A stretch of 54,855 nt of DNA from a virus. Shown piece after piece: positions 1-54,855 of this stretch (position 1 is the first letter of the stretch; each line of letters begins with the position of its first letter). The notes under the pieces were generated by a model. That model was not told where the DNA came from, did not search any database, and saw nothing but the letters and a program-made list of their open reading frames with translations. The position numbers were made by a program, and so were the translations under genes. The stretch is from the IMG/VR virus record IMGVR_UViG_3300002144_000245, positions 1 to 54,855 of that record; one strand, given 5' to 3'.

Positions 1-420
1 ACCCCCACTACCAAATCCTGCGGCTGCGGCAGATGCTGATGTTAAATATCCGAATTCTGTAATTTGAACGGAACCACTAATTGTTCCTGGAGGAACTGTG
101 CCTGATACTGCAGCTTGTATTTGACCTGAAAGTGTACTTACATCACTTGTAAGTATAGTTATCCGTGAATCAAATGACTCAGATATTGGTGGGAATGTCG
201 ATTGTCTGAAATTTGTATTAGCAACAATAGAATTCTTTTGAAATGCTGAAATTGTTACTGGTTTATTTTGTAGGTCATTGTAGTTGATTTGGGTCGATGC
301 GGATACTACACCATCTGGTAAGCTTGAAATTACCTGCGCTGACGATGATAATACACCATTCGTTGATGCGATGTCCCCATAAAATGAACCACTAAATGAA
401 CCTGTATAGTCAAATGGCAT
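1..420 (-). CDS. Fibre-like structural protein, N-terminal part (cut by window edge)
   Basis: Only the first 140 codons are inside the window; the gene runs off the left edge. The start is an ATG whose complement ends at 420, preceded by GGAGA (426-430) at 5 nt spacing, a strong ribosome-binding site. The protein is rich in Ser, Thr, Gly and Ala. It contains SGSFSGSF near the N-terminus, two 'SSAQ/SASTQ' phrases and INYNDLQNKP, a short unit often repeated in the shafts of phage tail fibres. I infer a virion fibre or fibre-attached protein; the receptor-binding end, if any, is not visible. It follows the PhoH-like gene in the same direction with a 61-nt gap. Confidence 0.6.
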   Translation of the reverse strand, partial: MPFDYTGSFSGSFYGDIASTNGVLSSSAQVISSLPDGVVSASTQINYNDLQNKPVTISAFQKNSIVANTNFRQSTFPPISESFDSRITILTSDVSTLSGQIQAAVSGTVPPGTISGSVQITEFGYLTSASAAAAGFGSGG

Positions 421-481
421 ATAATTCTCCGATAATTAAGATACTTTACTCACACTATAAATAGTAAGTTTTTTTATCAAC

Positions 482-1144
482 TTATTGATATGAGTATAAT
501 AATTGTAAAACTTCATTTAAAGCTTCGTGTCTGTGATTATCTTTTAAAGTCACAGTGTATACATATCGTGAATCTTTTAATTTTGGTACGTCATGTACTG
601 CTGAATCGTTATTAGACTTTAAATCGATTTGTTGGGGGTCTCCTGTAAATATCATAGTCGAACCCTTACCCAACCTACCCAGCACCATTGCAAGTTGCTG
701 TTTTGTTAGATTTTGAAACTCGTCGATTATACAAATACAGTTATCAAACGTTCTACCTCTAAAATGTGTCAACGATACCAATTCAATAGTCTCATCCTTT
801 TCCATTTTTTCTAAAATATCAGGTTTATTATAAACTTTCCTCATATTTGACCGAATTGGGACTAACCATGGTTCCATTTTTTCTTCTAAAGAGCCAGGAA
901 GAAACCCATTGTCCTCATTTGAAACTGTGGGTCGTGTAATTACAATTTTATTTGTTTTTCGTTTGAAATATGAGTCCAATGCAATTTGAACTGCTAATAA
1001 TGTTTTACCACTTCCGGCTTTTCCTAAAATAAAATTGAATGGGTGGTCAAGAATGTTTGCTTTTGCAATCTTTTGTTCATCTGATAATGTAATTGTGAAT
1101 TTAATATCACCTTTTGGTACGCGTTTCTCTAAATTTTCTGGCAT
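482..1144 (-). CDS. phoH: PhoH-like P-loop ATPase
   Basis: A 220-residue protein of the phage PhoH family, predicted cytoplasmic ATPases of the helicase superfamily 1 fold with RNA-related roles that are poorly defined. Walker A is GKAGSGKT at residues 41-48, Walker B is CICIIDE at 136-142, and GDPQQID (168-174) is the third conserved motif typical of PhoH. The length is that of the ATPase core alone, without the KH or PIN domain fused in some bacterial relatives, which is usual in phages. The start has AAGGA 6 nt upstream. It lies beyond the capsid terminator, so it probably uses its own promoter; an ATACTTATA motif sits at 1181-1189. Confidence 0.92.
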   Translation of the reverse strand: MPENLEKRVPKGDIKFTITLSDEQKIAKANILDHPFNFILGKAGSGKTLLAVQIALDSYFKRKTNKIVITRPTVSNEDNGFLPGSLEEKMEPWLVPIRSNMRKVYNKPDILEKMEKDETIELVSLTHFRGRTFDNCICIIDEFQNLTKQQLAMVLGRLGKGSTMIFTGDPQQIDLKSNNDSAVHDVPKLKDSRYVYTVTLKDNHRHEALNEVLQLLYSYQ

Positions 1145-1203
1145 AAACCATCCTTATATTATTTGTATAACGTTCTTTAATATAAGTATCACCATGGCAA
1201 TAA

Positions 1204-1227
1204 AAAAGGGGGTGATTTCTCACCCCC
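1204..1227 (-). terminator. Rho-independent terminator after the major capsid gene
   Basis: Read on the minus strand, an 8-bp perfect stem GGGGGTGA / TCACCCCC (1220-1227 and 1208-1215) closes a GAAA tetraloop and is followed directly by six T residues. It stands 27 nt after the capsid stop codon and ends the head-gene transcript before the PhoH-like gene. Confidence 0.93.
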
Positions 1228-1254
1228 TCTCTTAATTTACTTTAAAGATATTGA

Positions 1255-2886
1255 TTATCCCAAAGTGTTCAAATGACCTACATATACTTTACCATAGAAT
1301 TCACCACGAACCATTTGTTTAGCGTAACGAGTCATTACACCTTTTCTTGGTTGGAAATTCTTAGGGTCGTATACAAGAGGAGTCATAATTAATGGAATAT
1401 ATGGAGCATAAACAGCACCAGTTTCCAAGAATTGAGAACCTTTGAAACCTAACAAGATAACATTTTCAGTCATGTAAGGATTCTTGTAAACTTGATAACG
1501 ATTAGCGAATGAACCTACTTGAGAAACACCCATAGCAAAATTCATTTCATTACCCGTACCAGAAGCAGCAAACCCTGGGATAGACTCAAGGATTGTAGCA
1601 ACGTCAGGAGAAACTACCATAAAGTTAGCTCCACCTCTCATGGTTTTAGCATGAATTTGGTTAGATACTCTCTGAAGAACAGTACCAATAGTTTGGAACC
1701 ATTGTTGTTGAGTGTAACGAGCAGCTGTTCCACCATCGGCGAAATTAGAACCACCCCATTCGTAACCTACTTTAGCAGACCAATGACCAACAGTCAAAGC
1801 GTTCTCCATCAACATATCTAAGATTTCGAGGTCGATTTCTTGAGAGATGTATTCAGATAACATTGAAGTCAATTCAGCTTCAGCATCGATTGAATGATAA
1901 GCGTTCAAATCTTGAGCAAATTCAGGAGTCCATTGTGCTTTCAACTTACGAGTCTTAGCAACGATTGGCACAGAGCGTAACTCTACGTTCAATTCAGGAA
2001 TACCTAAATCACTTTCAGGGTTAGCAGCGAAACCAGCACCAGTTTGTTCGAAGTCACCACGAGAGATGTCAGCTGGTTGTTTTTGGTATTTAACAACACA
2101 GTTTGCTACAGTAAAGGCATCACCGATAGAACCGGCAACTTCAACAACGAAACGTACATTAGTACCAACGATAGAAGTGTAAGCTGGGTAATATTGAACA
2201 ATACCTGAACCAGAGATATCAAAGGCTCTAACGCCTTCAGCGTCATAACCTGTCAATGAAGCAACAGCAACAGATACAGTACCAAGGTTAGTATCAGCAG
2301 TAGCAGCCGATGCAGAGAATGCAGCGTCGTATCCAATTACAGCAAGACCACTAGCAACGCCAGTAGCAACAGATGCAGATGCGTGGTTAGTTAATGTTGC
2401 AGTAGTTGCGTCATTCATAGAATAACCGAAACGACCAGCACCATAAAGACCTTCAGAAGCATTACCTGCAGTTTCGGTGATACCGAATACTGAGTCAGCT
2501 TGAGAGTTTTTACCAGCACCAGTTTCAAATCCTGGCTGAGCAGTACCATACTTGAAATCCAAGTAAAATACAAGGCCAGAAGGCAAGTTCATTGGTTGTA
2601 CAGAAACGAATTCTTTAGCAGCGATTTCGCTGAAGATACGTCTTACTAATGGAAGAGCGACACCAGACCACTCTTCAGAGTTTGCAGAAGTACCTGTGCT
2701 TGAAGCTTCAGATACTAATTGCTTTGCTTGGTTTTCCAACAAAGTAGCGATTGTACTTCTTTCGAAGTCGTTAGCGATACCTTCTAAAAGACCTGTCTTT
2801 TCCCACTTAGAGACTAATCCCTTAGATTCTTCAGACATCTTTTTGTTGAAACCAGCAGATTCATTTAATAAAGATTTTGTATTCAT
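1255..2886 (-). CDS. Major capsid protein (T4 gp23 family)
   Basis: 543 residues, close to the 521 of T4 gp23. Segments that match gp23 as I know it include FVSVQPMNLPSGLVF (93-107), KAQWTPEFAQDLNA (316-329) and YDPKNFQP near the C-terminus. The N-terminal prodomain (1-60) begins with MNTKSLLNE and contains LLEG and LLENQ, as in gp23; the likely maturation cut is LVSE60/A61, near T4's cut at 65/66. Residues about 120-290 form a Ser/Ala/Thr-rich stretch much longer than the equivalent core region and may be an inserted surface domain. AAGGA lies 9 nt before the start. It follows the scaffold gene by 31 nt and ends at a strong terminator. Confidence 0.97.
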   Translation of the reverse strand: MNTKSLLNESAGFNKKMSEESKGLVSKWEKTGLLEGIANDFERSTIATLLENQAKQLVSEASSTGTSANSEEWSGVALPLVRRIFSEIAAKEFVSVQPMNLPSGLVFYLDFKYGTAQPGFETGAGKNSQADSVFGITETAGNASEGLYGAGRFGYSMNDATTATLTNHASASVATGVASGLAVIGYDAAFSASAATADTNLGTVSVAVASLTGYDAEGVRAFDISGSGIVQYYPAYTSIVGTNVRFVVEVAGSIGDAFTVANCVVKYQKQPADISRGDFEQTGAGFAANPESDLGIPELNVELRSVPIVAKTRKLKAQWTPEFAQDLNAYHSIDAEAELTSMLSEYISQEIDLEILDMLMENALTVGHWSAKVGYEWGGSNFADGGTAARYTQQQWFQTIGTVLQRVSNQIHAKTMRGGANFMVVSPDVATILESIPGFAASGTGNEMNFAMGVSQVGSFANRYQVYKNPYMTENVILLGFKGSQFLETGAVYAPYIPLIMTPLVYDPKNFQPRKGVMTRYAKQMVRGEFYGKVYVGHLNTLG

Positions 2887-2917
2887 CTTATTATTTCCTT
2901 TTTAGGTTTTTAATTAT

Positions 2918-3898
2918 TTAAATTAGACCAGCTAACTTCTTAAATCTATTAGCAACTTCACTACCTTCAGAAAGAATTTCTCTCTTTGGTGCTGAAGACT
3001 TCATAGGCTTAGAAGCAAGTGATTCTTTAACAACTGTTTTTGGTTTACGAGCAACATTCAAGTTTTCACCTAATGTAGCGTAAACTAATTTTACTTCTCT
3101 TAATGAAGCAGTTCTATCGAAATTTTCGATAACCTTCATTTTTTGTGACTCATTCAAATCAAAAGTTCTGAATAACTTGTTAGTGTAAAGAAGTTTAGCG
3201 TTTAACAAGTTAACTTCGTTGATAGTTGTTCTTAAAGACTGAATAGTCTTGTAAGCTTCTTCCAACTGAGCAGCTGTTTCATCTTCTTCTTCGGTTTCTT
3301 CTTCAGTTACTTCTTCTTCGTCAGCCATTTCTTTTAAGGTACGGATGATTTCGTTGATGTCTAATTCTTCGTCAGAATCCATGTCTTCTTCGTCAATCGC
3401 TTCTTCAGCGTCTTCTTCGTAAGTCATTTCGTCTTCGTCTTCTTCAGTAACAACATCTTCTTCATCATCACCAAGAGCAGCTTCAAGTTCAGCAATTACG
3501 GATTCAAGGTCTAAGTCATCTTCTTCAGTTGACTCTTCTTCTTCACCAGTAACATCGTACTCTTCACCTTCTTCGTCAGAATCCATTTCCATGTATTCTT
3601 CTTCTGCCGTTTCACCAGCCTCATGCTCTTCAGAGCCTTCACCTTCTTCTTCAGTCACGTCATCTTCTGTACCATGCTCATCTTCAGACATTTCGTCTTC
3701 AGCAGTAGGTACTTCGATATCCATCTCATCTTCTTCCTCAAGTTCCTCGTCTTCGAGTTCTTCAGCAATCTTATGAGATAACATAGATTGAAGTTTTGGA
3801 GTGAATGCCTCTTCGAGAGCCATCTTAGCGTTTGCGAGTGCAGTTTCCTTTACGGCTTTAGCGTCAGCAATTGCTTCTTTTAACAAATCTGATTTCAT
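2918..3898 (-). CDS. Acidic prohead core scaffold protein (T4 gp22-like)
   Basis: 326 residues. The middle (about 45-210) is almost entirely Glu, Asp, Ser and Met, the N-terminus is a charged helix and the C-terminal third is helical and basic. Position directly before the capsid gene and this composition match gp22, the scaffold that fills the prohead and is destroyed by the prohead protease. A fitting cleavage site, EILSE/GSEV, lies 15 residues from the C-terminus; the tail ANRFKKLAGL resembles the C-terminal end of gp22-type scaffolds. AGGAG (3906-3910) stands 7 nt before the ATG. Assignment rests on position and composition more than on sequence motifs. Confidence 0.82.
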   Translation of the reverse strand: MKSDLLKEAIADAKAVKETALANAKMALEEAFTPKLQSMLSHKIAEELEDEELEEEDEMDIEVPTAEDEMSEDEHGTEDDVTEEEGEGSEEHEAGETAEEEYMEMDSDEEGEEYDVTGEEEESTEEDDLDLESVIAELEAALGDDEEDVVTEEDEDEMTYEEDAEEAIDEEDMDSDEELDINEIIRTLKEMADEEEVTEEETEEEDETAAQLEEAYKTIQSLRTTINEVNLLNAKLLYTNKLFRTFDLNESQKMKVIENFDRTASLREVKLVYATLGENLNVARKPKTVVKESLASKPMKSSAPKREILSEGSEVANRFKKLAGLI

Positions 3899-4052
3899 TT
3901 GTTTTCTCCTAAATTAATTTTTGGATAATAAGATTATTGGGAATCTTAATAGAATATAAATTTTTCTAATAATAGTAATCACTCATTAGAGGAGTGATAT
4001 TTTTCTCTAATAAATAGAGGTATTTTTTTTAAAACGATAAAGTGTTTACCAT
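3899..4052. other. Intergenic stretch between bS21 and scaffold genes
   Basis: An AT-rich 154-nt gap. It holds the scaffold ribosome-binding site and two short inverted repeats (ATCACTC/GAGTGAT around 3979-3999 and CTCTA/TAGAG around 4006-4020). On the minus strand neither repeat is followed by a T-run, so I do not call a terminator. It may carry the promoter for the scaffold and capsid genes; a weak AATTTATAT variant of the candidate late motif lies near 3955-3962. Confidence 0.4.
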
Positions 4053-4349
4053 TTATTCTTCTCGGCGTCTACGAACCCATTCAGTTCGTATTGCTTGGTT
4101 TTTGGCTTCTCTTCGTTTCGTAGTTGGTTTTATATATTCTTTTCTGTCACGAAGTTCATCCATGATACCACTATCCTTTACAATTCGCTTCCATGCGCGA
4201 AGTGCTGATTCAAGGTTACCATTGATAACTTTAACTCCCATCGCATGTCCATAAAGATATGGTTCTTGTCTTGGGGGTCTTTTCTTTTTGTCGTCTCTAC
4301 GATTTTGAGTGTCGTCTCTACGATTTTGATTTTGGTCGTTGTCTTGCAT
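4053..4349 (-). CDS. rpsU: Ribosomal protein bS21, phage-encoded
   Basis: 98 residues. Residues 37-98 are a complete bS21: GVKVINGNLESALRAWKR, then GIMDELRDRKEYIKPT and a basic C-terminal helix ending WVRRRREE. bS21 sits on the 30S platform next to the anti-Shine-Dalgarno end of 16S rRNA and affects start-site choice. The first 36 residues are an unusual extension with two QNRRDD units encoded by a 21-bp tandem repeat. No Shine-Dalgarno sequence precedes the start, in contrast to its neighbours; ATATTTATA lies upstream at 4402-4410. A gene for bS21 among terminase, portal, protease and capsid genes matches, from memory, published Bacteroidetes phages in which it is expressed late. Confidence 0.93.
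   Translation of the reverse strand: MQDNDQNQNRRDDTQNRRDDKKKRPPRQEPYLYGHAMGVKVINGNLESALRAWKRIVKDSGIMDELRDRKEYIKPTTKRREAKNQAIRTEWVRRRREE
4290..4329 (-). repeat. 21-bp tandem repeat in the bS21 N-terminal extension
   Basis: A 19-nt unit (starting GTCGTCTCTACG on the plus strand) occurs at 4290-4308 and 4311-4329, giving a 21-bp period. It encodes two copies of QNRRDD plus one residue, so the extension grew by in-frame duplication. Confidence 0.85.
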
Positions 4350-4429
4350 ATACTTGTTTTATATATAAAAAAATACACCTACCAAACTAATGATAGATGT
4401 ATATAAATATTGAAAAATTGTTTATAAAG

Positions 4430-4792
4430 TTATTTTACAGTTAATATATTTGCTTCAGTAACTACTGATTCATACACACCCTCTGATAAATCATCTAATC
4501 CGTTTTTGAAATCACCAAGTAATTTACCAAATTGCTTTTGCTTATCAGTTGGTAGTCTTTTAATCTTAGGTATATTCTTTTTGATGAACATAGAAAAGTC
4601 TGCACTTATTTCTTGCATTCTATCCACGTCACCCGTGCCTTCGGACACAGAGTCTGCACTATCAATGTCATCATCAGATGAATCATCGGCCATAGTCTCG
4701 GCCATAGTTTGTTTCATCTTAATCAATTTAGAAGATGGTAATTCCCCACCACCTAAAAATGTTTCGTTAAGTAAGCTTTTTAGATTTATCAT
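4430..4792 (-). CDS. Small acidic head-core protein with capsid-targeting-like ends
   Basis: 120 residues of no family I recognise. The first ten residues, MINLKSLLNE, followed by Thr, resemble the N-terminal leaders of the neighbouring 330-residue protein and the capsid protein, and the C-terminus carries YESVVTE/ANILTVK, a second site of the putative protease type. The middle is very acidic (DDSSDDDIDSADS) and the rest helical and basic. The gene overlaps the upstream gene by 4 nt (ATGA), so the two are translationally coupled. Position between protease and scaffold suggests a minor prohead core protein comparable in role to T4 gp67/gp68 or internal proteins; this is inference. Confidence 0.55.
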   Translation of the reverse strand: MINLKSLLNETFLGGGELPSSKLIKMKQTMAETMADDSSDDDIDSADSVSEGTGDVDRMQEISADFSMFIKKNIPKIKRLPTDKQKQFGKLLGDFKNGLDDLSEGVYESVVTEANILTVK

Positions 4793-5781
4793 TTTATTTT
4801 TCCCTTTGCGATATCTCGTTGAAGTTGGTCAGCTGCATTTTGTACATCTACGACAGCTTGGTTGATTGGTACATTACGATATTTACCAAGTTTTTTAACT
4901 GCCATAAGTACGATTCTTAATTCTTCTGATGATGGACTTTCATTAATAACTGCCTCACCAAACATCTCATCATCAAAATAAAGAGCACTCATGTAATCTT
5001 TTAGTTTTGCGTTTTTAAAATCACCTTTAAACTTTTCTAATGCTCTACGAGCTTTTAAAGCCGATTTAGCTGGAACAACAAAGAATCCATTCTTTTCACC
5101 ACCCTTTTTCGTTTGTGCTGAAACTACCTGAGCCTTCATTCCAGTTCCAGCAGAATTACCTTTTGGGTCAATTAAAGTCCACTTATCACCTTCGTTTAAA
5201 ATGTTGGTTAGTTTCATTGAGGTTTTTTCAGTAACTACTGATTCTTTAGCGAAGTCTTTTGCGTTCTCTTTGTCTTCTTTATCAACGGATGTTACTTTGT
5301 ACTCTTTACCATCAACGTCAAATGAATCATCGCCAGCAGCGATAGCTTTAGCTCTATTAGCTCCAAACTCGTTACCTTCTTTGATTTCGTAATATTTACC
5401 AAGAACTTCACCAATTTCATCATAAGTTGACTCTAATCGTTGTTGAAGAGTGTTTACTTCTTTGATTGTATTAGAGAATATTTTGAATGACTCATTCATA
5501 GACTTCATGTGTCTACCAACAGTTACTTTATCAAACCAATCGCCGGTTTCTTTAATGGTAACTTTATTAGCGTTCTCTACGATACCTTTAATAGATTCGT
5601 GGATTTCGGACAAATTACCTTTATGAGAAATCATCTCACCAAATTGTCTATAAGCAGAAACTGCTTCAACAAACGCTCTTTTTTCTTCGTTTGTCATTCC
5701 TTTTTCTTTCTCTTCACCAACATTCATTCGTCTATAATCTAAATGTTGAGATTCGTTAAGTAGGTCTTTTAGTTTTTTCAT
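4789..5781 (-). CDS. Modular prohead core / internal head protein with protease-type linkers
   Basis: 330 residues. It begins MKKLKDLLNE/S, a ten-residue leader like the T4 capsid-targeting sequence, and has further sites of the same kind at SVVTE185/K, NILNE197/G and AVINE281/S. Modules between them: a coiled-coil-like helical region (about 11-130); GNEFGANRAKAIAAGDD (137-152), part of a small unit also present in the protein at 13862-15166; a Lys-rich domain (198-281); and a helical C-terminus. GGAG stands about 7 nt before the ATG, which overlaps the stop of the protease gene by 4 nt. I infer that it is packaged in the prohead and cut by the neighbouring protease. Confidence 0.6.
   Translation of the reverse strand: MKKLKDLLNESQHLDYRRMNVGEEKEKGMTNEEKRAFVEAVSAYRQFGEMISHKGNLSEIHESIKGIVENANKVTIKETGDWFDKVTVGRHMKSMNESFKIFSNTIKEVNTLQQRLESTYDEIGEVLGKYYEIKEGNEFGANRAKAIAAGDDSFDVDGKEYKVTSVDKEDKENAKDFAKESVVTEKTSMKLTNILNEGDKWTLIDPKGNSAGTGMKAQVVSAQTKKGGEKNGFFVVPAKSALKARRALEKFKGDFKNAKLKDYMSALYFDDEMFGEAVINESPSSEELRIVLMAVKKLGKYRNVPINQAVVDVQNAADQLQRDIAKGKIK
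5213..5244 (-). repeat. Direct repeat copy A (linker-coding, 32 bp)
   Basis: A 32-bp sequence beginning TTCATTGAGG and ending CTACTGATTC (plus strand) recurs without mismatch at 13884-13915 in another gene. It encodes ESVVTEKTSM, a putative cleavage linker followed by the start of a leader-like segment. Confidence 0.85.
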
Positions 5782-6422
5782 AGTTTTACTCCAAAGTCAC
5801 ATTCACAATATCCACCAACTTCACACATGATATCTCTCATAAGTGTATTAGCTTTTTTGTATTTATAAGTATTTGATTTTTTGGTAACACCTTCTTTGAT
5901 GATACCTTCATTTTTTGGAGATAGGAAAGCGCCTTGAGTTGATGGGTTTGATACAAAATCCCAACAGATTAAATCAAAATCACTTTCTACGGCAACTGTT
6001 TCTTCTCCTATTTGTTTAACCGAGCCCATACCTCTTGATGATATACCAACAGTACACCCAGCTTTAATAATTTCTTGTAAGATTGTACCGGCCGGCGTAT
6101 TTAAAATTTCAACTGTACCAATAACATCATCACCCTTCCATTCAACAGAACGAACGATGTGAGATGTATTCTTTAATTCTACAATTGCTGATTCAGGATG
6201 GTCAAGTTCACCGTATGCACGATTTTCTTTAATCTCCCTACCTATATATTTCTTAACTTCTCGTTCAAGAATATTACGAGGGTACACTCTACCATTTTGG
6301 TTTTTAGCATCGGCTCTTTGTAGTACACCACTAACTAAAAATCGACCATGCTTTTCAGCTGACTCTTTTAACATAGTGGGTGTTACGTTGAACACTATAG
6401 TATCTACGAGTAATTGTTTCAT
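5778..6422 (-). CDS. Prohead maturation protease (T4 gp21 family)
   Basis: 214 residues from the ATG chosen here. The longer reading frame opens 12 nt earlier with TTG, but that stretch contains GGAGAA, the ribosome-binding site for this ATG. The herpes assemblin-like serine protease fold is indicated by HGRFLVSGVLQRAD (25-38), GELDHPES (71-78, catalytic His75), VGISSRGMG (125-133, nucleophile Ser128 or Ser129) and FDLICWDFVSNP (149-160). The enzyme digests the scaffold and trims capsid proteins after the head assembles, cutting after Glu. The stop of the upstream 46-codon gene overlaps the start (TAATG), and the next gene overlaps its stop by 4 nt. Confidence 0.93.
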   Translation of the reverse strand: MKQLLVDTIVFNVTPTMLKESAEKHGRFLVSGVLQRADAKNQNGRVYPRNILEREVKKYIGREIKENRAYGELDHPESAIVELKNTSHIVRSVEWKGDDVIGTVEILNTPAGTILQEIIKAGCTVGISSRGMGSVKQIGEETVAVESDFDLICWDFVSNPSTQGAFLSPKNEGIIKEGVTKKSNTYKYKKANTLMRDIMCEVGGYCECDFGVKL

Positions 6423-6562
6423 TAATTCTCCCAAACTTTCTTTTTACGATATAAGTCAAAGAAGACTCTAGCTAATTCTCTACGAATCAACATACGAATT
6501 TCCTCAAGGTCTTTGACATCGAGTTCTTCGTTAATTTGTTTCTTATTACAACCACATCCCAT
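6422..6562 (-). CDS. 46-residue conserved-position head-region protein
   Basis: A short gene that fills the gap before the protease gene exactly: its ATG is 1 nt after the stop of the upstream gene and its TAA shares one base with the protease ATG. The product begins MGCGCNKKQINEEL, so it has two close cysteines, and continues as a strongly charged helix (EEIRMLIRRELARVFFDLY) ending in a basic tail. AGGT lies just before the start. I do not recognise a family. Size and place recall the small core proteins found between portal and protease in T4-like phages, but no sequence evidence ties it to them. Its reality rests on perfect packing and clean codon use. Confidence 0.6.
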   Translation of the reverse strand: MGCGCNKKQINEELDVKDLEEIRMLIRRELARVFFDLYRKKKVWEN

Positions 6563-6563
6563 A

Positions 6564-7070
6564 TTATGCACCTAAGTCTCTAATATTACGTGTAATCTTT
6601 AACATTCGTTCTGAAATCTTCCCAAATCTAATTTTTGTAGATTCCCAAAACTGACCTTGGTTCACACCCATTTCAGTTTTAAGTTTGCTATTTTGATTTA
6701 CGAGGTGTTCAACTTCATAAAGTTTTCTATTAATTTCTTTAATAGCCAAATTTACTTTTTTCTTAGCGGACATCGACTCATCTTTTTTATAAGCACGATA
6801 TGTAGCCTCTATTAAATTTTCTAACTTAGATTCCATTTTATTAATTGATTCAAAATTAGTTTGAGTCTTTTTTGGTTTTTTATATCCCAAAACTTCAATG
6901 TGGTCTATGTCTAAGTTATCTTCATCTTTACTTTTTGCAAATGCTGCTGGTGTTTTGATAGGACCAGCCCCACCATCCATATTGGATGTAACATTAGCTT
7001 CTTCTAACTCATCGTTAGATTCTAATTCGATGAATTTGTTATCTAATTGCTCTAATAAAAATTTTGACAT
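6564..7070 (-). CDS. Head-region protein of unknown function (helical)
   Basis: 168 residues. The N-terminal third is acidic and contains NVTSNMDGGAGPIKTPAAFA (26-45), a Gly/Pro-rich flexible motif of a kind seen in other T4-like head-region proteins. The second half is a long basic helix, probably a coiled coil (EINRKLYEVEHLVNQNSKLK). It lies between portal-side genes and the protease, where T4 encodes prohead core components, so a structural or core role is likely, but no family is certain. The gene is 1 nt from its upstream neighbour; the sequence GGGG lies 8 nt before the start. Confidence 0.65.
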   Translation of the reverse strand: MSKFLLEQLDNKFIELESNDELEEANVTSNMDGGAGPIKTPAAFAKSKDEDNLDIDHIEVLGYKKPKKTQTNFESINKMESKLENLIEATYRAYKKDESMSAKKKVNLAIKEINRKLYEVEHLVNQNSKLKTEMGVNQGQFWESTKIRFGKISERMLKITRNIRDLGA

Positions 7071-7071
7071 A

Positions 7072-7908
7072 TTATAACCCCGTTACTTCGTCAAGTAGTT
7101 CATGGTATCTTAGAATTGAAAGAACCTGAGATTCACTTATTATTTTTGATTTGGCAATGTTATCCATAAGATTTACAGTTTCTTTTAATTTGATTTGAGA
7201 AACTATATCAGTTAATTTAATTTTAGAAAACTCACCTTTTAATCTTTTAACTTCAGTTACAATAAATTTTCGTAGATTTTCTGAATTATCTACATTATTA
7301 ATGTAAGTACGAAGAACTTTCTTTTGAGATTCCGATAAGTTAGTGTATTTTGAGTTGAATGAATCTACTAAAAACTTATAAGCTAACATACGAATCTCTT
7401 TTGGTAGAGCTGCGTAATCCTTATCAACTGACTCTGTTATAACTTTAACATCAGCCTTTGTAATAGTTTCTAAAATTACATTCTTACATTCAACATACTC
7501 TTTTGGGGATACACTTTGTGTGTTTTCAAATAACTTAAACACGGAAGCCATCTCACGGTAATTAGAAACACGGTATTTAAAGAAGTCTTCCATAACAAAT
7601 GATTCTTTGATTGATTTAATCAAATTATATTTTTGTCTGCGAAGAATTGCTTCATTTAAATTAACTCGTTCTTGTAGAATGATGTTAACAAACTCCTGAG
7701 CCTTATATTGTGAATCAAAGTTTTCTTTGGTAAGTGCTTGATACATTTTCAATTCTTTAGAAAGTTCAGTACCTTTCTTAAAATGATTTTTAATTACCTC
7801 AAGGGCAAGGGAATCTTTACCCGCTAATGTATCTGAAGCGATTCGCCTTACGAGTAGCTCGAAAAGTATACCCGTATTCTTAAATTTACTATGTTTAAGT
7901 TTAGTCAT
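7072..7908 (-). CDS. Conserved phage head-region protein, function unknown
   Basis: 278 residues, mostly helical, without membrane segments. The opening KLKHSKFKNTGILFELLVRR is a strongly conserved-looking motif that I associate with T4-like phages of aquatic bacteria, always near the portal gene, but with no assigned function. The rest has many Lys and Glu and two ESV/ESQ phrases that are not clear cleavage sites. ATATTTATA, the candidate late promoter motif, lies 27 nt upstream (7936-7944), and AAGG is near the start. It may be a portal-associated or core assembly factor; this is only from position. Confidence 0.65.
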   Translation of the reverse strand: MTKLKHSKFKNTGILFELLVRRIASDTLAGKDSLALEVIKNHFKKGTELSKELKMYQALTKENFDSQYKAQEFVNIILQERVNLNEAILRRQKYNLIKSIKESFVMEDFFKYRVSNYREMASVFKLFENTQSVSPKEYVECKNVILETITKADVKVITESVDKDYAALPKEIRMLAYKFLVDSFNSKYTNLSESQKKVLRTYINNVDNSENLRKFIVTEVKRLKGEFSKIKLTDIVSQIKLKETVNLMDNIAKSKIISESQVLSILRYHELLDEVTGL

Positions 7909-7946
7909 CGTAAACCTTCTATTATTATTCTACTTTATAAATATAC

Positions 7947-9818
7947 TTAAATTATGTCATCCAATAGATTTGTTTCATCTAACATCCCAACTTCTTTCGT
8001 TTCAACATCTTTTAAAGACTCAGTAATGATACTTGAATTTTTTAATTTTCTCTTTTTCAAAGATGTTTTTAAAGTTTTGATTGACTCATACGCTATTGAT
8101 GAACCTTTATACTTGTGGTAGGTAGAGTCGGTTCCTACATCAGTTTTTCTTCCTAATGGGTCTCTACCCATAGCAGCTTTGTCGGTTCCATAGGTACCAC
8201 CTTCTTCAGGTCTACCGGCGCCATCAAATCCACCTTCAGGAGAACCGCCCTCATCGGTTGGGGCTCCCTCATCTTCACCACCCTCTAAATTAAGTGCAGC
8301 TAAGTCATGCGGGGTTCCAAAAGATTCTCCTGTTTTAACAGGGTCGTTACCTTCAGATGCGATTTGTTCTTGTCTGAATCCAAGTTTTAAGTCATTAATA
8401 ACTTTAGCTTGTTCCATTCGCCACTCATCATCCGACATATTAAAGATGTGTTTATACATCCATTCTTGAGAAACCATTTTGAGCTCTTTCATGTCAGAAA
8501 CTAATGATACTTTTTCAGACCATAGTGCGGCTTTCTCTTGTTCGTATATAATAGATGGATTGGTAAGTTCTAATTCAAAGTTTACTAAGTCTGCGTTCTC
8601 ATACCCTTGTGAATACAAATGAACGATAGCAATTTTGTGAAGTTCTGAAAGAACAATACGTTGAATTCGTTCGACAGTTCTTGCAAAACGAATATCTTGT
8701 TGTGCAAGTGTAGCTTTACCTTCAACACCCTCTTCATACCCAATGAATGCCTTTGGAACTTTAAGAGCCGCCATCATTCTATTCTTTAGGTATTCGATAT
8801 CCTCGATACCACCAAACTCCATACCATTTAGGGTATCAATTTCGGTTCCACTCTGACCACCTCTAACTGGTAAGTAGTAATCTTCCAACATATTCATCAA
8901 GTTAAACTTGAGGTTGTAGTCTCCCGTGTCTTGGTTAAGGTAAGGGACTTTCTTCATTTGGTCAATAATACTTCTCATATGATTATCAACCTCAGCAGGT
9001 GGAATGTTACCTACATCAATTTTAAATACTCGTTTTTCAGGCGCCCGCATGATTCGGTGAATCATCATAGCATCTTCCATTAGAGTTAATTGTTTCCATG
9101 TCTTACGAGCACCTTCCAACAAAGAACGACCATATGGTAGGAAGTTTGTGTCAGCCATTAAACGGAAATGTGCTACTTGGTAGAATTCAAAATAATAACT
9201 GTTTGTTTTTGTATTACCAGTAAATGGTGAATTCATTGAGTTTAATTTAAATCTAACCTCATATGGATTTTCGTCGTTAAATCCCTCTTCACGTTCAACT
9301 TCATACGCTGACATTGGTGATACGTTTACGATTCCAATCCCATCTTCAATATCAAGATGAAGATAGTAGTCACCATATTTGTTCATACCACGAATCCATG
9401 ACCAAAGGTTAAATTCGATATTTAAAACATCATAAAATAAATTATGAAGAATTTTTTTGACATTTTCATCTGAAGATTTGATTCGAATGATGTCGCCCAT
9501 ATCATTCTTTAAAGTACACTCATCTGAATAGATGTCTAATATAGAAGCAATGATGGAATCTTTGTCCATAGCTTCATAGTCCGTGTATAATTCTAATTTG
9601 TTTGAATGATAGTTGAATTGGTTATTATATGTTTCCCAATTTCTACGAGAGGTGTGCATTCTACCAAATCTATCATAGTAAGATGTGCCGCGAATGTTAC
9701 CATCCGACTGAAGCCGTTGTGTATCAACTGCCGCTGTTCTTCCTTTACCAATGCGTCTTACGACTACTTGGGTAGCGAATAGTTTTTTAAGCCTACTAAA
9801 TAACGTTGTGTCTGCCAT
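7947..9818 (-). CDS. Portal protein (T4 gp20 family)
   Basis: 623 residues, somewhat longer than T4 gp20 (524). RAPEKRVFKIDVGNIPP (258-274) is the characteristic gp20 signature, preceded by LLEGARKTWKQLTLMEDAM in the stem region. The portal is the dodecameric ring through which DNA enters and leaves the head and which nucleates prohead assembly. The extra length is C-terminal: a Gly/Glu/Asp-rich linker at about 495-550 followed by a basic tail with SIITESLKDVE. It follows the terminase gene by 65 nt, and a TTTG-N20-TATATTTA promoter lies in this gap. The ribosome site is weak (AGAGAAAT). Confidence 0.95.
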   Translation of the reverse strand: MADTTLFSRLKKLFATQVVVRRIGKGRTAAVDTQRLQSDGNIRGTSYYDRFGRMHTSRRNWETYNNQFNYHSNKLELYTDYEAMDKDSIIASILDIYSDECTLKNDMGDIIRIKSSDENVKKILHNLFYDVLNIEFNLWSWIRGMNKYGDYYLHLDIEDGIGIVNVSPMSAYEVEREEGFNDENPYEVRFKLNSMNSPFTGNTKTNSYYFEFYQVAHFRLMADTNFLPYGRSLLEGARKTWKQLTLMEDAMMIHRIMRAPEKRVFKIDVGNIPPAEVDNHMRSIIDQMKKVPYLNQDTGDYNLKFNLMNMLEDYYLPVRGGQSGTEIDTLNGMEFGGIEDIEYLKNRMMAALKVPKAFIGYEEGVEGKATLAQQDIRFARTVERIQRIVLSELHKIAIVHLYSQGYENADLVNFELELTNPSIIYEQEKAALWSEKVSLVSDMKELKMVSQEWMYKHIFNMSDDEWRMEQAKVINDLKLGFRQEQIASEGNDPVKTGESFGTPHDLAALNLEGGEDEGAPTDEGGSPEGGFDGAGRPEEGGTYGTDKAAMGRDPLGRKTDVGTDSTYHKYKGSSIAYESIKTLKTSLKKRKLKNSSIITESLKDVETKEVGMLDETNLLDDII

Positions 9819-9851
9819 ATTATTTCTCTAAGTGTATACCTTTGTAAAGTA

Positions 9852-9883
9852 TAAATATACAAAAAATATTTTAATCTACCAAA
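9852..9883 (-). promoter_or_regulatory. Host-type promoter before the portal gene
   Basis: TTTG (9880-9883), 20 nt, then TATATTTA (9852-9859) on the minus strand, matching the Bacteroidota primary sigma consensus TTTG-N19-21-TAnnTTTG except for the last base. The same bases also contain ATATTTATA, the candidate late motif, so the two classes cannot be separated here. Confidence 0.5.
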
Positions 9884-11458
9884 TTAAAGTAACCATGTTA
9901 AATCTACGTCGTTTCCATGACCATCTCGTTGGGACCATGGGTTGTCTCCAAGAGTTCTATTATTATATACACCAGCACCTGCTTTTGTAATATTAGTCAA
10001 GGTGGTTCTGCTTAAATCAATACCCTGCTGTCTTAATTTTAATGCAGTATCACGTACCCACAACCCAGTTGAGAATGACATAACTAAGTCATCATTATAA
10101 CCTCGCTGTGCTTCCGCTCTACTACCATTCCATATGAAGACAAACAGTTCCTCTATAAGTCGCTTAGAATGGATGATAGGGGTACGTTCTCTCATGTAAG
10201 TATCTAATTTAGAGACTACTAAGGGTCGAGTTCTACTTGTCATTGAGAATCCAGGAACCATATCTTCTTTTCGTTTCAAATCAAAACCTTTGCGTAGGTG
10301 GATATCTTCATCGATATAACCAGCATCTCTATATGAGTAATATAAGTTTTGATAATTTCTATCAATTACTTCTTGTATTACAGCCCAACCAATATTTGCG
10401 TTTTCAATTACCAACATTGCGTTGTTCCACTCAGATGCGATTGATGTAAGCATAGCTCCAAATTGTTTGGTTTCTATCTTACCTTTATATTCCGCAACCT
10501 GTTCTACGGATTCAATATCAATTACATGAAACGCTGAGTAGTCGGTTGAATCTCCACGAGCAACGTCTGCTACAACAACATAATCACGTGAGTAGTTTGG
10601 GTAGTCCCATAACCAATAGTTACCATCAAATCCCCTCTTTTCCAATGGGTCTTTGACATAAGTCTCTTCGTACCATTGTAATGTAGCACCTTCAACTACA
10701 CTATAACCAGATGAAATAAAATCACAATCACATTCTTGTGCTGCTCCTTTATCACCTAACAATGTTGATTGTTCTTCACGCCATAGTTGGTTTCTATCAG
10801 GATGAACCGACCAATGTAATTCAATAGGATTCCATGTATCACCACTCATTGCCTGAACCCATACCTTATGGAACCAGTTACCTACACCATTTGGAGTAGA
10901 AAGTACAATAGCCCCACCACCTGTTGATAACGTGGATTGTGCAGATGTCCATATACTTTCAATATTATCAATGAAAGCGGCCTCGTCTATAATCAACATT
11001 GAAAGTGCTTCAGAACGACCAGCATCACCAGCGGCTGAAGTTGCTTTGATTTGAGACCCATTTTTTAATCGGAGAGATAATTTATTATCCTCTTCAGTTT
11101 GTCCCCTCAACCACGTTGGTAAGTTTTGATGCATGAAACGAACCTTTGTTACAAGATTCTTTGCTACCTCTTGTTTGGTAGCGATTACCAAAACATTCTT
11201 ATCTTCATGAAATAACATCAACCAAAGTGAATATCCAGCTGAAAGTGTTGAGATACCTAATTGACGAGATTTGAGAATAACATTAAATCTATGCTTCTCA
11301 ACCTCATACATTAAATTTTCTTGGAAGTCGTATAAGTTAAAAAGTATTTTACCACGAGATGGGTGTTGAATATAACAATACTTCTTAAAAAAATATACTG
11401 GGTCTTTAGCACATTTAACGTACTCTTCTTTGATTAACTCTTTTAGAGATTTTGCCAT
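9884..11458 (-). CDS. Terminase large subunit (T4 gp17 family)
   Basis: 524 residues, near the usual 550-610. The ATPase half has the Walker A variant SRQLGIST (64-71), Walker B MLIIDEA (154-160) and the coupling motif VLSTPNG (185-191). The C-terminal RNase H-like nuclease is marked by VVVADVARGDSTDYSAF with its metal-binding Asp residues, MLVIENANIGWAV and NDDLVMSFSTGLWV. The enzyme cuts concatemeric DNA and pumps it through the portal. No clear Shine-Dalgarno sequence precedes the ATG. I found no small-terminase gene in the window. Confidence 0.97.
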   Translation of the reverse strand: MAKSLKELIKEEYVKCAKDPVYFFKKYCYIQHPSRGKILFNLYDFQENLMYEVEKHRFNVILKSRQLGISTLSAGYSLWLMLFHEDKNVLVIATKQEVAKNLVTKVRFMHQNLPTWLRGQTEEDNKLSLRLKNGSQIKATSAAGDAGRSEALSMLIIDEAAFIDNIESIWTSAQSTLSTGGGAIVLSTPNGVGNWFHKVWVQAMSGDTWNPIELHWSVHPDRNQLWREEQSTLLGDKGAAQECDCDFISSGYSVVEGATLQWYEETYVKDPLEKRGFDGNYWLWDYPNYSRDYVVVADVARGDSTDYSAFHVIDIESVEQVAEYKGKIETKQFGAMLTSIASEWNNAMLVIENANIGWAVIQEVIDRNYQNLYYSYRDAGYIDEDIHLRKGFDLKRKEDMVPGFSMTSRTRPLVVSKLDTYMRERTPIIHSKRLIEELFVFIWNGSRAEAQRGYNDDLVMSFSTGLWVRDTALKLRQQGIDLSRTTLTNITKAGAGVYNNRTLGDNPWSQRDGHGNDVDLTWLL

Positions 11459-11464
11459 ACATTT

Positions 11465-12046
11465 CTATTTTCCAAGTTTCCAATACATTCTTCCGGAAAT
11501 CACAGGAACAAAATCTTGATTTACACCAACACCAACTCCATATATTTGTTTTTTCTTGGTTCTATAAATAAACTCAGTACCTAAATAATTTAACTGGCCC
11601 ATGTTACCTTGAAGACCAACCCCCCAATAAAATTCTCTATTGTTTAGATATATTTCGTTGGTGATTGTTGTAGTTGGGTAGATTAATTTATAATTGAGAG
11701 AACGGCTTATGATTTTGTTTTGTGATATTGAATCGGAAATAGTTAATGTTAGACTATCCAACTCTTGTTTATCCTCATATACATATGTAGCGAAATAATC
11801 CTCTAAAATAGAAGCAGTATCAATTTTTCGAGTTACCGTATCAGTCTTAGTGACAATTCGTGTAATGTATTTTGGAATATAAGCAGGAACGTCACGCGTG
11901 ATTGTATCATACTTAATTTCTACTTTAGTAATTACAATAGGGTCAACCACCTCCGTGATATTTTTGCTACAATTTCTCATTAAAAGAATTATAACAACCA
12001 ACACTACAATGAGTAGTGTTTGAATATTTCCGAAATATTTTTTCAC
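11465..12046 (-). CDS. Membrane-anchored protein with C-terminal beta-hairpin region
   Basis: 193 residues, starting with GTG. A single membrane segment (about 10-24, LLIVVLVVIILLM) is followed by Cys26 and a long soluble part rich in Thr and Asp (KYDTITRDVP, TKTDTVTRKIDT) of a style seen in Bacteroidota phage spanin-like or DUF6808-like proteins. The C-terminus alternates polar and hydrophobic residues with Gly/Tyr turns (WGVGLQGNMGQLNYLG, IYGVGVGVN), like outer-membrane beta hairpins. It could help lysis or envelope attachment; I cannot decide. It is 3 nt from the next upstream gene, so both are probably cotranscribed, and lies just before the terminase gene. Confidence 0.55.
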   Translation of the reverse strand: MKKYFGNIQTLLIVVLVVIILLMRNCSKNITEVVDPIVITKVEIKYDTITRDVPAYIPKYITRIVTKTDTVTRKIDTASILEDYFATYVYEDKQELDSLTLTISDSISQNKIISRSLNYKLIYPTTTITNEIYLNNREFYWGVGLQGNMGQLNYLGTEFIYRTKKKQIYGVGVGVNQDFVPVISGRMYWKLGK

Positions 12047-12049
12047 AAA

Positions 12050-12466
12050 TTACTTTTTATGGTACAAAGCGTATACTTTGTTAATTAAGTTTGTTTTTGT
12101 TTCAGAGTTTGATAAATCAACGCCAAATTTAGTTTTAGCAGAATCAATTAATTCTTCCTTTGTCATAGAACGTAATGATTCTTTTGTTACTTTACCTGTA
12201 ACGGCATTAATAACATCGGCTGATTCTTTAACAACTGCCTTCACAGCAACCTTAACATCGTTTACCTCTTTGGCAACTTTTTTAACTTTAGTTTTTACGT
12301 TAGTTATTTTTTTGTTAACTACCTTTTTAACTGCTGCAGCTTTGTCTTCAACAACATCTGGAATCAGGTCACCATCACGGTCGCCAATTACTTTTGTTTT
12401 TTGAAGGATGACTAATGTTAGTCCGATAATAGCAAATATGCTAATGATAATAAATAATGTGTTCAT
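12050..12466 (-). CDS. Membrane-anchored Lys/Ala-rich protein with SAP/Rho-N-like C-terminal domain
   Basis: 138 residues. Residues 4-22 form one membrane segment; GDRDGDLIPDVVED (28-41) is an Asp-rich loop like a calcium-binding DxDxD motif; residues 43-88 are a Lys/Val/Ala helix resembling histone H1 tails or apolipoprotein-type helices; and SMTKEELIDSAKTKFGVDL (100-118) plus the following helix looks like the helix-extended-helix SAP/Rho N-terminal fold, which binds nucleic acid. Together this suggests a membrane tether for DNA, but that is inference. No Shine-Dalgarno sequence is present; ATATTTATA at 12502-12510 lies 36 nt upstream. Confidence 0.6.
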   Translation of the reverse strand: MNTLFIIISIFAIIGLTLVILQKTKVIGDRDGDLIPDVVEDKAAAVKKVVNKKITNVKTKVKKVAKEVNDVKVAVKAVVKESADVINAVTGKVTKESLRSMTKEELIDSAKTKFGVDLSNSETKTNLINKVYALYHKK

Positions 12467-12528
12467 AATTTTCTTTTTTTTTGTTTAACGTATTGTTCCA
12501 ATATAAATATGTAAATAAAACTAATTAA

Positions 12529-13860
12529 TTACCATTTACGACACGACCAATAATTGGCCTTCCATCTTGGGCCTGGTTCATCACAATTCATTCTTGCCCT
12601 GAATGATTTACGGGCAGCTGGATTGTCTTTTTTAATGACCATTCCCTTTTGTCCAAAGTTTACTTTAACAACATTACCTTTGTCGTTGTTTACATATACT
12701 TTGAATTTTTTAACATCACCTTGCATTATCTTACCAAGTTTTACGGCTCTACCTTGGTATTCAGCTTCGTTAAGTGATGGTGTGTATTCCTTCATAAATT
12801 GAACAAATTCTTTTACATCTTGATAGTTCTCTACATCATACTCTTCAATGGAGTCATCACCACCATCTGCATTATTTACAATATTTAAATAATCCTCAGC
12901 TTTGGTAATCAATGATTGAACCCATGGTTCTAAGTTTGAACGGCTGTTTAATTTATCTAATAATTGTTGAGCGTGTTCGACTGAACTTTGTAGTTGGTCA
13001 ACGGCCATATCTGCATCTGATTCAGATGATTCTTTCTTCAATCTACTTTTCTCAGCTCTACCTCTATTTGTAGATTCGGCTTCGAATCCAACTATCTTCC
13101 CACTTTTATGAGATGCATCTTTACCATCACCATTACCATAAGTACCTTTATCTCTATTGTACTTATTTAGCTCAGCTCTGTATTTCTTTGATTTATCTGA
13201 TGATTGAAATTTCTTATACTCATCTTTGTAATCTCGTTTAGTTTCTTCAGTTACCGATTCTAATAGTTTATGTAATTCTTTAACTAATGGTGATGCTGCT
13301 GTAAATAACTTAGGATTTTTTTTAGAGCTATCATTCTTTAGGTTTTTAATTAAATTTTGAATGGAATCTATTACATCTAATATTTCAGAATTTTTAACGC
13401 TACCTTCGTTTACTGATTCATTAAATATACTATACTTTTTTATACCTAATTTACTTACCATTTTTTCAATAGTATTGTAATCACTATCTGGATGATTTCC
13501 ATTTCCAAGTATAATTTCTATCTCTCCTTTAGTTACAGGATGAGAACTAACGTTTACTTTATACTTTTTATTTATTTTTTGAACGTAGTTTCGTAATACA
13601 TCTATTTTATCTTCGGTAACTACTGATTCATTCTTTGGAACACAATTAGGGACTTCTTTGCCATCCTTCATTTTCATTCCAACCATCTCATATCCATCCC
13701 AACATGGGTTATCAGTAGCTTCTTCATTTGTAAATGATTTAACATATGGATTCGATACTACTTGACCTAACTCAGGAACAAAGCCATACTTTTCTTCCAT
13801 AAATGTTTTTACATTATGGTATTCTTCTCTGATGAGTTGTTTAAGTTGCGATTCGTTCAT
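12529..13860 (-). CDS. Mosaic head protein (polyprotein-like), WSCRKW C-terminal module
   Basis: 443 residues made of small modules separated by Glu-ending linkers: VVTE83/D, SVNE152/G, SVTE205/E and SLNE365/A. Modules: a helical leader plus a Cys motif NPCWDGYEMVGMKMKDGK (51-68) ending PNC; a small alpha/beta unit (84-150); a helical unit (153-205); a basic unit with GNGDGKDASHKSGKIVGFEA (242-261); a helical unit with EPWVQSLITKAEDYL (311-325); and a basic C-terminal domain with KKFKVYV, SFRARMNCDEPGPRW and YWSCRKW. I recall the last, Cys-motif and WVQ modules as separate units in other aquatic phages, without known function. I infer that it is packaged and processed in the head. Confidence 0.6.
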   Translation of the reverse strand: MNESQLKQLIREEYHNVKTFMEEKYGFVPELGQVVSNPYVKSFTNEEATDNPCWDGYEMVGMKMKDGKEVPNCVPKNESVVTEDKIDVLRNYVQKINKKYKVNVSSHPVTKGEIEIILGNGNHPDSDYNTIEKMVSKLGIKKYSIFNESVNEGSVKNSEILDVIDSIQNLIKNLKNDSSKKNPKLFTAASPLVKELHKLLESVTEETKRDYKDEYKKFQSSDKSKKYRAELNKYNRDKGTYGNGDGKDASHKSGKIVGFEAESTNRGRAEKSRLKKESSESDADMAVDQLQSSVEHAQQLLDKLNSRSNLEPWVQSLITKAEDYLNIVNNADGGDDSIEEYDVENYQDVKEFVQFMKEYTPSLNEAEYQGRAVKLGKIMQGDVKKFKVYVNNDKGNVVKVNFGQKGMVIKKDNPAARKSFRARMNCDEPGPRWKANYWSCRKW

Positions 13861-13861
13861 A

Positions 13862-15166
13862 TTATACTTTATGTCGTGTTGGCTTCATTGAGGTTTTTTC
13901 AGTAACTACTGATTCGCTAGTTAATCTTTTTTTGTATTTTTTAGCCATCTTCATCGCTACGTTTACTATACTTTTAAAATCTTTAGCTTCTTCCATTGCG
14001 ATTTGGCCAGCGTCATAACTTTCAATACTAACAAAGTACCCTTTGTCATCACGACGACCAACATACATCATCATCTCTTCACCACCGTCAAATAGGAAAT
14101 CACTACTACCACCATGATATCTAGCATCACCTACTTCAGAGTCCACACCTACACCTGTTGCTCTTTCTAAAGATTTTCTAACAAGTTCCTGCTCTTTATC
14201 TGATAACATTGGTGTTGCTCTCTCATTTAACGTAGAAGAAAGTTTCATTGAATTTTTCTCTTTAATTGACTCCTTAGCGAAGTCTTTTACGTTCTCTTTG
14301 TCTTCTTTGTTAACGGATTCGTTCTTCATAAGTTTGTATGCCATATGTCCCATTGCTACAATACCACTCTTTACAAACTTATCTTTATTAGATTGTTGTT
14401 TAAGTGCATCATATACTTGAACCATTAGAGATGCTGATTGCATATCTACTCTTACCTTCTTATTTGATTTAGTATCAACTACTAAAGCGTTTTGTTTATC
14501 TTTTACAATTTTTCTTAATTGAGTGATAACTTCAGGTTCAGCAGCTGCTTCTTTTATTGATTCAGTATGTAAACTTTTGAATGTAGATTGTAACCACTTC
14601 ATAAGGTCTTTGTTTTTATAATCAAAGTCAGGATGTTCTTTTCTGAACTCTTTCATGAAATCAAGAAATGACCCTGCGTTTTGAATCATTATATCTATGT
14701 TTTTCATTACACCTTCAGTTGTAAGTTTATTAGTCACTTTAATTCCCTCTTCAAGTTTGTGCACAGGATATTTTTTTCCATTAAATTCAAATTCATCCAA
14801 ACCTTCTTTTCTTGCGTTATAAAGTGCGCCTGTAAATGCATTACCCTCAGTTAAACCTTGTTCTTGGTTTTGTGTATCAGCATATTCTTGAGCCTGGTCT
14901 TTAGTAGCAAAACTCTTTACTCTAACTTCACCTTCCCACACAGTCCATGGTGTGAATGGGTTAGATTGTTTATCAAACTTCACAACATAGTTGTCAGTTG
15001 GGTCTGCTGTGTGGTCTTCATTTACAAGGTTCACAGGCACTAATGCAGTTCCGCTATTTGTTAACTTCATAACATAGTGAACTCCATTTATTACTGTTTT
15101 GTAATCTTTGGGAGTTTTATTCCACTCACCCTTTGTAATACTATGTGTAATTTTAAACTTAGCCAT
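13862..15166 (-). CDS. Mosaic head protein (polyprotein-like) with GNAF and LRKIVKDKQ modules
   Basis: 434 residues. Putative processing sites: GLTE107/G, LTTE151/G, SIKE206/A, TLNE315/R and VVTE423/K. The first 107 residues form a beta-rich domain. Next comes GNAFTGALYNARKEGLDEF (108-126), a short module whose relative occurs in the core protein at 4789-5781. A helical unit (152-206) precedes an alpha/beta unit with ITQLRKIVKDKQNALVVDTK (214-233), then a unit starting at about 316 with SSDFLFDGGEEMMMYVGRRDD. The stretch DKENVKDFAKESIKEKNSM repeats almost unchanged in the 4789-5781 protein. AAGGAG stands 6 nt before the ATG. Its stop is next to the start of the 443-residue protein. Confidence 0.6.
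   Translation of the reverse strand: MAKFKITHSITKGEWNKTPKDYKTVINGVHYVMKLTNSGTALVPVNLVNEDHTADPTDNYVVKFDKQSNPFTPWTVWEGEVRVKSFATKDQAQEYADTQNQEQGLTEGNAFTGALYNARKEGLDEFEFNGKKYPVHKLEEGIKVTNKLTTEGVMKNIDIMIQNAGSFLDFMKEFRKEHPDFDYKNKDLMKWLQSTFKSLHTESIKEAAAEPEVITQLRKIVKDKQNALVVDTKSNKKVRVDMQSASLMVQVYDALKQQSNKDKFVKSGIVAMGHMAYKLMKNESVNKEDKENVKDFAKESIKEKNSMKLSSTLNERATPMLSDKEQELVRKSLERATGVGVDSEVGDARYHGGSSDFLFDGGEEMMMYVGRRDDKGYFVSIESYDAGQIAMEEAKDFKSIVNVAMKMAKKYKKRLTSESVVTEKTSMKPTRHKV
13884..13915 (-). repeat. Direct repeat copy B (linker-coding, 32 bp)
   Basis: Identical to 5213-5244, about 8.7 kb away in a different gene. Here it encodes the last linker (ESVVTEKTSM) before a 6-residue basic C-terminus, as if the module that should follow had been lost. 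Confidence 0.85.
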
Positions 15167-15176
15167 TAGTTACTCC

Positions 15177-17330
15177 TTAATTAATATAAGCATTTAATTC
15201 GTAATTACCGCTATCCATACCATATACTTGGAATGATAATGATTTTTTTTGTGGTTTACCTGCTTTCGAAAGACCTATAGTGAACGAGTTTGTTTTACCA
15301 ATACTTGGTCTTGAACGAGAATATTTACCACCCATAGCAACTTGACTATTCCAATCATCCATATCCACTTCAAATCCACGTTTTTCAACCATTTCCTTTG
15401 CAGTATCTGCGGCTGAAGTGAATGACTTATGGTATACTTGATATTGAGCTTCGTTTACTGATTTGTTGGTTGATTCCGTTTGTATTTCATGTGCAGGTAC
15501 TTCTAGTGAATAATATTGACCGATATCTACAATGTAAAATGGAGAACCTGGTGTTTTACCATCAAAACGAACAATTTTACCCGATTTACCACCACGAAGT
15601 TTTACTTTTGTTCCGGGTTTTAATATAGGAGTTGATGCTTCGTTTACTGATTCATTCTTTATCTTATTATAAAGTGCTTCAACTTTGGGTAATGTTTTAG
15701 TTATTACAGAAATATAATTTAAAACATCTTTATTTAAATCATACGATGGTTTAAATGGTAAAATATTACCGATTGTTCTTCCTATTACAATTCTATCATT
15801 ACCTTCTGAATCCATTACATTAAATGGTAAGTTAGGTTTACCATCCCACATTGGCGTTGCATAGATAAGTAAATCAATACCTTTTTTTTCAAATTCAAAA
15901 GTACCAGACCTACTATCTACATGCAGTTTCCAACCTTTGATATCTTTTCCGTTTAATACTTTTTCAGTTGCTTTTTGTAATTTATCTGCGTACTCGTCAT
16001 CTTTTGAAGATTCGTTTACTGATTCATCTACTTTATATTTGTAGATTACATCACTTCTATCTCGCAATGTAGTCGTGCCATGTTGTAAATCATAGTTTGC
16101 GTTAGCAGATGTTGCTTTAGCAAACTTACCATTCTTTAAGTAGAATGTACCAATACGAGAATTGTTATCATCAGTTACATAAAATACTGCGTTTTTCTTT
16201 TTCTTTGATAATGTAATAATATCAGATAGGTTCTTAGCTTTTATAAACTCACCATATCCTTCGTTAACTACTGATTCACTCATACTTAATATTGCTTTTT
16301 TCTTTTTAAGCATTAGTTTAAGGAACATATCTACTAACTTACCATTCGCATCATCAGTCATACGGTGGGGTCTACCAACGAAATCTTGACCGATACCATC
16401 CATCTTACCTGAACGTTCAAATTTAATCGTTCCGTTTGGGGATTTTATTGCAAAGTCACCCATACCTAAATGTACTAGTTCTGAATTTGGTAATACACCT
16501 TTACTATAGTTTACAAAGTTACTATCTACTATAGTTTGATTTCCAACTCGTTCGTAGTGACCTACATCCTTACCTTCGTTTACTGATTCTTTGAATAATC
16601 TCATACCAACGTTTTCAACTAAGTCTTCTACTTTTTGTCCAAGTGGTCTACCAAGTGTCATCGAGATGTAATATCCAAGTGCATCAACAATTACTTTCCC
16701 ATCCCACTTACAAATAGATGCAATGTCAGCCCCTAATTCATAATGGTACATATTTTCAAGGTCTTTCTTAGCCATTGGGTCACCCTCATACTTTGCTTTA
16801 GGAAATAATTTTGAAACTCTCTTTGCTTCGCTATGGAAGTTAGCGTCACCTAAAGCGCCCATCAAAATGTGCATTATAGCCCATTGGTGATTAGCCCCAC
16901 CTTTTTTTAAGTCTTTAAGGTGCTTGTCTAAAAGAGCTTTAACTTTTTTGTTTTCAGCAGGCCCTTCGGATAGAATATTTTCTACGATATTTGATAAATT
17001 CATGGATGTCTCCGTTTTTTCTAATAAGTTTAATAATGAGTCTTCTTTAATTTTAAATGAGTATCCAGCACCATGGTAAGTACTGTCAATTTCAAAATCT
17101 AATCCTGTTTTTGTTTTTAGTCGGACAATTGTTAGAGTTCTGAAATCTTCATCAGCATATCGCTCATTACCAAGTTGTGTTTTGATATGAGTGATTGTAT
17201 CTAAATCTTTAGATGTTTTTGGCAAAAGAATAATATTACCATTTTTAATGGATGTGTTAAATTCTACTTTACCATTTCGGTAGTCAAATTTAACTTTACC
17301 TTCTGACAATATTGATGATTTTAATTTCAT
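15177..17330 (-). CDS. Seven-module polyprotein-like head protein
   Basis: 717 residues. The leader MKLKSSILSE10/G is followed by six further sites of one pattern: NILSE122/G, SVNE252/G, VVNE357/G, SVNE440/S, SVNE564/A and SVNE627/A. These cut the chain into units of 112, 130, 105, 83, 124, 63 and 90 residues, each looking like a small independent domain: beta-rich (11-122), all-helical (123-252), alpha/beta, beta, alpha/beta, an SH3/KOW-like barrel (ILKPGTKVKLRGGKSGKIV, 569-587) and a C-terminal alpha/beta unit (YGMDSGNYELNAYIN). No enzyme motif is clear. GGAGA lies 7 nt before the ATG, which overlaps the upstream gene by 4 nt. I infer packaging and processing by the prohead protease. Confidence 0.65.
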   Translation of the reverse strand: MKLKSSILSEGKVKFDYRNGKVEFNTSIKNGNIILLPKTSKDLDTITHIKTQLGNERYADEDFRTLTIVRLKTKTGLDFEIDSTYHGAGYSFKIKEDSLLNLLEKTETSMNLSNIVENILSEGPAENKKVKALLDKHLKDLKKGGANHQWAIMHILMGALGDANFHSEAKRVSKLFPKAKYEGDPMAKKDLENMYHYELGADIASICKWDGKVIVDALGYYISMTLGRPLGQKVEDLVENVGMRLFKESVNEGKDVGHYERVGNQTIVDSNFVNYSKGVLPNSELVHLGMGDFAIKSPNGTIKFERSGKMDGIGQDFVGRPHRMTDDANGKLVDMFLKLMLKKKKAILSMSESVVNEGYGEFIKAKNLSDIITLSKKKKNAVFYVTDDNNSRIGTFYLKNGKFAKATSANANYDLQHGTTTLRDRSDVIYKYKVDESVNESSKDDEYADKLQKATEKVLNGKDIKGWKLHVDSRSGTFEFEKKGIDLLIYATPMWDGKPNLPFNVMDSEGNDRIVIGRTIGNILPFKPSYDLNKDVLNYISVITKTLPKVEALYNKIKNESVNEASTPILKPGTKVKLRGGKSGKIVRFDGKTPGSPFYIVDIGQYYSLEVPAHEIQTESTNKSVNEAQYQVYHKSFTSAADTAKEMVEKRGFEVDMDDWNSQVAMGGKYSRSRPSIGKTNSFTIGLSKAGKPQKKSLSFQVYGMDSGNYELNAYIN

Positions 17331-17908
17331 TTTTGTTTCTCCAGCTTCTCAATGAAGTTTTCTTTAAAAGTACAAAACTCGTTTTCTATTTTGGTTTCAA
17401 ACTCTTCCCATGACACACCATCCCATTCCTCAACCGAACCATCTTCGTTGATGAACTTGGCTTTTAGTGCCAGCTTTAGAGTTTCTTTTTCAAGTTCAGC
17501 TTGTTTTAACCAAGCTTTACCATTTTCTAACATTTTGCTTCGTTCATACTCTTGATACTTACCCTCAATTTTTAATTGGTGTTCCATATCAATTACACAA
17601 TCAAAACACACACCATGAACAGCTTTCATTTTCAGGTCGTTTCGTTTCGGTGTTGTACAAGTACAAACTTCTTTTTGGCATTTTGGAAATGTATTGAGTT
17701 CGTTTCTCAATTCTGAAAGTTTACCAAGTTTAACCTTGTATCCTTTCTTTTGTTCCCAAAGTTGCCCCTCATCATCAGTCCATCGGTCTCCGACTTCTTT
17801 TTTGATAAATTGCGTTACCTCATCAAATCCAATAGTAGTTTTGGTTTGAGTTCGGTGTGTTCCAGCAATCATTTCTTTGATTGCTTTTACGTTGTTTAAT
17901 TTTGCCAT
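17327..17908 (-). CDS. Zinc-finger-like conserved phage protein
   Basis: 193 residues. The opening NVKAIKEMIAGTHRTQTKTT is a conserved-looking motif that I associate with T4-like aquatic phages. A four- to six-cysteine cluster, CQKEVCTCTT (96-105) and GVCFDC (129-134 region), probably binds zinc. The N-terminal half has WEQKKGYKVKLGKLSELR and the C-terminal half is a charged helix. It lacks the SVNE-type linkers of its neighbours, so it is probably not part of the packaged set, although it is translationally coupled to the 717-residue protein. No Shine-Dalgarno sequence is seen; ATACTTATA occurs at 17934-17942. Function unknown. Confidence 0.6.
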   Translation of the reverse strand: MAKLNNVKAIKEMIAGTHRTQTKTTIGFDEVTQFIKKEVGDRWTDDEGQLWEQKKGYKVKLGKLSELRNELNTFPKCQKEVCTCTTPKRNDLKMKAVHGVCFDCVIDMEHQLKIEGKYQEYERSKMLENGKAWLKQAELEKETLKLALKAKFINEDGSVEEWDGVSWEEFETKIENEFCTFKENFIEKLEKQK

Positions 17909-17949
17909 AACTTATTTGTATACGTTGTCAATATATAAGTATTATATTA

Positions 17950-20802
17950 TTAGTAGAAAAGACCAAGTATTTGATTCAATGGTGCAAACGTGCCTGTTAG
18001 TTTATATGTCGCACCCTTATATGTAAATACAATACCTTCGTTTGGTACAATTTTATCTTTACCACCAATTGAATTTAATCGTTGTAACTCTAACTTTAAT
18101 TTTTCAATTTTCTTTACATCACCACTCTTCTTAACATCTTTGATTGTTTGGTCTAATCTCTTTTTCATATCACGAAGTGCTGAATCGGGGTTTACTGTTA
18201 ATGCGGATGACATGAATGAAAGAACTTCAGCACCAACACCTAAGAAGATATCTTCAAATGGTCGAATGTTATCCTTTGCAATTTTAGCGTGGTCATTCTT
18301 ATCTACACTCTGAGCCCATGATAGTGTTTTGTCATCAGAAATAGATTTACTATCTAATCGAGTTGATTTATCATAAAATGCCCATCGTTTAACCAATCCC
18401 ATTTTGGTTTTGTTATCTAATGTAGATGGTGAATTCTTGTCTACGTATGATTCCCACCATCGTTGGTGGTATTCAGCAACACCATCTGAATCTTTTAATT
18501 TAAACTCACTCTGAAGCTTAGATAGTTGTGATGTAAATTTACTTTGTTTAGAAGATAATTCTTCGGACTTTGGTAACTGAACCACGGGCGGACCTTGAAT
18601 AGTATACTTTGACTGAACATCAGCGTTAACTTGTTTAATCATCCCAGCAAGTATTTTAGCGTCTGATGTGTCAGCTCCTATAGCAACACCCTTCTCATCA
18701 TATTCCATTGTTCCATGAAAAACAAGTAGCGGCTGACCGTAAGGAACTACGTTCACAGATGTCGGCCAAATTACTTCAAGGTTCATAAATTTCTTACCCT
18801 GTTTGAATATTTTATCTCGTTGTGACGATGATAATCCGCTGATGGCTGATGTCAAATCTTTCATAGCATAATTGTAAGCATCAGTTAACCCACCCCTACC
18901 TTGGAACTTTGAAGCAATACCACTAATGTCCAATGCCTTCTCACCAGAGTTAGCAAGGTGTCCTTTGTTACGAGCTGCTATAAGACCTTTTCCATCTTTC
19001 CATGAAATAGCAAGAGCTTGTCCATCGGTTTTTTCTCGTGTGAATTCTAATTTACCTTGAAGAGCATTTGATATGATTATTTTCAAATCACCAAATGTTA
19101 AATTCATTTCAGTATCAAATGGATGATGCATATGACCATACGCTCCTCCTTCAGTTAATATATTTTCTGCTAGGGATTTATCTTTTGGTTTTGAGATGTA
19201 TTTTTTAGCCATTTCAATAAATGATGGGGTTATGTGTTCTATCACAAAACTTAATGCAGTAGTTAACTGTTCTTCTTCTATTGTATCATTACCCTGCTCT
19301 CCCATCGAAGGCCACTCTCCAGTTGGGAATTTATCTCCCATTAATGATTTGGCTAATATGGCTCTAGTCAAATGTAATCCTTCATGAGCTAATTGTTCTA
19401 TTACTGCTGTTTGGGCCCCTGCTTTTTTAGCTTTTCCTGCTAATCGTCTACCATTGGTCCAAAAATATATATCTTGTCCATCATTCATAGTGTTAACTAA
19501 TCCGTAGGCATATGCATCGTCTGGGGTTTCATTATATTCTTGAGCATCTTTTAAAGATAATCCTGTGTATTTTGCTACATTATCCCCCAACTCAAATACA
19601 CCTTGACTATTAGGAGACATCGCTAATGTAATATCTTCTGAGATTTTAGTTCCATCGAAAAGTTCAAATGATATATTTATTTTCTTTACTTGTACTTCGG
19701 TTTTAACGTCATTCAATACACCTTCAGTATGGAGTTGTTGCGTTTTTAATTCTTTTTGTTTTTGTTTTTCGGTTGGGATTTGAGCGGTCAGGTTTTGTAT
19801 ATCCTTTGGTTCAGCGAAGTTTACAAACTCCATACCCAATCTAAGTGCTACTCGTTTGATATGGTCTGCCCATTTCTTATATCCAGCTCTACCTGTGATG
19901 TCTTTACCATAACGAACAGTCTGGCCATCTCTCGTGTCTCCTGTTGGGAAAAATGATACGGAGTATTTGTCAGGCATTGGTCTGCCATCATGAGCAAATA
20001 CCGTGTCAACCTCTGGCATTAAGTATGATACAATTTCATATCCCAATTTACCAACTGATTTTTCCATTTCAGATTTAAATGTTTTCATGTTACCATAAAA
20101 CGCAGCAGGTCCATCATCAACAATACCCTTTCCACTTATGGGTATCGTGCTTGATTCTGATATAATTTTAGTGATATCAATTGACTGAAAGAAGGATTCC
20201 ATTACGGATTCCACTTTAGCCATCTTTGAGGAAATTAAATCAAAAATCTTTTGGTTAAATTTTGGATATACTGATTTAAAGAATTTAATTCGTTTTTCTT
20301 CGTCTGAAGTAGACATACCAGCACGTACTTCTGTACCCGATATACCATTACCTTGTGATGGGGATGTGTAAACGTATCCACCATCTTTTACAGCAATACT
20401 TACGTCACCCTTATATGGTTGAAAATAATTACCACCCAATCGACCACCATCTTTTTCGCCAACTACAGTTATAAACGCAGTCGTGTTTTCATCAAACTTA
20501 CCAAGAATTTCTTTTGGAGCATATGGATTTTTTACTTGAACAATTTTGTTTTTTGGAATACCAAACATCGTGCTCATAATGTCAACCTTTTCCTTAAAAC
20601 GGAATGGTGATTTTGGTAACTCTACTTTATCGGAGGTTCCAATGTATACATTATCCTTACCAAACTTCTTTACCAAGTGTGCGTATGTTGCGTAGTGACC
20701 GGAATGGAATGGGTGAAACCTTCCCACATACGTTACGACTGTTTTTTTAATGTCTTCGGTAAGGATTGATTCCATCACCCATTTGTTTATTAATTGTCCC
20801 AT
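17950..20802 (-). CDS. Four-domain protein: nucleotidyltransferase, unknown, HExxH zincin-like, ligase-like
   Basis: 950 residues. Sites of the putative prohead-protease type separate four domains: ILTE16/D, IISE216/S, LHTE360/G and ILTE551/G. Domain 1 (17-216) is a cytidylyltransferase-like nucleotidyltransferase with GRFHPFHSGH (27-36, HxGH motif) and GISGTEVR (153-160). Domain 2 (217-360) is unrecognised. Domain 3 (361-551) has AHEGLH (472-477), an HExxH zinc-protease signature, with EEE at 509-511 as possible third ligand. Domain 4 (552-950) resembles the nucleotidyltransferase core of ATP-dependent ligases: EKTDGQA (590-596, KxDG) and FMNLEVIW (672-679). Substrates are unknown. No Shine-Dalgarno sequence is present. 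ATG at codon 10 (MESILTE) is an alternative start. Confidence 0.7.
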   Translation of the reverse strand: MGQLINKWVMESILTEDIKKTVVTYVGRFHPFHSGHYATYAHLVKKFGKDNVYIGTSDKVELPKSPFRFKEKVDIMSTMFGIPKNKIVQVKNPYAPKEILGKFDENTTAFITVVGEKDGGRLGGNYFQPYKGDVSIAVKDGGYVYTSPSQGNGISGTEVRAGMSTSDEEKRIKFFKSVYPKFNQKIFDLISSKMAKVESVMESFFQSIDITKIISESSTIPISGKGIVDDGPAAFYGNMKTFKSEMEKSVGKLGYEIVSYLMPEVDTVFAHDGRPMPDKYSVSFFPTGDTRDGQTVRYGKDITGRAGYKKWADHIKRVALRLGMEFVNFAEPKDIQNLTAQIPTEKQKQKELKTQQLHTEGVLNDVKTEVQVKKINISFELFDGTKISEDITLAMSPNSQGVFELGDNVAKYTGLSLKDAQEYNETPDDAYAYGLVNTMNDGQDIYFWTNGRRLAGKAKKAGAQTAVIEQLAHEGLHLTRAILAKSLMGDKFPTGEWPSMGEQGNDTIEEEQLTTALSFVIEHITPSFIEMAKKYISKPKDKSLAENILTEGGAYGHMHHPFDTEMNLTFGDLKIIISNALQGKLEFTREKTDGQALAISWKDGKGLIAARNKGHLANSGEKALDISGIASKFQGRGGLTDAYNYAMKDLTSAISGLSSSQRDKIFKQGKKFMNLEVIWPTSVNVVPYGQPLLVFHGTMEYDEKGVAIGADTSDAKILAGMIKQVNADVQSKYTIQGPPVVQLPKSEELSSKQSKFTSQLSKLQSEFKLKDSDGVAEYHQRWWESYVDKNSPSTLDNKTKMGLVKRWAFYDKSTRLDSKSISDDKTLSWAQSVDKNDHAKIAKDNIRPFEDIFLGVGAEVLSFMSSALTVNPDSALRDMKKRLDQTIKDVKKSGDVKKIEKLKLELQRLNSIGGKDKIVPNEGIVFTYKGATYKLTGTFAPLNQILGLFY

Positions 20803-20833
20803 AATAATAAGTATCTTTTAATTTTGTGTTATG

Positions 20834-23107
20834 TTAGATTGCTTGTCCAACTTGACCTGGGTCAAATGGTGCAGTTATACTTGAAAAGTCTCCTGCAAAT
20901 ACACGTGTTGATATAATTGATATATTTTTTATCCTCGTAGATGTACCAGTTGGGCCTGTACCAGCGGTATGGTTATTTGCTAATCCTACTTGTATTTTAC
21001 AAAACCTACCCTGTAATTCGTCTGGTATGCTAACTATGTAACTACTATCTTCAGGAGAATATACAAAACTTGAGGTGAGTTGTGTGGGGAGTGTTGTTCT
21101 TGAGTAAACACTACCTATTTCCTCGGGTGCGTCAAATAGGTCATAAGCATTCGAGCCCGTTAATGCGCCTGCTATATAGAATCTAGCCAACGAAATAACC
21201 CTACTATCAGTATTATTAGCTGATATACCTTTTAAGGAAAACGAAATACCAAGTTTAGTTTCATATGGTAGAAATGTAACTGGATATTCAGATACTATTG
21301 TATATGTAGAATTATCATTGATATTTTGTCTAACATATTCAGTACTATCAGATACGATTTGTCTACCAACATTTCTAGCATCTATAAGACCTAATTTTGT
21401 GTCAAGTAACGTGTAATTTGTTGTTCCGACTCGTTGTCTAATTAAAACATTAGAACCGGTCATATCACCATTAGCTTTTAAAGCAAGGGGTGTACCAAGG
21501 CCAGTTATAACCAATGACGAACTAATAGAAGTTGGTGTAACTACAAATCCACCTATAATAGCCTCATTATCCTTTGGATTGAGGTGAAAGAATGATGAAC
21601 TAATTTCTATGTTGGAAGCAGCACCACTAATAAACTGAGTGTTTGGATTTCCTATAAAGAATGAATCAGTTCTAATATCAAGATTACCACCACCATTGGT
21701 TGTGTATCTAAAGTATGAACTTGAATTTGCAACAAGGTCTAATCCGACACCATCATATGTATCTGAACCTACATTTAAATTCCCACTACCACTAAATAAA
21801 AGGAATCCACCAGGACCGCTTCCGTTTAATGCGTTTGTAAATCCATCGTACCCAACTGATTTAAGATAACCACTTGAATTACCTGCCATCTCAATACCAG
21901 TTCCAATGGCGTTACCTATATTAAATGAGCCTGTTATTAAAGATTGGTCACCACCTATATAAACGTTACCACCCTCAAAAACAACATTTGATTTTATAAT
22001 CTCTACAGTAGAGACATCTCCAATTTGATTTACAAATTGTAATCTTAACGTCTTTGGGTCTTTTAATTGTTCTGTTGGAACCGGTACTTTATAAAAAACA
22101 CTTGATGTATTATCTATTGTTGTTTCCGCAATTGTTTCATAATTAGAAGCAGGCAGTCCTTGAGATTTTATTGAAGTACGAATTGCAAAAATTCTACCAG
22201 CAATTGGACTCAATTGTGAAACCGTGATGTTTGCAAATGCAATTTGGTTTTGAGTTGTCGAATTAGATGCTGTGGAATAATATTTTATTTCAGTTGGAAT
22301 TGTACCATCTGAATATTCGTATGTATGTATCGACCCATCTCGTCTAACGTCACTTGTTGTAATTGGCGATTCTACTTGTAGTATAGTTGATGATACTACT
22401 GATGTTATACTTGACGTTAGTGATGTTGGTTGTAGTTGGCCGCCTGTTAACCTTGGGAATAATACAACTGCACCCATATCTAAGTTTAGTTCACCACCCA
22501 CCATTTCTTGGTTAAAAATTGGAGTTGTACTTTCAAACGAAGTGGAATTACCATACAATGATTTTTTGTATGTTAGAGGTGTAGATACTATGGTTGGTGT
22601 AAGTATCCCATTTGATTGTGGTATGTTTGTAAACACATCAACACTCGATGACACTATCATCGATGGGGGTTGCGATTGTTTAAATATAATTTTCGATGGT
22701 GATTGCTTTGACTTTACTACATTTATAATTTGCTTCCAACGAACTGCCTTACCATCAACGCCAGTTCCAATTATACTTAGTTCAGCACGGCCATCAGGAG
22801 TATCATATCGATTATTGGATGGTAGATTGTATACCCAAATTGAAATTAGACTTGATTTATCAGAGTCCTTGTAGTCGGTAGTTTCCCAATAAATTGGATT
22901 TCCGTTTACATCGATTATTTCAATTTGTATAGGACTACCATTTTGCAATCGAGTTGGTTTTATCTTAAATGAGTTTTTACCTTCACCAAGATATTCGGGA
23001 AACGAAGTAATGCCAAATAACCGAATGCCGATATCAGTTGACACATCGGTAACATTTGTTACTTTGTTTAAGTATTCTTTAGACCGCTTTTTTAGTTCTA
23101 ATGCCAT
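20834..23107 (-). CDS. Tail fibre / baseplate-associated structural protein
   Basis: 757 residues, rich in Ser, Thr, Asn, Gly and Ile. The N-terminal region (1-130) looks like a baseplate-attachment domain with beta-sandwich features; a long middle part with repeated short beta segments (NSSGYLKSVGYDGFTNAL, NSSSYFRYTTNGGGNLDI, GPGGFLLFSGSGNLNVG) suggests a fibrous beta-structured shaft; and the C-terminus has a globular, possibly carbohydrate-binding domain. No enzyme motif was seen. GGAG stands 7 nt before the ATG. It lies between the recombination gene and the polyprotein cluster, away from the other tail genes. Confidence 0.65.
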   Translation of the reverse strand: MALELKKRSKEYLNKVTNVTDVSTDIGIRLFGITSFPEYLGEGKNSFKIKPTRLQNGSPIQIEIIDVNGNPIYWETTDYKDSDKSSLISIWVYNLPSNNRYDTPDGRAELSIIGTGVDGKAVRWKQIINVVKSKQSPSKIIFKQSQPPSMIVSSSVDVFTNIPQSNGILTPTIVSTPLTYKKSLYGNSTSFESTTPIFNQEMVGGELNLDMGAVVLFPRLTGGQLQPTSLTSSITSVVSSTILQVESPITTSDVRRDGSIHTYEYSDGTIPTEIKYYSTASNSTTQNQIAFANITVSQLSPIAGRIFAIRTSIKSQGLPASNYETIAETTIDNTSSVFYKVPVPTEQLKDPKTLRLQFVNQIGDVSTVEIIKSNVVFEGGNVYIGGDQSLITGSFNIGNAIGTGIEMAGNSSGYLKSVGYDGFTNALNGSGPGGFLLFSGSGNLNVGSDTYDGVGLDLVANSSSYFRYTTNGGGNLDIRTDSFFIGNPNTQFISGAASNIEISSSFFHLNPKDNEAIIGGFVVTPTSISSSLVITGLGTPLALKANGDMTGSNVLIRQRVGTTNYTLLDTKLGLIDARNVGRQIVSDSTEYVRQNINDNSTYTIVSEYPVTFLPYETKLGISFSLKGISANNTDSRVISLARFYIAGALTGSNAYDLFDAPEEIGSVYSRTTLPTQLTSSFVYSPEDSSYIVSIPDELQGRFCKIQVGLANNHTAGTGPTGTSTRIKNISIISTRVFAGDFSSITAPFDPGQVGQAI

Positions 23108-23127
23108 TAATGCACTCCATCACTTTC

Positions 23128-26100
23128 TTATATATATGATACTTTAGAGAACCCACGAACTTTATTGATATCAATTATTTGGTCCACCATGTCTCTTGTC
23201 TTGTCAATGTGAGATATTGTGATGATAAAATCGAACTGAGTCTTTAAGTAATCAAATAATAAATATAGAGAATTAAAGTTGTCCGTGTCTAATGAACCAA
23301 ATCCTTCGTCAATAGCGATAAAGTTTGGTCGTGGTAAATTGGATACGTTAATCAACGCAGTTCTAATTGCTATAGATGAAATGAACTTTTCCATACCACT
23401 TGTAAGCTCTAATGGCCAAAACTCAGTATCACCATATGCAATATATGAGTTGATATTTTTACCATCAGTATTAAGTAGGATTTCAAAATCAACTATCGGT
23501 TGTAAGATGTTGTTAATTTCTATTTCTAACTTTGGTAATACATCTGAGATTAAATTGTATGGAATACCATCACGTTTCACACATTTCAGATAGTACTCAT
23601 ACCCATCAAACTTAGTTTCCATTTCACGAAGTTTATTGATAGACTGGTTAACCATCTCGATTGTCTTTTCGGCTAATTTAATTTCCGAATTGACATTCAT
23701 AAGTTCATCAGTTACTTCTTTTATTGAATCATCTAATTGACTTCGAGTTACTTTAAAAGATTTTATCTTTTCTATAATCACCTTATTATGAGCTACCGCC
23801 TGTTCTTGGTCTTTAGCTTTTTGTAAGGTTCTCTCTAATTCTTTTATTTCAGAATCGTAATCTTTTACTAAGGCAATACATGAGTCGTATAATTTATTTA
23901 ACCTTACCCATTCCTTATCTAATTTTAAAAGTTCGTCGGAATGGTCATTCCAAAGTTTCAACTCCGTAGTGACATCACACTTACTACGGATGTCCAAAAT
24001 TTCCAATCGTTTAGTTACTACTTTAGAATAGTCACTCCCTAATGATTTTATCTTTTTTTCTAAAGTATCTGCCTGTTTTGCAAATGGTGTATTTTTGTTT
24101 TCAATACAATGATTACACTTATCATCAAATGTCAATGACCCGATACCATCTAAATGTTCTTTAGCATGAATTATCTCAGACTCCAATTTATCTAATTGGG
24201 TTCCCATTTCATTAAATTCAGTATCATACAATTTATATTGTATTTCTTTTTCTCTAAGTGAGTTAATGTCAATTTTATCAAGTTTAGATTGAATATCCAA
24301 TTGTAACGTTTCAATCTTTTTAACTTCTGCTAGATTAAAATTACAATCGGTGGATTGTATATCTCTGATTTTTTGAAGTGACTCCAATTCCAATTGGATT
24401 GTTTGTAAATCACGAATGTCTTCAACGGGTTTTAAATTACCCATGTCAAACTCGATTTTAGTATTAACTACATCGCGGTTGGTTTCTAATTTAGATTTTT
24501 TATTTTGGTATTTTATTAACGACCCATCAGTTGATGTCAATACTTCTTCCGCCTCAGCTAACTGAGTTGGTAAGTCTTGATTCTTGTAATCTTTTAGAAG
24601 AGCTGATAGTTCTCTAATCTCCTCACTTGCAATTTGATACAACCCCTCAAACACATCCATGTCCAAGAATTGAGCAAGAAGCTCTTTACGTTCTTTTTGT
24701 GACTTGTCAATAAATCCACTATTATTTGATTGAGTTGACATAGCGGTTAGTACAAAGTCATCATACGTTCCAACATACTCTCTAATGAGTGAGTTGGTGT
24801 CCCTACGCTGTTCTCCATTAAGAGACTCTACGACCCCATCTATAATACGATAGAAGTTTGTGTCTACCTTTACAGTACCTCGCTTAGGAGACTTCCTAGC
24901 GGCTCTCTCAATTACGTAGTCGACTCCATTAAGTTCAAATATGAATTTACAATCATATGACATCTTTGAGTAATTCAATACATCCTCAGCCTTGGAAGTT
25001 CGTGAACATTTATCAAAGATACAAAATGATAAAGCATCCCAAAGGGTTGACTTACCACTTGCGTTTGGTGCAAAGATACCATATGCCCCTTTCATGTTTG
25101 TAAAGTCAATAATATTATTAGGACCATACGAAAACATATTTGAAAACTCAAAAGTCTTTGGTATCCATATTGAATTTGTAATTACACGTTGGCTCCCTAA
25201 CTTCGCATTGATATCAGCATTAATTGATTTAACCACCTCAAGTTGATTTTCGGTGAGATGGTCCGTTTCCATAAGTAAATCTTCTATTAACTTATTTTGA
25301 AATGCAACATCACGCACGTTCTGAAGAGTAATCTTACCATGCTCACCTCCATCTTTACGAGTAATAACTTTTTGTATAGTCAGTTCCTCAATTTTCCTAC
25401 CTTTTTTAAGTTCAGCTATAAGCTTATTTAATTCAGAGGTTTTTGTGTTTTTAACACGAACTCGCATCCTTGGTCGATTGGGAATATGTGAATTTGAAAC
25501 TACCTTACCATCTTCAATATCAACAGTAACATAACCAAACTCGTTTGGTATAGTTACAAATTTACTTGTTAGGGTTTCCATATCCCACACCAATATACCA
25601 TGGTCAGGGTATAACGACTCAGCGTGATTTTGCATAATCAAAGAACCTGGATACATAATATTAGAATTACCCAATACAGCGTTGTTGGGTTTGTGAATAT
25701 CACCCAACAATACTAAATCATACCCATCAAAGTTTGATACGTTTATTTTTTTATTTTCAATAACAAACCCATGGTCGGTTATAATTTTATCAACGGGTCC
25801 GTGAAACAATGCAATCTTGTGGTCGCATAATGCGACATCAAGTGGTGATGGGAATCCTGGTGAATCGTCAAACACCGATTGGTGTGTGAATATACAATTA
25901 GCAATATGCCACGAGCCACTATCACGGATGTAGTGTAATTTTGGAAGCCTAAGTGCATTAACAATTGGCTGTAACGCATCCATACGAGATGGGTTGCTTA
26001 GGTTAGCGTCGTGGTTTCCTGGAATTACAATAGTCGGTAGTAAGTCTGATAGTCGAGAAAAGAACTCTTGTGTTAAATTAACTACCTCAGGTGACATATC

Positions 26101-26298
26101 TGTTTTTGCGTGAACAATATCACCAGCTACTACAATGATGTCATTTTCCGACATTGTGGATAGAATGTACCCATAAAGTTGGGAAAATACATCACGGTAT
26201 TCTGAGTGTCGTTTTAGGTTTCTTATATGTACATCGGCTATATGATAAATTTTTCCAATCTTATCAATACCAATGTTAATCTTTTTCACATTTTTCAT
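23128..26298 (-). CDS. Fused Mre11-Rad50 type recombination nuclease (T4 gp47 + gp46)
   Basis: 1056 residues combining what are normally two proteins. Residues 1-345 are an Mre11/SbcD phosphoesterase: HIADVH (19-24), VVAGDIVH (56-63), IPGNHD (92-97), LFHGP (164-168) and LLGDIH (197-202). From about 375 follows a Rad50/SbcC ATPase: Walker A APNASGKST (410-418), coiled coils flanking a zinc hook CNHC (728-731), the signature LTSGMEKF (965-972) and Walker B FIAIDEG (993-999). In T4 the gp46/gp47 complex resects DNA ends for recombination-dependent replication and helps degrade host DNA. The fusion fixes 1:1 stoichiometry. The start overlaps the primase gene by 4 nt and lacks a Shine-Dalgarno sequence. 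Confidence 0.95.
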   Translation of the reverse strand: MKNVKKINIGIDKIGKIYHIADVHIRNLKRHSEYRDVFSQLYGYILSTMSENDIIVVAGDIVHAKTDMSPEVVNLTQEFFSRLSDLLPTIVIPGNHDANLSNPSRMDALQPIVNALRLPKLHYIRDSGSWHIANCIFTHQSVFDDSPGFPSPLDVALCDHKIALFHGPVDKIITDHGFVIENKKINVSNFDGYDLVLLGDIHKPNNAVLGNSNIMYPGSLIMQNHAESLYPDHGILVWDMETLTSKFVTIPNEFGYVTVDIEDGKVVSNSHIPNRPRMRVRVKNTKTSELNKLIAELKKGRKIEELTIQKVITRKDGGEHGKITLQNVRDVAFQNKLIEDLLMETDHLTENQLEVVKSINADINAKLGSQRVITNSIWIPKTFEFSNMFSYGPNNIIDFTNMKGAYGIFAPNASGKSTLWDALSFCIFDKCSRTSKAEDVLNYSKMSYDCKFIFELNGVDYVIERAARKSPKRGTVKVDTNFYRIIDGVVESLNGEQRRDTNSLIREYVGTYDDFVLTAMSTQSNNSGFIDKSQKERKELLAQFLDMDVFEGLYQIASEEIRELSALLKDYKNQDLPTQLAEAEEVLTSTDGSLIKYQNKKSKLETNRDVVNTKIEFDMGNLKPVEDIRDLQTIQLELESLQKIRDIQSTDCNFNLAEVKKIETLQLDIQSKLDKIDINSLREKEIQYKLYDTEFNEMGTQLDKLESEIIHAKEHLDGIGSLTFDDKCNHCIENKNTPFAKQADTLEKKIKSLGSDYSKVVTKRLEILDIRSKCDVTTELKLWNDHSDELLKLDKEWVRLNKLYDSCIALVKDYDSEIKELERTLQKAKDQEQAVAHNKVIIEKIKSFKVTRSQLDDSIKEVTDELMNVNSEIKLAEKTIEMVNQSINKLREMETKFDGYEYYLKCVKRDGIPYNLISDVLPKLEIEINNILQPIVDFEILLNTDGKNINSYIAYGDTEFWPLELTSGMEKFISSIAIRTALINVSNLPRPNFIAIDEGFGSLDTDNFNSLYLLFDYLKTQFDFIITISHIDKTRDMVDQIIDINKVRGFSKVSYI

Positions 26299-27230
26299 AC
26301 ACGAAATAGTTGGTACTCCATTAACTTACGTAAATCGAGTGGGGGTGTACCATATATTTTTTCATTAATTTTTTTATACCCCAATTCCGATGGGTCATCA
26401 TCACCTAAATCTACAAGGTGAGTTTGAATTCCATACGACATAAACTTCTTTGCTAACCCCAATGCATTCTTCAACGCGTCGGAATCTAAACAAATATACA
26501 ACTTTTTTACTGAATTTCCTATTATTTTCTTTTCTAACTCAGATTGGATTGATTTTCCAAACAATGGTATTGCGTTTCGCCTAATCGCGATAGCATCAAA
26601 TACACCTTCACATAGTATAATAGGGGTGTCCCAATTAACTAATAAATCAAAACCTATAATATCTTTAGATACTTTTGGATTCTTATGTTTATATTGTGTC
26701 TGATAGAATGACCTACCTACGAAGAAGTTTAACTTACCTCGTTCATCATATGATGGGATTATAACTTTATCACGATACTCACCCTCCTCACAATACCCAA
26801 TATTATATTTTACAATATCCTCAACCCTAAATCCTCTATTTAACAAATAGTGTAAAGCGTGTTTCCTTTTAGTTGAATTGGAGCTCTCATAGAGTGGGTG
26901 AAACTCCTTTGGAAGTTGAACCTGTTCTACAACGTCAGATACATCATACTCACTTGAGTATCGGTTTAACTTGTTAAAGATGGAATTATAATCATCCCAG
27001 CTTTGTTTAGATACTCGTAGTTTTTTAAAGAGTGACTTAATGGTTTTACCACGTTCATCCGAAATCCAACAATGCCATGGGTTGTCTGCTTTAGAATTAA
27101 TTCGTATATTAATTTCTAATTTTGGTTTGTAATGGTCAACGAATGGTGAATAAAACGCATAATTATCACCCGATGTTTTCTTAGATTTACCAAGAACGGA
27201 CTCTAATAATTCAAGTAGTCTTTCTTCCAT
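26295..27230 (-). CDS. DNA primase (T4 gp61-like, Toprim)
   Basis: 311 residues. The Toprim catalytic core is shown by ILCEGVFDAIAI (205-216, catalytic Glu208) and YICLDSDA (245-252, metal-binding DxD). Upstream, YLLNRGFRVEDIVKYNIGYC and VIIPSYDERGKLNFFVGRSF are typical of DnaG/gp61 catalytic domains. The N-terminal 100 residues have PWHCWISDERG where a zinc finger would lie, but a full set of four ligands is not evident. It makes RNA primers for lagging-strand synthesis with a helicase not present in this window. It overlaps the recombination nuclease gene by 4 nt and is preceded by a TTTG-N19-TATATTAG promoter. Confidence 0.88.
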   Translation of the reverse strand: MEERLLELLESVLGKSKKTSGDNYAFYSPFVDHYKPKLEINIRINSKADNPWHCWISDERGKTIKSLFKKLRVSKQSWDDYNSIFNKLNRYSSEYDVSDVVEQVQLPKEFHPLYESSNSTKRKHALHYLLNRGFRVEDIVKYNIGYCEEGEYRDKVIIPSYDERGKLNFFVGRSFYQTQYKHKNPKVSKDIIGFDLLVNWDTPIILCEGVFDAIAIRRNAIPLFGKSIQSELEKKIIGNSVKKLYICLDSDALKNALGLAKKFMSYGIQTHLVDLGDDDPSELGYKKINEKIYGTPPLDLRKLMEYQLFRV

Positions 27231-27235
27231 AACTA

Positions 27236-27266
27236 CTAATATACAACATTATTTTGAATAATCAAA
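27236..27266 (-). promoter_or_regulatory. Host-type promoter before the primase gene
   Basis: TTTG (27263-27266), 19 nt, TATATTAG (27236-27243) on the minus strand, one base off the Bacteroidota TAnnTTTG consensus. It overlaps the end of the endonuclease I gene and gives a very short leader for the primase and Mre11-Rad50 genes. Confidence 0.45.
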
Positions 27267-27680
27267 GAAATTAATAGAAGGTTTTTCATCCAACCATTCT
27301 TTTGGTATTTCTTTTGTTGCCCATTTGAACCCATTCTTCTCACACCATTGTGCATAAGTTGTTTTTGACCCTTTGTATATTTTACCATTTGGGGACTGTA
27401 GAATAAATCGTAAATCCAAGTCGGGATGTTGTTCTTTAATCAGAAGATGCTTTTTTCTGTCTTCGGATAAAAACCATCCTTTGGATTCTATATAGATTCC
27501 ATTTGGTAATTTAAAATCAGGTTTATAAGTGTGATTCGATGCAGGAATAATATATTGAACTTCGTGTTGTTCATATTCCCCATCGACGCCTTGAGATTGT
27601 AATTGTTCGTTAATTTTAGTTTCAAGGCCGGACTTGTGTCCTTTTTGTTTTTGGATATGACTCCAATTTCCGTTTGCCAT
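27249..27680 (-). CDS. T7-type endonuclease I (Holliday junction resolvase)
   Basis: 143 residues, nearly the 149 of T7 gp3. It keeps the whole active site at the same numbering as T7: Glu20 (SGLETKI), Asp55 (YKPDF) and Glu65-x-Lys67 (IESKG). Other segments close to the T7 protein include YIIPASNHTYKPDF (43-56), RKKHLLIKEQHPDLD and EIPKEWLDE. The family resolves branched DNA before packaging, and in T7 also degrades host DNA. Here it probably does the job of T4 endonuclease VII. It starts a group with primase and the recombination nuclease, without a Shine-Dalgarno sequence. Confidence 0.95.
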   Translation of the reverse strand: MANGNWSHIQKQKGHKSGLETKINEQLQSQGVDGEYEQHEVQYIIPASNHTYKPDFKLPNGIYIESKGWFLSEDRKKHLLIKEQHPDLDLRFILQSPNGKIYKGSKTTYAQWCEKNGFKWATKEIPKEWLDEKPSINFFDYSK

Positions 27681-27686
27681 AACTTT

Positions 27687-29345
27687 TTAATCTATATCAA
27701 ATTTTATATTGATTGTAACATCAACATCTTCTCGTTTCTTTAATGGAGAACCTAATTTAGCCAGCGCTAACAATTCACCATTATCATTATATAATCCCAC
27801 TTGGGTAATGTATGGTCTAAAGTCCGTAGTGGTTACTGCATCTTTTAATTGATACTCACTAAGCTCATTATTTATTCTTACCGATGGATTTGATGAGACG
27901 TTGTATTCGTTTTTATTAATCTCACATAAAATAGAAACCTCTTCAACAGTCTTAGTTGCTCTGTAATCAAGTTGAAATGGTTTTGATGTGTAATCCCAAT
28001 TCCCATTCCCTAAAAAGATATTTTGATATTTAGGGCGTGGGTCCGATACTACAATCATACCATGCTGATAGAAAACATATCCTACTTTATTTGTTTGATA
28101 AGCGGAACCACTGTACCAATGGTTGTTACGTAGTGAGCTTCTATTATCTGTTGTTAATTCAGTTTTGTAAATACGTACTTCGTCAAATGAAGCGCTAGTT
28201 CCACTAATTGTATTTGAGTTCAAACACCCAACTGATATGTCGTAATTATTTTGTGTGTTTCTTGCAAAGTGTGGAAGTGTGCCTATGGTATTACCATCCA
28301 CCTCTAATACATAACCGCTTCCACTGTGGTGTATTAGGTAGTGATGCCATGCCCCATCGTTGTATGTTGGTGTTGTAATTATTTCGTTATCAGAGGTAAG
28401 CCCATCACTAACAGATAGTTTTACTTTACCATTGTTAGATGTAGATTGGTTATATACTGATAGTTCAAATGGGTAAATTGGGGTTCCTTTTGTTGAATAG
28501 GTAACACCATCCCTTGCCTCATCATTGGTATGTTGATATCGTTTTGATATTAAAACATTTTCATTACTATCCGTATATGATTGCGAGCTTGGTAATTTAA
28601 TCCAAGCAGACACAGCCCATCCCTCAACATTATTTAAGTGTCGAAAATGTGATTTGTGTTTAATAATCAATGATGAATCTATATTAGTAGATACAGCATA
28701 CCCACTAGCGTCAGTATGTGTTCCAGTCACATTGATACCACTAACTACATTTAAATTTGATGCAATGATAGTATTGTCTCGGTTGGACTTATCGGAGTTA
28801 GACTTCCAATTTTTAGAAAGAGTCCCATCTTGAAATCCAAGGTATAACACATTTGAGTCTACACTTGGAAAATGTGAGGTTTGTATATCGTTATCATATA
28901 ACACCCCATGCATATTGTCTATTTTAGATTCAGTTAAACTTGTGGCAGTAACGTCATATGAATAATCTTGAATAAAGACCGATTTCGGTTTTATCCCCTC
29001 ACCAAATTTGTTTTGTGGGATTGAAAAGATAGAAGCGGTTGGGTGTAGTAATCTACCATCTTTTTTAAAAAATGTAGAATTTAGACTACCCCATACTACT
29101 TTTTGAGGGATGTTATTTAATTCGGTAGTGGCTGCACCGGAGCCTGTCAGAAAAGACTGGCTTCCAATTTGACCAGCCACCGACGTGGACATCTCTAATA
29201 AAATACCATTGTCTGATATCCCTCGGAGAATTGACAATTCAAAAGAAGATGAGTAGTTAACATTAGTTACCTCATATCGTTTGTGTGCCTTGAAAGGTCG
29301 TGTTACGACACCTTCACCAAAAATCCTTTTAAATACCATACCCAT
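27687..29345 (-). CDS. Tail protein with LamG-like adhesion domain
   Basis: 552 residues. The middle (about 225-400) is a laminin-G/concanavalin-like jelly roll: GWAVSAWIKLPSSQ, then WHHYLIHHSGSGYVLEVDG and ASFDEVRIYKTELT, the usual end motif. Such domains bind sugars or surface polymers, so a role in host recognition is likely. The N-terminus (1-110) may anchor the protein to the baseplate. The last 70 residues carry PYITQVGLYNDNGELLALAK, a module shared with the next protein. It has no Shine-Dalgarno sequence and follows 10 nt after the neighbouring tail gene. Confidence 0.75.
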   Translation of the reverse strand: MGMVFKRIFGEGVVTRPFKAHKRYEVTNVNYSSSFELSILRGISDNGILLEMSTSVAGQIGSQSFLTGSGAATTELNNIPQKVVWGSLNSTFFKKDGRLLHPTASIFSIPQNKFGEGIKPKSVFIQDYSYDVTATSLTESKIDNMHGVLYDNDIQTSHFPSVDSNVLYLGFQDGTLSKNWKSNSDKSNRDNTIIASNLNVVSGINVTGTHTDASGYAVSTNIDSSLIIKHKSHFRHLNNVEGWAVSAWIKLPSSQSYTDSNENVLISKRYQHTNDEARDGVTYSTKGTPIYPFELSVYNQSTSNNGKVKLSVSDGLTSDNEIITTPTYNDGAWHHYLIHHSGSGYVLEVDGNTIGTLPHFARNTQNNYDISVGCLNSNTISGTSASFDEVRIYKTELTTDNRSSLRNNHWYSGSAYQTNKVGYVFYQHGMIVVSDPRPKYQNIFLGNGNWDYTSKPFQLDYRATKTVEEVSILCEINKNEYNVSSNPSVRINNELSEYQLKDAVTTTDFRPYITQVGLYNDNGELLALAKLGSPLKKREDVDVTINIKFDID

Positions 29346-29355
29346 ATTGTCATTT

Positions 29356-30537
29356 TTAGAAATCTAATTTAACCTTAATCAAAATCTCATTAGAGAATGA
29401 TTTAAGGAGCGGTTTTGATACTTTAGCAATTGCCAAAAGTTCGTTATCATTATTATACAAACCAACTTGTGTAATGTAAGTTTTAGGGTCACCTACAAAT
29501 GTTTGTTGATTTAATTTACCATTAGACCCCGTAACATACGATGGGTTATTTGAGAAATTGTATTCAGCGTTCTTTGCTCTTATAAAGAAGAATGTTGATT
29601 TTACTTCCTCTTCACTTCGTGCTTGAAATCCATTATTAGCATTGGTTACAGCAGCACCACTCAATGCGGTGAATACTTTTCTATGGTTTTGAGCATCTGT
29701 ATTTGAAGCCCTATTAGTACCTAATGATGCTGATGCGTCTAATGCAGCAGCACCTAACACGATACACCCAAACTGAGGGTATACTTCCCCAAAGATTTGT
29801 GTGGTTGAATATACACCATTAAGAAGTGAGCCAGACACTACGCTATATTTATTTAATGTTGAATTTCCCAATTGATTAACATCACCACTATTATCAATTA
29901 ATCTAAGAGTTTCACCATCTGAACCCGAAAGAACCAATTCCCAATTTCCAGGGTCAAGTTTATCTCTCAGTCTAGCTCGGTTGATTCCAATTATATAAAC
30001 ATCTTCTTGTGCAACATTACCAAATCTGAATGTGGTTTGTGATGCTGGGAGAAGAACTTGTTGGAATTGTGAATATATTGCGTTTGATGGTGAATCTTCG
30101 TTTGTTCCTAAAGAACCACTTCCTTTACTGTTACCATATGAAATTGAGAACTGGGGTTCGTTTGTTGAAACCGTTGGGTTCCCATTATAAATTTCATAAT
30201 AATATTGTTTTTGCGTAGAGGATTGAAATGATGAAGTCCAATATGTTGATAATTCACCAACATTGTTACTCCATAACCCACGTGTAACTCGCTGGCTACT
30301 TCCTTCTACAACATCTTCAATTGTAAATGCGGTATATACTTTACCACTCCCATAGTCGTAAGCTCCGGCTGGAATTACTGGAGTGGTATCCATACGGATG
30401 TCTTGTGCAGCGATGTCTGATAATGTTGTTTGTGGGGCTGAATTAACTATTGGATTAGTGGGTGTACCACCTCCACCGCTCCCAGCGCTAAATCCACCAC
30501 CATTACCACCAGACGAATTTTGTTCAAATACAGACAT
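29356..30537 (-). CDS. Tail structural protein sharing a C-terminal module with its neighbour
   Basis: 393 residues. The N-terminus is a Gly/Ser-rich flexible segment (SSGGNGGGFSAGSGGGG), followed by beta-rich sequence. The C-terminal 65 residues contain TYITQVGLYNNDNELLAIAK and a short beta tail, paralogous to the end of the LamG-bearing neighbour. I infer that the common module docks both proteins to the same tail structure or to each other. AAGGA stands 6 nt before the ATG. No enzymatic motif. Confidence 0.65.
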   Translation of the reverse strand: MSVFEQNSSGGNGGGFSAGSGGGGTPTNPIVNSAPQTTLSDIAAQDIRMDTTPVIPAGAYDYGSGKVYTAFTIEDVVEGSSQRVTRGLWSNNVGELSTYWTSSFQSSTQKQYYYEIYNGNPTVSTNEPQFSISYGNSKGSGSLGTNEDSPSNAIYSQFQQVLLPASQTTFRFGNVAQEDVYIIGINRARLRDKLDPGNWELVLSGSDGETLRLIDNSGDVNQLGNSTLNKYSVVSGSLLNGVYSTTQIFGEVYPQFGCIVLGAAALDASASLGTNRASNTDAQNHRKVFTALSGAAVTNANNGFQARSEEEVKSTFFFIRAKNAEYNFSNNPSYVTGSNGKLNQQTFVGDPKTYITQVGLYNNDNELLAIAKVSKPLLKSFSNEILIKVKLDF

Positions 30538-30556
30538 AATTTTTCCTTTTTAATTT

Positions 30557-31231
30557 TTAAGCAAATGTACGAACATTAACTATCGTAGATTGTGCATCAG
30601 TTATTGGGTTAACAGTAATATCAATTTCGAATCTTCCACCAGTCTCATTACCAATGATAATCATTCTTGTAGTGATTGCGGTGTCATTTGGTAGATTGGC
30701 GATTGAAGTGAATATGAATTGGTTCTTACCAACAACAGCTTGCGATTGTGATGAATTATAAGAATTAACTTTAACGATTGGTGATACATTACCCGGCACA
30801 CCTGCGTTACCTTGAATACTACCAGCATCTGAATTTAACAATATAGCGGTATAACCCAAATCAGCATTACCACCATTTTTAGTGTTAATTGTGATTGTTG
30901 TTGAGTTAGACGCCTCATTTGTTACAATTGTTGATGGAGATGCTTCAATGTATGGCAATCTCGTTGTTGTCTTTGGTAGTGTTAACAATTTGTATTTCAT
31001 TGCGTAATTGTCATCCGTGATTGCTTCAATCACCGGCATATTTTCAATTACAATACCATAATAATCAGAACCAAGCGAGTGTGCTGGGTTCCATAGTTCA
31101 TAATCAACCTCATCATCCGCCAATGCGAATTGAGTGATTTGAAACTTGTCTCTACCTTGTGCTAATAACTCTCTACCTTTTTTGGTGAGAATAGCATCTA
31201 CTGTTACTGATGAATTATCTAAAAATCCCAT
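30557..31231 (-). CDS. Baseplate/tail structural protein (conserved N-terminal motif)
   Basis: 224 residues. The start VTVDAILTKKGRELLAQG (9-26), followed by FQITQFALADDEVDYELW, is a motif I recall in tail-region proteins of T4-like aquatic phages without known function. The rest is a beta-sandwich-like domain rich in Thr, Asn and Ile. It stands between the giant baseplate protein and the tail adhesins. AAGGA is 6 nt before the ATG and ATATTTATA lies 20 nt upstream (31251-31259). Confidence 0.65.
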   Translation of the reverse strand: MGFLDNSSVTVDAILTKKGRELLAQGRDKFQITQFALADDEVDYELWNPAHSLGSDYYGIVIENMPVIEAITDDNYAMKYKLLTLPKTTTRLPYIEASPSTIVTNEASNSTTITINTKNGGNADLGYTAILLNSDAGSIQGNAGVPGNVSPIVKVNSYNSSQSQAVVGKNQFIFTSIANLPNDTAITTRMIIIGNETGGRFEIDITVNPITDAQSTIVNVRTFA

Positions 31232-31283
31232 GTTGTTTCCTTTTTATACATATAAATATGGTTTTTTATCTTTTTAATTGTTT

Positions 31284-34200
31284 TTATGTTACAACTACTA
31301 CTCTAATCTCTAAATCATATAGAGAATAACCTACATTAATTAGTTTGGAAGTATCGTATATTGGGTTTTGTTGTGTACTTACAATATACCCATCCGACTT
31401 TCTTACCACGTAAATTCTATCTAACACAACATTCGATGGACCACTAAGTGATGCGTTCGATAGTTTTACATTTTTAACTTCAACACGATTAGTTGGTAAC
31501 ATTTGTCCTTTATTGTGTTGAACCCCATTTAGTATCATTTCAAATGACCCACCTGTAACTCTTGTCAATTTAGACCAATCACCATTCCAATTACTATCAT
31601 ATAAATACACGTTAGTGCCTCCATAAATACTATATAGTGATGACATTATTTTTGCAACACCAAATGGGTCTTTGTTACCCACCATTTGCTGAGTTGGTCT
31701 TAATATGGATGGGAGTCGTTTTGGAATGAACCCGACAGGTGATAATGTATTGAACTCACTTGCTTTTAATATAGCAGATTGTTTTGAAGTCTTCTTTTTA
31801 TTTTTAATGTTTACTGATAAAAGTACATCATCTGGTGTTTTTCGTGGATTTCCACTTGTTGGTGTAAGTTGAGTACTAACCCCGCCATCATTTGGTGTTT
31901 GAGTAGAATACACTAATATGTTAGAATCTACTTTTGTAATTTCAACAACAGGACCACCATCAGGCGTATCAGGCGAATCGGTAGTTAATGAGTCAGATGT
32001 AATCTTACATCCATTGTAATATAGATTTTCCATAGACAACGCAAGTCGTGTGTCTTGAACTTGAGTAAACACCATTGAGGATGAGCTCGGTAATTTTAAA
32101 CTTGCTGACAATGCATTGGAGTAAAAGTATTTTGGTACTTGGTATATACTTGACATTCGTGAGTTTAATATTGTAGACCCAGTTGGGGAATATTCCCAAT
32201 ACCCATTTGAAAGAGGTGTGTAATTAGCCCCAGTTACATAAGTAATTAAAGTAGGGTCCCCAATTGTAAATGTAATAGATGCACTTGTGGGTGACTTGTA
32301 TATTACATCCGATGATACATCTGAACCACTTGTGTTTGGAATGAATGAAGACGTATCAATACGAATTTCAGTATTACTTATTCTTTCTAAGATTGGATAG
32401 GTTCTCTCGGCACCATTACCATCATCAAAGACAATACTTCCAGATTGAGCTACATCAGCCGGCCATGACCCAACACTGTATCGGTATACGAGATTCGAAG
32501 ATACATGGTGTGGATATGATGATGATGACATAAAACTAATTTCAAACGTAGCAGTTCCTGGGTTAACAGTTTGATTAATAGAATGTGGGGTAATGTTTAC
32601 CCATGCTCCTTCTGGACCTATTTGCGTGAGTTCACCATCAGTTTCATTTCCCGTTGAAAAAATGCTGACATCACCGCCTGGTGTAGTATTTGAAACACAT
32701 CTTACTTTAGCGTTATTTCCATAAAACTGACTAATGTTAAATGCTGATGACCATGAGGCGTCACTCAGTGCAATCGCTGTGGCGGATGAAGTTAAGGCAA
32801 CCTTATTTGAAAATGAACCTGTAAGTGATGTATTTGTAATGTCGGTTACAAACCTACTTGATGTGATACCAACCAAAAGTTGTTCGTAACTACCACTAAA
32901 ATAAAGTGTACCGGATTGACCCGATGCTACTTGTAAATTACTATTTAATTCTAAATGAGTATTAGTAATTCTATTTATAATTGAGTAGGAGGTCCCACCA
33001 TATACTAAATTATCACTTGCATAATTCCCAATATCAGTTGAAAGAGATGTGGATGATGTTATGAATTCAGACGATAGTGGTAACGCATCAATACTCGATG
33101 ATAGTGTTGGAATATAATATCTATAAGTTGATGGTGTGAACTCATTTAACGCAATACTTGATGTGTAATCATGTTTTGACGCTATTAATGTTCCACCGAC
33201 ATTTGGAATAATACCCGAATATACGTGTCTACTTATGTTAATATCTTGTGGTCGTCTGTACTTATTTCTTTCCAACGTATGTGGTTCAATCAAAATACCC
33301 TTATGCCAGTCAACACGTGCTGGTAATAATTGTTGTATTTGTGACCACACAGACATATCATATCTTGACAACATATCCATAATAATATCTAATGCTGTAC
33401 CCGTTGTATATTTTTGGAAATAGTTTTTTGCTTTAAATTTAAGTAGTGGATAGCTTTGATTGTATCTACGGTCGGGGTCACCTACCCAATCATCAGCTTC
33501 AAAATATCCTTCTGAATTATAGATATCATTATTAACTGCGTCGGTTGTAGAAAAATATGTACCTAATACATTTGAATCATTTGGAGCATAATCATACTCA
33601 CTAATCTCACGAGATTTATCAGGGTCAAGGTTTCCGTTTAATGAAGAAGATTCAATACGAATTTTATTGTTCATTAAGTTTAGAGCACCCATCGATGGTA
33701 TCTTTGTGAATTGTGTATCTACCTCACCAACTAAGTCGGATGAGTTAAAGTTTATCAACGAGGCTGATAGTATTAATCCTGTATCAGTAGTTGTAAACCT
33801 TTGATTTGGATGTTGTGACCTTATAAAACTTGAGGTGTTTGTAAAGTTAAAGTCCGGCATGATTCTATATGATAACTTATCAAACGACGTGTCAATATCT
33901 AAATCTGTAGTATTGTCATCACTAAAGTATGCCTCGCGATTTTTAGCGTGTTCAATTATAATTTCGTTTGAAATCTCATCACGGAAATATCTAATTTCTT
34001 GGATACTTGCAGTTTCGTAGTTGTAAATATTACCATCAGTTGTTGGACCCGGAACTTGTATTGTCCCAACGTTTGTGTTCCATATGGAACTAAATGTATT
34101 ATTAACCGATAATGTTGATGCTTGTGGATTTGCTAATACTGCACCAAAGTCATCTACCCACCCAGCTCTAATTGAAGCGCTTCCTGAATTTAATGCAAAT

Positions 34201-36734
34201 GCTACTTCTCTTCGTTGTTTGTATGGTACATATGATGATGAAATTATATCAGACCCATTGACACTCATCCGTATCCTAGCTTGTTCATTTCCAGAATCAT
34301 AATCCCAAAAACAATCTACATAGCTACTACCACTTGCCATTCGTAAAATATGATAATGTGCCTTTGGCATCTTACCAATTACTTCTACCGAATTTGGTCT
34401 ATCGCCATTTATATCATCCCATGGGTTTGAAATGTATTTTGATGGAGACGCTTGTAATTTATAAACAAATCGTTCTTGTTCATAGGTATTGGGGTTTGTT
34501 GAAACAGCTGGGCCACCAAATTCACGAATCTTTAAAAATGATTGTGGGATACCATATGTGGATAGAATTGCTTTAATTGAACGAGCCGTACCTTTTGTTT
34601 TATACAATAATGGGATGTTATTGACAATTCGTCTCCAGGTCTCATTTACAATCTGCTGTCTAGCTTTAGATTGTAGATTTCCGCTTTGGTATAAAGTACC
34701 ATCACTTTCGACCCCCAATGCATACTTCCATAGATTCGTATCGGAATATCCATTTGATAACTTCCAACCAAGTGAATCTGCGATTGTTTTTAATAAAGAA
34801 TCAGACATACCATCATTCGGATGTTCTTCTCTACGATTTATGTCTGTTAATGATTTAATATAGGTCCATTGAATATCAAAGTGTTGACCTACCATATCAA
34901 TAAATGTAATATACTCTTCATTCCTCACATCTTCTTGTAGATGGATAGGAATCATCTTACGGAGCGCCGCATCATTAAATGCGTCGTATAACGAGGCTGA
35001 CTCATATACACCAGCATACCAACCAGTACCTTGAGAGGTCGTGGTTCCATATAGAATATGTGGAAATGTTGATGATTTTGGGTATGGTTCTATTGTAAAT
35101 GCTGATGAGGACCAATGTGTGTATTGGTTAGCGTCGGTATTGTAATATAGGTAATTTTCAAATTCATCAAATCCACCAATCACTTTGTCTCTACGATTTA
35201 ATGATTGTGATATATTTGTTATTGCTTCAGAGCCAGTTACTGTTTCTAATAAGTCGATTCGTGAATTATATGATTCAATTTGTTGAAGTTTATATACAAA
35301 GTTATCAACTCGTTCAGTAGCTGTTGAGAAGTGTATAAAGTTTTTAAAGTCGGAGTAGTCTATATTTAATTTAGCATTACCCAGCGACCCACTAAAATAG
35401 TAATTAACTAATTGTTGTGATGTAGTTGCGTTTACATCTAATAAACTATTCCAAGTTTCAAAGTTTGTAGATGAGGCGCCAGCCTGGTCGGACATATCCA
35501 ATGAATAGTTTGGTTCCGAAAAGTCAGGTCTATTATCTCTGGCTGTACTTGGGAATGCAATTATTTTTTCAATATATGATTTAGATATTCTACCATCTAA
35601 TGTTAGTGAAGCCCCAATCCCATATATAGAATTAAGAGGTGAGTCTAACTTTACAATCAATTGGCTAACATACCCATTGATGTCAAAATCAAAACTATTA
35701 TACTCTAATCGTAAAAAATCAGGCCATACATATCCGTTTGTCATAACAGGTATACTACCATGGACACCTACTCTATAGCCGAGGTAACCATCGTATATAC
35801 TTTCACGTTCGTTGGTGGGTACATAGAAAGGAACAGTAGTTAAGCTATCATATTGAATCACCCACAAAATTGGAACCAATTCATTCACATCTTCGGGATA
35901 TATGTCACCCAGCCCAAATAGCTTGTCACCCGCTTGCCATATTAATTTTGATTCACCACGACTTGTTTTATTTCGTTTAAGTAAATATCTACGAGCTCGG
36001 CCAGTAGATTTACCTGCATTAAGAGCGGGTTGTCCTAAAGCGGGCGTGTATACCTCGACCATGGTACCCCATGAGTCGAGTGACATAAATTTGTTTGCAT
36101 CTACAGGTATGAATGTGGTAGCGATTCCATTAAGAACAGCAGTTGGGTATGATAGTAACTCTCTGTATTCACCAGTACGTTCACCTGCAACAAGTGTATT
36201 TATGATGTTTGCTAAGTTGTTTTCTCCAAAATTTAATACTAAATCTTTTTTAACCCCAGCATACGCTATGGAGTTTAGAGTTGAATTGTCTTTTAATATT
36301 TCACGTAAATTTTCAAATGTTCCCGGAATATTTGATGATAACACTACTTCAGTTCTATCTGAAGATATTTCAGATATCCTACATGACTCCACAAGTTTAT
36401 GTAAGAAATTATAGTTTAAAGAATAAACCCCTTGTTCGTACCCAAGCTCTCTTAAATCAGATTCGGGGTTTATGATAAGTTTGGGTTGACCTTGTATAGT
36501 ATATTTTATAGGAGAGTTATAACTTGACTTTAACAAGTTATCAGAACTATACACATGAATTTCTTTAGAGGTTGGTACTGATATGCCACCAAGATATTGC
36601 CCTTTAACATCATATTGAGTTAATGGGTATTGTGTTGTTTGCACAACCTGGTTTACCTGTAATGAAAAGTCTTCACCATAGGTAGGAGTATTCCCCATTA
36701 CAACTTCGTTATTATAATATCTTTTCAATGACAT
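31284..36734 (-). CDS. Giant baseplate protein with tail-protein-I-like segment
   Basis: 1816 residues, the largest protein here. Residues about 600-760 hold the recognisable part: YITFIDMVGQHFDIQWTYI, LLKTIADSLGWKL, and NIPLLYKTKGTARSIKAILS followed by YGIPQSFLKIREFGGP. This pattern matches the P2 gpI / phage tail protein I type that joins wedge proteins in contractile-tail baseplates. The first 500 residues look like a wedge structural domain; the C-terminal 900 are a chain of Ser/Thr-rich beta domains, including a LamG-like stretch after about residue 790. I infer a wedge component comparable in place and size to T4 gp7 or gp10, fused to surface-exposed domains. AAGG precedes the start. 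Confidence 0.7.
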   Translation of the reverse strand: MSLKRYYNNEVVMGNTPTYGEDFSLQVNQVVQTTQYPLTQYDVKGQYLGGISVPTSKEIHVYSSDNLLKSSYNSPIKYTIQGQPKLIINPESDLRELGYEQGVYSLNYNFLHKLVESCRISEISSDRTEVVLSSNIPGTFENLREILKDNSTLNSIAYAGVKKDLVLNFGENNLANIINTLVAGERTGEYRELLSYPTAVLNGIATTFIPVDANKFMSLDSWGTMVEVYTPALGQPALNAGKSTGRARRYLLKRNKTSRGESKLIWQAGDKLFGLGDIYPEDVNELVPILWVIQYDSLTTVPFYVPTNERESIYDGYLGYRVGVHGSIPVMTNGYVWPDFLRLEYNSFDFDINGYVSQLIVKLDSPLNSIYGIGASLTLDGRISKSYIEKIIAFPSTARDNRPDFSEPNYSLDMSDQAGASSTNFETWNSLLDVNATTSQQLVNYYFSGSLGNAKLNIDYSDFKNFIHFSTATERVDNFVYKLQQIESYNSRIDLLETVTGSEAITNISQSLNRRDKVIGGFDEFENYLYYNTDANQYTHWSSSAFTIEPYPKSSTFPHILYGTTTSQGTGWYAGVYESASLYDAFNDAALRKMIPIHLQEDVRNEEYITFIDMVGQHFDIQWTYIKSLTDINRREEHPNDGMSDSLLKTIADSLGWKLSNGYSDTNLWKYALGVESDGTLYQSGNLQSKARQQIVNETWRRIVNNIPLLYKTKGTARSIKAILSTYGIPQSFLKIREFGGPAVSTNPNTYEQERFVYKLQASPSKYISNPWDDINGDRPNSVEVIGKMPKAHYHILRMASGSSYVDCFWDYDSGNEQARIRMSVNGSDIISSSYVPYKQRREVAFALNSGSASIRAGWVDDFGAVLANPQASTLSVNNTFSSIWNTNVGTIQVPGPTTDGNIYNYETASIQEIRYFRDEISNEIIIEHAKNREAYFSDDNTTDLDIDTSFDKLSYRIMPDFNFTNTSSFIRSQHPNQRFTTTDTGLILSASLINFNSSDLVGEVDTQFTKIPSMGALNLMNNKIRIESSSLNGNLDPDKSREISEYDYAPNDSNVLGTYFSTTDAVNNDIYNSEGYFEADDWVGDPDRRYNQSYPLLKFKAKNYFQKYTTGTALDIIMDMLSRYDMSVWSQIQQLLPARVDWHKGILIEPHTLERNKYRRPQDINISRHVYSGIIPNVGGTLIASKHDYTSSIALNEFTPSTYRYYIPTLSSSIDALPLSSEFITSSTSLSTDIGNYASDNLVYGGTSYSIINRITNTHLELNSNLQVASGQSGTLYFSGSYEQLLVGITSSRFVTDITNTSLTGSFSNKVALTSSATAIALSDASWSSAFNISQFYGNNAKVRCVSNTTPGGDVSIFSTGNETDGELTQIGPEGAWVNITPHSINQTVNPGTATFEISFMSSSSYPHHVSSNLVYRYSVGSWPADVAQSGSIVFDDGNGAERTYPILERISNTEIRIDTSSFIPNTSGSDVSSDVIYKSPTSASITFTIGDPTLITYVTGANYTPLSNGYWEYSPTGSTILNSRMSSIYQVPKYFYSNALSASLKLPSSSSMVFTQVQDTRLALSMENLYYNGCKITSDSLTTDSPDTPDGGPVVEITKVDSNILVYSTQTPNDGGVSTQLTPTSGNPRKTPDDVLLSVNIKNKKKTSKQSAILKASEFNTLSPVGFIPKRLPSILRPTQQMVGNKDPFGVAKIMSSLYSIYGGTNVYLYDSNWNGDWSKLTRVTGGSFEMILNGVQHNKGQMLPTNRVEVKNVKLSNASLSGPSNVVLDRIYVVRKSDGYIVSTQQNPIYDTSKLINVGYSLYDLEIRVVVVT

Positions 36735-36770
36735 GATTATGTGCCTTCTTGGTTATTTACATCCATTAGG

Positions 36771-37073
36771 TTAGTTTGCATTTGCAGGGTCGTTTTCGGA
36801 CTCAGCACGAGTGATTTGTGCACCCATAACTATAGATGGATTAGGTATTTTATAATTGGCCAAATTTGGGTCTTGTAGTTCAGCGATATTAATATCAACA
36901 TTTGCGTTGAATGAACTTTCTATATACTTAGTGACCATTACATTATCTACTCCAATTTCAACATCACCATATTGAAGTGAATTGTTAGTTGAATCAAATA
37001 CACCTTCAATTTCATAGGATACAATTTGTCCCCTACCATTTCTCTTTACTTCTCTTTTATTAATGTCTGCCAT
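36771..37073 (-). CDS. Small tail-region protein, function unknown
   Basis: 100 residues, beta-rich and acidic, with VKRNGRGQIVSYEIEGVFD near the N-terminus and a disordered Glu/Asn-rich end (RAESENDPANAN). It shares its start base region with the stop of the 692-residue fibre gene (37073), so the two are translationally coupled. Position between fibre and giant baseplate genes suggests a virion or assembly role; nothing else can be said. Confidence 0.55.
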   Translation of the reverse strand: MADINKREVKRNGRGQIVSYEIEGVFDSTNNSLQYGDVEIGVDNVMVTKYIESSFNANVDINIAELQDPNLANYKIPNPSIVMGAQITRAESENDPANAN

Positions 37074-39151
37074 TATCTAACCACTTTAAAATAGAAATTA
37101 TCATCATAATATTTTGTAGTTCCAGTTAGGTCTACTCTAAATATAAATTTATAGAATCGTTCTGGTTGTAATCCATTGAACCAAAAATTAAAATAGTTAG
37201 ATGTTGAGTCACAACTTATTTTGGTGTACGATGTATCAAATGGTATAATCACTTGTTCGGTTTCAGCATCAACTACCGAATAATATGAGGTAGTTGGAAG
37301 ATAGTTTACATCTTTAATTAAATTCGATACGAATGTTCTTGCCGGATATCGGTTTCTTCCAAAAACACGAACTCGGGCTTTAGAAGTTTCTTTATATTCA
37401 GTAGCAAGATTTTTAACATATAAGATAATATCATCTGATGCTATTGGGGTAAGCGACCCAGTACTCCATGACGTGTCATCCCATCGAATCTCAAGTGTTG
37501 GTGGGTAGATTGTATGAGTGTCTGATGAGAAAAACTTAATTGAGCCGAATTTGGTGTTTGATAACTCATCTTCATTTGATTTTTTTACAATAAACCCATT
37601 ATTAAGACGAGTGTCATTTAACCATTCATTTACATAATCAGTTACCTCTACGTTTAAGTTATTGGTATATTTTGTGAATGGCTGATAATAATGGTTACCA
37701 CTTGTGAATGATGAAGTATACCAAGTACCACCACCAGTATTTGTTACCCAACGTGCGTCATATTTGTAGTCGTTATATAGTGCCGAATTTTTTTCATGGT
37801 CGGTTGATTCTAATTTAAAATTATCAAATGACCCACTATAGTTACCACTACCACTTCCAAAAAATGACCATCTAAATAAATATTCACCCTCTTCTCTAGC
37901 TTGGAAATTTATTGTTTGTGATTGACTTGATGTAATATATTGGGTATATCCATTTAGGTCAGTAGTATCCACCATTCTACCAGTCGGAGTTTGTATTGTA
38001 AATGAAATGCCAAGCGGAGACCCATACGCATCTAATGATGGGTAGTTTCCTGAGTCTAAATCAAAACTAGCGGTATAGTGTTTATTTTCTTGTAGTATGT
38101 GTTTTCTATTTAACGTAGCACCAGAAAAGTTTGATGATGTTAATACTAATTCATAGTTTTTCGTTTCAGCAGAGCCCGAAACTCCATCTATATTTGAGAT
38201 ACCTTCATTTATAAAATAGGTATTTGGTAAACTTGATAAGTTTGATGAAAATTGGTCATATACAAGTGTAGTCTCACCAACTACTGAATATAAGTAAAAA
38301 TTATCAATAGACCCGGCTGAACCATTTGTTCCATTGTTATCAAAGAATGTAAATTGTAATTTATGTACACCTGTGAAACTTGATGTGAATGCCATCTTGT
38401 AAGTGGCTGTACTTACTAATGATTCTTGAAAGTTTACGATAAGGTCATTCATTAGATACCCATCAGGATTAACAACATTAAAGTCAACACCTGATAAACT
38501 TCCTCTATTGAAATCAAATTCAACATTGTATATCTCACCATTTTGTAATGAAGCGGATAAATTTGCGGTACCACCACCATAGTTAGATGCTGATAAGATT
38601 AATTTACCATCTGATACTGATAACGATGGTGACTCACCACGTGTACCTTTAATTTGTTCTACTAATTCAAACCCACCTACTGACGCTGCAAAGTCATAAT
38701 ATGCATCTAACGATGGAATTGAATCGGGATTCAATGGTTTACCTTCTGTTGAATTTACAGTATCCCATGTATCGTTTGATATATTTCTATATACCCAACT
38801 TACATCATTTGTATTATGTGGTGTATTTGATTCAGACCCAACTCCCTCAGTCCAAGACTCTTTTAATGGAAACACATATAAATCATAATCTGATTGTATT
38901 TCGCTATTCTCAACATTCTCCAATCTCAAACGATATTGTGGTGATGTAATATCCCCATTGACAATTGATTGTGATATTGAAGTAATATCAAATTCAATAA
39001 CCGCTCTACTGTTTCCTAATAAGGTAGTATTATCAGTAACATCATAAAACTTACCAACTTCAAGGATTTCATCCTTGCCAGTATTTTGCATCCTACGAGA
39101 TGTATCTTCGTAAATGGTTGCGTCTTTTTTTGGATATATTCTATAAATCAT
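37073..39151 (-). CDS. Fibrous tail protein with DNRLRE-like start
   Basis: 692 residues. The N-terminus (IYRIYPKKDATIYEDTSRR, then SRAVIEFDITSI and FPLKESWTEGVG) resembles the DNRLRE beta-sandwich domain, which ends in a set of tryptophan/glycine motifs such as DVSWVYRN. Two similar beta domains follow (about 150-290 and 300-450), each with a FDNFKLES or IDNFYLYS end motif like carbohydrate-binding modules, indicating internal duplication. The C-terminal 150 residues are a further beta domain. A surface tail protein is likely. GAGG precedes the ATG. It follows the gp6-like gene by 9 nt. Confidence 0.7.
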   Translation of the reverse strand: MIYRIYPKKDATIYEDTSRRMQNTGKDEILEVGKFYDVTDNTTLLGNSRAVIEFDITSISQSIVNGDITSPQYRLRLENVENSEIQSDYDLYVFPLKESWTEGVGSESNTPHNTNDVSWVYRNISNDTWDTVNSTEGKPLNPDSIPSLDAYYDFAASVGGFELVEQIKGTRGESPSLSVSDGKLILSASNYGGGTANLSASLQNGEIYNVEFDFNRGSLSGVDFNVVNPDGYLMNDLIVNFQESLVSTATYKMAFTSSFTGVHKLQFTFFDNNGTNGSAGSIDNFYLYSVVGETTLVYDQFSSNLSSLPNTYFINEGISNIDGVSGSAETKNYELVLTSSNFSGATLNRKHILQENKHYTASFDLDSGNYPSLDAYGSPLGISFTIQTPTGRMVDTTDLNGYTQYITSSQSQTINFQAREEGEYLFRWSFFGSGSGNYSGSFDNFKLESTDHEKNSALYNDYKYDARWVTNTGGGTWYTSSFTSGNHYYQPFTKYTNNLNVEVTDYVNEWLNDTRLNNGFIVKKSNEDELSNTKFGSIKFFSSDTHTIYPPTLEIRWDDTSWSTGSLTPIASDDIILYVKNLATEYKETSKARVRVFGRNRYPARTFVSNLIKDVNYLPTTSYYSVVDAETEQVIIPFDTSYTKISCDSTSNYFNFWFNGLQPERFYKFIFRVDLTGTTKYYDDNFYFKVVR

Positions 39152-39160
39152 TGTTACCTC

Positions 39161-41074
39161 TTAAAATAATGATACTACTCTACCTCTGATATCAGTATCA
39201 GGATATTTTACTTCAAAAATAGTTGGGTCTTTTGGTGGGTATACGATACCATCACGAGTTGCGCCAACAATATTATATTTATTTGATGAATAGTTACCAC
39301 TATGCTTGTTTATAATATGTAACCCACCTTCACCATTTGAATCAGGACGAACTACACTTTGAACGCCAGCTACACCATCTAACATAATATAAATATCCGT
39401 TAATGTAATAGGTCGGTTGATTTGCATTCTATCATTCTTGAAGTACTCTTTTAATACGTTAATACATTTTAAAAGAACCTCATTTGAGTTATAGTTTGGA
39501 AGTACGATGATTTCAAAATCAACTCCAATGTTAACAATGTATGCATTTTTTATATTTACAGCATCTGTTAAAACTCGATAGTATGACAAATAATTTTGTA
39601 GATTTTGTTTTGTAGCATTGTTTAGATTTTGGAACTTACCATCACTATCATAGCCTGCAACATAGAAATTAATAGCCAATTGGTTTGGAGTGGCATCAAT
39701 ACCATCATCTAATAAAGTTTTGATTTGCCAATCTGGAGCAGCATATGCTTTAGCAACCGAACCAAATTGTGGTGGAAGTGCGTATGCTCTTAGTAAGTAA
39801 TCTTCTTTAGTTACTGCTCTATTTTGTGCTCTGAAGTAAGCCATTGCATTGTTGCGAACCTCGTCAATTTCCTCTTCATATTTAGCGCCACCAGCAGCTG
39901 TTTCATTTGTTACAGCAATTGAATTTACTACAACATTATACACACTGGTTACTAAATTTAAAGAAGGATTCTCTATAACTCGTTCAACTATAGTTGTTAA
40001 ATCTTGTGATGTTACATTATCAATAACACCATTACCAACACGATACGTAACAGTCAATGTGGTGTTAGATGGTGCGACTCCATATGTTTTTGAATACATA
40101 AAGTTTGATGGGTCGATACCTTGGTCAAGGTCAGCTCTATTTCCATATAAAGCGTCACCAACATTTGTTGGGTTTGGTAGAATTTCTTCATCAGAGTTCT
40201 GAGATATCCCAGCCCCAAACTGAATATCGATTTTACCTTCATCAGAAACTCGTGTTATAAATCTCTTTGGAACTCTTTTTAGTTTTAGTAATGATGGGGT
40301 CTCATTTGCATATGCCGCCATTGCTAAAGAGTAGTCAGTTGTATTTGGTAATTCCTCAAACACAGTATCTTGTGCAAGGTAATCTACTTTAGTCCAGACA
40401 TCACCATCGTCATCTGTAATTGAAATAACATCAATCAACCCATCAACATCTTCCAATCGAATCTTGTCATATGGCTTTGGTGTTGTAAATGTGAATGTTT
40501 GTGTTTTTTGTTTACCACTAACAGCTTTAACTTGCTTTTTTAGTAAGTAATATACAGGCTCATTTGTATCTGGGTCTATTTCATATACACTAATATCAGT
40601 TGGGTCAAATGATGATGAATATGCGAATCTTACTTTATTGATTGTTGAGAACTCAACATTGGTATTTGATACAGCACTTGCAATCATACCTTCTTTTATG
40701 GTGAGCGCATAATCCCAATTAGGACTAACGTCGTCGCCAAATCCCTTTGATGGTATGATTTGGTACATCGTTAAGTTTGTTGTAGCGGGAACAAATAATT
40801 TCGGTTTGTATCCAAGCGATTGTGCGATTGTAAATACATTTGACTTCTCTTGTGCTTGCTCAAGAATTGATTCTCTTAATTGAACATCTGTATAATAGGA
40901 AAGTACATCACCTACATACGATGCCATTTCCATAAACATCATCCCCGGAGATGATTCGTTAAAATCATTGAAGGTTTGTGGAAAATAGTTTTTTGTAAAA
41001 TCAATAAGATTTTGGCGGATATCCCCAAAATCCTTCCCTATTAGATTTACATTTTTTTTAACTTTGTCTGCCAT
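39161..41074 (-). CDS. Baseplate wedge protein (T4 gp6 / baseplate J family)
   Basis: 637 residues, near T4 gp6 (660). The start NLIDFTKNYFPQTFNDFN followed by SSPGMMFMEMASYVGDVLSY is the typical gp6 N-terminal signature. Further on, NAMAYFRAQNRAVTKEDY and the C-terminal INRPITLTDIYIMLDGVAGV belong to the J-like core. gp6 dimers form the inner ring of the baseplate together with gp25 and gp53, and change angle when the tail contracts. AAGGG stands 6 nt before the ATG; the gp25-like gene lies 9 nt upstream. Confidence 0.92.
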   Translation of the reverse strand: MADKVKKNVNLIGKDFGDIRQNLIDFTKNYFPQTFNDFNESSPGMMFMEMASYVGDVLSYYTDVQLRESILEQAQEKSNVFTIAQSLGYKPKLFVPATTNLTMYQIIPSKGFGDDVSPNWDYALTIKEGMIASAVSNTNVEFSTINKVRFAYSSSFDPTDISVYEIDPDTNEPVYYLLKKQVKAVSGKQKTQTFTFTTPKPYDKIRLEDVDGLIDVISITDDDGDVWTKVDYLAQDTVFEELPNTTDYSLAMAAYANETPSLLKLKRVPKRFITRVSDEGKIDIQFGAGISQNSDEEILPNPTNVGDALYGNRADLDQGIDPSNFMYSKTYGVAPSNTTLTVTYRVGNGVIDNVTSQDLTTIVERVIENPSLNLVTSVYNVVVNSIAVTNETAAGGAKYEEEIDEVRNNAMAYFRAQNRAVTKEDYLLRAYALPPQFGSVAKAYAAPDWQIKTLLDDGIDATPNQLAINFYVAGYDSDGKFQNLNNATKQNLQNYLSYYRVLTDAVNIKNAYIVNIGVDFEIIVLPNYNSNEVLLKCINVLKEYFKNDRMQINRPITLTDIYIMLDGVAGVQSVVRPDSNGEGGLHIINKHSGNYSSNKYNIVGATRDGIVYPPKDPTIFEVKYPDTDIRGRVVSLF

Positions 41075-41083
41075 TATTATCCC

Positions 41084-41518
41084 TTATACGATAGATACGT
41101 TTCCTTGTTCGGTTATCTTAATAACTATAGGAGTGTTTGCACCATTCTCCGTAACCTGAACAGATAATGTTATATTGATTCTATTATAGTCATCTTCTTG
41201 GTTAACTGTCAGTTCATTGATAATGATATATGGTAACCAAAACCTAATATCATTTGTTAAAGTTTCTTTTAATTTGTTAGATGTACCAAGGTCCATTTGT
41301 TCAAATAATAAAGAATATATATCCGTACCAAATAAAGGTTGAAATGGTCGTTCTCCCTTTCTTGTCAATAGTAGATTTTTTAAATTTGAAATAGCTTGCT
41401 CTTCTGTTGTATATGATAATTTAAACATTGGAGAACCACCCAATGGTAACATAACACCAATTGCTACATTTCTTTTAAGGTCTAACGGATGTATTTTATA
41501 TTCTTTTCTTTGAGCCAT
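41084..41518 (-). CDS. Baseplate wedge protein (T4 gp25 / GPW family)
   Basis: 144 residues, the usual length. LLLTRKGERPFQPLFGTDI (48-66) is the hallmark of gp25/GPW 'lysozyme-like' wedge proteins; KLKETLTNDIRFWLPYIIIN follows as expected. Despite the old name, these proteins are structural: gp25 connects wedge to sheath and starts sheath assembly. The TAA of the upstream gene overlaps the ATG (TAATG) and AAGG lies 6 nt before it. Confidence 0.93.
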   Translation of the reverse strand: MAQRKEYKIHPLDLKRNVAIGVMLPLGGSPMFKLSYTTEEQAISNLKNLLLTRKGERPFQPLFGTDIYSLLFEQMDLGTSNKLKETLTNDIRFWLPYIIINELTVNQEDDYNRINITLSVQVTENGANTPIVIKITEQGNVSIV

Positions 41519-42003
41519 TATTTACCTTTCTTCGCATTGATGGTTTTCATCAATGAAGAATAGTCTCTTGTTAGTGCGTTTACTACAGCAGTACCAGCCT
41601 CAGTTTGTTGTAATTGTTCTATCGGTAAAGATTTACCATCTATACTTTGTAAAGTATTTGGCTGTTGGCCAACAGAACCGCCCCATGCAGCAGCAGCGTT
41701 GGTTCCAAACGAACCACCATTACCATTAATACTTCTCCACTCACCTCTATCAGCAGTTTCATTTAAAAGGTCTGCGAATCCAGTTGATTTAAAAACTTGT
41801 TTTTTAGGTAATTTGGTTTGCTCAAAAATATGGTCAATATCCAATGGGTCTTTTTCAACTTGAGTTGGTTGAGATTTGGCGGATGCTGATTTAATCTCTT
41901 TAAGGATAGATTCACGAATGGCTTTCTTTTGTTTTACCATTTCTTTCTTAATCTCTTCCTTAACGATAATTTGAATAGCTTTTATTATTTTAGTCGTGTC
42001 CAT
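41518..42003 (-). CDS. Baseplate-region protein of unknown function
   Basis: 161 residues: a basic amphipathic N-terminal helix (IQIIVKEEIKKEMVKQKK), then a linker with DPLDIDHIFEQTKLPKK and a Gly/Ala/Asn-rich segment (NGNGGSFGTNAAAAWGG), ending in a short helix. DIDHI also occurs in the 168-residue head-region protein at 6564-7070, in a similar acidic context. It lies between spike and gp25 genes and is coupled to gp25. A small baseplate or assembly protein is plausible; no family is recognised. Confidence 0.55.
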   Translation of the reverse strand: MDTTKIIKAIQIIVKEEIKKEMVKQKKAIRESILKEIKSASAKSQPTQVEKDPLDIDHIFEQTKLPKKQVFKSTGFADLLNETADRGEWRSINGNGGSFGTNAAAAWGGSVGQQPNTLQSIDGKSLPIEQLQQTEAGTAVVNALTRDYSSLMKTINAKKGK

Positions 42004-42027
42004 AGTAATAAATATGTTTATATATAA

Positions 42028-43041
42028 TTATTGTTTCATTAATGTTAACTGAGTTTTTACCTGAGTTATCGTAGATAATAGTTGAGGTCCTGCCGTAGTA
42101 AGACTTGCAACTGGAACAGTTGCTACAGTAGCTGCGGTTATGGCAGGTGCTAATTGTAATAGTGCATCAGTTATCGATTCCAACTGACTGAATATCACAT
42201 CCATATCAGCTTTCCAATTTGTAGTTGATACATTTACTGATTTCTTACCGCTAATAAGTACTGAGTCTGTTTTTGAGTTTAATACAATTCTATCAGAGTT
42301 TAATATTATCTGAGGTTTATTGTATTGAGATGCTGGAGTTACACCTAATGTAAATTTGTTGGATGAGGTAAGACCTATCTTCTGAGTAGACCCTAACCAT
42401 ATGGATGCCTCATCTTTATTAATGTCTTCAATTACAATCTTATTGTATCCAGCAGAATCTCCAGCGCCATTTCTAATTATTGTAATTGGTGACTGAGGTG
42501 TGGTTGAGGTCCAAGATGGTTCCTTTGATGATGGCGATACTTTATTATCACCTGATGTAGTACCTTGTGGTGTATATCCAAATCTAATGGATTGACCAAA
42601 CCTACCCTCAAATATAACATCACCAAGAAAAGGTTGAATTTGAGATATAGAGGGTGACTCATCAAACCCAATACCAAAGTTTACAGAGCTATCGCCCGCA
42701 CTAACAGATGGTACTCCTGCCGATGCTTGGGATATACCACTACTATTTCCATTTGATGATAACTCGGTGAATGCTTGTAATGCGTTATGATTTATGTTTC
42801 GGTGTATACCAATGGGTGTTAGGTAATAATACTTATCACCATTACCGGTACCAGAGGAAGTGTCCGCTGGCCCTTTAACTAAATATACCATTTCGCCAAG
42901 AACTGGTATATTTTTAATATGCATATTTAATGGGGAACACTTAATTAGATTTCGTGACTTCCCAATTACCGATACCCATATTGTATTTACAGCATCGGCT
43001 TCATCGTTTAAATTTATTGATTCAACTACACCGCTAATCAT
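42028..43041 (-). CDS. Baseplate central spike / hub protein with OB-fold
   Basis: 337 residues. Residues 1-90 look like the OB-fold of T4 gp5 / VgrG spikes (VVESINLNDEADAVNTIWV, then IPVLGEMVYLVKGP). DVIFEGRFGQSIRFG (around 145-160) is a conserved spike segment. Residues about 205-270 alternate hydrophobic and polar residues (IVIEDINKDEASIWL, IILNSDRIVLNSKTDSVLIS) as in a triple-stranded beta-helix. No lysozyme domain is present, unlike T4 gp5. The C-terminal 60 residues are helical. It pierces the outer membrane in homologous systems. The start overlaps the upstream gene by 4 nt with GGAG ahead of it. Confidence 0.75.
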   Translation of the reverse strand: MISGVVESINLNDEADAVNTIWVSVIGKSRNLIKCSPLNMHIKNIPVLGEMVYLVKGPADTSSGTGNGDKYYYLTPIGIHRNINHNALQAFTELSSNGNSSGISQASAGVPSVSAGDSSVNFGIGFDESPSISQIQPFLGDVIFEGRFGQSIRFGYTPQGTTSGDNKVSPSSKEPSWTSTTPQSPITIIRNGAGDSAGYNKIVIEDINKDEASIWLGSTQKIGLTSSNKFTLGVTPASQYNKPQIILNSDRIVLNSKTDSVLISGKKSVNVSTTNWKADMDVIFSQLESITDALLQLAPAITAATVATVPVASLTTAGPQLLSTITQVKTQLTLMKQ

Positions 43042-43397
43042 TCATCGTCTCCATCTTTGGGTAGGTCTTTTTCAACCTCATCAATAGCATCCATTAATTG
43101 ACGTTTTTCGTCTTCTGATAATACAAATCCACCTGATTCTGCTGAAGCGTTATCTTTCATCATTCTCTGAACAATAGCCGCAAGTTTGATTAGTGCGTCA
43201 TCATTTCTAACTGAAATGTCCAAATACTCTTTGATAAGTGGAACTACAGCAGCAGCTTGGTCTATAGTTTTTACCATAGGCTCAAGCTGCGCAATCAATA
43301 ATTTAATTTGTCGGTCTTTCTTTTTTTGATTAGAATAGATGTCCGACATTAAATCAGAGAACGATTTACCTTTAAATATTTCTTCGTCTTTGGTCAT
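43038..43397 (-). CDS. Small helical phage protein, function unknown
   Basis: 119 residues, helical and charged. Motifs GKSFSDLMSDIYSNQKKKDR (10-29) and VRNDDALIKLAAIVQRMM (63-80) look strongly conserved and I associate them with T4-like aquatic phages, always near sigma and spike genes, without function. AGGAG stands 5 nt before the ATG. It overlaps both neighbours by 4 nt, so sigma factor, this protein and the spike form one coupled unit. Confidence 0.6.
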   Translation of the reverse strand: MTKDEEIFKGKSFSDLMSDIYSNQKKKDRQIKLLIAQLEPMVKTIDQAAAVVPLIKEYLDISVRNDDALIKLAAIVQRMMKDNASAESGGFVLSEDEKRQLMDAIDEVEKDLPKDGDDE

Positions 43398-44116
43398 TTA
43401 AACTCCTGTAATCGATGCGTTATAGATAATGATGTGCTATTACAATAGTCCGTATACAAGTTACCATATATTATTTTCATACGATTAACAACTTTTGTTA
43501 TGTATTGTGTCTGAACTCCAGTTCGTTCTCTAATAAGTATATAGAGAGCTTTTTTGTTGTATGAATATAAATTGTTTCGTGTTCTGAATATTTCAGTTAA
43601 AGCATCTGCTATTTTTCTATCACGGTCTTTATCAAACAAATCAAATATATTATAATCTAAATATGTTACGAAATAGTCCATGAAGTCTTTTTGCATTTCA
43701 TAGTGTTTCTCATCCCAAATTTCATTTGTAATATTTCGTTGTAGGTCAATCTTATCAGTATCATCACGTGTTTTCATACGAGCGTAATTGGCGTTATTTT
43801 CATTGAATAACCAATTTCGTGCGATAACTGTAAAGTATGAGAATGCTCTTCCGTTCTCACCTTTAAACTTGTGAATCTTTTCATTTAAGAATGAGACAAC
43901 ATTTGCTTTTACATCCTCATATGGTACATCAAAGTAATACGTCTTATAAGTGTGAATTACATTCTCTGCTAGTTTGTCAAATGGGTAATGAATAAATCGG
44001 TTGTAGATTTTATTCTTTAATCGTGGGTCATCACATCCATTATATGCGTTGATTGCGATTTCCGTTATAGATGTAAAATACCTTTTACTTCGTTTCTTCG
44101 ATTTCGGTCTCCCCAT
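43394..44116 (-). CDS. Late RNA polymerase sigma factor (T4 gp55-like)
   Basis: 240 residues, somewhat longer than gp55 (185). The sigma region 2 core is visible in KFKGENGRAFSYFTVIARNWLFNENN (spanning about 83-107), where polar aromatic residues mediate promoter melting; DVPYEDVKANVVSFLNEKI precedes it. The C-terminal part (ALYILIRERTGVQTQYITKV) looks like a helix-turn-helix. It should redirect host RNA polymerase to late promoters, possibly the ATA(C/T)TTATA motif found upstream of several structural genes. It overlaps the upstream membrane-protein gene by 32 nt, an unusually long overlap, and the next gene by 4 nt. Confidence 0.85.
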   Translation of the reverse strand: MGRPKSKKRSKRYFTSITEIAINAYNGCDDPRLKNKIYNRFIHYPFDKLAENVIHTYKTYYFDVPYEDVKANVVSFLNEKIHKFKGENGRAFSYFTVIARNWLFNENNANYARMKTRDDTDKIDLQRNITNEIWDEKHYEMQKDFMDYFVTYLDYNIFDLFDKDRDRKIADALTEIFRTRNNLYSYNKKALYILIRERTGVQTQYITKVVNRMKIIYGNLYTDYCNSTSLSITHRLQEFK

Positions 44117-44375
44117 AATATTTCTCTAAATTTGATATAATTTCATACATTTGTTTAAAAACTTCACCAGTTTCGTCGTCAGCTTCAAATGAACCAATTC
44201 GGTCAATGTCTTTCATACGAGTCATAGCGGTATCTACCCTTGAAGCAGTATCTCCTATAATCTGTTCTTGTTCTAAAATAACATCTTCAAATGCTTCAAT
44301 TTTACGAAGAAGATTATATGTTGTGTATCCTAATATCAATGTTACAACTGATAATATTACTATAGTTAGTATCAT
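44085..44375 (-). CDS. Small membrane protein with GSFEADDETG motif
   Basis: 96 residues. One N-terminal membrane segment (2-22), then a coiled-coil stretch and the motif RIGSFEADDETGEVFKQM (59-76), which I recall as conserved in small proteins of aquatic T4-like phages. Function unknown. GAGGA stands 6 nt before the ATG. Its 3' end overlaps the sigma gene. Confidence 0.65.
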   Translation of the reverse strand: MILTIVILSVVTLILGYTTYNLLRKIEAFEDVILEQEQIIGDTASRVDTAMTRMKDIDRIGSFEADDETGEVFKQMYEIISNLEKYYGETEIEETK

Positions 44376-44377
44376 AA

Positions 44378-45154
44378 TTAATCCTCTACAATATCTTTAA
44401 ATGCGTCAAACACATTTGGAGCAGCCCCATTACGTTCAAACGCATCTGCTAATTTAGCTTTAGTATCAGGTCTACCATTTGGGTTACGAGTTGACTTTAC
44501 AGGGGTTAACTGAGTCATCCATCGTTCGTTTTCAAATCGTGCCGCAAATAAGTCCGCTGTGTGCATTACAAATGGTATGGATGTTTTTAATGCATCATCC
44601 TTGTTATACTTAATGAAATACTCTTTATTGTTTTCATCATACAACCCATCAGTAAGTTTAATACCAATCCATTCTTCTTGAGTACATTGAATACCAAAGT
44701 AATTTAATAGATAGAACGTTCTGTCGTTTAGATTCATCCAATGAATTTTAGGATTGGTCTTGTAAATTTTACCCTGATTCTTTACGTGCCAATCCGAATC
44801 GTTCTTAATATAGTAATCTAATTCAGGCGTACCCAACTTACCAAGGTCGTGGTGAAGTGCTGTGAATATTAAACTCTCTATACTATAATCACCAACTCCA
44901 CCTAATTCAGAGTACAGGTCATATACTTTAAGAGCGTTATGAGTTACACGAAGTACGTGGTCAACGTATCCACCTGGAAACGCATTGTGATAGTGTTCAA
45001 CAGATGAGGCTGGTGTATAAATTATACGTTCCTCAAAATGGTCGTACATTTTGTTTAGAGAGTCAAGCCGTTCGCCTGTAAAAGTTTCGTTGATTAACTT
45101 ACGAAACTTTTCATAGTTTTCTAAAAGTTCTTCAGCAGTAAAGAAATTTTCCAT
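44378..45154 (-). CDS. HD-domain phosphohydrolase
   Basis: 258 residues. HD motif: His66 (GGYVDHVLRVTHNA) and ALHHDLGK (99-106), with a later Asp in FVMHTADLFAARFE completing the metal site. HD enzymes hydrolyse phosphomonoesters, often nucleotides or cyclic dinucleotides; the substrate here is unknown. Phage members may adjust nucleotide pools or counter signalling nucleotides. There is no Shine-Dalgarno sequence. It lies between the ClpP-like gene (11 nt) and the small membrane protein gene (2 nt). Confidence 0.85.
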   Translation of the reverse strand: MENFFTAEELLENYEKFRKLINETFTGERLDSLNKMYDHFEERIIYTPASSVEHYHNAFPGGYVDHVLRVTHNALKVYDLYSELGGVGDYSIESLIFTALHHDLGKLGTPELDYYIKNDSDWHVKNQGKIYKTNPKIHWMNLNDRTFYLLNYFGIQCTQEEWIGIKLTDGLYDENNKEYFIKYNKDDALKTSIPFVMHTADLFAARFENERWMTQLTPVKSTRNPNGRPDTKAKLADAFERNGAAPNVFDAFKDIVED

Positions 45155-45165
45155 TTTATATTATT

Positions 45166-45795
45166 TTAAATTATTTTATCGATTAGTCCCAACTCAAGGG
45201 CTTTTTCAGCTGACATGAAATAATCAGATGACGAGATACTTTCCCAATACGCTTTATCCATTTTAGAATTGTCAGCCATTAATTGATTACAGTCGTGTTC
45301 TAACTCTTCAGAGAATTTTGCGTTTGATTTTACATCACTCAATTTACCCACAACAATGGTCGACATCTGATGTACCATAATTTTGGAATGTTTACTTGCG
45401 GCTCTCGTTCCAGTACCACACGTTAATAATAAAGCAGCAGCGGACATAGCCATCCCACGTACAATGATATTAAATTTAATACCTTGTTCTTCTTGCGACT
45501 TCATAAAGTCAATCAAACCAAGACATTCAATCACATCCCCCCCCGGTGAGTTAAGAAGGATATTAATATGGTCAATATTACCATTAATTTTTTTGAGTAA
45601 TCTGACTTTAGCTATAACATCAAATATAAGACCCGATTCAATTTCATCTTGAATTAAAATTACGTTATCAGTAGTGTCAATTCCATAATCAAATTCACGA
45701 TAATATTTACGATGAATATCTTCAAGGTGTTCATTATCTTCTTGTTCGTAATTTACCCCTATAGTACCAGTGGTAGTTGTGTATAGCTCATCCAT
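45166..45795 (-). CDS. ClpP-like serine protease
   Basis: 209 residues. The ClpP/crotonase-like fold is shown by LLNSPGGDVIECLGLIDFM (80-98), the nucleophile Ser118 in RGMAMSAAALLLTCGT and His142 in IMVHQM. ClpP forms a tetradecameric chamber fed by a ClpX/ClpA ATPase; none is encoded here, so host ATPases would be needed, or it could act as a head protease variant. Because a gp21-type protease exists, a maturation role is less likely. Preceded by the best host-type promoter of the window. Confidence 0.88.
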   Translation of the reverse strand: MDELYTTTTGTIGVNYEQEDNEHLEDIHRKYYREFDYGIDTTDNVILIQDEIESGLIFDVIAKVRLLKKINGNIDHINILLNSPGGDVIECLGLIDFMKSQEEQGIKFNIIVRGMAMSAAALLLTCGTGTRAASKHSKIMVHQMSTIVVGKLSDVKSNAKFSEELEHDCNQLMADNSKMDKAYWESISSSDYFMSAEKALELGLIDKII

Positions 45796-45823
45796 ATTGT
45801 TTATAATTCTTTATTATTTAAAT

Positions 45824-45855
45824 CAAATATACGAAAAATAATTCAAATATCCAAA
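45824..45855 (-). promoter_or_regulatory. Host-type promoter before the ClpP-like gene
   Basis: TTTG (45852-45855), 20 nt, TATATTTG (45824-45831) on the minus strand: a perfect match to the Bacteroidota primary sigma promoter. It is followed by a 28-nt leader without a Shine-Dalgarno sequence. Confidence 0.65.
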
Positions 45856-45859
45856 TTTA

Positions 45860-47002
45860 TTAACTTCTTTTTAGTACATCCGTGTAGGTATGTTTTTGTT
45901 TACGTTTCTCTCCATATAACAATCTAGCAGCATCTTCATCAGTTGGGATAAATGTTATTTTTTCTTTTTTTGGAGTTTCTTTTTTTGGAGCTTCTGTTTG
46001 AGGGCTAACTTCCTTGCTGTCAGTCGATTTAGTTTGTTTTTCATTTGCCGTTCCGACCTCTCCCAACTCGACTTGGAGTTTAGATACTTTTCGTTTAGTC
46101 GTTTCATTATTGGTATCCCAATCAGAAACCCCATGGCCGCTATCGTTACCATTAGTGTTATTAATGTCAAAATTAAGTCTGAGTTCATCATCTTCCTTTT
46201 TAGTTTTAGTTGTTAATTTATTTAATGCAATTACCATTGAAAGTGCCAATGGGTCAAATACGAATACAATTAAAAGGGTGAACCAATTTACAATAGTATT
46301 CATAGGTTTGCCGGTTATTTCCGACATATAACGAAGCGGCCCTACTTCAGCGGCTACTTCGTTATTAGTTTCCAAGTCTAAAACTTGAAGTTCTAATTTT
46401 GTGATTGAATCGGTTAGTGATTCTATTTTTATTGATATAACATCCCGTTGACTTACAGCCGATGATACTTGACTCTCAAGCGACTTCCGTTGTGATGATG
46501 ACGTGGTGGTAATCAGATTACCTTTAGTGTCTGTATACTGAACTTTGTTATTGGATAACCCATTACGAAGTGATGTTATAGATTCAGTTAATTTACTTTT
46601 CTCATCATTATAATAAGTTAGTTGTTCTTCAAATCTACCTTTTTTTAATTCAATGACCTCAGTTTGTTTTGAAACAACCCCCAATTTGTCAGCGGTGGTT
46701 TGATATGCTGATGTCAAAAATCCATAGATACCGGCTGATGTAATTACCATAAGGACCGCCACTGCCATAGTTAAATACCACTTCATCCACCCAGCTTTAT
46801 TCCAGTGGTTGTGTAAATACGAAGCAATAATAAGTTTGGAAAATTCCAAAGCACCTGCCATTATGATAACTTCATTTCTGGCTCCAGCAAATAGTGAGCT
46901 TAATCCAATCACCGAATAATAAGCAGCAGAACCTGCTAATGCAAGGGTGCTAATAATCATCAGTAAAATAAATCCATTTTGTTTGTTGATAAGTTTTTTC
47001 AT
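45860..47002 (-). CDS. Four-helix membrane protein with coiled coil
   Basis: 380 residues. Three membrane segments near the N-terminus (about 12-33, 44-62, 75-97), a predicted coiled coil outside or inside the membrane (105-215), a fourth segment (235-258) and a long disordered, charged tail. GLSSLFAGARNEVIIMAGALEFSKL (parts of 33-57) and PLRYMSEITGKPMNTIVNWF (220-239) are conserved-looking motifs I recall from other large phages without function. Superinfection exclusion or a membrane platform is possible. GGAG precedes the start. A smaller open frame nests in the tail region (45955-46191). Confidence 0.7.
   Translation of the reverse strand: MKKLINKQNGFILLMIISTLALAGSAAYYSVIGLSSLFAGARNEVIIMAGALEFSKLIIASYLHNHWNKAGWMKWYLTMAVAVLMVITSAGIYGFLTSAYQTTADKLGVVSKQTEVIELKKGRFEEQLTYYNDEKSKLTESITSLRNGLSNNKVQYTDTKGNLITTTSSSQRKSLESQVSSAVSQRDVISIKIESLTDSITKLELQVLDLETNNEVAAEVGPLRYMSEITGKPMNTIVNWFTLLIVFVFDPLALSMVIALNKLTTKTKKEDDELRLNFDINNTNGNDSGHGVSDWDTNNETTKRKVSKLQVELGEVGTANEKQTKSTDSKEVSPQTEAPKKETPKKEKITFIPTDEDAARLLYGEKRKQKHTYTDVLKRS
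45955..46191 (-). CDS. Possible nested gene: small membrane protein (overprinted)
   Basis: A 78-codon frame inside the disordered tail of the membrane-protein gene, same strand, other frame. It begins ATGATG after AAGGA (5 nt from the second ATG), encodes a clear membrane segment (about 6-27, LILTLITLMVTIAAMGFLIG) and a Lys-rich helical tail. The topology suits a small inner-membrane protein such as a spanin-like or regulatory peptide. It could equally be a chance frame, since Asn/Asp/Thr-rich codons read as hydrophobic ones when shifted. Confidence 0.25.
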   Translation of the reverse strand: MMNSDLILTLITLMVTIAAMGFLIGIPIMKRLNEKYLNSKSSWERSERQMKNKLNRLTARKLALKQKLQKKKLQKKKK

Positions 47003-47132
47003 TTTTCTCCGTTATTCTTACGTTTATTAACTTCTGGAATTGTACTTATATAAACAAAGTTTAAATCTAAAGCTTTAAGCAAGTAAGCAACTTGTTAAGA
47101 ATAAATATCAAGCAAACTTATTATTAATAATA
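47003..47132. other. Intergenic stretch between UV endonuclease and membrane-protein genes
   Basis: 130 nt, AT-rich. It contains CAAGT/ACTTG and TTAATATTATTAA inverted repeats and a GATATTTATTC variant of the candidate late motif (47099-47108), but no convincing terminator T-run or full host-type promoter. It probably carries the promoter of the membrane-protein gene. Confidence 0.35.
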
Positions 47133-48065
47133 TTAACAAGCATTCCCCATATTATGCCCTATTGGGTGTTTACTAAATTTGGAAATGTAATCTAATACTG
47201 TTAACTCTTTCATCTTAGCTTCGATATCAATGTCAAGGTTATGACCATATGTGTTGATTTCGGAATATATAAAGTCTGAGTGTGCTTGTGGTTTAACACC
47301 TACCTCTTCTAACGTTCTTGATTCAGAATAATGTACAAGTGGTTTAACATCACCCCAAGTAGACATTGCTAATTCAAGTGACTCTTGTTCGGTCAGTCCG
47401 CCTGTATTAAATGAGTGGTGGTGATAATCAAATACAATGGGTATACCAATCCGTTCGTGAATATACATTAAATCTTTTACAGAATACATCGATGCTTTAT
47501 CATCATTCTCTACAGTCAGCCGGAGTCTAACTGATTCGGGTAATTTTTCAAAGTTTTTACAAAACCTATCCATAGCAGATTGCTTATCACCATATACACC
47601 ATTGCAATGGATGTTAATAAGGTTGTAGGCGGTTCTTTCTAATCCCATAAGGTCAAAGTGTTCTCCATGTGTAGAAAGGTCTCTAATCGTATTCTTAACA
47701 ACATTCTCATTAGGAGATACTAATACATTGAATGGTCCGGGATGTGATGTTATTCGTTGACCATAATTCTTAGCCAAATGGCCGGCTCCATTAAGTAATA
47801 ATGAAAACTTATTATATTCAGGCATATCCTTTAATTGAAATTCACTTGACCATGGAACTAAATCAGAACTCATACGGAAGAGTTTAAAGCCATTTTGATG
47901 ATTCCACTTGATAATCTCTATTAAATCCCTAGCATTCAATACAGCGAGGTCTGAGGACCTACTGATACCCTCATTAAGGAAGGTACGTTTAATCATACCA
48001 CGATTAGTAGTAATTTTCTTTTTGCTCAATGTCATATTGATGCAACAATAACCTAAATTTGTCAT
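47133..48065 (-). CDS. uvdE: UV damage endonuclease (UvdE family)
   Basis: 310 residues, typical for UvsE/UvdE. TIM-barrel motifs: LGYCCINMTL at the N-terminus, FRMSSDLVPWSSEF (43-56 region), TSHPGPFNVL, NIHCNGVYGDK, LTVENDDKA and IPIVFDYHHHSFN, which supply the three-metal site, and HSDFIYSEI. The enzyme nicks DNA 5' to pyrimidine dimers and other lesions, an alternative to T4's DenV glycosylase and of use in sunlit water. It has its own promoter, which overlaps the preceding terminator, and no Shine-Dalgarno sequence. Confidence 0.93.
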   Translation of the reverse strand: MTNLGYCCINMTLSKKKITTNRGMIKRTFLNEGISRSSDLAVLNARDLIEIIKWNHQNGFKLFRMSSDLVPWSSEFQLKDMPEYNKFSLLLNGAGHLAKNYGQRITSHPGPFNVLVSPNENVVKNTIRDLSTHGEHFDLMGLERTAYNLINIHCNGVYGDKQSAMDRFCKNFEKLPESVRLRLTVENDDKASMYSVKDLMYIHERIGIPIVFDYHHHSFNTGGLTEQESLELAMSTWGDVKPLVHYSESRTLEEVGVKPQAHSDFIYSEINTYGHNLDIDIEAKMKELTVLDYISKFSKHPIGHNMGNAC

Positions 48066-48082
48066 AACTTATATTTTATATT

Positions 48083-48140
48083 TAAAGATAATAAAAAAAG
48101 GGGGACTAAACAAGCCCCCCATGTTAAATAATTGTTAAAT
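48083..48140 (-). promoter_or_regulatory. Extended host-type promoter before the UV endonuclease gene
   Basis: CTTG (48111-48114), 20 nt, TATCTTTA (48083-48090). Just upstream lies ATTTAACAATTATTTAACAT (48121-48140), a variant of the 21-bp element found at the same place in front of the two promoters at 53.1 and 53.4 kb. The terminator hairpin of the previous gene fills the spacer. Confidence 0.5.
48093..48120 (-). terminator. Rho-independent terminator after the small-gene cluster
   Basis: Minus strand: GGGGGGCT (48113-48120), loop TGTTT, AGTCCCCC (48100-48107), an 8-bp stem with one G-U pair, followed by seven T residues. It lies 14 nt after the stop of the 61-residue gene. Confidence 0.92.
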
Positions 48141-48320
48141 TTCTTCCCAATCGATATCCGTAACTTTTCTACAAAAGTAATACCACCCATCCTTACGTAG
48201 AACTGTATCAGCATCTAAGTGTACTTTCCATGTTTCTACAATTGGATTATGAGACTCTCGTACTTTTCGTAACACAAGAAATATAGTGTCATTATAATTT
48301 ATCGATTCGTATCTAATCAT
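48135..48320 (-). CDS. Small protein of unknown function
   Basis: 61 residues (begins MIRYESINYNDTIF), a compact beta-rich sequence with two Trp and an aromatic pair (GWYYFCRK). No family recognised. Its start shares a base with the stop of the heat-shock gene and its end is followed by a strong terminator, so it is the last gene of that unit. Confidence 0.5.
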   Translation of the reverse strand: MIRYESINYNDTIFLVLRKVRESHNPIVETWKVHLDADTVLRKDGWYYFCRKVTDIDWEEI

Positions 48321-48667
48321 TACTTAACGTTAACATCAATTCGCTTAGCCTTTCGGTCTTCATATCTCGGAATAGTAATCGAAAGGATTCCATCTTTAGC
48401 AATCGCTTCCGTGAGATTGACATCAAACGCATTGTGGATTTTATATCGTTTATGAAATGCGCGGTGTTCTTTTTCTGCCTTAATTTCCAAAACTCGGTCT
48501 TCTACACAAACTTGAATATCCTTATTAGATAAACCAGGAACTTCAAATTCCATAGTTAATATATCATCTTTTAAGTATGTAGTTTTATCAGAAATTTGGT
48601 GGTTATCCCATCCACCAGAAACCATGTCTGACATCATGGTGTGAAATGTTGAATCAAATAGTGTCAT
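48320..48667 (-). CDS. Small heat-shock protein (Hsp20 / alpha-crystallin family)
   Basis: 115 residues, a short sHSP consisting mostly of the alpha-crystallin domain: LTMEFEVPGLSNKDIQVCVE (37-56), VLEIKAEKE (59-67) and DGILSITIPRYE (92-103). The C-terminal IxI tail motif is replaced by AKRIDVNVK. sHSPs hold unfolding proteins in solution; phage versions are known in cyanophages and probably help folding during the burst. AAGGG precedes the start, and a region of repeated TGACA motifs lies upstream. Confidence 0.9.
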   Translation of the reverse strand: MTLFDSTFHTMMSDMVSGGWDNHQISDKTTYLKDDILTMEFEVPGLSNKDIQVCVEDRVLEIKAEKEHRAFHKRYKIHNAFDVNLTEAIAKDGILSITIPRYEDRKAKRIDVNVK

Positions 48668-48708
48668 ATATTACCCTTTTTAATGTTAATGTTCCTTTAA
48701 TAGGACAA

Positions 48709-48767
48709 AATACACACCAAATGTGTATTATATGACACTTTATCATATATTTTATGACAATATGTCA
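48709..48767 (-). promoter_or_regulatory. Inverted and direct repeats upstream of the Hsp20 gene
   Basis: An 8-bp perfect hairpin AATACACA / TGTGTATT (48709-48716, 48722-48729) is followed by TGACA at 48733-48737 and 48755-48759, 22 bp apart (two helical turns), and TGTCA at 48763-48767, forming the palindrome TGACA-ATA-TGTCA. This looks like an operator plus a weak terminator between two genes. No consensus of a known repressor (for example CIRCE) is met. Confidence 0.4.
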
Positions 48768-49121
48768 GTTTACCGAGCGGGGTAAAGTGGTGCCTACGTA
48801 TTTATATATACGAGTGTTACCTTTTGTTTGCTGATGTATCAATATATACCCATCCATCATAAACATTAAAATAGTTCTATCAAGTACGTCGGATTTAGAA
48901 CAGGTAATAGTAAAATGTGAATCGGTAATTAATACCTCTACATCAACACGTTGAGTATGTGGCGTCTCGGATTCAAAATCAAAATCAAAGTCATCATCAG
49001 TTATATCTGTATTATCATGATTAAAGAAATCAAACATATATTCAAGTTTGTCTTCATCGTGTAACGACATAAAGAAACTATACTCAGATTCATCCCAAGC
49101 CCAATCCTCATCCTCATACAT
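48765..49121 (-). CDS. Acidic protein of unknown function
   Basis: 118 residues. The first half is extremely acidic (MYEDEDWAWDESEYSFF, then DDDFDFDFESE), the second half a small alpha/beta domain with VDVEVLITDSHFTITCSK. Such charge distribution is common in phage DNA-mimic or inhibitor proteins, but no family is recognised and I do not claim that role. AAGGAG stands 9 nt before the ATG, an exception in this region where most genes lack one. Confidence 0.55.
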   Translation of the reverse strand: MYEDEDWAWDESEYSFFMSLHDEDKLEYMFDFFNHDNTDITDDDFDFDFESETPHTQRVDVEVLITDSHFTITCSKSDVLDRTILMFMMDGYILIHQQTKGNTRIYKYVGTTLPRSVN

Positions 49122-49135
49122 AATATAAATCTCCT

Positions 49136-49507
49136 TTATAATAAGTATTTACCGATGGAACTATTCATGTTATTTAAATAAATTAAACCTGATTTAGATA
49201 TAGCTGTGTTATTTGATTTAACATATTCCATACAAATTTCGATGAAATGTCTTTCAAATAATTGAGTATCTGTAAACTTCCAAAATAAAGATGTCAACTT
49301 ATCCATCATATGCCGCTTATAAATATCATCTACTACTATATCTGACCACAAATAATTGTCGTGTAATTTAGTTTTAACAATGGTATAGTAGGGGTCTCTC
49401 CTTTCACGAATGATTGCGTCAACCCCACTACTCAAATAATCGGAAATCTCAGAATGAGTATCAACCTTTGTATCAAACAATCGTTTGAATAAATCCGAAT
49501 CAGCCAA
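49136..49507 (-). CDS. Protein of unknown function
   Basis: 123 residues, helical, from a TTG start (TTG GCT GAT), with no ribosome-binding site. The motif YTIVKTKLHDNYLWSDIVVD and a C-terminal helical bundle can be seen. No family recognised. It stands in a row of short genes typical of early phage regions that act on the host. Confidence 0.5.
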   Translation of the reverse strand: MADSDLFKRLFDTKVDTHSEISDYLSSGVDAIIRERRDPYYTIVKTKLHDNYLWSDIVVDDIYKRHMMDKLTSLFWKFTDTQLFERHFIEICMEYVKSNNTAISKSGLIYLNNMNSSIGKYLL

Positions 49508-49517
49508 AATTATTTAA

Positions 49518-49814
49518 TTAAAGAATACCTAATCGGTATCTCTTTTGAGAAGATTGAATAGCTTCGTGTAAAGTATTCATAATCTTATCACATTCAGCTT
49601 TAGTCAAATCAATTTCAGTATCCCCAATGATTAATGTTCCCAAACTTGTTGCGTTTTTGATTGGGTAATCGTCAGGAGTTAAATCTTGATTGAATGCAAA
49701 ATCAATTGTAGTCCATTTCGTACCATAAGCTTTATCTAATCGAGGTACTTCTGAATCTGATGTACCGAATGAGTTATTTACATAACCTCGGTGTGTCTTG
49801 TTGTGTTGTTTCAT
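49518..49814 (-). CDS. Protein of unknown function
   Basis: 98 residues. The N-terminus is basic and polar, the middle has LGTLIIGDTEIDLTKAECDK, a beta hairpin plus helix, and the C-terminus is a basic helix. No family recognised. No Shine-Dalgarno sequence; an ATATTTATT variant lies 20-30 nt upstream. Confidence 0.5.
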   Translation of the reverse strand: MKQHNKTHRGYVNNSFGTSDSEVPRLDKAYGTKWTTIDFAFNQDLTPDDYPIKNATSLGTLIIGDTEIDLTKAECDKIMNTLHEAIQSSQKRYRLGIL

Positions 49815-49858
49815 AACGATTGTATTATTATTTATAATAAATATAGAAACAAAACTAA

Positions 49859-50170
49859 TTAAGTATTCTTTTTACGATTTCTTCGTGAAACTCGGTCAAA
49901 TTTTTTCTCGTTAAATGCCATATCGTATTTCATAGGATGTGTACGATTAATATTTTGTTCAAACCGAACTGATTCAGCAGCCCATTTCCATGCATCAAGT
50001 AAGTTAGATTGTGGAGGAATCAACAATTCTTCACCGACTATTGAACCTTTACCATCTGATATATAATACTTCCCTTCCCGTGACAATTGAGTTGCGGCAT
50101 TAGGGTGTTTTTTATAAACCTTATTCTGAAGTCGGTTCAGAATCATCTTGGGTGTTATTTCTTTTTTCAT
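49859..50170 (-). CDS. Basic protein of unknown function
   Basis: 103 residues with a basic C-terminus (DRVSRRNRKKNT) and GKYYISDGKGSIVGEELLIP in the middle, a possible small alpha/beta fold; it may bind nucleic acid through its tail. The start overlaps the end of the upstream gene by 50 nt, which is long even for this phage, so either its true start is later or the overlap is real. No ribosome-binding site. Confidence 0.5.
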   Translation of the reverse strand: MKKEITPKMILNRLQNKVYKKHPNAATQLSREGKYYISDGKGSIVGEELLIPPQSNLLDAWKWAAESVRFEQNINRTHPMKYDMAFNEKKFDRVSRRNRKKNT

Positions 50171-50375
50171 TTTTTAATGTTTTAGTAAGTCCTCTTACAA
50201 TATGACAATCAGATAAAATTTTATTAACAGAACATTCATCAACTGTTTTTCCATTTTCTAAAATAACAGAGTAAACTAATCCTCGTTTAAGTCTTGTTCG
50301 TGAAGAAACAACACCCACTCGGTGGGTGCCGTTTAATTTCACTACAACTTGGTGTCCAATATCAAATGTCATCAA
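50121..50375 (-). CDS. Small protein with SH3/KOW-like barrel
   Basis: 84 residues. Residues 1-45 (IGHQVVVKLNGTHRVGVVSS, then YSVILENGKTVDE) look like a small SH3-type beta barrel of the KOW/Tudor kind, followed by a polar tail (NNTQDDSEPTSE). Function unknown. It overlaps the DUF4494-like gene by 4 nt upstream. Confidence 0.5.
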   Translation of the reverse strand: MMTFDIGHQVVVKLNGTHRVGVVSSRTRLKRGLVYSVILENGKTVDECSVNKILSDCHIVRGLTKTLKNEKRNNTQDDSEPTSE

Positions 50376-50569
50376 ATAACCTTAACAATTTTTGTCTCAA
50401 CAACAGCAGTTACTTCAAATTCAAGGTTTGACCCATCGAACTCTCCAAACACCTTTACCTCAGCATCAGTAACTGACACAGCATCTACAAGATATTGTTC
50501 AACTACTTTTTTTACTCGACCTTTGTCATCTTCATGATGAACGTTAACTTTAGCAATGTAATACGCCAT
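50372..50569 (-). CDS. DUF4494-like small protein
   Basis: 65 residues. GRVKKVVEQYLVDAVSVTDA (17-36) followed by EVKVFGEF and FEVTAVVETKIVKV matches what I know of DUF4494, a domain of unknown function found almost only in Bacteroidota and their phages. It is about half the length of cellular members. This is one of the host clues. Start without Shine-Dalgarno sequence. Confidence 0.6.
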   Translation of the reverse strand: MAYYIAKVNVHHEDDKGRVKKVVEQYLVDAVSVTDAEVKVFGEFDGSNLEFEVTAVVETKIVKVI

Positions 50570-50582
50570 AATTTAATTTATT

Positions 50583-50606
50583 TTAGATTTGATTTTAGAT
50601 TTGATT
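50583..50606 (-). repeat. 12-bp tandem duplication at a gene end
   Basis: TTAGATTTGATT occurs twice in tandem (50583-50594 and 50595-50606). The upstream copy encodes the last codons Asn-Gln-Ile-stop of the 79-residue gene; the second repeats them after the stop, so the duplication is silent. Confidence 0.85.
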
Positions 50607-50834
50607 AAACTCTTCGATATAATTAGTACCCAACATTTGAATCAATTCAAACTCATCGACAAGTTTGTATTGACCATTTGGACTCCCCTCATGGTAGTCC
50701 TCAAAGATGGTGTGATAGAATTGAATCCATTCTTTACCATCATGTTGTTTCCCAGCAGGTAGTACAAGTATCCCATAGTTACCACCATGGTCTTGATATC
50801 TACTTGCGGTAATTGATTGTTCTTTGTGTGTCAT
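50595..50834 (-). CDS. Small protein of unknown function
   Basis: 79 residues with GGNYGILVLPAGKQHDGKEW and KLVDEFELIQMLG, probably a small alpha/beta fold. No family recognised. It overlaps the upstream gene by 4 nt and ends in a 12-bp duplication. Confidence 0.5.
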   Translation of the reverse strand: MTHKEQSITASRYQDHGGNYGILVLPAGKQHDGKEWIQFYHTIFEDYHEGSPNGQYKLVDEFELIQMLGTNYIEEFNQI

Positions 50835-51046
50835 TTATTTAAATTATTTTTAAAATACGGGTCTTTTATGTTATTATTAACGAGTATTTGAAGTTCGTAA
50901 ATGTAGTCAACTGAATCGCCATCGCCAATCAACACATCAGCTGATGCGTAGTTCTTGACAACCCATTCAACACTATGGTCGTATACCATTTGTTGTAATA
51001 TGTGTTTAGCCGGTAAATGTCTTTTATTAAATCCCATATTAATCAA
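50831..51046 (-). CDS. Small protein of unknown function
   Basis: 71 residues; the start MINMGF offers two ATG codons, and the second (51037) would remove the 8-nt overlap with the upstream gene. The sequence is alpha/beta with DVLIGDGDSVDYIYELQILV. No family recognised. Confidence 0.45.
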   Translation of the reverse strand: MINMGFNKRHLPAKHILQQMVYDHSVEWVVKNYASADVLIGDGDSVDYIYELQILVNNNIKDPYFKNNLNK

Positions 51047-51383
51047 ACCATTGTGAACGGTGTGTCTTTACATTCTTAACACCAATTCGTTTTAACATTT
51101 CATGTTTCTTTTCTTTCCACTCAATAGACTCGTCTTCGTCAAATGTAGACATCTCGTTTTCCTTACCTAACTTCTTAATTCGTTTTAAATCATCCAAGGT
51201 AACCTCCTTATTTCGAAGACCCATATCAGCCGCACTAAATTGTTTAAGGTGATGTGTGTCTAATGGTTTTGTGAATTGTTTTAAGTAATCAGCTTTAGCA
51301 TCTAAATACTCAAATAAATTATCATCAGACAACAATTCAAGTTGGTCATCGGTTAATTCGTTAGTAGGGTCAAATATCATCAA
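51039..51383 (-). CDS. Acidic/basic helical protein of unknown function
   Basis: 114 residues: an acidic helical N-terminus (TDDQLELLSDDNLFEYLDA) and a basic C-terminus (KEKKHEMLKRIGVKNVKTH). No family recognised. The -7 box of its promoter ends 2 nt before the first of two consecutive ATG codons, so the message would be nearly or fully leaderless from this start, or translation begins further in. Confidence 0.5.
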   Translation of the reverse strand: MMIFDPTNELTDDQLELLSDDNLFEYLDAKADYLKQFTKPLDTHHLKQFSAADMGLRNKEVTLDDLKRIKKLGKENEMSTFDEDESIEWKEKKHEMLKRIGVKNVKTHRSQWFD

Positions 51384-51385
51384 TA

Positions 51386-51417
51386 CAAATATACAACATT
51401 AATTTTAAATATCCAAG
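51386..51417 (-). promoter_or_regulatory. Host-type promoter before the 114-residue gene
   Basis: CTTG (51414-51417), 20 nt, TATATTTG (51386-51393) on the minus strand; one base off the ideal -33 box. It overlaps the end of the preceding gene. Confidence 0.5.
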
Positions 51418-51821
51418 CCTCTTCTACGCATTTTTTCATGACAATAGAAATCGTAAAGTTCTTCTAAGTCCATTGGGGGTTGTTTCATCATATCATCCCA
51501 AAGGTCAAATCCAAACTGCTTTTCAAGTTCACTTCGTAATTCCTTTAATAATCCAAACTCATGTTTATGAGCAGTCTCATACAATTTCATAGCACGGATA
51601 TTATCCATACGAGATGCCACACGGGCCATTGTATAAGTTCCGGTTTCTTTCATTGTATTTTCGAAGGTGAAGGCGGCTCGTTTCCGAACCACCTCTGCTT
51701 CATTAAAATAATTAGAGTAATCGAAGTCTTTATTTTGTATCTTGTCAAACAAATGTGCTTTTGAAGATAATCGTTTATTTTTAATATGTGAGGTCCACCA
51801 TTGGAACGGATTGTATGCCAT
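51405..51821 (-). CDS. Helical protein of unknown function next to the AAA+ gene
   Basis: 138 residues, almost all helix, with AYNPFQWWTSHIKNKRLSSK at the N-terminus and MKLYETAHKHEFGLLKELRS in the middle. It begins 2 nt after the AAA+ gene and is surely cotranscribed with it; it could be an adaptor of the AAA+/VWA pair, but this is inference from position only. Confidence 0.5.
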   Translation of the reverse strand: MAYNPFQWWTSHIKNKRLSSKAHLFDKIQNKDFDYSNYFNEAEVVRKRAAFTFENTMKETGTYTMARVASRMDNIRAMKLYETAHKHEFGLLKELRSELEKQFGFDLWDDMMKQPPMDLEELYDFYCHEKMRRRGLDI

Positions 51822-51823
51822 AA

Positions 51824-53107
51824 TTAAAATGGATTAGAAATATCATCAGCCTCAATATTGAATAGGTTTTCATCAGCAGGTCGGTCACCTAAAAACTTCT
51901 GAATATATTGTTTCATATAAACTCGTTCTGATTGAGCACCACCACTTTGGTCAAACAATGGATAAATAGTAATCTCAGCAGCGTCAGCGAGTGAGAATCC
52001 ATCGTAAAGAAGAGACCCAATCTCGACAGCAGTACGAGTTGAAAGTGAGTTGGTTAACTTAGGTGAGTCTGACATAACATCTGCACGAGTCATAGAAGTA
52101 ATCTCACCAACAGCTTTTAGTTGAGTCTCATCCACAGATGGGTACATCATTTGAAGTAAAGAGAATTCCTCTTCACTTGTCAACGTATCCATCTCAATGA
52201 ATTGGAATCGGTCAATGATAGCCCGGTCAAGTTGACGAGTGGCTGTGTATTCATTACCGATGTTAGCCGAAGCAATGAAAGAAACACCATCGGCGACCTT
52301 GATAACAGGAGCATCAGCAGCCTCATCTAATCGTAGGTATCGTTGACCTTGGTCAAGAACTGACATCAGTATATTGTGAGCTTCAGGGTGAGCCCGTGAA
52401 ATCTCATCAAGAACAATTACAGTATTAGGAGTCTGAATAGCCTTCACAAATGGTGAGGGATTAAACACCGTACCCTTTTGAGCTTCAAACTGAGTATTAC
52501 CAATTAAGGTACTTCGTGGGTCTTGAGTAGCACCCAAGTTAATGATAAATGTACTATAACCCTCAAGTGAGTTAGCAGCGGCCTTAGCAGCCATAGTCTT
52601 ACCACAACCAGCAGGTCCGGTCATCATAATGTTCTTACCACGAAGAATGTTACGAATTAAATACTTCCATTTTAAAGTATTCATGAACAACATTTTAGGT
52701 TTTAAACCTTCAGACGTTTCGTGGATAAAATTTAAGACATCTTCAGTCATTACAGGAGCAGCAACAGCCGTTGGAATATTAGGTTCATATTTTAAAGCAG
52801 CAAGGCCACCATTTGGTGATGTGAAGTTACCAACTGATTCAGGGTTTTCTTCAACTTTACTAATTGGAACACGAGTGAACCCAAGTTCACCATTTGTTAA
52901 AGTTCCTAAAACACGAACTTTAAATCCATACTTATCAGGTCGTTTTGCCGACTGACGAACCCGACCATGGAGAGGGGTACCCACCTCGTTAAATTGTGGG
53001 ATATTAAACTTGACACCCGCGGCATCTTCAAACAGGTAAAGACCATCGTTCTCGACAATCTTTCCGTAAACTGATTTTTGTGACTTCATACGATTATTAT
53101 TTCTCAT
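51824..53107 (-). CDS. MoxR/CobS-like AAA+ ATPase
   Basis: 427 residues. AAA+ core from about 140: Walker A GPAGCGKT (164-171), Walker B VIVLDEI (230-236), a sensor in FIASANIGNEYTATRQLD and an arginine-finger segment RAIIDRFQFIEMD. The N-terminal 110 residues are a separate beta-rich domain. MoxR-type ATPases work with VWA-domain proteins as chaperones or metal-chelatase motors; the VWA partner is encoded just upstream. From position it belongs to the early or middle genes. Start without Shine-Dalgarno sequence, promoter 15-46 nt upstream. Confidence 0.9.
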   Translation of the reverse strand: MRNNNRMKSQKSVYGKIVENDGLYLFEDAAGVKFNIPQFNEVGTPLHGRVRQSAKRPDKYGFKVRVLGTLTNGELGFTRVPISKVEENPESVGNFTSPNGGLAALKYEPNIPTAVAAPVMTEDVLNFIHETSEGLKPKMLFMNTLKWKYLIRNILRGKNIMMTGPAGCGKTMAAKAAANSLEGYSTFIINLGATQDPRSTLIGNTQFEAQKGTVFNPSPFVKAIQTPNTVIVLDEISRAHPEAHNILMSVLDQGQRYLRLDEAADAPVIKVADGVSFIASANIGNEYTATRQLDRAIIDRFQFIEMDTLTSEEEFSLLQMMYPSVDETQLKAVGEITSMTRADVMSDSPKLTNSLSTRTAVEIGSLLYDGFSLADAAEITIYPLFDQSGGAQSERVYMKQYIQKFLGDRPADENLFNIEADDISNPF

Positions 53108-53121
53108 TAATTATTACTATG

Positions 53122-53179
53122 TAAAGATAGTGATTTAGGTACACAACTCCAAATTTCTAATGTTATCAAATTGTTAAAT
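53122..53179 (-). promoter_or_regulatory. Extended host-type promoter before the AAA+ gene
   Basis: TTTG (53150-53153), 20 nt, TATCTTTA (53122-53129). A 21-bp element beginning ATTTAACAATTTG (53159-53179) ends 5 nt before TTTG. The same element, spacing and boxes occur at 53425-53482. Confidence 0.6.
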
Positions 53180-53364
53180 TATTTACGAACATACGAACCT
53201 CCATACTCATACAACATCCCCATTGTAGGATGAACGACAGTATTACCCTTAACAACTAACTCTTGAAGCTTCACTCCCAAACTAGCCATTTTTAAACCTG
53301 TGATAAATAACTTACTACCTAACACTTTTGAATTTACTTGATTAACTTTAATTTTATTTTTCAT
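53179..53364 (-). CDS. Small basic protein of unknown function
   Basis: 61 residues, basic, alpha/beta (VLGSKLFITGLKMASLGVKL, VVHPTMGMLYEYGGSYV). No family recognised. It sits between the VWA and AAA+ genes with a promoter of its own and a hairpin in its leader. Confidence 0.45.
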   Translation of the reverse strand: MKNKIKVNQVNSKVLGSKLFITGLKMASLGVKLQELVVKGNTVVHPTMGMLYEYGGSYVRK

Positions 53365-53392
53365 TTCTTAATTATTTACTTTTTGTTTTATT

Positions 53393-53409
53393 GGAGTGTC
53401 AGTCACTCC
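53393..53409 (-). other. Hairpin in the leader of the 61-residue gene
   Basis: GGAGTG / CACTCC, a 6-bp stem with a 5-nt loop, 29 nt upstream of the start codon. No T-run follows on the minus strand, so it is more likely a stabilising or regulatory leader structure than a terminator. Confidence 0.4.
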
Positions 53410-53424
53410 CCCTTTACTACATAG

Positions 53425-53482
53425 TAAAGATAACACTAAAAGATTGATTACACAAACTTTCAATGTTATCAAATTGTTAAAT
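53425..53482 (-). promoter_or_regulatory. Extended host-type promoter before the 61-residue gene
   Basis: TTTG (53453-53456), 20 nt, TATCTTTA (53425-53432), with the 21-bp element ATTTAACAATTTG... (53462-53482) 5 nt upstream of TTTG. The element overlaps the stop codon of the VWA gene. Confidence 0.6.
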
Positions 53483-54855
53483 GTTCACTTCAAACTTTTT
53501 GTTAAGGGACTTAGCAAGTTCAGTTACATTTTGGACATCGATAAATTCAGAATCATTACCATACATTTTTCGGAATTGGTCTTTACCATATGTTCCATAA
53601 TCAGATATAAAGTAAGACAATACCTTCACACCGGCTTGACGAATCTTTTTAATTTGAGCGGCGGTGTGTTCGATAGCGTAACTACCATTATACGTAATCT
53701 CTGAGTTATCAAATCCTGGGAACCCATCTGAAAAGTTAATCAGATAAGTATCAGTACCATTTTGAGTAGCAGTCAATTCTTTCATAACGGCCTCATAACA
53801 CAAACCCTCTGGAGTAGTACCATCATACGTAATGTGTTTAAATAAGTTTTGAATTTTTGAAAACTTATCTTTACGAGAGTCATAAGCAATCAACATCAAT
53901 GGTTGAGTCCGACCATTTGCGTAATAAACTCCTCGATATGAAATCACAACATTTATGTTATCAGTCATTGAAGACGCTTTAGCTATAGCGACAGCTGCTG
54001 TTTGGGTGTTATTCCATTTGTCACCACCCATCGACGAACTTGCGTCAATTGAAAGGTGAAGAAGTACCGGAGTTGATTTGTTAATTAAAGTTTGTTCAAA
54101 AATAGAGAAATTACCAAACCCAATCTCATGAATCATACGACCACTTAACTTTCCACTTTTCATTCGTGGTGTAGTCAAGATACGTTCTTCATTACGAGTT
54201 TTTAATTTCTTACCCAACATAGTTCCCAATCGAATACCTTTCAGTATATGAACTTCATTTCGAGAGTAAGTCCAGTCACTTCGACTCAACATACCAACCA
54301 TATTAGAATCTATCAAATTCTTTGTTAAATTATTAATGATATAGGTCTGAACCCCATTTGAAGAAAGACCACCATAGTAACCATGATTGACCCCCTTACC
54401 AGTAACTTCAGTTTTAATATCAGCCTTATCTAAAGTATCAATTTTATTTTTATCACCTTTAGCCATTTTGGTTTTTTTGATATCACCATCTTGGAATTCT
54501 TTTTGTTTTTGAATAGCATTGTCCAACATCTTTCGTTGGCGGTCTGAAAGCGGTTCATATTGACCACCAGCCCCATTCACATTTGGACCAACAGATGACT
54601 CACCACTTGGTGTGTCAGTTTCTTGGTCAGTTTCTTCTCCATCATCAGAATCAGATGGGGATGACTCACCTTTACCACTAGCACTCATTCCATTATCAGA
54701 AGTAGGTTGGTCTTCAGTATCACCACTCATAGGAGACTCACCATTTTCATGACCACCCTCTTGTGGTTCACCCTTACCACCATCCGATGATTGTTGACCA
54801 TCAGAAACTTCAACATACTTTTCAATAACCATTAGAATGGCGCCGGCAACATCAA
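53477..54855 (-). CDS. VWA-domain protein, CobT-like (5' end outside window)
   Basis: An ATG at 54830-54832 would give 451 residues, but the frame stays open to the window edge and reads DVAGAILMVIEKYVEV, which looks like coding sequence, so I treat the gene as cut at its 5' end. Residues about 10-95 from that ATG are an acidic Gly/Ser/Asp-rich linker, typical of CobT-like proteins. The C-terminal half is a von Willebrand A domain with the metal site DASSS (263-267) and INFSDGFPGFDN. CobT/VWA proteins bind substrate and are driven by MoxR-type ATPases such as the one at 51.8-53.1 kb. What this pair acts on in the phage is unknown. Confidence 0.88.
   Translation of the reverse strand, partial: DVAGAILMVIEKYVEVSDGQQSSDGGKGEPQEGGHENGESPMSGDTEDQPTSDNGMSASGKGESSPSDSDDGEETDQETDTPSGESSVGPNVNGAGGQYEPLSDRQRKMLDNAIQKQKEFQDGDIKKTKMAKGDKNKIDTLDKADIKTEVTGKGVNHGYYGGLSSNGVQTYIINNLTKNLIDSNMVGMLSRSDWTYSRNEVHILKGIRLGTMLGKKLKTRNEERILTTPRMKSGKLSGRMIHEIGFGNFSIFEQTLINKSTPVLLHLSIDASSSMGGDKWNNTQTAAVAIAKASSMTDNINVVISYRGVYYANGRTQPLMLIAYDSRKDKFSKIQNLFKHITYDGTTPEGLCYEAVMKELTATQNGTDTYLINFSDGFPGFDNSEITYNGSYAIEHTAAQIKKIRQAGVKVLSYFISDYGTYGKDQFRKMYGNDSEFIDVQNVTELAKSLNKKFEVNI

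Follow-up and report, generated by a model that had tools for sequence, protein, structure and literature searches.

The window analysed here (54,855 nucleotides, positions 1 to 54,855 of IMG/VR virus record IMGVR_UViG_3300002144_000245) carries a real bS21 gene, an ATG-started open reading frame (Table 1) whose product matches the Pfam family PF01165 (Ribosomal_S21) over residues 39-88 with 53.8 bits against a cut-off of 27 and also matches PHROG 21469 ('ribosomal protein S21'), bearing out the claim of an earlier sequence-only reading of this DNA that the bS21 core is complete. An AlphaFold model places helices at residues 46-60, 62-70 and 77-97 with block pLDDT values of 70-90 and assigns low confidence to residues 1-30 (mean pLDDT 50-61); these are the expected helices and a poorly predicted tail, and the model says nothing on mechanism. 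The gene sits in a T4-like head cluster, between the prohead-protease block and the scaffold-like and Gp23 capsid genes, and all of these, together with the portal and large terminase (TerL) genes, lie on one strand. The earlier comparison with the head-gene setting of lake phages held for the neighbours, given that in the Bacteroidetes phages of Chen et al. (2022, PMC9723584) bS21 likewise adjoins terminase, portal, protease and capsid genes; it did not hold for orientation, as the published genes run against the direction of the head genes, whereas the window gene lies on the same strand. The published proteins also have an aromatic residue at position 54, where the window protein has Arg.

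Table 1. Positions of the bS21 gene, its parts and the genes whose leaders were compared in the window
Feature	Position	Strand	Basis
Phage bS21 gene, 98 aa	4053..4349	-	ORF; PF01165 53.8 bits; PHROG 21469
bS21 leader (tatttttttatatataaaacaagtat), no SD	4350..4375	-	
N-terminal extension, codons 1-36 (Asn/Gln/Arg/Asp, then KKKRPPRQEPYLYGHA)	4242..4349	-	alignment, conservation
21-bp perfect tandem duplication, 2.0 copies, inside the extension	4289..4329	-	TRF score 82
Arg88 codon, position of F. johnsoniae Tyr54	4086..4088	-	ungapped alignment with 7JIL sequence
Trp91 codon, aromatic three positions on; Trp or Tyr in R54 relatives	4077..4079	-	
Gp23 major capsid gene with SD leader (taaaaaggaaataataag)	1255..2904	-	PF07068; leader scan
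Acidic scaffold-like gene with SD leader (taatttaggagaaaacaa)	2918..3916	-	leader scan
Head-block gene, 330 aa, with SD leader (tgactttggagtaaaact)	4789..5799	-	
Prohead protease; SD (gaaagtttgggagaatta) ahead of ATG, inside a longer TTG-started ORF	5778..6434	-	PF03420
Head-block gene, 278 aa, with SD leader (aataatagaaggtttacg)	7072..7926	-	
Portal, SD-less leader	7947..9818	-	PHROG 213
Large terminase, SD-less leader	9884..11458	-	PF03237
Primase homologue without SD; short leader tgttgtatattagtagtt holds a Bacteroidota -7-like element	26295..27248	-	82% identical to G001 primase
Baseplate wedge gene with SD leader (atcgtataagggataata)	39161..41092	-	homologue of G001 baseplate wedge gene

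Alignment to unextended bS21 proteins sets the start of the core at residue 37, leaving the 36-residue N-terminal extension that had been described from the letters. That the extension is built from a 21-bp tandem repeat proved to be only partly right: a perfect repeat is present, but at 2.0 copies it covers 41 of the 108 bp, and nearly all relatives carry extensions of 15-22 residues without it, so we rejected the repeat as the extension's source. Initiation at an in-frame ATG at residue 37 might in theory give an unextended bS21; however, the corresponding position is not Met in relatives, in which the extension is nevertheless conserved, and codon changes within it number 55 synonymous to 49 nonsynonymous across 19 pairs of relatives. 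Together, these findings rule out a start-site artefact and indicate that the extension is translated. Across a large family of marine and freshwater T4-like phages it is both conserved and subject to purifying selection. The extension forms a basic tail rich in Arg and Lys and is attached at the bS21 N-terminal helix, which Chen et al. (2022, PMC9723584) place above the anti-SD.

Relatives were taken as bS21 loci from IMG/VR scans and sorted into a group A and clades B, C and Mel. Group A encodes unextended bS21, mostly with Tyr, His or Gln at position 54, and where head genes can be recognised the bS21 gene usually runs on the strand opposite to them (L174, L177, L183), L014 differing in having it on the head-gene strand. 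Clade B, consisting largely of lake phages, has extensions mostly of 14-17 residues that start MSKKQKQHQ, with Tyr or Phe54; clade C, to which the window belongs, has extensions of 15-34 residues, Arg54 and Trp or Tyr57, with the exception of L038 (Tyr54); and the Mel clade, which includes Microcystis phage Mel-JY01, has extensions of 10-13 residues and Lys or Gln54. Throughout clades B, C and Mel the gene lies between the protease and scaffold genes on the head-gene strand. Group A (G011, L174, L177, L183) resembles the lake phages of Chen et al. in its opposite strand and aromatic residue, and it has neither an extension nor SD-led virion genes, whereas the window's clade combines an extension, R54 and SD-led virion genes. 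By terminase and capsid identity the nearest cultured relatives are Mel-JY01 (59/57%) and Flavobacterium phage immuto (57/55%), the latter having no bS21 genome-wide. In the TerL tree all of the SD-using clades with extended bS21 form one group (support 95/94), with the immuto clade next to it; the co-occurrence of the extension with SD use therefore counts as a single evolutionary event. When bacterial genomes were searched for the closest cellular bS21, only two Clostridia MAG loci were obtained, which was uninformative.

With the first ATG used as the start codon throughout all genomes, Shine-Dalgarno (SD) tetramers were present in 48% of the window's ORF leaders compared to 17% of shuffled ones, and G was most frequent at -8 to -11. 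We observed SD enrichment likewise in G001, G004, G005 and G006 (clade C), in G010 (clade B) and in Mel-JY01; none was found in immuto, phi14:2, FCL-2 and phi38:1, which are Bacteroidota phages without bS21, in G011, whose bS21 is unextended, or in the parts of LR756508 covered. A permuted anti-SD energy test discriminated weakly (14 of 150 permutations paired as strongly), and composition-matched k-mers were used in its place. Across 265 virion leaders of extended-bS21 phages, the SD words GGAGA, AAGGA and AGGAG were present in 73, 56 and 48 leaders, while the rearranged control words GAGGA, GAGAG and AGAAG were present in 6, 2 and 5. Ahead of virion genes, CCUCC-complementary motifs around -8 to -12 were more frequent than composition predicts, which was not so ahead of replication genes.

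To define these classes, genes of G001 were named by PHROGs and their homologues then classed in every genome. Pooling five R54-clade genomes, we found SDs on 70 of 93 virion genes compared to 4 of 50 replication genes, a split whose p value of 1e-15 overstates the independence of the samples because loci within clades are related. The window contributes 12/16 virion against 0/3 replication genes, with corresponding counts of 20/22 and 1/16 in G001, 15/21 and 2/15 in G004, 9/13 and 1/12 in G005, and 14/21 and 0/4 in G006. The split is weaker in G010 of clade B (11/20 versus 3/13) and in Mel-JY01 (9/20 versus 1/10), and immuto has SDs on 2/17 virion and 0/8 replication genes. At the capsid gene an SD is present in all loci compared of the SD-using clades (11/11 in clade C, 14/14 in clade B, 11/11 in Mel) and in none of 18 immuto-like and 6 group A phages; the scaffold-like gene is SD-led in 14/14 clade-C homologues. 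Terminase and portal are SD-less inside this SD-rich block (window 7947-11458 and homologues; SDs on 0/16 portal and 3/17 terminase genes of clade C), so the SD marks many virion genes and not all late genes. The bS21 gene itself has no SD in 22/22 clade-B and 19/20 distinct clade-C-type leaders. The Mel clade (L344-L402) has an SD-led bS21 gene in 14/16 leaders, which recalls the SD-led host rpsU. Very short leaders that end in a TATATTAG/TATATTTG element beside the start codon are found at the primase (window 26295-27230 and its G001 and G004 homologues) and at several further genes without an SD.

In an ungapped alignment with the F. johnsoniae protein (7JIL chain z), Arg88 of the window bS21 falls opposite Tyr54, confirming the Arg-for-Tyr replacement given in the earlier reading; where the anti-SD-sequestering bS21 of Bacteroidia is characterised by Tyr54, the window protein has Arg. 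Chen et al. state that an aromatic residue is retained at this position in all of their phage bS21 proteins (PMC9723584), a rule to which clade C, with Arg54, is an exception. It had been proposed from this residue that the phage protein could leave the anti-SD free. The conclusion gains independent support from SDs on virion genes of this phage and its kin and from their absence on those of the bS21-less sister clade; the replacement, although real, does not account for the pattern. Lake clade B keeps Tyr or Phe54 yet uses SDs, and L038 (genome G009), a clade-C phage with Tyr54 (NDAKYLQWVKNQ) that provides a natural contrast for this residue, still has SD-led virion genes. Arg54 is therefore not required for SD use, and we rejected the Tyr54-to-Arg change as the switch. 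The Trp or Tyr three residues later in clade C, which in the window is Trp91, about one helical turn after Arg88, could substitute for the aromatic at 54. The feature common to all SD-using clades is the N-terminal extension.

Burial of the anti-SD in F. johnsoniae is due to bS21, bS18 and bS6, and a bS21 Y54A substitution or loss of the C-terminal region increases translation of SD reporters (PMC9976891). In Bacteroidota, host bS21 together with bS18 and bS6 keeps the 16S rRNA 3' tail in a platform pocket, such that SDs are ignored. We propose that phage bS21 would take the place of host bS21 in the 30S subunits. The extended protein would then free the 3' tail, or its basic N-terminal tail would steady SD-anti-SD pairing, and SD-carrying virion mRNAs would be initiated preferentially. 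On this proposal the bS21 and replication genes of clade C would be SD-less because unmodified host ribosomes must translate them. We give an even chance to the replacement of host bS21 with exposure of the anti-SD or steadied pairing in favour of SD-led virion mRNAs. That phage bS21 makes non-SD ribosomes read SDs, and so works as a translational switch from SD-less (replication and bS21) to SD-led virion genes, we put forward more tentatively, at somewhat less than even. An altered bS21, SD-led virion genes and SD-less bS21 and replication genes are what would be expected if the anti-SD were unmasked part-way through infection, and the presence of SDs on capsid and tail genes and not on replication genes suggests that bS21 switches the host ribosome towards virion production. 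Accessibility of the anti-SD in infected cells is in this way supported by the SD pattern. Extension and SD use are observed to co-occur; causation, ribosome entry, anti-SD unmasking and the exact host are inferred.

A host that already reads SDs, either a lineage of the Bacteroidota phylum with a free anti-SD or a member of another phylum, is a less probable alternative, in which the SDs would simply be a mark of virion genes with strong translation and the role of phage bS21 would be limited to keeping ribosomes replete late in infection. A faint split of the same kind in two cyanophages that have no bS21 (3/7 versus 1/6 and 2/5 versus 1/8) keeps this alternative alive, and the weak SD enrichment of Rhodothermus phage RM378 also favours it. 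T4 and Mosig, however, which infect SD-reading hosts, carry SDs on replication genes too (virion 5/5 and 4/5, replication 4/6 and 4/5; few genes), and the closest cultured relative infects Flavobacterium. The Bacteroidota promoter TTG-N17-23-TAnnTTTG, which also speaks against such a host, occurs 10 times in G004 (antisense 0, shuffled 0.5) and 23 times in Mel-JY01 (antisense 1, shuffled 0.9); it is strongly enriched in crAss001 and phi14:2 too, and does not exceed chance in T4, Mosig and the cyanophages P-HM1 and S-CRM01. The window has one full match, with no significant enrichment, and G001 and G005 show no full-promoter enrichment, which leaves room for an SD-reading host, the host being assigned from sequence signals; promoter absence is not evidence on the host, since immuto, a known Flavobacterium phage, also lacks enrichment. 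G001, G004, G005 and G006 show a sense-direction enrichment of TATATT(T/A)G elements, and the SD-less leaders of clades B and C have the A-enrichment at -12/-13 of known Bacteroidota phages, which was not seen in T4, Mosig and cyanophages and argues further against a host that already reads SDs. Collectively, the promoters, TATATT(T/A)G elements and A-rich SD-less leaders make a Bacteroidota host likely for the phage family, while for the window itself it is unproven; a non-Bacteroidota host, considered because of a Pelagibacter phage bS21 match and the Microcystis label of Mel-JY01, is disfavoured by promoters and leaders. Mel-JY01 (PP395634.1, loci L202-L211) has Microcystis elabens as its recorded host but carries 23 Bacteroidota-type promoters; the phage may in fact infect a Bacteroidota bacterium that accompanied the culture. 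Weighing against a bS21 switch are the single evolutionary event, the dispensability of Arg54, the SD-led bS21 gene of Mel, the weaker gene-class split in clade B and Mel-JY01, the faint split in cyanophages, the lack of significant promoter enrichment in the window, the SD-less terminase and portal genes and the weak outcome of the permuted anti-SD test.

Less probable still is that the basic tail helps displace host bS21 or tethers phage mRNA while the anti-SD stays buried, the SDs having evolved otherwise. The Arg/Lys-rich tail and the Tyr54 of clade B would fit, and the same proposal has been published for huge phages, where Al-Shayeb et al. (2020, PMC7162821) describe an rpS21 with an N-terminal extension rich in basic residues, like that of the window, and propose that it gives preferential initiation of phage mRNA. 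This explanation, however, predicts neither that virion genes carry SD-specific motifs at the proper spacing nor that bS21-less sister phages lack SDs; the text of that paper, as far as it was covered, links the extension neither to SD use in particular gene classes nor to masking of the anti-SD. An off-ribosome role, such as packaging in the head as a basic protein or a part in head assembly, is very improbable: the gene lies inside the head block, the protein is highly basic and packaging of phage bS21 has been suggested (PMC9723584), but the bS21 core is well conserved and HTVC008M phage bS21 enters E. coli ribosomes, as cited in PMC9976891.

Compared to known systems, the window protein shares a homologous core and KP motif with F. 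johnsoniae bS21 (7JIL; PMC9976891) and would be expected at the same 30S platform position; the host protein differs in having 64 residues and no extension, with Tyr54 stacking on A1534, and its gene has a strong SD for autoregulation (PMC9976891) where the window gene has none. Pelagibacter phages Mosig and HTVC008M are likewise T4-like phages with bS21. Unlike in the window, Mosig bS21 is unextended, belongs to a phage of an SD-reading host and is encoded outside the head block by a gene with a strong SD. Earlier publications have described phage bS21, extensions at its N-terminus and its late expression (PMC6375957, PMC7162821, PMC9723584). For the split of SDs by gene class we found no report in the literature searched. 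Of the ribosomal proteins, bS21 is to our knowledge the one that phages carry most frequently. The phage genome itself records a likely reason, namely two classes of mRNA initiation, one for unmodified ribosomes and one for ribosomes with an exposed anti-SD. If true, this would be a natural case of a virus using specialised ribosomes and a built-in translational switch driven by the exchange of one ribosomal protein, an idea testable with existing Flavobacterium johnsoniae reporters.

Several minor observations concern the same genomes. The 484-kb phage LR756508.1 has a capsid 55% identical to that of the window, and its bS21, near 169725-169877, combines an unextended N-terminus with a long C-terminal tail ending YYYKKQRG. 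Two adjacent Mom-like DNA-modification genes are present in G001 (L102:16054-17593), and at 51824-54832 the window carries adjoining genes for an AAA+ protein (dynein-related AAA_5) and a weakly matched VWA-domain protein, resembling a MoxR/CobST-type chelatase pair.

Follow-up and report, generated by a model that had tools for sequence, protein, structure and literature searches.

Candidate head-packaged polyproteins with prohead protease-type sites at unit borders in a T4-like phage

Head genes and candidate polyproteins of the window

The window, that is, the whole 54,855-base IMG/VR fragment analysed here, derives from a T4-like myovirus and encodes a prohead protease of the S77 family. 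Its head gene cluster contains genes for six candidate polyproteins of 717, 950, 443, 434, 330, and 120 residues, which are listed with their units and sites in Table 1. In the major capsid protein, the site at which maturation is presumed to occur kept its Glu in 12/12 homologues, and it provides an internal calibration of the cut motif. In homologues of the protease, a conserved NEG(V/I)INES-like stretch (e.g., NEGVINES) near the C terminus resembles the cut sites and may be a self-cleavage point.

Table 1. Features of the window; arrows mark presumed cuts and L numbers denote loci fetched from viral contigs.
Feature	Position	Strand	Remarks
Major capsid protein	1255..2886	-	leader MNTKSLLNE↓; presumed maturation site QLVSE60↓A
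120-residue protein	4430..4792	-	leader MINLKSLLNE; sites E51, E104, E113
330-residue polyprotein	4789..5781	-	adjoins protease; leader MKKLKDLLNE↓; sites E197, E281
Prohead protease, Peptidase_S77 (T4 gp21 type)	5778..6434	-	PF03420, E 1.2e-31
443-residue polyprotein	12529..13860	-	CWDGY segment near residues 53-107
Unit 366-443 (YQGR unit) of 443-residue protein	12532-12765	-	C-terminal; pI 10.2
434-residue polyprotein	13862..15166	-	sites E107, E151, E202, E418
717-residue polyprotein	15177..17330	-	leader 1-10 and seven units; seven Glu sites
Leader of 717-residue protein	17301..17330	-	MKLKSSILSE↓; resembles T4 capsid targeting sequence
Unit 11-122	within 15177..17330	-	bordered by E10 and E122
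Unit 123-252	16575..16964	-	standalone gene in L105 and L035, reading MKLTELLNE↓DANMNKKV; AF2 pLDDT about 90 between sites
Unit 253-357	16260..16574	-	relatives 92-94% identical, behind a different segment ending MKLTDILKE↓
Unit 358-440	16011..16259	-	end of most homologues coincides with E440 site; seven distinct contexts upstream
Unit 441-564	15639..16010	-	no relatives among fetched loci
Unit 565-627	15450..15638	-	no relatives among fetched loci
Unit 628-717	15180..15449	-	standalone MIKLKSLLQE↓SDYQVYHK in L035 and L087; also within other phage polyproteins (L012-L032); AF2 pLDDT about 90
DNA linker GAATCAGTAAACGAA encoding ESVNE	16575..16589	-	further identical copies: 13405-13419, 15639-15653, 16011-16025; copy with one mismatch: 15450-15464
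950-residue polyprotein	17950..20802	-	leader 1-16; units 17-216, 217-360, 361-551, 552-950

The motif [LIV]x?[SNTH]E before G, A, or S was scored against an expectation from residue shuffling. The six candidate proteins gave 28 matches vs. 3.1 expected, with a maximum of 10 over 1000 shuffles, and the whole head set gave 38 matches vs. 6.2. All the other genes together held seven (12.0 expected), none of them in the 1816- and 757-residue non-head proteins. Restriction of the motif to head genes is visible in the sequence itself. The motif over-predicts, since E474 sits in an HExxH motif and E922 in a ligase-type EGIVF motif; these matches lie inside domains and are probably not cut.

All seven sites of the 717-residue protein that the original prediction had named were present, namely E10 and E122 (both ILSE↓G), E252 (SVNE↓G), E357 (SVVNE↓G), E440 (SVNE↓S), and E564 and E627 (both SVNE↓A), and they delimit the predicted units of 63–130 residues. 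Likewise recovered were the four sites named in the 950-residue protein (ILTE16↓D, IISE216↓S, LHTE360↓G, and ILTE551↓G). Further sites had been proposed in the 443-, 434-, and 330-residue proteins; these exist, but follow a less regular pattern in the 434- and 443-residue proteins than in the 717-residue protein. T4 gp21 cuts after L/I-x-E and removes the propeptides of internal proteins (PMC9026906). The sites of the window have the same L/I-x-E form, and the SVNE sites, with V at P3, extend the T4 rule. A leader of 7–19 residues ending in a gp21-type site was found in the 717-, 330-, 120-, and 950-residue proteins, and was not evident at the N termini of the 443- and 434-residue proteins. 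For comparison, the T4 capsid targeting sequence (CTS) has 10–19 residues and ends in a gp21 site (PMC9026906). Cutting the window proteins at the sites would leave about 23 units of at least 40 residues, in agreement with the earlier estimate of perhaps 20 small proteins, and the pI exceeds 8 in about 13 of the 23 vs. a median of 5.5 for other proteins.

Domains and predicted folds of the two largest polyproteins

The 717-residue protein could not be assigned to any Pfam or PHROG family, and no match to it was present in the phages collection. One weak NCBIfam match was taken as chance. An AF2 model was confident for residues 11–106, 124–240, and 630–717 with low-confidence breaks at the sites, breaks which were partly imposed as alignment rows of this protein were partly cut at unit borders. 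For the 950-residue protein, AF2 reached a pLDDT of 47. As this second model was poor and Foldseek against the PDB returned no match below E 0.1 for either protein, fold-based assignment of unit function was dropped.

Sequence matches and motifs point to putative functions for three units of the 950-residue protein. Unit 17–216 matches cytidyltransferase/NMN-adenylyltransferase (NMNAT) families. Unit 361–551 carries HEGLH, an HExxH sequence for which there was no Pfam match, while unit 552–950 has KxDG, RN, NxE, EGIVF, and KLTG motifs and appears to be of a type resembling covalent nucleotidyltransferases. A profile search of the last unit against PDB sequences gave nothing credible; matches to interleukin-22 (E 0.2 or worse) were taken as noise. 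Two homologues differ in unit content. One (L041) lacks unit 361–551, with the gap falling exactly between sites, and that of Microcystis phage Mel-JY01 (L114) lacks the stretch matching residues 217–551.

Related proteins were also seen at two other loci. A 1312-residue relative (L115, 3390-7325) has an NMNAT-like start, several HExxH-bearing segments, and a C-terminal match to 5'-3' deoxyribonucleotidase (phrog_2643), with LNE/LTE-type sites between all these parts. The 907-residue protein of Flavobacterium phage immuto (L113, 2466-5186) combines an NMNAT-like domain and two HExxH motifs with an N terminus resembling polymerase-beta-type nucleotidyltransferases; its sites are LAE↓G or VMAE↓G and not VNE↓G. 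In the window, the gene of the 950-residue protein is adjoined by a minus-strand gene at 17327-17908 for a 193-residue protein with paired cysteines (CTCTTPKRNDLKMKAVHGVCFDC). Immuto (L113, 5771-6346) and Mel-JY01 (L114, 12156-12794) each have a similar gene, without a leader, close to that of the NMNAT protein.

Unit borders, shuffling, and the ESVNE linker in relatives

The window proteins were cut at their sites and the units searched against relatives fetched from viral contigs. The units recurred in many other proteins, usually starting right after a Glu site, and stood either behind a different neighbour or in short genes with a T4-like targeting leader. Among 141 upstream contexts, many of them interrelated, Glu occupied position -1 in 105, L, V, or I position -3 in 110, and G, A, or S position +1 in 116. 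Borders of local homology defined independently of the cuts lay within six residues of a strict site about 2.5 times as often as expected on both sides (left, 180 vs. 72; right, 207 vs. 82), with most such borders not at a strict site and some in acidic or shifted alignments. Swapping of units was also seen on a wider scale. When 103 proteins with at least two linkers were cut at the sites, we obtained 201 unit families in 98 arrangements, with a median segment of 83 residues; 83 families had two or more members and 42 had at least three different neighbours on a side. An earlier, smaller protein set had given 82 families and 44 arrangements.

Many of the junctions are conserved also as DNA. 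The window holds six matches to the linker GAATCAGTAAACGAA with up to two mismatches, compared with 0.14 expected, and the 15-base sequence is conserved, with sharp edges, at 42 junctions with dissimilar flanking sequences both upstream and downstream. At third codon positions of these junctions, V was encoded by GTA in 41/42, N by AAC in 36/42, and S by TCA in 32/42, vs. fractions of 0.59, 0.50, and 0.35, respectively, for control tripeptides in other genes; a codon comparison at orthologous junctions comprised three usable pairs. A scan of viral contigs with an 18-base form of the linker gave at least 152 exact matches, and all those listed read ESVNE in the frame of an ORF that had 80 codons or more. 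Since the linker DNA is kept across unrelated flanks and its matches are in frame, cassette swapping at the linker is suggested. Most simply, cassettes would be exchanged at the ESVNE linker or would spread together with it, although shared recent descent of the linker DNA may be an alternative source of its conservation. T4-like phages might assemble and exchange head-delivered protein cocktails by recombination at a short DNA linker that also encodes the cut site of the head protease, the recombination seam and the cleavage site then being one sequence; we make this proposal tentatively and at somewhat below even odds.

The codon bias, the sharp edges, and the in-frame matches could also be read as signs that the ESVNE linkers serve first of all as DNA elements at which recombination or insertion of cassettes takes place, their likeness to protease sites being secondary. 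We regard this as highly improbable. Many junctions (ILTE, LLNE, LHTE) share the protein signature without common DNA, using other codons and residues, so that this signature extends more widely than the linker DNA. As explanations of the ESVNE linker itself, a DNA element and a protease site are compatible.

The context of one unit varied with the detection of the protease, which offers a natural control. The basic unit 366–443 of the 443-residue protein occurs in small Pelagibacter and Roseobacter phages, and in 6/6 examined phages without a detected S77 protease it was encoded as a bare unit preceded by M. In four S77 phages (C48C1, HTVC008M, Melnitz-3, and immuto 13-6C), the unit is preceded by a leader or by other domains whose last residue is Glu. 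Of 15 long contigs that bear the linker or are closely related to the window phage, 14 encode S77, the exception being a 67-kb fragment. The loci in which the YQGR unit forms its own gene without detected S77 are L117, L125–L127, L130, and L131; one of these genes is annotated as HVA1 family.

These observations bear on the possibility that the proteins are packaged polyvalent multidomain effectors which stay uncut, with flexible linkers that mimic the protease motif, so that processing would be confined to the N-terminal leader. Virion-packaged effectors of this kind are known (PMC5512222), and the linkers of the 717-residue protein are of low confidence in AF2. However, the linkers share the L/I/V-x-E↓G/A/S signature with the capsid protein and with leaders at gene starts, whereas a flexible linker alone needs neither Glu at -1 nor G, A, or S at +1. 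Moreover, a unit of these proteins is found also behind a site-bearing leader at a gene start, and leaderless in phages without S77. We therefore consider uncut effectors unlikely, and cleavage at the junctions the better reading.

Virion homologues, known systems, and the proposed role of the units

Two virion proteins of cyanophage S-CREM2 identified by mass spectrometry are related to units of the window (PMC10665884). The gp154 protein has a leader, MKNFSSFLTE↓A, and an NMNAT-like domain, while gp160 contains a CWxGY unit that we found to be 40% identical to residues 53–107 of the 443-residue protein. NMNAT-like proteins have been reported in further cyanophage virions (PMC9602691, PMC9146016), and possible carry-over was cautioned by the authors of PMC10665884 and PMC9602691. 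These virion proteins are distant homologues of two window units, and their presence could reflect such carry-over.

The core proteins of T4 receive several cuts and for the most part exit the head (PMC9026906), and the candidate genes of the window lie in the head cluster. Both facts would fit scaffold-like core proteins comparable to T4 gp22 and gp67, fragmented for head clearance and not retained as cargo. The units are nevertheless diverse and swapped between phages, confident folds are predicted for several, enzyme-like motifs occur in some, and homologues of two of them stay in cyanophage virions. In addition, the window has a separate acidic scaffold-like gene at 2918-3898. Fragmented scaffold is accordingly a very unlikely account of these proteins, and we return to cargo.

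The closest known counterparts are the T4 internal proteins IPI–IPIII and Alt, which have a CTS and are cut by gp21. Common to both systems are an S77 protease, a short leader ending in L/I-x-E, a location in the head cluster, and diverse, often basic mature proteins. The propeptides removed by T4 gp21 are N-terminal and of 7–65 residues, and Alt is also processed C-terminally (PMC9026906, PMC5694885). T4 has one internal protein per gene, whereas the window phage has up to seven units per gene with a site at each border; because of these multiple units, we say that the window proteins would work like internal proteins and do not call them classical ones. Head ejection proteins of the giant phages phiKZ and SPN3US are similar in having a Glu-directed protease, several cuts per protein, and a large ejected load (PMC10052503, PMC5694885). 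The cuts given there are those of N-terminal propeptides and of the protease's own C-terminal one, and the passages covered do not describe released strings of units. Polyvalent proteins (Iyer et al., 2017; PMC5512222) and the P1 Dar proteins are likewise multidomain, virion-packaged, and thought to act early. They differ in being processed by embedded peptidases or packaged uncut; for a peptidase of that sort, the window proteins offered the HExxH sequence of unit 361–551 as the sole candidate. For polyvalent proteins, a gp21-type site at every border is not noted in the available portion of that paper. In the open-access papers searched, we found no account of units strung together with a site at every junction; judged from sequence, it is this arrangement within one gene that appears to be new relative to the T4 internal proteins and the polyvalent effectors.

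We estimate the probability that the 717-, 950-, 443-, 434-, 330-, and 120-residue proteins are head-packaged cassette polyproteins cut by the S77 protease at about 0.8. The original prediction of head-packaged polyproteins is supported by homology that starts at Glu sites, by swapping and loss of units, by leaders linked to S77, and by the homologues of two units in virions. In the mechanism that we infer, leaders of T4 capsid-targeting type would take at least four of the polyproteins into the prohead core. There, during the maturation step in which the capsid protein is trimmed, the S77 protease would cleave [L/I/V]-x-E↓[G/A/S] junctions behind the Glu, freeing about 20 small, often basic proteins that would remain with the DNA and probably be ejected into the host. 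The units would behave as cassettes, gained, lost, and swapped at junctions, with the ESVNE linker nearly unchanged as DNA. One gene would probably yield a cocktail of small head-packed proteins delivered into the host.

If this is true, a single gene is the source of an entire set of injected proteins, and such sets could be read straight from metagenomes by their border motif, a limited sample having already given the unit families counted above. The outcome would be a catalogue of likely early-acting phage proteins, for anti-defence or host takeover, and the system would constitute a natural case of combinatorial protein delivery by phage heads.
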